DNA from: Nautiliaceae bacterium
Lineage (GTDB): Bacteria > Campylobacterota > Campylobacteria > Campylobacterales > Nautiliaceae
NCBI GenBank assembly: GCA_027062625.1
Contig: JAMOSZ010000041.1
Coordinates: 1 to 37,430 of the forward strand
DNA: 37,430 nt
Reading direction: 5' to 3'
A program made the position numbers and the translations under genes. Shown here one piece after another: positions 1-37,430 of this stretch (positions are counted from its first letter, which is position 1; every line of letters starts with the position of its first letter). Under the pieces are notes generated by a model. The model was not told where the DNA came from, did not search any database, and saw only the letters and a program-made list of their open reading frames with translations.

Positions 1-472
1 TACTTCCGTCAATTACAATTTTATTATTATCTACTTTATTTCCTAAATAATCAGGTGTATCTGTTTCATCTACTTTTACCTTATAAGTATCACCCCCACC
101 TCATCAACTAGAAATCACTTGATTTACAAAACTTTCTAAGTCGATAGTTTGGTCTTTTTTACAATCTGCTTGTCAGATTATAAACACTTCACTACCATCA
201 TCAATTCCTAAGCCTATATTTACATTAGCATCAGAATTATTATAGAAACTAGCACTAGCTATTACTAGTTTATTAGTTCCTGTATTTTCCAATATAGTTT
301 GATTTATTTCTGATAAACTTCAATCATTATGAATTTTAACTTTTCTATTTTTTTCTTCAAAAAAGTCGTCTCAACTTTCTGCATAATTTATAATAACCTC
401 AATATCTCCATTGTAAGCATTTGTTACATTAGCTATTAGTTTTTCGTTTGGTTGTAATACTATTGGTTTCAT
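1..472 (-). CDS. Tail fiber protein, N-terminal part (runs off window)
   Basis: The first about 157 residues are present and the gene continues past base 1. It starts at an ATG 10 nt after the upstream tail-spike stop codon. The N-terminal part is beta-rich and unrecognised. At about residues 120-150 it has a run of glycines, then DTYKVKVDETDTPDYLGNK. This matches a module also found in the tail proteins at 483-3452 and 10166-11422 (Gly-rich linker, then a Thr/Asp-rich segment ending in D-YL--K). Four UGA codons are read as Gly, two of them adjacent in the linker. Its place at the end of the tail-protein row and the shared module suggest a fiber or adhesin subunit. Ligand and fold cannot be told from this fragment. 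Confidence 0.6.
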
Positions 473-482
473 TGTATGTAAG

Positions 483-3452
483 TTAGTAATTAAATACTAA
501 ATTATCTTTCACAAGATAAGTTGTTCAACTTTGATTAATAACTGGTGAGCTTCAATGATTCATTATTATATTCCCTTGGAATGTATATTTATCTCAATTT
601 AAATTAATTGTTAACGTTCTAGGATTATAAGAAGCACTATCATTTGCTTTGACTTTATTTCCTTCTACTATATATTCTTCTCAATCAAAATCTATCTGAT
701 ATTCTCAACTAATAATTGGAAAGTTTACTTCATTATTAGTAAAGATATATTTTCAATTTTTAAAAGTAATTTTTTTTCATCATTCAATTTTATTGCCCAC
801 TATTCTTTGATTTCAATAAAATTCATATCACCATAAACCTGCATTATTAACAAATAATTTAGAATTTATTACATCACCTGAGATTCTAAATACCGAGTAA
901 TTGTTATCTATATAATAGTCAGGAGAAGGTAAATATATATTTATTTCACATCAAGAAATTGTTCAATATAAATAAGTTTTAGCTGATCAACCTATAATAG
1001 AATTACTAACATTTCTTAAAGATAAAACAACTCATTTATTTCATCATCTTTCTTTTACAATCAAATTATTTCCACTTCCTCATTGAATACTTACCTCTCC
1101 AAAAACATCTCAATTAGATGCATATATTTCTCATACACATCAAAACAATTTTCCTAAATATAAATTATAAGCTGTACTATAATCTCAAGTATAATCTCAT
1201 TTTATTACACAATTATACAATCCTAAAGTTGCTTCATCTGTTGAAAAAAATCAAAATAAATGAAAGTCTGTATATTTATCATTTTCTTGCCAAAAATATA
1301 AATGAGAATTATATATTCATAAACTTGCAGATCGCTGTAAAGAAACATTACTATCTATAAATTTTACAGTTTGAGAACTTGCAAGTTGGAAATGAAAATT
1401 CCAAATTCATCAATTTATTATAAATGTTTTTAATCAATCAGCAGAAGTATTTTTATAAACATATCAACTATTATTAAATCTCAACACATAATTATATTCT
1501 GCTAATGGATGAGCAGTTATATATATATGACTTTGTACAAAATCTACTTTAGAAGAATCATCTATTATTTCATTATAAGTTCCAGGTTTGATATATATAT
1601 ATTTTTTCCCATCTGCAATAGCGGCAGAAAGCGTTGTATAATCTCAACTTCCATCAGCCGCTACAATAGCATCATATGTAATTTGTCCTGATCAAGATCA
1701 AACTAATGTAGCCGCATCTCTCCATTTTATTTCATTAGTACCTGCATCCCTAACTAATATTTGATTTTGAGTATCATCTTGTGTTATATTAATTAATTTA
1801 GGAGCCTGATTAAATGTTTTTACTCAATCAATAGTCTCGTCTCAAGAAGTATGAACATAATCATTTTCATTAAAATCTGTTATATCTGCTTTAGTATGAG
1901 TATGTTCTGGAACTTTACTACTTCATCAAGTTTGTATTACTTGTTTACTACCACCATTCCAAGTAGAAAACCATAAATATTTTTTTGTATCTATATCTTT
2001 ACCTCATTCTATATTTTCAGGTCTCCATTGACTTCCATCGTATTTTAATACCTGTCAATTTGTAGCTCAAGTAGTATCTACATCATTTAAATCTCACAAA
2101 TTATGAGAATGTGAAGCGTCAGCAAAATCACTAGCTTCTTTTCAATCTAAAGTATCAGCATCTAATCAACTTCAAGGTCATTTTATTACTCTTATTCCAA
2201 GAGCTTTTCAATACGCTGTATCTATAACGTCTATTCCGATATTATCTCCTGCTATTATTTTATTTTCTAAATAATCGTCTTTTGTGTCGTCAGAAGTAGT
2301 TTTAACTGTTTTAGTATCTCAACTTCCTCCACTAGGAATATCTATAAATTCTAATCCACTTTCATCTGCTTTTACAGCAACAACTTTATTTCAATTACCA
2401 ACATAACTATTAGGAGTATCAGTAAGTCCCAAGAAAGTACTAGCCCCACCACCACTTCCTCCGCCACTTCCTATTGAATTTATTTTAAGTTTTTCTGTTC
2501 AATCTGTTTCAGTAACTTTCTCTATTGTTATATTAGTACCTGCAATAATTTTATCTTGTAAATAACCAGCACTAGCATCAGATGAAGATGTTTTAACTTT
2601 TTCGTCAGTAGTAATAACCTCTTTATAAGTTCAATCATCAGCTAAAAATTTATTACCACTTCCATCATCTTTAATCTTATCTAAAGCGGATTTATTGCTA
2701 TGTGTATGTCTAGCAGCAGTATTAGCAGCTACATCAGCATTATTAGACACTGCAGTATCAAAATTAGTAATATCACTAGCAGTATGTGTATGTGATTTAG
2801 GCTCAATAACTCAATCCTTAACTGATAACCTACCAGAAACTATTTCTAATTTATTCTCGTCAATGATATAATTCAGTTGCACTTGTCTTTTATCTACAAT
2901 CTTTGTTATTTGTCCACCTGATGTAATTATTTCAGCTAACAATATTCAAGTAAATCAAGTCAAATCTGTTAAAGCTTTAATTTTATTATCAGTGTAATCA
3001 AAAACAATATAATTTGTAGTATTATCAGCAAGTGTTATCTCTGTGTCATTTATTTCTACATCTTGATTATTTACTTTTATTTTACCTCCATAAACAATAA
3101 CATCTAATCCAGTTTTCTTTTTAACTTTTCCGAAATCATCAACATTTTCAAACAAATAATTAAAAAATTCTGCTACATCATTTATTTGGCAACTACTTCA
3201 AGCAGCGTGTTCAACATTTGGTTTTGTTCTATTGTAGTTATAATAATATAATGTATTACCATCTATTTTATGTACATAAATAATATCTCTTTTAGTCTCA
3301 TCAGTAAAGTCAACAACAACATATACTGGAGCTTTTATAGGAGCTTCCGCTACAACAAAACTATATTCAGTAGTATCAGTTGGATCGCCAGCAGGTATTA
3401 TACTTTGTGTAGTAGTTTTATAAAAGTTTTGAACTTTAAAGCGTTGTTTCAT
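483..3452 (-). CDS. Tail spike with right-handed beta-helix region
   Basis: This is a 989-residue protein read with UGA as Gly and ending in TAA. The N-terminal 330 residues carry repeated tail-fiber modules, including HTHTASDI, ARHTHSNKSALDKI and two copies of D-K-V-K-T-x-S-x-D-x-YL-x-KI. A Gly/Ser linker follows at about residue 330, then the module LTDTPNSYVGNGNKVVAVK. From about residue 590 there is a classic beta-helix entry: ADGSGDYTTLSAAIADGKK followed by YIYIKPGTYNE, as in pectin-lyase-like and tail-spike proteins. The remaining 360 residues are Asn/Gly-rich short strands with many UGA glycines. A role as a host-surface polysaccharide-binding or cleaving spike is inferred; no catalytic residues could be assigned. 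It follows the upstream structural gene by 23 nt. Confidence 0.8.
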
Positions 3453-3475
3453 TTGAATAATTTTATAAAACTAAA

Positions 3476-5542
3476 TTAACTAATTTTTGTTCAATTCCAA
3501 TACAAATCTCAATTGCGATTTTCTAAAATTCAATATGCCGAACTATTGTTTTGGTCAACTATATATAATTTATCTCAAAGTAGAATATTTCAAGATAATA
3601 TAACATCTCAACCACATATTATATCATTATCGACTCAAAACTTTCCTCATATAACTTTTATTACTTTATAAGAATGTCAATTCCATATAATTTTATCTCA
3701 AGCAATATGTCAGACATATGTATTATCATCATAAAACTTTATTTTAGGCAAATTACTTTCTATGCCAAACCATATTTTTTCTCCGCTTCAATTATCTGCC
3801 ACTAAGTATCAATTAGTTGTAAATGATGAAGCTCATATTGTTCATCTAAAAAATGCATCTCAAGTTTGAGCGTCTATTTCAAAAGTTTTTGTACCTGATT
3901 TATATCATCTTATTCAATTTCTATCAAATATTACTCAAGTATATGGATTACTACCACTTTCCATATCTGCTGCCTGTAACCATTTTTTATATCTATATGT
4001 AGCAGAGTCTAAAGCTTGGGAAGCTGCGTATGCTCATTTCCTAACTGTACTAGCAGGCGTTCAATCTACATAATCTACATCAATAGCATTTCATCATTTA
4101 CTATTACTACCTGCATAATTAAAGTTTACTCTATCAGAATCAACCGCTCATATTGCTATTTTATTTGTTGTTATAGCTCAACTTTGTATATGTTCTGCTT
4201 TAATACTGTTTGCTGCTATCTCATTAGCTCATATTGAGTTTGCTAAAATATTTCATCTTCATACTAATATATTTTTATTATCAGTTCAAAAAATAGTAAA
4301 TTCAGCTAATTTATTTGTGTCTCCTGCTTTTTTAGCACCACCAATAAATATTTTATTTTCTCCTACCGCTTCAGATGCATTTGTTGTAAATACAACATTA
4401 CCAGTATCTTTTTCTACATAAATATAATAAATATCATCAGTAGCTAGTACATAACTTCACGAAGCAATATGAATAGAAGTTCAATCTTTCAAATACAATT
4501 CTCAATTTGTCCATTCTATAGTTTGCCAATCTTTTGCGTTGAACCTTACTGTTGTTGTAAATTCATCTGCTTTTTGTTCCAATTGTTGTTGAATTTCTTT
4601 ATTATCTTCGAGCGTCTTCTGATAAAGTTCAAACAACACATCTACTCCTACGAAGCTTCACAAAAATGGTTTATCTGATAAGTACAAGATATTATAATTA
4701 TCTAATATCTGTCATCAAGTTATATAGTATTTTTGTCAATCAATTATTATTCATTTATTGAAAACCAACAAATCGTCATTTTTTACTTTGATATAACTTA
4801 TTTTCTTTTTAGGTCGTGCATATTGTTGCAATATACTATCTGCTAGATTATTTGCTGCTTCTTCATTTTTAATACTATAATTTACCACAACTTTTTCACT
4901 AACTCAAAATTTATTTTTAGATGCAGTATCTTCTTTTATTACTTTAATATCTTTTCAATTTGAGACTATTACCCTATTAATTATAACTGATGCAATTCAA
5001 TTATATCATATTTCTGCTATTTGTGTTTTGTCGAGTGAAACAAAATCATCTTTAATTAATGAGATTTTAATTGGTTTACTACCAATATCAAATACTATCC
5101 TATATCAATCTCTTAAATAATTGTTTAATCAAGATAAAACTTCAAGACAATTCCTTCATTTTATACTTACCGATACTTTTATTCAAGTTGTTTGTATAGT
5201 TCACTTGTCTATAAAATTATTTCCAACAACTGATATATACTTATCTAACAAATCATTAAGAATATCTGCCACATCAACATTATCGTAGTCTTTATCATCA
5301 AAAAGAACAGAAGCTAAATGATAGATAATAGGTCTTAACAAAATTTGTCTTTCTGTTGGTAGTCACCTATATTCACTTATTATTCCTAAATATTTTCAAG
5401 GAATATACAAAAAATAACCAACATAATCAGCCACATCTTCACATACAACACAAAAATTTCAGCTATCTAAAAATTGAATTCATTTAGATAAAGTTACTTC
5501 TTCTACTTTTACACCATCCTTGTTATAAATTTCTCACCTCAT
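3476..5542 (-). CDS. Baseplate/spike structural protein
   Basis: This is a 688-residue protein, start ATG AGG UGA, stop TAA, with several dozen UGA-encoded glycines. The N-terminal half is mixed alpha/beta and resembles tail-associated hub proteins only in general character. The middle (about residues 340-420) is beta-rich. Residues around 430-470 carry a regular I-x-A-N repeat (NILANSIGANEIAANSIKAE, then HIQSGAITTNKIAIGAV) typical of phage tail and central-fiber proteins. A second fiber-like element follows: GIRGYKSGTKTFEIDAQTGD, then AFFRGTIGASSF. The C-terminus is Gly-rich strands. Its place directly before the beta-helix spike fits a baseplate hub or the anchor to which the spike attaches. 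The virion-protein call is fairly safe; the exact location is inference. Confidence 0.65.
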
Positions 5543-5588
5543 TTGTTAACAAAAGTTATTAAAGCCTTAATGTATTTTTAATAATTTT

Positions 5589-6582
5589 TTAAGAAAATTC
5601 AATAAATTTTGCAAACACCTGTTTTTTACCATTTTTCTTTTTTATCCGTACAATCCATCATCATATTGTGTTCCCCAACTTATAACGTTTAGCCAAAAGA
5701 TTTTCTTTTAAGAAAGCTCCTGGCAAAAAAGAGTGTATTCAACGGTAAACCATATAAAGTGCGTGATGATAATGTCAAAGAATATAAATGTCTGGTTGTT
5801 CATTAGGAGAATAGTTTTCAAGATATTTCTGCATCTTGTATGATACACTATACGACGAAGTTCACCCTCAGTGTTGCAATTCTACAATAATTCAATTTAG
5901 TATTATTCTCCCATTATACCATCAAATAAATTTCAAGTCATCTCTTAACATAGAAATATATTGACTTATATCTAATCCCACTTTTTTAAGAGCATTTTGA
6001 TCATGATTCCCAAGAATATAATAAGTGTTTACATTATCTATTTTAGGATATTCTTTTACTACTAAATCCACCTGCCCCATTGCTGATGGTTCTGCTAATT
6101 CAAAAGTGTGTCAACGATATACTTCTGGCACTCAATCTGTTAAATCACCAGCGTGCACAAAAGCTTGTACTCATTCTTTTTTCGCTATCTCATAAAACTC
6201 CTTCAATTCATCTAAAGCACAAAGCTTATTTCCTAAATGTGTATCTGATACAATTCATAAAACCAACTCTCCCTCATCTCCTATTTTCTCACAATATTGC
6301 TTTTTTGTTTCTAGTGTTTTAGTTTTAAATAACTCCTTTAATTCTTTTAACCCTATCCCCTTCTTTTTTAAAAAAGCTAACAATTCTTTATCTTCTTTTG
6401 ATTGTTCTTCACTAGCCAGCTTTTTTGCTTCATTTAAATAATAAGTTGCTTGTGCAAGAGATAGTTCTAATCATATTTCTGCCTTTAATATTTCCACAAA
6501 TTGTCTAGTATTTATTCCTTTATGATAGTATTCTACAGCTTTAGCTTTTACTATTTCTTTTTGCTCCTTATTTAGTTTCATA
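5589..6582 (-). CDS. Calcineurin-like metallophosphoesterase, apparent frameshift near start
   Basis: The main part is in one frame up to the TAA at 5589-5591 and shows the full calcineurin-like signature in order: VSDTHLG, HAGDLTDG, LGNHDQ, QHGGGTSS and GHYHHA. These supply the Asp/His/Asn ligands of a two-metal phosphoesterase. The glycines of GHYHH and TDG are UGA codons. The first 13 codons from the ATG at 6580-6582 (MKLNKEQKEIVKAK) are in another frame. At 6540-6543 an AAAA run would have to be AAA to join them to AVEYYHKGINTRQF, a helical HTH-like N-terminal domain. As written, the upstream frame ends at TAA a few codons later and the main frame has no early ATG. This could be a sequence error, a real +1 shift or a non-ATG start. 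Substrate is unknown. Confidence 0.85.
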
Positions 6583-6605
6583 TTTCCAAGAATTACTAAA
6601 TAAAA

Positions 6606-6637
6606 AAGGGAGGCAGCTTAATGCTTCCACCTCCCTT
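6606..6637 (-). terminator. Rho-independent terminator after the peptidase gene
   Basis: An 8-bp stem AAGGGAGG / CCTCCCTT with an inner AGC/GCT pairing is followed on the minus strand by a run of six T (6602-6607). It lies about 75 nt after the peptidase stop and 24 nt before the phosphoesterase start codon. The 75-nt stretch upstream holds no gene. A TATAAT-like hexamer at 6640-6645 just before the hairpin leaves open that the hairpin instead sits in the next gene's leader. Confidence 0.7.
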
Positions 6638-6712
6638 ATATTATACTGAAATATCTTTGCACCATATTCCATACATTTCACGATATAAAACTACTTCTTT
6701 TTTAATAATTTT

Positions 6713-7783
6713 TTAGCCTTTTTCAACTCTTTGTTGTTGCAACCATTGTGTATATCTATAAAGCATTACAATAAACTCTAATCTAGTTAATGGTCTATTT
6801 GGCTCCAAATAATACTTACCATCACTATGAGGAACTCACTTAACTATTCCATTTTCCTTTGCCCATTTCACTGCCTCATATGCCTCTTTCCATTTATTAT
6901 TGTTAAAATCTGGGAATAACATATTTTCTTTATCTATCTTATCAAACACCACAAAAAATCTCCAATACACCATTCATTTTTGAATTGCTTCTTTGAACAA
7001 TCTAATAGGCCATTTAAACATAGATATTGTCGGATTATCTTTTGGATAGTTAGGAGTCCAACTATTTACTACATAAAAATATTCATCATCATATCCTGCT
7101 ATACACAAAGCGTGGCCTCAAGTTGCTTGTTCTGGAGTAATTATATGAGTTATTTCTCCTTTTACCATATCCATCCAAACTTTTCTATTTCATCTTGTAG
7201 CAAAATACAATGGATAACCTTTTACTCAAATTAAATACTTAACCAATTTAATTCACTTATCACTTGCGTCAAATGGATGATAAGCATATCCATCAATAAA
7301 GAATGTTTTTCTTTCGTCATATACGCTTCCTAACTCTCACTTTTTATAAAGAGTCTTTAACGCATTTTCTAGATAATCTCCTCTTTTATCTCATATCTTA
7401 TGCCCCATTTTTGTCCGCAAGTCTGTCCAATCTAGCTCTATTCATTTTTTCATTTCATAGTCTATAGCATTCAATATCTTCATAACGTGAGTAAGAGCTA
7501 CCGATGTACAACTTCCTGTTGAACCTTGATTATATGTATGGTCTAACCATTCATCTATCAAATTTCTTTGTTTCGGAGTTTTTTTCAACTCTTTTTCTGA
7601 TGGTTCTCACAGCAAGTCTATTACCTTAAAGTCTCTTGGGTCAGCTTCCCATATTTCTTTGGCTTTTGCTCCTGGATCATCAGGAATAGACCAATCATCA
7701 TCTTTATCTTTCATAAAAGCCATTAAAGAAAGAATAATAATTCAAAGAACTATTAAACCTCAAAAAGCATATAGTAATTCCAT
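6713..7783 (-). CDS. Membrane-anchored papain-like cysteine peptidase with SLH domain
   Basis: This is a 356-residue protein in three parts. Residues about 4-23 form one hydrophobic membrane segment followed by the charged stretch KDKDDD. Residues about 75-280 are a papain-fold (C1-type) peptidase: YNQGSTGSCTSVALTHV gives the oxyanion Gln and nucleophile Cys92, TGGHALCIAGYDDE gives His224, and YVVNSWTPNY gives Asn240 of the Asn-Ser-Trp motif. Residues about 290-345 are an S-layer homology domain: FPDFNNNKWKEAYEAVKWAK, then ENGIVKG, a loop, and EPNRPLTRLEFIVMLYRY. The gene directly follows two membrane proteins, one a holin, and a small basic protein, so a role as a lysis enzyme acting on the host envelope or S-layer is a reasonable inference. 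Seven or more glycines are UGA, including Gly222 beside the catalytic His. Alternatives are a virion-release or exclusion protease. Confidence 0.85.
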
Positions 7784-7806
7784 TATTAAATAATTTAAAA
7801 AATAAA

Positions 7807-8046
7807 TTATTTTCTTTTTTTCTTATTAATCTTACACAAAGCTTTTGCTAATCTAGCTCTAGCTGTCCGCACTCCTCATCTTTTTTCTAATTTATTCAAA
7901 CACCTTGGATCACATCCTGAGCTATATCCCATTCTTTTACAAGCTGCTCTTGTAGCTCAAGGATGTTTGATAACTATCTTTTTTCCACCCAATTTAACTA
8001 CTTGTGGTTTTTTCTTTGAAGTTGTTTTTCTTTTGCTTCTAGCCAT
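7807..8046 (-). CDS. Small basic Cys-containing phage protein
   Basis: This is a 79-residue, strongly basic protein (Lys/Arg-rich ends) with four cysteines in ACKRMGYSSGCDPRCLNKLE and ALCKINKKKRK. The pattern K-H-P-G-A-T-R then R-T-A-R-A-R-L-A-K-A-L resembles small phage proteins of unknown function with a HPGA-TRKA start and an RRARLA end (recalled from the family, not searched). Its start codon overlaps the end of the upstream membrane-protein gene by 8 nt, so translation is probably coupled. It sits inside the lysis cassette between a holin-like protein and the peptidase. Nucleic-acid binding is suggested only by charge. UGA encodes two of its glycines. Confidence 0.65.
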
Positions 8047-8317
8047 TATTATTATTTTTAGAAGATAAAAGTCATCTTGAAGCTTTATAAAAACCTATTG
8101 ATACCAAACCATTCGCTAATCCAGACATAAATAGCTGGTACATATTAAAATCCAAACTATATCAAAATGCATACAAATATGTGAAGATTATCGCACTTAT
8201 TATGGCTACACCATTTAGTGATGTTTTTGGTAAGATTTTATAGCTTTTAACAAATCAAACCCAAGCTTGAATAAGTGGTATTAATGGTCGCATAATAATA
8301 ATTTCAGGAAATTGCAT
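8039..8317 (-). CDS. Small membrane protein, second holin-like
   Basis: This is a 92-residue protein with two or three hydrophobic segments: around residues 5-20, around 35-52 (VAIISAIIFTYLYAFGYSL) and around 58-75 (LFMSGLANGLVSIGFYKA). It has a polar Asn-rich tail and stops with TAG. The start ATG overlaps the upstream holin stop in a TAATG arrangement, a sign of coupled translation. It is followed by the basic-protein gene with an 8-nt overlap. Its size, topology and neighbours fit an accessory holin, antiholin or spanin-like partner, but no family was recognised. Confidence 0.6.
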
Positions 8318-8862
8318 TATTTTCATTTAGTAATTAAATCATAAATATCTTTGAAATCCTTTACATCTTCTAATTGTCTTTGCTTTTTCTTTAGTACACC
8401 CAACAAAGGCAACTTTACTTTCCATTCTGCTGCGATGTGTTCTAACACAGAAATTCACTCACCGACTCATAAATATAAGATAAAAAAATATTGAAAACCC
8501 CGTTCCATATTTGTTTTAAAAAACACTTGGTCTAACCAATATCAAGTAAGTATAATAATTCAAAAAATTATAAATTTACCCGCTCAAAATCTTATCTTCC
8601 AACTACAAACTTCTCAATGCCTGATTGCTCTATAAAAACCTAAGACAAAATCCAATACCATTAACCCTATCAATGCTGTTAAAGCTATCTCTTGAGCGTG
8701 ATATACATCCACTATTAATGCTATTAATCCGACAAATATTGCTATTAAAACTTTTTCCCAGAAAAAAGTTAAAACCTGTTTACCATAATATATACACATT
8801 GTAGCAAAATCTGCCATTCACATTACATCATAACTTAATGATAAACTACTCTTACACTTCAT
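8317..8862 (-). CDS. Holin (Cp-1 / phage_holin_4 type)
   Basis: This is a 181-residue membrane protein expected to open the cytoplasmic membrane for lysis. Hydrophobic stretches are KVLIAIFVGLIALIVDVYHA, ALTALIGLMVLDFVLGFYRA and KFIIFGIIILTWYWLD, plus FQYFFILYLGVGEGISVLEH. The order L-x-x-L-M-x-L-D-F-x-x-G-x-x-x-A, then a Ser-Trp-K-x-x-x-G segment, then GEGISVLEH and a Leu/Pro turn near the C-terminus, is the layout of the phage_holin_4 family. The C-terminal 30 residues are charged and cytoplasmic-like. The ATG at 8860-8862 was chosen as the first start; an internal ATG 16 codons later could give a shorter form, as dual-start holins do. It is followed without a gap by the second membrane protein. 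Confidence 0.8.
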
Positions 8863-8904
8863 AATATATTAATTTTGATTTAAAATTCAACTAATTTATA
8901 GTAT

Positions 8905-10155
8905 TTAATCCATATAATTAACTTTAAAGTCTCAATCTAAATTAAATGTAATTATAATAGATTGATAACCTTGCTGAATTTCACAATCCTTCGACACATC
9001 CTTCCAAAATGCTTTCGGATTACAATTTAATTTCAGCGAAGTTAAAGTTATATCATCTGTCCCAGTATCATTTTGTAAAGCAAAAGCAAATCATATTTTA
9101 TCAGGTGTCGCAGAAGAACCACCATATAATTTTTGAATTTCTGTCCAAGTTAAAGAATTGATAGTAGAAGGTGACATTCCTTCATTTAAAACTAAATTAA
9201 TATCAAGTTGGCTAGTATAATCTAATCCTCAAGATTTTACTAATTGCCAATCAGACCCATTCCATTTATACCAATTATTTAAATCTCTTGAAAATAAAAA
9301 TCTTATTTTTCCTGTTCCTTTTGTATTAACAGTAATTGAATTTATTGTTTCATAATCTAACAAACTAAGTGGATTATTTTGTACTATCAATTTTTCATAA
9401 GAAACAAAATCTAATTTCATATTAGCTGAAGTTTTTGAACTATCATCCGACCAAGCTAATACTTCTGGATTAACATCCAAAGTAGTTAATTTCGTCTTAT
9501 CTATATTAAACGGCAAATCGTGTCCATATTTTTGGAAATCTTCTGATTTCAATAAGTTCTTGTTTGTTTTAACCTGAATCCACGAATTAGTTTTATTGTC
9601 ATAACGCCAAACACTTCCGTCAGGTTTAGCAAAAAGAATTTTCTTAATCTCAGTTAATTCAGGTGTTTCTATCGTTTGTATATTATTAACTGTTTTATAT
9701 TCAGGTGTGACTGTATAAGTTTTTATTAACTTGTCACCACTATCATAAACTTGTATTTCAAAATCTTCATCTACACCTCTATTTGAATATTTTGAATCTG
9801 GCCTTGGATTAAACTCTATTTTACTTATTTTATCTATTGGAGTTTTAAATTCTACTGTTAATGTTTGATTATCATTAGAAGATAACCAATAAAACCTATC
9901 TCAAAAAGCACCTGTTTGTGGTCTATCATTTCTAAACGCATTTCATACATTGTATTGGTCACCATTATGATATGAATTACTAGCAGTAATTAATACTTTA
10001 TCTGTTTCAAAAGTTTCTGGATCATCAGTAACTACTCCCGAACCCAAAACATCAATTTGATTTCAATCAACATCATAAAATCTTATTCAACCAATAGCCG
10101 TATACGCCAAACTGGATGAACTTAAAGGTGTAAACACTATCTTTTTAATTTCCAT
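8905..10155 (-). CDS. Adhesion protein with discoidin-like N-terminal domain
   Basis: This is a 416-residue beta-rich protein. Residues about 1-150 resemble an F5/8 (discoidin-type) carbohydrate-binding module: IRFYDVDGNQIDV near the start, then a Ser/Asn-rich loop, NAFRNDRPQTGAFGDRFYWL, a T-x-x-V-E-F-K-x-P strand, I-S-K-I-E-F-N-P-R-P and a final D-F-E-I-Q-V-Y-D-S-G strand. The middle and C-terminus hold short Trp/Asn-rich modules such as DNKTNSWIQV and LNNWYKWNGSDWQLV. No catalytic motif was seen. It starts 10 nt after the preceding tail-fiber gene and precedes the holin, so a receptor-binding or fiber-tip role is inferred. UGA is used sparingly (about 7 codons against about 18 GGN). Confidence 0.65.
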
Positions 10156-10165
10156 ATGTATTATA

Positions 10166-11422
10166 TTAACTTATAAAATTAACATCTATCTGAACAATAT
10201 CTTTATACAATGTTGTATCTATAGCTTTTTTATAATAAAAATCCTCTTTTTCCATAGTAAACTTATCTGACTTTTTCAAATGTACATCTCCATCCATTAT
10301 TACCCAATTAGAGTCATAATCTAAATTAGTATCAGTACCATCAAACTTAAATGGCTCTATATTAACTGAAGAAACTTCTTGCTTCTTTAAAACAAAAACG
10401 TGTCTATTTAAAGCAGAATTAGATTTAGTTAAACTTATTGTAATAGAATCACCACTCTTTTTTCAAAATGCATTTTGTTGTTTATATGTTAATCAGCTTG
10501 AAGTAACAGATTTTATATTTCAATTATTTGTGTCAGTAACTATATCTGTTGCTACAAAATCTTTTGTAGCAATAAAAAGACTAGAATAACTATTGTCAGT
10601 TATTAATTCATTTTTAGAATAACTTTGTCAAGTTTTATAAATACTTGCTTTTGCTTTTACTTCTGGGAAATCCCAAACATAATTTGAACCATCATATTTC
10701 AAATAAGTATTAGCAGAAGTAGGTGTAGGCACATTTTCTATATCACTTAATTTACTTCAAGTTTTATCTATATCATTCCAAGTATGTGTATGTGCAGCCT
10801 CAGCAAAATCACTTGGTTTGTATCAGCTATCTACTAAATTTCAAGAAGCATCTAAAGTCGCTAAATTTCAAGCTGTTGCACCAGCTACTTTATCGGCTTT
10901 ATTACTAGTTGTAGTTATTATTTCATTTTTAATTTTCTGTGCTGTCCATAAAGCTGTGTTATCTGTTTTAGTATCATCTACATCTTTTCAATCAACTTTA
11001 TCTACATTCAACGCACTTCAATCTACTGCTATCTTAGTTCAATCTGATTTAATAGTATTTCCATCAATTTTATCTTCCAAATATCAAGGCGTATCAGAAG
11101 CATTTAAAGCTACTTTCTCATCAGTAGTAGTTATTGAAGAAAAAGTAAGCCCATCTTCAGTAGATTTAACAACTACAACCTTATTTGCTTGTCCTGTATA
11201 ATTGTTAGGAGTGTCTGTTAATTCAGTAAATTTAGTTGCTCCTCCACCTCCTCATCAAGAAACTTTCCCTGGTTTCCATTTCCCAGAAGTTCAATCATAT
11301 TTCAAAACATCACCATCAGAAACTCAACTAACATCAACATCATTAAGCTCACGTAATTTCTCTTTCCCAGCTATCTGCATAGTCCTAACATAAATTTGTG
11401 TTGTTCTTGTTCTTCTTGTCAT
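10166..11422 (-). CDS. Tail fiber protein
   Basis: This is a 418-residue protein with textbook tail-fiber modules. They include VSGVSDGDVLKYDGTSGKWK near residue 32, a Gly-run linker, FTELTDTPNNYTGQANKVVV, TTTDEKVALNASDTPGYLED, and at about 180-215 NLATLDASGNLVDSGYKPSD followed by AAHTHTWNDI. In LATLDASGNLVDSG the glycines are UGA codons, which independently supports UGA = Gly. The C-terminal 150 residues (SIYKTGQSYSKNELI and on) form a beta-rich head with no recognised enzyme motif. It lies 10 nt after the coiled-coil protein gene and 10 nt before the discoidin-like protein. It probably forms a trimeric fiber with, or in series with, that neighbour (inference). Confidence 0.75.
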
Positions 11423-11432
11423 TTATAATATT

Positions 11433-13019
11433 TTATCATCTAAAACCACTTTCTCATAATATTGATTTTTGTTTTCAATATATCTTTTTTAATTCTTCAT
11501 CTGGTGCTTTACTCATCCCTTGCTCAGATTGTTTTTGTTTAGTATTTTGCGATTGTTTTTGAGTAGTATTCACATTTTGTAATTGTTTTTGTGTAGCTTG
11601 GCTTAAAACTCAATAATAATCATAATATGGTTTTTGAGCTTCTAATTGTTTGTTTTGTAAATTTTGACTATAAGCAGTTGTTGTCAAATTAGCAATATTT
11701 GTTGCTTGTTTTCCTATTGTTCACACTTCTTTATTTAACCAATTCTCAGTTGTTCAATGTAGACCTCCATAAAGTTTTGCTGCTTGATTATATAATAAGT
11801 CGTATAACGGTTTTGCCCAAGTAGCTTGTGATTGTTGTAATTCATTAAGCCAAGTTTTATAAAGATTATAGTAATCTTGTGTATTTCTTCTTAATTGATT
11901 GTAATAATCTTCATAAGCTTTTTGAATCTTATCTAAAAATTGACCTCATACTTCTGCACTAGCAGCTAATTCTTGTCAAACAGAAACTTTTCATTTTCTT
12001 TGCATTCCTTCTAAAATATTAGATTTATTTGCAATTTGTTGAGTAATTAACTGAATTTTTTTATTTAAATTCTCCTTTGCTAACTCATCTAATCCTTGTA
12101 ATTTTTGTTTTAACTCTCCAAACTTCTGCGTTAACCAATTGTCAATAAATTGTCTTTCAATTCAATATTGTTCAGAAAGTTTTCACATTTGTTGTTGGAT
12201 ATTTTGCATAAGTTGTTTGTACGACTCTAATACTTGGTTTTTTGCTTGTTTAGTAGCTTCTACCTCAGATTGCATTAATTCTACTGCTTTCGCTAAATCT
12301 GGTCTTCACATTTCTAAAAACTTTTGTTTTATTCAATTTAGTTTTTGATTATATGTATCTAAATCAACATTTAATCATTTTGCTTTTTCAACCGAATCAA
12401 TATTTAATTCGGTTCATTTTGTTTTTTTAATAATTTCATTTTGATTAGGAGGTGTTTCTGCTTTTTTCTTTTTTATAGCTGAAATAACTTTTTTATAAAA
12501 TGCTTCCCAATTCGGAATTCATTTCTTTTTAAATGTAATCAACATATTTCTATAAATATTATCAATTGTGTTTTTCCAATTTGGATTATTCCAATCTACT
12601 TGTCATCAATACTGTGCAATAGTATCCATCAATATTTTATCTCTCATTCTCACAAAATCTTCATATGTTTTAGGAGGATTTGCTTTAAATGCATCTAATA
12701 CTTTTTTAAAAACAATATTTGCTAATCTCTTATTTCTATTCTCAACATACTTTTCAACTGCATTCCAATTATTTCAGAAAAACTTATCAACATTTTCTCC
12801 AAACATAATTTTATTTCCAGTTAATGCTTGATCGAAATTTATTTTAAACTTATTATATGCATCTTTAACTGCTTCTGCTGCAGTCTTCCCTACACCTACT
12901 CAACTAATTGCTCAAGACTGCAATACAACTTGATATTTCCCATCTAATCTTTTATACACTTTCGCTATCACATTTCAATATTTAGACGATCTTAATTTTT
13001 TAATTGTTATCAATTTCAT
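11433..13019 (-). CDS. Coiled-coil virion protein of unknown function
   Basis: This is a 528-residue, Gln/Asn/Lys-rich and almost fully helical protein. Residues 1-60 form a small beta-containing segment (GNVIAKVYKRLDGKYQVVL, then GVGVGKTAAEAVKDAY). Residues about 60-190 are helical and Trp-rich, and from about 220 to 500 long amphipathic helices alternate (LQGLDELAKENLNKKIQLIT; YYNQLRRNTQDYYNLYKTWL). The C-terminal about 60 residues are a low-complexity Gln/Thr/Asn tail. No family was recognised. Its place between the nozzle-like protein and the fiber gene suggests a tail component or an internal ejection protein. It is short for a tape measure of a long tail. UGA supplies many of its glycines. 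Confidence 0.55.
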
Positions 13020-13042
13020 TAGGTTTCAATTATTTTATAAAA

Positions 13043-14812
13043 CTATACTATATACACATTTTCTCTCTCAGTAATATCTGGTGGTAATACTTCATAAGCT
13101 AACAAGAATCCTTCAAATGCTATACTATCATTTTCTGCACTTTCCAATTCACATTGAAGCAAATATCCATATAGATTTGTATCAATTCTTATTACACCTT
13201 CCTGAAATTTTTCTTCTCATACTTTTTCACCTCCTAACAAAATATCTCATATAATACTGCTACCTAATGTTCATTGTCAAATTTCTTCCACTGCTATTTG
13301 CCTTGCTAGTCAAGTATTTTTTAACTTTGTGTATTCTTTTACTATCCTTTTATTATCATAATCAAGTTTAATACGTAATTTAGTATCATACGACGTAATT
13401 TTCGTCCCACTTGCCAGATAAAGTTTAATAAACCTAAAATACTTTATTACTCATCTATTATCACTTCAAAAGATCCATTTAATCTTCTGTACACAATTTG
13501 CATAATCTTTTATATATTCAAATATTCAAGCTCATATAAATGTTTTCTGTTTATAATTATTTATTTTTTCTTCTACTATATGTTGCAACCAAATCTTGTA
13601 ATAATAATCGAATATAAAGATTTTAGTTCTTCAATTCTTTACCCCAAAGATATAAAGTCTTTTAGTATCATTTACTATATTTATTTCATCAAACACATCA
13701 ACTTCCAACCAAGTATCATAAAAACTTTGTGGTTCAACTGCTAACTTAAATTTATCATATCAAGCTGGAATAATATTTATTGAAACAATTCTTTTATAGT
13801 TTGTGACCACATATAAATTCTCTTGCCAGTTAGTATAAGAATACTTGGAAAATAATCAGAACTTATCAGTTAAATTATATAGATTTCAATACCAATCTCA
13901 AGTATTTTTATCTTTTTCTAAAATAACTGTCGCTATTTTATTTTGCGAAAATAACACCACATAATCATTGAAAGAAACAAGAGAATAATAACCTCAGCCA
14001 GTTTCTAATAAATTTAAAGCGGTTATATATGTTATTAATTTTCATCTTCTTCAATTCCAAAAATTTCATTTATCATCTAACATACATAATAATCACTTAT
14101 GTTCTATAATTGCAGAAATTTTTTTAGGCAATAATGCTGGTACTAAAAAAGTATTATCATTATGTCGTACATAAAATCAATTTTTTGTAGCGAATCCAAA
14201 CACCTTTCACCAATCAGAGAAGACCACATATTTCATATTCCCACCTTCAATTTTATTTCCTAATAACCACCATTCATCAATATAAATTTTTTGTCAATCT
14301 ACTCTAGTTATTGTTTTTACTTGTCCCGGCATTCAATCTTTCTTTGTAGGTGTTCAATTCCAATCATACACATAAATATAATCACTTGGAATTATATCTG
14401 TTAAATCACCACTATCTACTTCAAAATAATTTCACTCACTACAAATAACTTGTTTACCAACACCTTCAGCCTTCTTTTCTCATTTTACAAAATCAAAAAC
14501 TACGAACCTTTCATAAAGTCCTTTTTCAAAATCTTCTTCAAAAAGTTTTGTGTCTCATTTATAAATAGCTATTTTACTTCTATCTTTCTTTATCCACATC
14601 TCGTATTTACTTCAATCAATTTCCACAATATCTGTACATTCCCATCATTCTATTTTTTTCTTTGTTTTATAAGTTCATCTTTTAACAATTCTATAAAAAT
14701 TAGGGTATCTTCTACCTATATATTCAACCCCTTCAATATCGCAATTAACAAAATTAATATAGACTTGACTTATATCTCCTTTCAATTTCCCATCAAAAAA
14801 CTCTAATGCCAT
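13043..14812 (-). CDS. Tail nozzle/stabilisation-like beta-propeller protein
   Basis: This is a 589-residue protein with repeated short beta strands and Asp/Gly/Asn turns throughout, such as GNYFEVDSGDLTDIIPSDYI, KVFGFATKNGFYVRHNDNTF, ALLPKKISAIIEHKGLLCML, YYSLVSFNDYVVLFSQNK and RLYIFGVKNGRTKIFIFDY. This blade-like layout and the gene's position after the connector fit the tail tubular/nozzle or stabilisation proteins of short-tailed phages. That is inference from architecture, not a family hit. The ATG overlaps the previous stop (TAATG), so translation is probably coupled; the stop is TAG. About 30 of 53 glycines are encoded by UGA, among the highest in the window. The start MALEFFDGKLKGD resembles the usual N-terminus of this protein class. 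Confidence 0.5.
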
Positions 14813-15432
14813 TATATTATATTTTTACCATCTAATTTATTTCAAACATATCAATCGTGTAATTTCAAATTCTCTAGATAATTAACTGCCTTCTGCCAAT
14901 ACACCGTATCTCTCCCTTGTTCAAAAGTTTTATAGAACGGAATAGCTTCACTCATCGCAAAATAAAAAATTGCTGGTTTAAAATATTCAGGCATCTGTAT
15001 TTCATCTTCTAAAAGCTTAACTGGTGGTATTCATCTGTAATAGACAAATTTTACTGCTTCTAATGGTTTTATAAATTTATACTTAAACACATTATCAAAT
15101 ATTTTAAAATGAACACCTTCATCTTCCAAGAAAATAGCATATTTTTTCCTTTTAGCTTTTTCATAATCAATCCGTTGTCCCCCTTGTTTAATGTAAGTTC
15201 AATAGTATCCCATAATAGGATAATCTAAAGTAATTACCTCCACTTCTCAAACCTTAGGATTAACAACTTCTTTTTCAGTTAATTGCCAACTCCAAAGCCG
15301 TCATTTATAAGTTATACAATTTTCTATTCCAATATTAATAAAAGAAACAAAATCATTCTTTGCAAACATCGGTGTTATTCACTGCTGATTCAATATTGGC
15401 AACATCATCAAATATATATCTTGGGCTTTCAT
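14812..15432 (-). CDS. Head-tail connector candidate
   Basis: This is a 206-residue protein that is first in the transcription unit after the capsid terminator. It starts MKAQDIYLMMLPILNQQGIT and has helical stretches mixed with charged strands. The end (AIFYFAMSEAIPFYKTFEQG, then RDTVYWQKAVNYLENL) looks like the C-terminal helices of head-completion or adaptor proteins: a short residue block scanning for Y-x-x-x-F and a final L-x-x-L. No family was recognised, so the connector role rests on the order capsid, connector, nozzle. Its TAA overlaps the next ATG by 1 nt. Several glycines are UGA (for example in YYGTYIKQGG and RGIPPVK). Confidence 0.45.
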
Positions 15433-15460
15433 AAGTTTTATTTAATTATAAATCAACATA

Positions 15461-15488
15461 TTTATAAATATTTTACACATAAAATCAA
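15461..15488 (-). promoter_or_regulatory. Candidate promoter for the tail/lysis unit
   Basis: On the minus strand TTGATT (15483-15488) is separated by 16 nt from TATAAA (15461-15466). The predicted start lies about 20 nt before the connector ATG. It sits directly after the capsid terminator, so the tail genes could form their own transcript. The background is AT-rich, so chance matches are common. Confidence 0.4.
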
Positions 15489-15493
15489 TAAAA

Positions 15494-15520
15494 AAAGCCT
15501 CGGTTTCTCACCGAGGCTTT
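15494..15520 (-). terminator. Terminator after the capsid gene
   Basis: A perfect 10-bp stem, AAAGCCTCGG / CCGAGGCTTT, encloses a 7-nt loop. It begins 7 nt after the capsid stop codon. On the minus strand it runs into a T tract (15490-15496). The GC-rich stem stands out against the AT-rich flanks, making this a strong intrinsic terminator that separates the head unit from the tail unit. Confidence 0.9.
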
Positions 15521-15527
15521 AATCTTT

Positions 15528-16931
15528 TTATAATTTCACTATTCTGTATGCTCCTGTTTCTAAGCCTGCTAACAATGTTGCATAATGACCTCTTACTACA
15601 AACGTTCTTCCTTTCATTACCTTGTTGTATGCTATGTGGTTTGTAATATCTTCGAATTCAAGACTAGATCCAAATTTCATTAACTTACCATTTATATCAA
15701 CTCCTTCATTAGTCAATTGATATATTCATATCTTTTTTCTTGGTAAAATTACTAAGAACTTATTTCCAAATTCTTTTGAATTCTTTGCGTACTCATTCAA
15801 AATTGCATCAGTCATCCATTCAGTTGTTACTCCTGCTAATGTGTCTTCTATTTTAGTTACATCCAAATCAATATGGTGTTGTCTTTCAGTATATACATTT
15901 AATCCTCCTAATTTATACCAATTTTGAGTAATTTTCTTCAAGTAGTTATATGCTGCTGTTGTACCCACAATTGTTACTACTCCATCATCATACACTCCTG
16001 ACTCCCAAACTTCTCCAAGTATATCTATTAATTTATTTACTTTTTCATCATCTGACAATCCACTTAAATCTTCAACAAATTTATTTGAAGAACCTAATTC
16101 AGCACCCATCTTCTTAATACCAGTAATTACTCAAAGTGTTTCATTTTTTCTACCTGGTTCATCCTTTACGTTCATACCAAACCAAATGCCGTGTGCTAAG
16201 TCTCTAATCTTTTCGTGCAAGAACCAAGAAATTTTATTTTTTACATATCCTTCCACATCAGTAATTTGATATGTTTTATTTAATTCAGGAGTTGTAAAGT
16301 TTATAGTACCTACAATATTTTGGAATGCAGATTGATATTCTTTATAAGCCTTCATAGAAGAACCGTCATTATCAATCACATCATCTGGATTTTTCGCGTT
16401 AAACAAATATTTGATATAATCACCATCATTAACATTTATAGAAGCTACAGTTTTATCATCCAAAGTTCTAATGTCTGTAAGAGTAATTGTATTAGTAGCA
16501 GAATCTATTGCCGAAATTCTAGCTACATAATCTTTGCCATCAGCAGAAGAAGCAATCAACACTTTATCATCTATATCAAAATCATTAATTGTATATTGAT
16601 CATATGGCTTTACTTTAATAGAAGTTACACCACTTTGATTTCCATTAACAAGCAATGCTTTTTCCGTATATTTTTGTTCCCACCAATATAATCCCTTACC
16701 ATCTCTTGTTAATACCGGTGTAATTCCATCAATGCTTTTTGGTTTTAAAATAACTTTACTAATCTTTTGTCCATCATTAGTTAAGAATTCAACTTCTTGT
16801 GGCTCAAAGAATAAATAATCAATAGTTTTAAATCTAGATTTATACCAGCTAAAAATTGGTAACCCAATTTTAGTGTATATATTTATTAAAGTATCCAGTG
16901 TGTATGTATTAGTTGTTTTTATTTTACTCAT
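15528..16931 (-). CDS. Major capsid protein candidate
   Basis: This is a 467-residue protein placed after portal and scaffold candidates and closed by a strong terminator, the usual setting of a major capsid gene. An N-terminal helical arm is followed by a beta-rich insert at about residues 80-170 (GVTSIKVKPYDQYTIND, VARISAIDSATNTITLTDI). A helical spine comes next (KNKISWFLHEKIRDLAHGI), then VITGIKKMGAELGSSN and the C-terminal strands GRTFVVRGHYATLLAGLETG. Length and the helix/strand order suit an HK97-type shell protein, but no family signature was named with certainty. Only 2 of about 36 glycines use UGA, against more than half in a nearby tail gene, fitting high expression. It alone among the genes here has an AAAGAAG stretch about 8 nt before the ATG. 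Confidence 0.75.
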
Positions 16932-16956
16932 CTGTATTCTTCTTTAAAATCTAAAA

Positions 16957-17706
16957 TTAAATATCCAATCAATACATTTCTAAAGCAATTCTTTCTATAT
17001 CCTCATCTTCATTTTTCTGTTTTTTCTTTCAACTCATATCCTCTCATTCTATACCTTCCACATCAACTAAAGCAGTTATATCTTTCTTCCCACTCAAATA
17101 ACTAAATATGTCTTTTCCAGTAAGTTCAGTAAGCAAAGAAGCTAAGCTGTCGATTAATTCATTTTTTACTTTTTCATCGTTGGTGTTTTCAAAATTTTTA
17201 TACAATAACACCACCCCTTTCATTCTCGCTGGTATCTCGCTATATTTTGATGAACTCTGATTCTCATATTGTTCAAGTAGTTTCTCGTACTTATCTTTTA
17301 ATATATTATATTTTATTTCAAGCTCTTTCTTTTCTGTTAATAATTCTTCGTACTTTTTAAGTAAATCATCATTCAAAATATCTAATTCTTCTCAATTATT
17401 TTCTTCTTGCTTTTCTTCAACCTCTTTTTCTATTTCTTCCTCAACCTTTTTTTCTTCATTTTCTTCATTTTCTTCATTTTCTTGTTCTGGTTGTTCATTC
17501 ACTTCTTCCTTGTTTTCTTCCACCTCCTTTTCTTCATTGTTCTCAACATTTTCAACAGATTGTCACGATTGTAATTGTTCTTGTGATTCAGGTTCCGATG
17601 GTTGTCATCAAGTTTCATTAAGCCCTAAAATTTTTTCTAACTCCTCTAATGAAAACTCATCATTTTTTTTAGGTTGTGCTACAACGTTTAAGAAATCCAT
17701 TGCCAT
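16957..17706 (-). CDS. Acidic coiled-coil protein, likely scaffold
   Basis: This is a 249-residue protein. Residues about 45-115 are extremely Glu/Asn-rich, including a 9-bp tandem repeat at 17452-17484 that encodes Glu-Asn-Glu units. Residues about 115-165 form a coiled coil (LLKKYEELLTEKKELEIKYN, ILKDKYEKLLEQYE). The end is basic then acidic (GKKKQKNEDEDIERIALEMY). High acidity, a helical core and the position between portal and capsid are typical of phage scaffolding proteins; no protease motif was seen. The ATG at 17704-17706 was chosen because a second ATG two codons later gives only a shorter form. Just upstream lies a 13-nt element that recurs as both arms of a palindrome near 37.2 kb. 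Confidence 0.6.
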
Positions 17707-17764
17707 ATTGTGTAAAGTTAAAATCTAAAATCATAATAATAAATTATTTTTAAAAATCAAGATT

Positions 17765-19810
17765 TTATCAATTAAAATTCTTTATCCTTCTCAAAATATC
17801 TGATAACCCTCCTCAATACATTTGATATAACTCTCTCTTTACTTCTCTTTGTTGTTCTTTTTCAGGGCTAGGTGGTGATGGCGGTACTGGCGGTATATTA
17901 CCAGCTATTTGTGCTAACATCTCAGGTGTTATCTGAGGTTGCTCTTGTCTCTTTCCTTTATACCTTTTCTTTTGATATTCTTCCACTTTCTCTTGAGCTT
18001 CTTGTTGTGCTATTTGTCAAGTAGCTTGCAAGTTAGCTAATATCTCTTTAAACTTATCATCAGTTAACAATACATCTTGACTTATGTCAAATTTAGGAAG
18101 AATTTCTTTAAACAATTCTAATATATCAATCACTGGTCTCTGTCTTACTGGGTCGTTTGCTGCTGGTAAAGCTTGTGCAATAAATTGTATTAATTGATTT
18201 CTTTCTATTTCTTTCATTACTTCCTTCAATGTATTTGTCTCAAACACTACATCATATTGTCATATAATATCCTGCGGCTTAATCTCTTCGAATGAAACCG
18301 CTCAGTCTTCTCATAATATTCTAACCACCAATTTTTCTGGATATACCAAAGTTAATGTCAAAAGCATTTTAGGCACAATATATGAAAGCATTCTATTAAT
18401 TGAATCAGCAAGAGGCTTTAATCTTTGTTTTGTAATTTGAGCTTTCAAACTAGCTCAAGTTGCCGACCTTTCTACTGGGCTACCACCCATTGTATATTGA
18501 TTAGGTCATTCTGACAACTCTATCAAAGATTGAATTAATTGTAATGCCTGAGGTCATAAAGCTTCATTTGCCACTAAACTTATTGGCCTAATAGCTTGCT
18601 TATCATCTCTCTTTGTTAAAATTTTATATGGTTCATATTTTAACACTCAATCACCTATATCTTCTTCCATTATTGATCACTTATCCGCTTCAAACATAGG
18701 AGCTACATTTACTTTAACTTGATCGAGATAAGCATTCCAAATAATATCTGCTATCTTTTGTTGAGTCTCTAAACTAGTTCCTACTCATTTACCATAAATT
18801 GTGTCAGATGTATCATACTTCACTACTCCAAATGGATAACCATTAAACGGATAAGGACTTACATCATCATACACAACATATCAATTAAACAACACTAAAA
18901 GTTTACCATCTGGCTCATAATATTCTATAACTTCTATTAAATCATTATCATGATAATAAATTTCAAAAATATTATCCCGAGAAAAATCCTCAATATTTTG
19001 TCTCCGATATTCACTCATAAATTGAATCTGTTTAATCTTCGAATAATCCTTTTTTGAAATATAATACGGAACTTGAGTAATTGTATTTATTTGTTTCTCA
19101 GTCAAATTTATTCAAAGTAACTTTGAATATCATTGAACAGCTTTCTTTACTGGTATTATTTTTCTATGAAAAATAAATCTTGCATTTTCTATTTTTCTAG
19201 CTGCTGGGTCAATAAATAAAGAAAAAGCATCTACCATTGAAAGCGAAGGATAATAGTAGACACGCTTATATTTTCAATAAAGCTTTTTTCAATCTTTCAC
19301 TCCTTTTAAATATTCTCCTACTTCTTCTTCCTTTCTTATAATAAGTTTCACAAAACTTGTTCCTAAAAGCATAGCTTCCTTTACAGCATCAAAAATCTCA
19401 TCATTTGCTCTTCATACATCCATCATCCAAGTTAAAACTTTTTGTGCTATTTGTGCTTTCTCTTTATCATCTTCTTGCCTTGGTAAAATTTTATATGTTA
19501 CATTTGTATCATAAAAATTCGCAAATAATGTATCTACTACCATCTTTATTAATGGATACCTAACATTTGTTCTCCATTCTTGATCTAGTTCTTTCAATTG
19601 TTTTTGCCTATCTAATGTGTCTAAATAGTATGCTTTGTATATATCTACCCATTTAGGAAAATAATTCTGCTCATAAAACGAAAACACTTGCTGCAACAAA
19701 CTATATAAATATGTCCTAAATTCTACATCTTTTCAAATCATTTCAACATCTATATTTCACAATTTCTTCTTATCTTTTTCAAATTCCTTTTTTTTACTTT
19801 TTTTTGCCAT
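17765..19810 (-). CDS. Portal protein
   Basis: This is a 681-residue protein expected to form the dodecameric vertex through which DNA is packaged and ejected. The N-terminus is Lys-rich (MAKKSKKKEFEKDKKKLG). About residues 35-110 are helical, and the middle is a strand-rich stem region. About residues 300-330 read YGKGVGTSLETQQKIADIIW, and then ME-EDIG-GVLKYEPYKILT. The late wing has SPVERSATGASLKAQITKQR then LKPLADSINRML, a hallmark of portal proteins (Thr-Gly-x-Ser block before a long tunnel helix). The C-terminus is Gln/Pro-rich. Gene order (small-terminase-like, portal, scaffold, capsid) agrees. UGA encodes the Gly in several conserved positions, including SATGAS. Confidence 0.9.
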
Positions 19811-19820
19811 AACGATTATT

Positions 19821-20345
19821 TTAAGCTATAAATCAAGTATTTCAAAAAATATTTGCTATCTGTATTATCTTTTGTTGCTTACCATATCATTTTAGCTTCA
19901 TCCGTGTATTTATTAAACTATTTACTGCCTTCAAATCATACGTCCGTTCTACTGTCCCATCTTTTCACATCACTGGTATTATAGGTTTTAATCATAGTTC
20001 TAGTGCTTTTTTAAGCATCTTAAATACTGTCTCATCATCAAGCCCAACTTCATCTAACACTTTAGCGATTTTTTGTTCTAGGTGGTCTCACCCTTCAGTA
20101 GTAGTATTTGAAACTTCTCTTAACTGGTTGTTTTGTAATTTCTTTAATCAATCTTTTTGATAAGGCTGTATTTGGTCTTGCTTTATAATATCCTCTTGAA
20201 AAGTATGGTAAATACCTTGCAATTGTTGGTCTGTACCAACTTGCTGTTCATCAATATACTGGGTAATATCTTCCATAACTTCAGTGGTTTTCTCTCATAT
20301 ATTCGATGAGTGGTAAACGTTTTGCATATTTTCTGAAACTATCAT
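19821..20345 (-). CDS. Small-terminase-like protein overlapping the preceding gene
   Basis: This is a 174-residue protein (or 168 from the second ATG at 20325-20327). Its C-terminal half, KIAKVLDEVGLDDETVFKML, KKALE, and then a basic Asp-Leu-Lys stretch ending TRMKLKGYGKQQ, follows the pattern of small phage proteins often annotated as terminase small subunits: a short helical domain, a segment before an Asp-x-x-(x)-Arg/Lys helix, and an L-K-G-Y end. The N-terminal half is Gln-rich and helical. It overlaps the end of the upstream 1169-residue gene by 284 nt in another frame and is followed 10 nt later by the portal gene. The role in DNA recognition is inferred. The in-frame TAA just upstream of the start region argues against a simple fusion. 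Confidence 0.55.
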
Positions 20346-23300
20346 ATAAAGGCTTATATCTTTGGTAAGAACTATAATAATTTTTTAACATTTTTCAACC
20401 TAAGGTTCCTGCCTGTCAAGTCCCTAATTTTCATCAACTCGCTAAATCCATCACTATCATCTTTTTTCACATATCATTTATTTCTTTTCTAGCTTGCCAC
20501 AAATGATTAACTAAATTGTCTATGAGTTTTCAATATTTAGCTTTATACTCAGGATTTTTTAATATATTATCCCATAAATCCATATTTGCCATCAATACTC
20601 ACGTTTTCATAGCAAGCTTTGTAGGCTCATCCATTCATTTCATTAATGTTAAATCAGAAAGCACTTTATCTATTAGAACCATTCTCTTACCTTCATCTTT
20701 TATAGATTTTCCTATTTTAACAAAAATATTCTTCATCTTATACGCATCCCATTGTCCTCTTTTCCACATTAAATTTGATGCTAAAATATCTACAGCAATA
20801 AAACGTTTAATATCATTTGTCAACTTCCCATTTGTTTCCTTTAAAATATCTCCATACATCATTTCCATATATTTTTGAGCTGCATTTGTTAAGAAAGTAT
20901 AATCAATATAACCTAAATCTTTTGAACTAAAACTCATTAACGGAACTACCATTTTTAACACGTCTCTTTCTATTAAGAGTCTCTGTTCAGGAGTTAATTT
21001 TCTCCAACTTGTAGTTCCGAATAATTCTTTTGCTCTTGCAGATGCTAATGCATATGTATACCATCACAAAAACTTTCTTGTAGATCAAGGAGAATTAGCT
21101 TCCAACATCCCTAATATTTGCACCAATCCCTTCATATATGCTTCATTTGGTTGTCAATCAAAAGAATGATATAATTCCAACAATTTTCAATAATCTTCTG
21201 AACTTAAAGCATCTATCATCTTAGCTACCCAAATATCTTCTTGTGTATATGTTAAACTACTCTTTATTTTTTCAAAATTTCTCTTTATCTCATCTGGCAT
21301 CCATATTTGTTTCTCTGATGCTCCTTTTTCTAAAAGCCATTGAGGAGCCCATTTTGTCATTTCTTTATAAAGATAATTTATCCATTTCTCTTGAATTGCA
21401 GGAGATACTCCTGGCAAATCAACTGGCACTACTCACTCTGTTCTTATTTTCTTTAATACTACATCATCTTCAATTTTACTCATAAAATCTTTTACTTCAC
21501 TAAAATATTCTGCCCCCAATCCTCTTGTTACTCATTTAATAATTGGAAGATTATAAAGGAAATACATCCCTACATTTCTTATTCAACCCTTATCTAACCA
21601 TTTTAAAAATCACTCATAATCCTTTATTTCTCAATATTTGTCAATAAATTTATTCACATTATCTCATATTAAAAATGATGCAATATCTTTACTGCTGTGC
21701 GGTATATAATAACCAAATGTCTCATCATCAAATATACTACCTTCCAAATATCTTATATATCAAGTAAAAGCACGCTTAAATCAATTAAACAAAATGTCTT
21801 GTGCTTTACTAAAAGCTTCTTCATCACTATATCAAGCTGACTTAAACTTTGCATAAGCTGTCGCCGCTTCAACAAATGGATTTACTATTTTTAATTCTCT
21901 TAAAAATCATCTAGTTAATTCTCATATTGTTTTGTAAGCTGCAAAACCTATTGGATGTTCTTCTCAATTAGGAAATTTAAAAGTTAACCCCTCATAAATA
22001 TCTAATCAAATTCTTCATAAAATATTTGACTCAAAAGCCTGTAATGTCATATTAAACCAAGAACCTAACTTCAAAAAATATTCTACCGGATTCTCTTCTC
22101 AATCTTCATTTGTTCTTAATGCATAATCTAATCTATGTGCCCATAATACTGAATGGGCTATATTCATCCAAGCGAACAAAAAAGCCTCATCATAAAAAGA
22201 TGCTCTTAACGCTTGTAAAGCTGTTTTTACACTTCAAGTCCTTTTATACACATCTATTGCACTCCATATTGGTAAAAACGCATCTTCCAAAAAAGTTTTC
22301 ATCACATTTATTCCCCAAGTTGACATAAACCCAAACAAATACATAAATCATCTCCATTTACCTGAAGTATACTTAGACAATCACCATAAAACAGGAAAAC
22401 CTCTCATATCTTCATAATATCTTTTTACCATTCTTTTAATTATTTCTAATCCTTCTGGTGTTTGAATAAACTTTCTTAATTCATTAAAATCTTGTATCCC
22501 TAATTGTTTCATAGCCCTTATTAACGCTGCTCTTCTCAATTTTTCCACATAAAATAAATCAATCACATTATGTAATCATCATTGAGTAGCAATTAAATAT
22601 TGTCTAGCTCTTCACTTTAATTTTAATAAATCAGCAACTTTATTATATATCTTTTGAATAAAACTTCACTCAGCTCAAACTGCTGCAATATCTGCGAATA
22701 CTTCCAATTCCTCGCGTATTAACTCAGAAGGCAAAATATTAAATTCATCTAAAAACTTACCAGCCTCCTCTAATTCTTCTTTTCCAAATGAATGTAAAAG
22801 ATTATCATATGTTAATCATTGGACCAATGCCATAGCCAATCAATTTGGTGCAAACAATGTATATGCAGTAAATCTAGTTAAAGATTTAGCTTCCAATAAA
22901 AACCTCTTAATCCATCACCAAACTCACCTATATTCATTTTCAAATTTAAACCAATGCAAGTATAATTGCTTTATTTCTTCTTCTGTTAATTTCTCTAACA
23001 ATTTTTTATAAACCAAATGATTAGGTGTGCTAAACATTCAAATTAAATTCGAAAGTATCCCTTTATAATCTTCGTTTCCAAACAAAGTCCTAAAAACTCA
23101 ATATAAGTTTGCATTTTCTAGAGAAAGCAACAAATGATGCACTCCAAACTTATCAGGGATAGCAGAAACATCTACAGTTTTCAAAATATCTAACATAGTC
23201 CTTTTAGCTTGATCTTGTGCCCATTCCTTTACAAGTTTTCCATCATTTTTTCAATATGATATTACTTTATAATAAGAATAAAGCGACTGATACAATATAT

Positions 23301-23571
23301 CCAAAAATGCTTTTTCTCATTTATCTAATTTTGCAATAAATTCTTCTAAATCTTTTACATCATTTAATGCTTTTGCTCATTTATCTATTATACCAGCCCA
23401 ATACTGTCTAATTTTAAATTTTCTAGTGTCAATCGCATAATCTTTTAATTCTCTGAAACTTTTCGAAAGAATATTCATCACCCCGTCCTCTATTATAGAA
23501 AGGACAGGGCTTTTTGCTAATAAATCTACCATTCTTTCTGGTAAATGTTTACTTATAGGACAAGCTTTCAT
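20062..23571 (-). CDS. 1169-residue helical protein, partner of the giant protein
   Basis: This large, mostly helical protein follows the 3133-residue gene by 14 nt. It contains hydrophobic Trp-rich stretches, for example around residues 235-265 (FTAYTLFAPNWLAMALVQGL) and 400-440 (FMYLFGFMSTWGINVMKTFL, AFLFAWMNIAHSVLW). Around residue 650-690 is a Gly-rich stretch, GIRNVGMYFLYNLPIIKGVT. The last 95 residues are Tyr/Arg-rich and basic (GYYKARPNTALSKRLIKEIT, then KQPVKRSFKYYYGRVRPPR), lying over the out-of-frame overlap with the next gene. No catalytic motif was seen. Size, helicity and adjacency suggest an internal virion or ejection protein working with its giant neighbour. It has no clear relative that can be named by eye. 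Confidence 0.6.
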
Positions 23572-23585
23572 TAGTAGTTTTTATG

Positions 23586-26500
23586 TTATAAAATACAAGT
23601 ATATCATAACATAGCTTGTAAGTTATCAAAATCTTCCCTAATATCATTTAATAACTTAGCAAATGTTTTTATTCAATCTCCTCATTGTTTCAATTCCTCT
23701 TTCAAATTTTTAATAAAATTTCTCCAATATTTTCCTACATTATATTCTAATCATCAGAAATGGTTTTTCAATACATCTCTTAAAATGTTATATTCTTCGT
23801 CTAAATTATTTACTCCCAAAAAGACATCTTCATATCCAGTCCATTTTTCCGAATATTCAAAGACCTCTCTTTCTTCGTGCTCAATTTTTGAATATACCCT
23901 CTTAAACATATCAATCAATTTCTCTCTTGCAACAGGTGGGAAATTAATTTCTTTTCAAACTATTCTTGCTTTCTTCTCAAGTTCAGCAAAATCTATATCA
24001 CCCTTTAGTTCTTTAATCTTTTGTAATAACTTCTTCATATCCTCATCTACTCTTAACAATCATACAGTACTCAATTGCTCAAATACATCTTTATATCAAT
24101 TCAAATATGCTAAAGCCGCATCACCAATATCCTTATACAATATCTCTTCCTCTCTTCCAATATTTACTGCAGCTTTATTATTTGCCCGATCGTAAATTCT
24201 ATTAAAAATAGTGTACACTATTCATTTCGCATCTTCAACTATTTCAGAAGCTTTTCTATCAGCTGTATCCATATATTTAACTAATCATTTCAAGTATTGG
24301 TCTAACTCATCTACCAAATCTGCTATAAAATTATCATCAAAATATTCACCACCAACCTTTATTAAACTCTCAATATCATTTTTTATACTGTCATTTAATC
24401 TTCTTACAAATTCAATAGCCATAGCCTTCCTATTTAATAGTTTTATCTCATCTCACTCTTTTACAACATAATATCCATCTTTCTTTAAAAGTTTTTCTAC
24501 AACAGCTGCAAAATTTTTTCTTGCAGACCTACCAAATTCTATATCAATTGAAACATTTCTAGTATTTAACTCTTCTCAGAAAATTTTCTTCATCTCCTTC
24601 TGTATAGCTTTTCCAACCTCACCCTTATAAAAGCCTTCTGCACTTTCTATCTTACCATTTTTAATTTTAACTCCAAACAATCTTTCTACTGCACTATAAA
24701 AATCTATAAATTTCGATCTTTCCATCATCTCATTAATCGCCTTGTTATAAGCATTATATACTACCTCTGTTGGCACTTCTTTTCCAAGTCATAATAATTT
24801 AGACAATCTATTCACCTCATTTACATAATCAACATATACATCTCTTACCCACTTCAATCAACTAAATACATCATACCCACTAGCAGTCATAGATTCTATT
24901 TTCATTATTACAGACATTATTCTATTGTTTCTTTCTGCTATTGCATCATTCCTTAATCAATCTAATATTTTCTCTCATTTATTCAACTTTATAACTTTTG
25001 TACCTTCAACCTTATATTCCTTTCCTAAAAATTTAAATACATACTTATTTCTTTCTAAATGTCTCCAAATAGATAACAACTGACTATCATATCAAGCCAT
25101 AAAATTCACAAAATTAAGTGCTCTTCTATTAAGAACCACAAAATCCTTAATAGGGTGCATTATATCTAAATCTCTCAATTCTTTCAATCACCAAGCAAGA
25201 TAATTATAGAAATTGAAGTTTTCTCTTACAACGCTCACTTGTTCTTCAAAAGCTAATACAACATCATCTATATCTTCTGCTTGTCAAGGTTTTGGAAGCT
25301 TTGAAACACCTGGTAAACTTACAAACTTTTCTCTTGCATAAAGCTTTTCTAAAACATCTTTATTCGAATTCACAAAATAAACAAACATACTCCATCAATC
25401 TTCTCCTAACAATTCTCTCAACTCTCTTGCTGCTTCACTATAAGATTCTTCTGTTTCTCACATAATCTTATGTGCAAATCCTGAAAGTTTCTCTATCAAA
25501 TTATCAAATACTTCTCCAGGAATATTCCAAATCCTTTCAATTATATCTGGCAAATAATTTAGCAAAGAATAAGATAACTTAAAACCTCTTCTTTTTATAG
25601 CATTTAACATCAATTGATATTTAACAATACTAGGTGCTAATTTATTTAATGTCTTTACCCCTGCTTTTTTAAAGAATTTGATAAATGCTAAACCTCACTC
25701 TGTATCAAAAATTAAATCTGCTAAAGTATCATATAACTTCTCATCATCCATTTGATTTAAATATTCTACAATTTTATTTATCTGTGCTTCTCACAATCAT
25801 TTAGTAAATTCAAATCAACCAACCAATATATCTCTTATTATCTCCTTTCTTGAGCTATATTTAGAAGCAACTCTAAAATAATTTGCAATATCTTCTTTTA
25901 TTTGTGCTCTATAATCTAATGCTTTTATACCTGCTGGTAATAATTTATATCCTCCTAATCCTAACTCCTTACTTGCCATAAATGCAGTAGTTAAAATCTG
26001 ACTTATGTCATCACTATTTAACGTCTTTGACCACATATACAACAACTTAGAAACATTATCTGCCTTAGGCATAATTCACTCACCTAGTTTCTTCACTGCT
26101 TCCTCGTAAATCTTCACATACTTTTCAATTGTACTAGGAGTTATATAAGCTTTCACATTTTCTAACAAAAGATTATATAAATTTTCCGCCATCATATCAC
26201 TATCAAAACCAAATCTCCTTATTCAAGCCGCAAATAATTCAGGAGTCAAATTTCTTCTTCTTAAGAAATCTTCTACAAAATCTTCCATTCAAGATTGTAT
26301 AACATCTTTCATTAACCAATGAAACTTTCCACTATCAAACATATTAAGTAATATTTTAGACAACACATAATTTAATTTTTCCTTATCTACCTTCAACTTT
26401 ACTAATCAAGATGTTTTTAATAAATCATCTATTAAATTGTTCGCTATTCTATTTTGTAATCATTTTATTGTTTCTAATATTCATTCGTTCATTATCTTTC

Positions 26501-29500
26501 TAGCATCTTCTATTACCTCATCTGGCACTCTACTTTCTTTTATGTATTTTTCTACTACATTCTTAAATATTTGGTCTGCAAATTCTCCTACTTTAAATGT
26601 AGCCAATCATTTTTGAAGTACCTTTTGAGGCTGCCAATTTCATTTAATTATCTTCAAATATTTTTCCACATCACTAGCTAACAACTTGTTTAATCCAGAG
26701 AAACTCTCAATCTCAAAACCTCTCTTTAACGTGTTTTCTATAATATCCAACAAATATTGGTAATAATCAAATTCTTTTTCTTCTCAACCTCCACGTTTAA
26801 AAACTCTTAATCCACTTAAATCAATATTTAATACTGCCTCACTAAGTCCTTCTAATTTATTAAACATATCTTCTCATATTTTTGAAAATGGCATTACATA
26901 CACTCAATTTATATCTCCATCCTTAATTACAAAGAAAGAGAAATTAGGATTTTCAGTATTTCCTAAAAATTCAACTAATCCTTTAAATTTATTTTTAAAA
27001 TTCACAAAATCTGCTCTTGAACCTATATATACCACACGCTTATTTTTATATTTATTCTTCTCTTTTAATACAACTTCTTCAGGAAGAGCTTTTATTCTCA
27101 CTGCTCTTGTATCTCATTTTAATATTTGCTGATATGCTCTGAAATGTTGTAAAATATTATCTCATCAAACTGACAACCCTTCTATATCTAATTTTGTTAT
27201 CGCTGCTCAATCTCCATAAACAAATACTATTCATTCCTTTTTTGCTTCCTCCATCATAGTTTTATATAACCAACTTGTTTCTTCATCAAACTGTTTGTCT
27301 ACAATACTTAAGAATGCATACGCAATATCATCTTTCAATGTCTTAATCTCACCACTAACAAAATTCTCATTTAAGTTTTTTACTTCCTTAGTTTCTGTTT
27401 TTGCTGTTGTTATTGCTTTATCCAACAAATACTCTACTTCTCACTTACTTAAACCTCATTCTAAGAATCTCACAAATATATTATTTATCTTTCTTCCAAC
27501 CCAATATAATTCATTAGTTACAGGCTCATCCTTCAATTTCTTTACACTTGAACTTAAATATGACCTTACTAATTTATCAAATCCCTTAAATTTATCTAGT
27601 ACTGTATTCAAATATTTTTCAATAATTGTATTAGCCATTTTTTCTCCAAAGACTGCTTTTACTACTTTTTCCAATCAATTTATATCAAGCTTTCTCTTTC
27701 ATAACTTAGCAGCTACATACAAAGCAGTAGTAAAGAAATTAGCAGCTAAATACTTATCAGCCACATCTCTACCAAAATTAATAGACATTGATAGATAATC
27801 CGCCTGTATTTCTTCATACACTCTCACATCAGAATAATATGCTGTTAAAACTCTTTCAAAATCTTTATGTTCGTCAATTAAATTGTTTAACTTCTCAAGA
27901 AAATCCATACTAGGATTACCCAAGCCTGGCAAATAACTATATTGATGAGCTTTCTCTATTTCTTCCGTTATCTTTCCTCACTTCTCCAACATATCATAAA
28001 GAATATGTTGTCCTGTCTTAGCTCTCTCTATACCGAACAACCTTTGAAATAAATGTGCTATTTCATGAGCCAAAACAAACAAAGGATCTTTTTCTACAAG
28101 GTCTATCAAATATGGAGTAGAATAATAAGCATTAGTAAAAGCAACTCATCAATCCAACTCCATTATCTTCTCTAACAATTTTTCTCATTGTAAGCTTAAA
28201 ATTTCATCTGTAAATCTCTTTACTCATCCATATAAATGTGCTAATGCTAAAGTCCTTGCATACCTTCATTCACCAGCTATAGAATCAACTAACATATCAA
28301 AATACTTAACATATTGTTCCTTAGCAATTGCTTTTAACTCAGGTACATATTCTTCAGCCCAATGTGCCCTTAACATAGCTTCTACATATTCATCAAACAA
28401 TATCTCTTTTAATTTATTCACATCAACTTTATCAAAATATTGTTTCAAATTCTCAAATCCTTTTATTAATTTTTCTGCCTTCTTTGTTCATAAAAGCAAT
28501 TTAAGTTGAACTTCTGAAACAAAACCATTTAACATCTTCTCTTCAAAATCTCCTAATGTACCAAATATTTTTCTTATTACTTCAATATCTTCCTTTGATA
28601 AACTAAGAATCAACTTTGTATATTCATTCAAAAAATTACTTATCTCTTCTCAAAGCTCTTTTCCAATCCTAGCTTCCAATTTTTCAGCCAACAATTTATT
28701 CCACAAAAATGCTGAAACAGTATTTCTAACATATGTAAACTTTAATTTTCAATAACTATCTAAACTTAATAAATATTTGTCATTTATCTTCTTTACTAAC
28801 TTTGGCTTTAATTCCTTTTCAAAAACCTCCATTATTTTCGATACAAACTCTATCACCTCTTTATCTCACTCTACCAACAAACTTCTAAAATAATTATACA
28901 ATCAAGTATCTTGTATAAAAGTCAACATCGAAGGAATAAATTTCTTATATGCTACTTCTTTTATCAAAGAATTAAAATCCTCCACTTTATTCACAAAACT
29001 CACTAAACTATTTCTTACATAATCTGGAGCTCCCACTTCAACCAATGTTTGTAATTTATTTTTTATTACATCTATATTAAATAATCCAACTTCCTTCGGT
29101 CTTATCACTCAAAGTCTACTAGCTATTACTTTATCTATTTGAGCAGTTGTCTGAGCTCTAATCACCTCACCAAAAAATCATTTTCTTTGTAATAATGGCA
29201 AAAATTCTGCTAATACTTTTTCAAATGGTTGTCCTTTAATTTTTCACCATCTAGTTAACAATTTGACATATCTTCTCAATATAAACGTCAATGCATTATT
29301 TGTTCATTTTCTCAATGTATACATCAATTTTCTTTTGAATTTCTCTGCAGCATCTTCTCAAGTTATCATATACTCTGTCCCATATTTCTTTGCAACATCC
29401 AAATTCAAAATATTACTTATAAAAGTATCTGCCAACTCTTCATCTAATCCTAAAACATCAGTCAAATATTTTCTAAACACTTCTAATGGTTCGCTATTAA

Positions 29501-32500
29501 ATTTATATAACAAAAGTCTAGAAATAAAATCCAATCACACTGCTTCTAATCAAATATTTGATTTCACTATTAATTTCCCTCCTTCTTCTTTTAGAGGTAC
29601 TATTTCTTCCGCAAGTTGCTCTCATACTTTACCCAATTTAGGTGAAACTTCTGCCAATTTATCTGCTGATTTTTTCACTAATTTTTTATATTTTTTCTGT
29701 AATTCTAAAACTCTTTTATGAGCCTTCTCTAACTCTTCTAGTTTCAAATCAGGTATTAATTCATCTTCTGCGTGTATCTTTCTTGCCAACCCTTCAATAT
29801 CTTTTCTCTTAAGTTTTTTACCAAATCCTTCAACCAACGCTTTTTTAATATATTTCTCCCCATCTTCTTCAAATGCATTTAATACTCTCTTAGCAATAGC
29901 ATACCTATCAGCTTTTGTTAATGCTCTTGCATATGCTATCTTAAATGGAGAATCTACCTGCGACAAATAATCTCTTATTTCATCAGCAATAACATTAGTT
30001 AAATTAATTCTATCCAATTTTCACATATCTTTTAATTTCTTTCATTTTTCTGCTTCAAAATTCTTAATTACTTGTCTTACTCTATTTTCTAATTCTCCAA
30101 ATTCAGGTAATCTCTCAAAATCTCATCTAATCCTTGTTCAATCAGTAAACACTATTTGTTTACCTTTTCCACTACCATCTTTTATTACACTACCAGCTAC
30201 TTTACCTTCGTATTTTCAAACTCACTTAGATACTGCTGTTCCTTCCACAACATCCATAATCTCTGCCAAATTATTTACTTTATTCAATTTTTGCATCTTG
30301 CTTCCTATTACAGCTTTTTCTTTTTCAATTTTTTGTTTATAAGCCACTAATTCATTTTTAACTTGCTCAGCTCTTTCCCCTAACTTCTGTGCTATTACTC
30401 CTCCCTCATCAATATTTTTTATCACTGCATCAACTACATTCATTATTCTGTTTGCTGCTATCTCCTTTGTCAACAAACTCTTATAAGCAGTATATTTCAT
30501 TAAATCAACAAAAGCCTTGTCTCCATACTCCTTATTATATTTCTTCAAAACAGCTAACATAGCTGGATATTTATCCAATTCCACTCCAGCTTCTCTCAAA
30601 TATTCAAAAGTCTTAGGGTCATCTAACAACTCACTTGGTGATAGACTAGGTGTTCTTGTTCCTCAAAGTTTTCTCCATATTCCTCACAATCAATGTAACA
30701 ATCAAGAAGCAGCTATAGACACTATCGGATCAAGTTCAGGGTCTAATTCAACTCAATGACTCGACATATAATTAGCTACTGCCGCATCCATAATAATTCA
30801 ATCCCAAACTGTTTTTACTGCCCAATCTCATTTTCATATTACCCACGTAGCTACTGAACCTAATTTTGTACTTTTGGCATTCTCTAAAATTCTAGAAAAA
30901 TTAGTAAACGCCCATCTTCCTATCTTCGATTGCTTCCCCCACTTACTCAATCAACTCAAAAATTTTCCTAAACTAGTAATTTTCCCTGCTTTCGCAGCTA
31001 ATCATAGTCATTCAGTACTAAATACTGTTGTTCATATACCTACGCCATAGTGTAATAATTTTGTTGCAGTATTCCACAAACTTTCATCATCTGTATCTAC
31101 ACCTGCATAATGAAATGCCAAATCATCAGAAACTGTCCCAAAACCTCTTTCTATCGCAGACTGGATAAGATTAAATCCTGCTCAAACAAAATCTAAAGCC
31201 CCAAAAACCTTTCAATAAATTTTTGCCAATTTGTCATCTGTATGATCATATAATATTTTATTAGCCTTATCTTGCACTTCATCAAAAATATTTCATCAAG
31301 TCCAACTCTTTTTAACTGCATCACTTATATCATTAGGAGCTTCCTCTCAATTAGCTATACTCCAATAATGTTTCCAAACCTCCGCAAAATCTTCTCCCTC
31401 TTGTCATAATGCTTTATAATAAATATATGCTGTTTTTGCTTTTATTAATTTCTTCAAAGTTTCCTCCGCATCTTTATAAGTCTTCATAAAATCATTATAC
31501 TCATCATAACCTATTTTCCTATCTTTGTACATCTTCTCTATTTTTTCCTTCGCTTCTTCTATTTGTGTATAATATTCTCTCTCTTGTTGTAACTTAGTAG
31601 TTGTCCATTTTTCAAATTTTGTATAACCCTTGCTATCTAACAATTGATGAACTCTATCCTCAGTCATAAACTCATTTATTATTCCATCAACTCCTTTATT
31701 AACTCTATTTTCTATCTCTACTTCGTGTTTTTTCAAATTAGCCTGTACTAATTTATACTTACTAACATCTCTCATATACTTCAAAATTTGCTTCCTCGAA
31801 TTCTCATCATATCCATCCAATGAACTATACTGCAGAACTATTTTAGCCTTCTCAATAGGATCTGACGCATAAGGTAAATTATATTTGTCTCTTACCTCAT
31901 CATAAATCTTTTCAAAATCCTTCAAATTATCTTTATACATATAATTAATTTTGTTTTTCAAATCATTTAATGCATAAGTTAAATTTACAACAAAACTATG
32001 GTCATCTCATTGATAACCTATTCTTTCCTTTGCTTCTTGGATACTTATTTTATTGTCTTGCAAATCTCTATAAACATTCAATAATCCCTCAAAGGTTCCC
32101 AATGTCTCTATAAATTGTTTTGTATTTCTAACCTTCTTAAAAGTATAATCTACTCTTGATGATAAATCTAAAAACTTCTGTAAATCTTTATTTTGTTCTT
32201 GCTGAGCTTGTAAATATTGCTGAAACGCAGTTTCTCACTTTATTCAAAAAGAAAAGAAAGACGCCTGTTCCTCATTCAGCTTTTTCTCCAAAACTTCTTT
32301 TTTCGCCAATAAATCTTGATACTCTGGATTTATATTTCTATCTAATTCATCCATATTAGAAAATTTATTCAAACTATCAAGCACATTTTGATATTGACTC
32401 ATCAAATATTGATACTCCATCGCCTTTTCTGCTGTTTCTTTTGCTAACTCCTCATCTCATCAAAATTTATTCTTTAACTCTTTAACTATATTCTGTATCT

Positions 32501-32987
32501 CTTCTTGTTTCCTTTGTTTCTCTTCTTTATACATTTCATCAATATCTTCCTCTGCTGTTTTATATTTATTCACATACTCCGCATATGGGTTCAATCCCTT
32601 TGTTAAATCAGATAAATTAGTCCCTGCCCCAAATAATGCATTATTAGAAAAATCCTCAGGATTTAACCCTAGATTCTCTCCTGAGAATATCGGCTGAATT
32701 TGTTGTTGTTGCTGTTGTTCTTGAGTCGGTTGTTGTTGTATCTGTTGTTGAAGCTGATTAAAAAACTGTTGTTCTTGACTCTCTTCTTTAGGTTGTTGTG
32801 CTTCCTCAGATTGTTGTGCTTCCTCCTGCATTTTCTGTAAAACTTCCTGTGGAGCTTGACTTACTCCTTGTTCAGGTTGAGATTGTCCACCAGAAACTTC
32901 CTGCATAACCTCTTGTGGATTAGTTATCATCTCTTCTTGCTGTTGAGCTATTTGGTTTCAAAATAAAGGTTGCTTGTTTTCTGCCAT
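23586..32987 (-). CDS. Giant 3133-residue protein with zinc-metallopeptidase motif
   Basis: This single open frame of 9.4 kb is seen only when UGA is read as Gly. Residues about 20-115 are Gln/Glu-rich low complexity. About 130-530 are coiled coil (including EKAKIVLQYSSLDGYDENSR). About 640-790 are Gly-rich and hydrophobic, possibly membrane-seeking. The rest is a very long helical scaffold. At residues 1633-1650 it reads DPLFVLAHEIAHLFQRLF, an HExxH zinc motif (His1641, Glu1642, His1645). About 80 residues later VYEEIQADYLSM supplies the likely third ligand Glu (1725/1726) in the E-x-x-A-D form of gluzincins. Such peptidases are known within phage polyvalent proteins. Placement between large terminase and portal genes suggests a virion protein delivered with the DNA (inference). 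Confidence 0.85.
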
Positions 32988-33028
32988 TTATAACACTTAA
33001 AATTTAAAATCCTTCTTACTTTTTATAA

Positions 33029-35365
33029 CTAAAATCAAAAAGTTTTCAATAAATTTTTCACCTTGCTACTATACTCCCTCCTCCTCTGTCTCTCTTCTTC
33101 TTTTGCTTTTAGTTCCTCTAAATACTCCCGTGTTATTCTAGCTATTTCATCTGCTTTATCAACTTTATTAATATGTGTTTTCATTTTCAATGCATCAATC
33201 TCATACGCCGAAAATATTGCTATCATCATCGCATTCACCAAATCATCGTGCCCTTTCTCAGCTTCATATTTTATTTGTCCAGATTGAGTTGAGTATTTTT
33301 TGAAACTATCCATCTCCTCAATAAGCTCCCTTAAACGTTTATTTATCTTTATATGCCCCTCATCGAACAATCTTTCCAACTCCATCACCATCATTCCTTT
33401 TGGTACCTTCCAAACTCAACGCTCTCTATTAATCTGATTTCAACTTGTATATACTATCGGAAAATCTACATAATACCCCTGTCTTTCAAAATCCTCAACT
33501 AAAACACGACCTATACCCGTAGCATCCACAGCTAAAAACGCATCATACATTTGTTTAAACTCCCCAACTCTCTCAACCTGCTCTCAATATCTTACATTTT
33601 GCTCCGGTGTCCAAAAGACACTATCAAAAACCTCAAAAATCAATTTACCTACATCGTTATAATAAACTCCAACAAATACTACCGCCGCATTATCCTGTGC
33701 TCTTGCTGGGTCGTATCATATATAAATACGTTCATATTTTTGTAATGTTCCCTCCGAATTCGGGTCTATATCAACAAGATGTCCAAAATATCTAAACACT
33801 CTCTGCTCCGAAGGGAAAATTGAATAAACCTCCGTATAATAACGTAAAGGATTAGATTGAAGCTCTTCTTTAGTTTTTTGTTTTTTATACTCCGGCAACC
33901 GCTCCACTTCATCAAGTGTAACCCTTCGTGCTACATATACGCGATATTTATAATTTAAGTCTTCAAGCTCTGTTTTAATATCACGGAGATTTTTAACAAG
34001 AAAATCCTTTCATTTTTCCGTAACCTGTTTTAAAATATCCTTCGCTTTTTCTCGGTATTCCTTATTATTGTGTTTTATCTGTTGAGTTTCTGCTCTTATT
34101 AGTAGTTGATAAAACCAATTCTTTGGTGTATTCCAATGTATTGTTGAAATAATAAACGCCCTTGACCCTTCAGAAAATATTATCGCCTTCATACTATCAT
34201 AAATATCCTCTGGAATTCTAGCAGCCTCGTCTAATATAATCAAATCAGCATATTCACCCACTCACGCTTCTTTTTCATCAGCGGAATGAAATTCAAATAC
34301 ACCAAGTTCATCTTTTGTAATTGGGTCTACATATGAAAGCTTTTGCTCTCATTGCTTCCACTGCAAAATACCAACTTTTCTAAACTCTTTAGAAACCGAT
34401 TTTAAATAATTTATCGCAGTTAAAGTCTTTTTCTGAGTAAGTCAATAATAAAGAACTCTTATTGGTTTAGGTTTCACATTATGTTTGAAAAGTTCACGAA
34501 TTCAAACTAAAGTAGACAAAAAACTTTTTCATCAACGTCTCGGACTCGCCACCACATTAACGTGCCCCCATCTCTTCAATACATCATACTGCCATCATTG
34601 AAGTATTTTTAATTTTCACTTTTTCTTCGCTTCTTCAATCTCTTTTTCCGTAAATAAATCCTTCATCATCGCAAACCTTATCTGCGGAGTATATACTCCA
34701 TAAAGCTTATATCTCTCCCCATCAAACTCCACCTCTATATCCTGCCCAATTGGTACTTCTTTAACCTGATCCTTAACTCATACTTTAATTGTTCCCAAAT
34801 TAAAATATCAATCTACCCATTCCTTAACAAGCAACCCCTCCAAATCCTGTTGTTTATAAGACACCATTCAAGCTTCATCTACAAACTCATACGGCACCTC
34901 ATACCGTTTTTCTAATTTACCACGGGACTTATCAAAAAAAACTATTTTTATCTTTCTCCATTTTGTAATCTGAAAAAACTTTCTATACACCACATACGTC
35001 ATATCATCTATCTCTCCCTCCGACGCAAGCTTCTGCACTTTCTCCATAAGATAATCCAACGGCAGCTCCTGCTCTTCCTCAATTTTATATTCTCATCTAG
35101 ACAAATTAATTCAGTCTATATTATACTCCACTCCCTCCTCTTTTGCTTTTTTATATACTTCACTGCTAACAACCGCCGCTAAAAACACTTTCCCTGCAAG
35201 CAAATAATCAACCTCACCAAGTTCAAAAAATCAAGTTTGAAACAATACTTGCCAATAATCCCACTCCTGTATCGCCTTCCTTTCCTCCGTAGTCTTTTCA
35301 GCTTCATCTATATCTCAAGTAAAAAATAATTTATCTGTTTCCCATAAAGATCTATGTAATATCAT
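33029..35365 (-). CDS. terL: Terminase large subunit (ATPase-nuclease)
   Basis: This is a 778-residue DNA-packaging motor. Walker A is at residues about 273-281, VASPRRGGKSFLS, with both central glycines encoded by adjacent UGA codons. Walker B is LIILDEAARIPE (Asp379, Glu380). The coupling region is AFIISTIHWNTPKNWFYQ. The RNase H-like nuclease starts at YIGYDPARAQDNAAVV (catalytic Asp552, its Gly a UGA), continues with FLAVDATGIGRVLVEDF, and ends with GHDDLVNAMMIAI near residue 705. The first about 255 residues precede the ATPase domain and are unusual: large terminases are commonly 400-650 residues. The start ATG is 16 nt after the upstream stop; the stop is TAG. Confidence 0.97.
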
Positions 35366-35381
35366 TTTGTGTAATTATCAT

Positions 35382-36197
35382 CTAAATTTCTATTTCCTCC
35401 GAATACAATGGGCACTCCTTCCTCCTTTTAAATTTACAATATACACACATCGGATTCTGCTTAACCTCCGCAAAATTATCAGTTACCACCGCTTTCACAT
35501 ATTCATCCAACGTATTTAACGTCCACTGCCTAACTTCTTCCTTATCCGGTTTTGATGATTGAGTTAGTACTTTCACCGTATTAGACTTCTGAAACACAAT
35601 ATAATCAAACGATATTATCTCCATATCATTCCGCATCCGAAACAAATATGGATATATTGTTTTTTGTCTTTTGTAATCAACCTTATCTCCCTTTCGTGAA
35701 GACAACGACGATGCTGTTTTAAAATCCAATATCTGCACACCACCTCCCTTTAAAAACTTTAACGCATCTAATGTTCACTTCAAATATACATCAATATTAT
35801 ATACTTTTCAATTTATCTCATCTTCAACCTCATACGGCACAATCACTGCATATGTCACCTCCACCATATCAACATCTCCCGGCTCCAAACCTTCTTTCTT
35901 AAGAAGCTCTGGTAATTGTTTTAACTGGTCTTTTATCTCTACAGGCAAAAGCGAAGACAACAAATACTGCGTATCACGCCCTAATAAATATGTTTGCAAA
36001 AAATTATGATAAATCTCCCCCACATACAATTTCTCCTTCATTCTTATCGAATCTTCCCATTGGAGATATTTATATGCAAAAGGACACTGTGAAAACGCCT
36101 CAAGCTGTGTAGCACGCACTGAAATAAGGTTAGTCAAATTATTGGTATCAACTGGTTGCGATAAAGTTATCCTGCGTTTCTGCTCAATTTTAAACAT
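35382..36197 (-). CDS. RecB/Cas4-like Fe-S exonuclease (PD-(D/E)XK)
   Basis: This is a 271-residue protein. The nuclease core reads DVYLKGTLDALKFLKGGG then VQILDFKTASSLSS: Asp144, Asp158 and Lys160 form the D...D-x-K site, with the Gly before TLDAL a UGA codon. A Cys at 38 (EAFSQCPFAYKYL) and a C-terminal set Cys251, Cys254, Cys262 (PMCVYCKFKRRKECPLY) match the one-plus-three cysteine arrangement that holds a 4Fe-4S cluster in Cas4, AddB and related nucleases. In between is the helix MKEKLYVGEIYHNFLQTYLL, which supplies the conserved G-x-x-x-H. The gene lies between the regulator and the large terminase, so end-processing, recombination or packaging-related trimming is likely. No cas genes are nearby. 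Stop is TAG. Confidence 0.85.
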
Positions 36198-36216
36198 TAT
36201 AACAAGAAGTTAGTAT

Positions 36217-36384
36217 TTAAATATCTGCCTCATTTGAGGACTCATACATTTTCTCTATAGCCTCCTCAATTATTTCTCTATATGTCTTTCCTTCTTTCTC
36301 TGCTAGTTTCTTTAATTTAAGTGCTACTTCCATTTCTAGTTCAACGTTTAACCTAAATACCAACTCTCTTCTTTTTCTTGCCAT
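36217..36384 (-). CDS. Ribbon-helix-helix DNA-binding regulator
   Basis: This is a 55-residue protein. The first segment RKRRELVFRLNVELEMEV fits the beta ribbon and first helix of the MetJ/Arc (CopG-like) fold, then LKKLAEKEGKTYREIIEEAI is the second-helix region with the short turn E-G-K-T. It ends in KMYESSNEADI and TAA. It is the first gene after a promoter placed in an array of palindromic repeats, which suggests it represses its own operon by binding them (inference). Such small regulators usually bind as dimers to tandem palindromes. No antitoxin partner gene is seen. Confidence 0.75.
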   Translation of the reverse strand: MARKRRELVFRLNVELEMEVALKLKKLAEKEGKTYREIIEEAIEKMYESSNEADI

Positions 36385-36416
36385 TGGGGTTATATTAAGA
36401 AATAAATTACAATTTC

Positions 36417-36444
36417 ATTATAAGAAATGTTTTGTGGTTTTCAA
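36417..36444 (-). promoter_or_regulatory. Strong sigma70-like leftward promoter
   Basis: On the minus strand TTGAAA (36439-36444) and TATAAT (36417-36422) are separated by 16 nt. The spacer contains an ACAAAACATTT half-site of the operator-like array. Predicted transcription would start near 36410 and give a leader of about 26 nt before the regulator ATG. The -10 is a perfect match and the -35 differs at one or two bases. This is the likely start of the nuclease-terminase-head transcript. Confidence 0.65.
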
Positions 36445-36611
36445 GTAAAATGTTTTATGTAAAACATTTTTGTCTTGCTTTATGTAAAACATTTTAAATT
36501 AAATGTTTTGTGTAAAACAATATTTAGTAAGTTTGTGTTGCGTAAAACATTTTTGATAAAATGTTTTGTGTTGTGTAATTCATTTTATAAATGTGTTGTG
36601 TAATTCATTTA
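36425..36611. repeat. Palindromic operator-like repeat array
   Basis: About seven degenerate copies of AAATGTTTT-rTGT-AAAACATTT lie in 187 bp. The best is near-perfectly symmetric at 36448-36470 (arms AAATGTTTT and AAAACATTT with a 4-nt spacer). Others, some half-sites, lie around 36425, 36480, 36500, 36535, 36558 and 36589. Two of the right-hand copies carry GTGTAATTCATTT instead of GTAAAACATTT. The array covers the leftward promoter. No gene lies within it. Confidence 0.75.
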
Positions 36612-36880
36612 AGGAAGTGGCGGAGGAAGTGGTGGTGCGGTGGTTCACCAATATAACAAATATATGCCTCCGTTTCTTAGGTTGTTGCGGAGTCGCCCCG
36701 ATATAGCGAAATTGAGCGTGGTTGGGAGAGGACATATACACCTATACAAGGTAGCCTTGGGGGGAGGTCCCCGTCTTGTTTTTGTTTATAAGTTTCTTGT
36801 AAGTTTTTTCTGCCGCAGTTTCAACAGCTCCGCGTAAACATCGCAGTACTTGTAAGTATTGGTAGCTTTGTGTTGGTATC
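36612..36880. other. Gene-free stretch with a Gly-Ser codon element
   Basis: Bases 36612-36637 are identical, over 26 nt, to the reverse strand of the tail-spike linker at 2447-2472 (codons for Gly and Ser). The frame that follows it on the plus strand stays open to about 36837 but has no ATG at its start and reads like unconstrained sequence. No other gene, RNA or motif is seen. Confidence 0.5.
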
Positions 36881-36884
36881 TTCA

Positions 36885-36995
36885 AGAGCCTCCTCGGCTG
36901 AGGCTTTAGCTCGGCGAAGCCTGGCTGACGCCAGGCTTCAGCCTCGCTTGAGCCTCAGCCTGCGGTGGCTCGGCTGCTTCGCAGCCTTATGTAGT
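36885..36995. repeat. GC-rich hairpin cluster
   Basis: A compact block of nested inverted repeats built on AGCCT/GGCT words. The clearest is 36917-36938, AAGCCTGGC-tgac-GCCAGGCTT (9-bp arms). Also GCCTC...GAGGC near 36890 and GGCTGC-ttc-GCAGCC near 36975. The block is sharply GC-richer than the rest of the window. It may be a structured RNA, an origin element or a small inserted element. Confidence 0.6.
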
Positions 36996-37192
36996 TTCGA
37001 GTGGGTGATGATATTTTTTTGTATGTGAATTAGCTTCGAGTTGTTTTTGAAAATATGTGTGTAAATGTTTTAAAACTCTAGGTCTTCTTGTTATGATTTT
37101 TTCAATTTCGGCGGTTTGATGATTAGGGTAGTATAATACACCAGGTGGAAGACAGAAACTTCGTGTAAGGCATTTTATTACGTCTGGTGTTT

Positions 37193-37222
37193 AACTTTAC
37201 ACAATGGATATTGTGTAAAGTT
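37193..37222. repeat. Perfect 13-bp inverted repeat
   Basis: Arms AACTTTACACAAT and ATTGTGTAAAGTT are separated by GGAT. The same 13-mer occurs directly before the scaffold-like gene at 17707-17719. The stem is AT-rich with no T tract, so an operator or binding site is more likely than a terminator. Between 37000 and 37192 nothing else is seen except a weak ACACCAG/CTGGTGT pair (37138-37144 and 37184-37190). Confidence 0.55.
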
Positions 37223-37266
37223 TGGAGAAACCTAAATATTATTGTGTGTTTGTTGGTTTTTGTTTC

Positions 37267-37296
37267 TTGCCGTGGTTTGTGCTGTTGCCGTGGTTT
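37267..37296. repeat. Direct repeat of a 12-mer
   Basis: TTGCCGTGGTTT occurs at 37267-37278 and again at 37285-37296, an 18-nt period. It lies between the perfect palindrome and the GC-rich tandem repeats and has no coding sense. Confidence 0.4.
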
Positions 37297-37312
37297 TCCT
37301 GATGTCTCCTCG

Positions 37313-37430
37313 GGCTAGCCTTCGTTCACGCTCGCTTTCGCTCGCGTGAACTTTCGGCTAACCCTCGTCGACATCCGCTTTCGCTCGCGTGAACTTTCGG
37401 CTAACCCTCGTCGACATCCGCTTTCGCTCG
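37313..37430. repeat. 43-bp tandem repeat with large inverted arms, to the window end
   Basis: A 43-bp unit starting GCTTTCGCTCGCGTG begins at 37334, 37377 and 37420 (the last cut by the window end). The first unit also pairs with upstream sequence: GGCTAGCC-ttc-GTTCACGC (37313-37331) against GCGTGAAC-tttc-GGCTAACC (37344-37363), an imperfect stem of about 16 pairs. The block is GC-rich. It could be an origin, a packaging or attachment site, or an assembly-boundary artefact. Confidence 0.6.

Follow-up and report, generated by a model that had tools for sequence, protein, structure and literature searches.

The window, i.e., the whole 37,430-nucleotide stretch analysed here, is the complete 37.4-kb contig C41 of a genome bin. 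It raises two questions: what the codon UGA means in its genes, and in which organism those genes are read. The first-pass annotation had proposed that UGA is glycine (translation table 25), starting from the P-loop of a large terminase.

The late gene block and the terminase P-loop

Positions 2–36197 are filled by 20 complete minus-strand genes and one further gene cut by the contig end. The window is the late gene block of a tailed phage and holds most of its late half, comprising terminase, portal, probable scaffold and capsid, tail and fibre genes, holins, an SLH peptidase, a phosphoesterase and a PD-(D/E)XK nuclease. The features are listed below, where g in a motif stands for UGA, and G344:C33 (66.5 kb, from a genome of the Gracilibacteria class) and G391:C84 are contigs that hold homologues.

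2–472, minus: tail gene running off the contig (architecture of G344:C33)
483–3452, minus: tail protein, 52 TGA (homologues in G344:C33 and G391:C84)
3476–5542, minus: tail-fibre-like protein, 51 TGA vs 18 GGN (phrog_892, 2.2e-7)
5589–6581, minus: calcineurin-like phosphoesterase (PF00149, 1.9e-11), with gHYHH at 5763–5777
6713–7783, minus: C39-like peptidase with SLH domain (profile match), with ATgGHAL at 7106–7120
8039–8862, minus: two holin-like genes (PF05105, 4.8e-15; phrog_1299, 7.8e-9)
8905–11422, minus: two tail/fibre-like proteins, of which 10166–11422 bears ASgNL at 10835–10849
11433–13019, minus: 528-residue protein, 22 TGA (ORF list)
13043–15432, minus: two virion genes, 14812–15432 and 13043–14812 (collinear with G344:C33)
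15528–16931, minus: probable major capsid protein, 2 TGA vs 34 GGN (position, homology to G344:C33, codon counts)
16957–17706, minus: acidic 249-residue protein, probable scaffold (position and composition)
17765–19810, minus: portal, 20 TGA (PF16510, 4.5e-22; homologues in G344:C33, E=2.7e-76, and G391:C84)
19821–20345, minus: 174-residue ORF, 8 TGA (ORF list)
20062–23571, minus: 1169-residue protein, 48 TGA (weak homologue in G344:C33)
23586–32987, minus: 3133-residue protein, 94 TGA, a quarter of the contig; from its position, likely a giant virion-internal protein
33029–35365, minus: large terminase, 778 residues, 21 in-frame TGA, stop TAG (phrog_2, PF17289, code-25 relatives)
33707–33718, minus: terminase nuclease motif UGA-Tyr-Asp-Pro (gYDP); Gly (GGN) or Ala in relatives
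34526–34540, minus: Walker A (P-loop) of the terminase, Arg-Arg-UGA-UGA-Lys (codon reading, relatives' alignment)
35382–36197, minus: PD-(D/E)XK nuclease, 2 TGA, stop TAG (PF12705, 2e-14)
36200–37430, no strand: upstream end of the late genes, largely devoid of coding sequence; bears palindromes and a 43-bp tandem repeat

The 3133-residue protein matched no family and has no counterpart in PHROGs, and PDB searches with the portal and the phosphoesterase found nothing. A single-sequence AlphaFold model of the probable capsid protein had a pLDDT of 33 and was uninformative. The listed start of the 174-residue ORF overlaps the preceding gene, and the true start is therefore probably further in. 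We note that the right end of the contig carries, at 36480–36610 and 37333–37430, palindromic repeats of the type AAATGTTTTGTGTAAAACA and a perfect 43-bp tandem repeat of 2.3 copies, within which the contig ends; these could possibly be a regulatory or replication region as well as the cause of the assembly break.

The large terminase frame matches phrog_2 (E=3.7e-25) and Terminase_6C (PF17289, E=2.6e-11), and the motifs of large terminases are all present: PRRggKS (Walker A), LIILDEAA (Walker B) and the RNase H-like nuclease motif gYDPA, with DD conserved in alignment A1. Minus-strand codons 276–280 of this frame are AGA (34538–34540), CGT (34535–34537), TGA (34532–34534), TGA (34529–34531) and AAA (34526–34528), followed by AGT, so that the Arg-Arg-UGA-UGA-Lys-Ser seen in the first-pass annotation is indeed there. 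The annotation had further taken the UGA pair for the Gly-Gly of Walker A, and this held for one of the two positions. The P-loops of relatives read VRR-TGA-TGA-KT in G344, VRRAGKT in G660 and SRQMGKS in G391; on this alignment the second UGA is the invariant Walker A glycine, whereas the first falls in a variable column occupied by Gly (TGA), Ala or Met, and the pair as such is not invariant. Adjacency of TGA codons is not special in itself, since 19 pairs occur in the genes of the window against about 15 expected; what counts is their placement in the P-loop. The other UGA sites named in that annotation, in the motifs gYDP, gHYHH, gGHAL and ASgNL, were all located at the positions listed above.

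UGA as a glycine codon

UGA is a frequent codon within the genes of C41 and ends none of them. The in-frame codons include 430 TGA, 459 GGN and 145 TGG, and of the complete genes 16 end in TAA and 4 in TAG. A count of 21 complete genes, none with a UGA stop, had been given earlier; the absence of UGA stops stands, but the number is 20, because gene 2–472 runs off the contig. Long open frames cover 0.26 of C41 in table 11 and 0.95 of it when TGA is taken as sense. The sole other contig of the bin with the same recoding is C74 (25,508 bp), and the two contigs together have 629 TGA, 689 GGN and 268 TGG codons and 61 stops (48 TAA, 13 TAG, 0 TGA).

The residue was identified in a blinded test, in which only TAA and TAG were allowed to end the frames of relatives, X stood for TGA in both query and subject, and codons were read after protein alignment. 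Opposite 165 TGA codons of the window, the relatives show glycine 53 times (36 as GGN and 17 as TGA) and tryptophan once. GGN-encoded glycine is 4.1 times more frequent there than in the background (p=4e-13), and glycine in either spelling is indistinguishable in frequency from that opposite GGN (75/199; p=0.27). Tryptophan, on the other hand, is far rarer than opposite TGG, where it occurs at 17 of 85 positions (p=4e-8). TGA columns thus behave like GGN columns and not like TGG columns, and table 4, in which UGA is tryptophan, fails this comparison.

The terminase was also scored against phrog_2 with each of the 20 residues placed at TGA. Glycine gave 89.8 bits, alanine 88.6 and serine 85.8, while tryptophan and most other residues gave no reported match; the margin between glycine and alanine is small, and it is the codon-column test that decides. 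Aligning the sigma factor encoded on C74 with its best PDB chains pairs X with the glycine of RFGI and with that of PIG(D/E/K). From these concordant alignments and scores, we conclude that UGA specifies glycine in the window phage, as in translation table 25, which upholds the original proposal.

The 19 aligned CGA/CGG codons, a small sample, comprise 4 opposite Arg and none opposite Trp, which weakly favours Gracilibacteria over Absconditabacteria, for which a change of CGA/CGG to Trp has been reported.

The share of UGA among glycine codons is low in the probable capsid genes, at 2 of 36 in the window (p=5e-8) and 1 of 34 in G344 (L207:10660–12000), compared to about half or about a quarter in the other late genes of the two phages. 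That the G344 capsid gene is equally UGA-poor suggests that UGA is avoided in highly expressed genes, and it may be a slow or error-prone glycine codon. We also note that the UGA share of a phage gene falls as its G+C rises (rho -0.57).

A second contig and code-25 relatives

C74 encodes an XPB/ResIII-type helicase, a primase-like protein, a sigma-70 region 4 protein, a nucleotidyltransferase, an AAA/kinase and a HIT/DcpS-like protein. Its replication and early proteins are dense in in-frame TGA (28 in the primase, 17 in the helicase and 11 in the sigma factor), and UGA is rarer in the outermost genes (24/106 vs 143/286, p=1e-6). The right end of C74 carries a 156-bp direct repeat (24492–24647 and 25326–25480, 85% identity).

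G344:C33 also has in-frame TGA and reads in code 25. It unites on one molecule homologues of C41 genes (terminase, with UGA UGA in its P-loop as well, portal, capsid and tail) and of C74 genes (primase and helicase), with the early and late blocks convergent, as in the window phage. C41 and C74 therefore represent one kind of phage. The arrangement suggests that the left ends of C41 and C74 face each other, and the tail gene at 2–472 probably continues toward the left end of C74; we infer that both contigs come from the same individual phage. G344:C33 differs from the window phage in having proteins of approximately 20–30% identity to it, a mesophile-like composition, a lower use of UGA, and seven tRNA genes, including one for Gly(UCA).

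A profile of four terminases (A1) matched 5 of 353 genomes in the class that holds the named Gracilibacteria, four of them with in-frame TGA (G344, G391, G660 and G423). In the bin's phylum, 297 other genomes yielded a single weak match, which had no TGA. Three of the five matched genomes had supplied part of the profile, and the fair count is that of a search with the single terminase protein, which found 3 of the 353 and none of the 297. The terminase, portal and primase had no relatives in IMG/VR or among GenBank phages, and profile A1 gave one weak match in IMG/VR.

The genome of G660 has a code-25 terminase (G660:C199:8330–10498), and its TopA match is without in-frame TGA. It may be a standard-code genome, in which case the window would possibly not be the only code-25 phage contig binned with a standard-code organism; misbinning would then be common, or else such phages cross code borders, as has been argued (PMC10746230).

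The host of the phage and its place among recoded phages

The bin comprises 1.48 Mb in 113 contigs, with completeness put at 99.9% and contamination at 0.02%. Table 11 suits its other contigs well, and it has a full-length prfB (RF2), 517 bits over the cut-off and with no stops inside. The bin organism is therefore a standard-code organism, and its release factor speaks against it as host. Within the bin, C41 and C74 stand out by their composition. Their G+C, in the low 0.30s, is similar to that of the bin. A search for a 16S gene in the bin found none; its tmRNA tag, AANNKNYSPAVARAAA, resembles those of Campylobacterota, which is a lead only.

The bin also has a CRISPR array (L097:3471–4735, G000:C66) with 18 repeats GTCGCAATCCCCTTGGCGGGTCTTTTGGTTTCCAC, in which two spacers are repeated or nearly so; the repeat was not found in IMG/VR. 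Its 17 spacers matched C41 and C74 at chance level only. A protospacer-type DNA search with window positions 16200–36197 in 288 genomes of the Gracilibacteria class gave no clear spacer-like match; the significant matches were mainly of low complexity (from the Glu/Lys-rich gene at 16957–17706), together with the homologous terminase of G344. A search of 85,000 species genomes for the IF2 pattern HVDHGKT with UGA at the P-loop glycine found 20 contigs, all titled as Gracilibacteria, Patescibacteria or uncultured or unnamed bacterium.

The proteome of the phage looks thermophile-like. Its CvP is +11, close to the +11.1 of the bin, and reaches +18 in the minus-strand genes of C74, whereas the values for related phages are -10 to +2 and those for 20 code-25 host contigs are -5 to +3; it is thus unlike that of sampled code-25 genomes. 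This points either to an unsampled thermophilic code-25 host or to infection of the bin organism. Two genomes of the Gracilibacteria class carry UGA-bearing reverse gyrase (TIGR01054): G356:C26:11391–15498 is over the cut-off, with 10 and 14 TGA in two stretches and one TAA, and G357:C18:6942–8771 is just under it, with 21 TGA. Thermophilic code-25 cells therefore probably exist. Profile A1 found no terminase related to that of the window in these two genomes, and none of the papers searched mentions reverse gyrase together with Gracilibacteria. Code-25 Gracilibacteria have been reported at deep-sea vents beside thermophiles (PMC9793634).

The reading we favour, with a probability of about 0.86, is that the window is the late contig of a table-25 tailed phage with a native code-25, probably thermophilic and unsampled host, and that it was misbinned with a standard-code thermophile. 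In this phage UGA is a sense codon for glycine, with UAA and UAG ending proteins, and the early and replication genes lie on C74 and the late genes on C41. UGA would be read, free of competition from RF2, by a tRNA-Gly of anticodon UCA that glycyl-tRNA synthetase charges; such decoding requires either a host that already reads UGA as glycine or a tRNA brought by the phage. The density of UGA in the primase, helicase and sigma factor indicates that UGA is read as glycine from early on, and so favours a native code-25 host. This would be a member of the Gracilibacteria/Absconditabacteria class, as the first-pass annotation had supposed; that is the best-supported reading, given that the code-25 relatives were found in genomes of that class. 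The phage contigs were then probably placed in the bin by error. Similar errors have been reported for Absconditabacteria contigs in Chloroflexi assemblies (PMC8629427).

Alternatively, the phage might infect the RF2-bearing, standard-code, thermophilic bin organism and impose UGA as glycine through a tRNA-Gly(UCA) of its own, bypassing RF2 after a UGA-poor first set of genes. A true host could share both contigs and a similar G+C with its phage, and the two proteomes are alike in their thermophile character. The UGA-poor outermost genes of C74 are what a code switch during infection would give, although that pattern also tracks gene G+C, and the probable capsid gene is UGA-poor, as is its G344 counterpart. 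G344:C33 carries such a tRNA, and some phages have been argued to link code-25 and standard-code bacteria (PMC10746230). However, the 62.9 kb of phage sequence shows no tRNA, and until the switch there would be no way to make the primase, helicase and sigma factor. There is no spacer match, no TGA-bearing relative in the 297 other genomes of the bin's phylum, and the contigs are outliers in composition. We consider this explanation unlikely; if true, a phage would here be recoding UGA to glycine in opposition to the code of its host.

ARAGORN and Rfam searches found no tRNA in C41 or C74, which may not be the whole phage, and no tRNA with a UCA anticodon in the bin. A search of the bin for the G344 tRNA gave one 18-bp chance match in C22, which is not a tRNA. 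In G344 the gene lies at the end of C33 (L208:16421–16494; GCGAGAG...CTCTCGC-U-CCA), a contig that has six other tRNA genes. As it sits upstream of the terminase, and C41 ends before that region, a phage-borne tRNA is also possible for the window phage. The G344 tRNA has G1:C72, C2:G71, G3:C70 and U73, the full set of glycine identity elements by the rule for glycine acceptors in PMC8629427, where tryptophan identity was scored by G73. Its U73 also counts against UGA as tryptophan (table 4), as in Mycoplasmatales and code-4 gut phages. Table 4 also opens the frames, and is the commonest bacterial UGA change (PMC8629427), but it would turn the Walker A glycine into tryptophan and lose the terminase profile match, and with tryptophan so rare opposite TGA, we regard it as scarcely credible. 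Programmed UGA readthrough in a standard-code phage, sequencing errors, or decay of a provirus would account for the presence of in-frame TGA and nothing more, and can practically be dismissed, since TGA is nearly as common as GGN, sits in glycine columns and never acts as a stop, and no TAA or TAG occurs inside genes of C41 and C74.

Gene callers using table 11 miss approximately three quarters of C41, and such contigs go unnoticed in a highly rated genome. Should the host be a thermophilic bacterium of code 25, to which the UGA-bearing reverse gyrases of the Gracilibacteria class point, both table 25 and the phages that go with it would reach hot habitats, and the window phage can serve as a probe for this unsampled host.

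Stop-recoded phages of standard-code hosts (Borges et al. 2022, as far as they are described in PMC10746230 and PMC13059738) share with the window phage the use of a stop codon as sense and its lower use in probable early genes. Those phages read TAG or TGA as Gln or Trp and have their own tRNAs, whereas in the window phage TGA is Gly, recoding extends to the replication genes, and no tRNA was found. RSA-ATP1, a patesciphage of Strigamonas methylophilicida, has been called the first reported code-25 phage with a tRNA-Gly(UCA) (PMC13059738), a gene it has in common with G344:C33 but not with the 62.9 kb of the window phage. It is a 39-kb freshwater phage. Like the window phage it is tailed, and in both it takes code 25 to read the portal and the terminase. 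The code-25 phages and prophages of Absconditabacteria and Gracilibacteria described by Liu et al. 2023 (PMC10746230) are likewise rich in in-frame TGA and almost unreadable in code 11, their phage genes appearing only in code 25. They are tied to their hosts by spacers or integration, whereas the window phage lacks a spacer link, is thermophile-like and lies in a standard-code bin. Code-25 phages have thus already been published, and the window phage is a divergent new one with a thermophile-like proteome.
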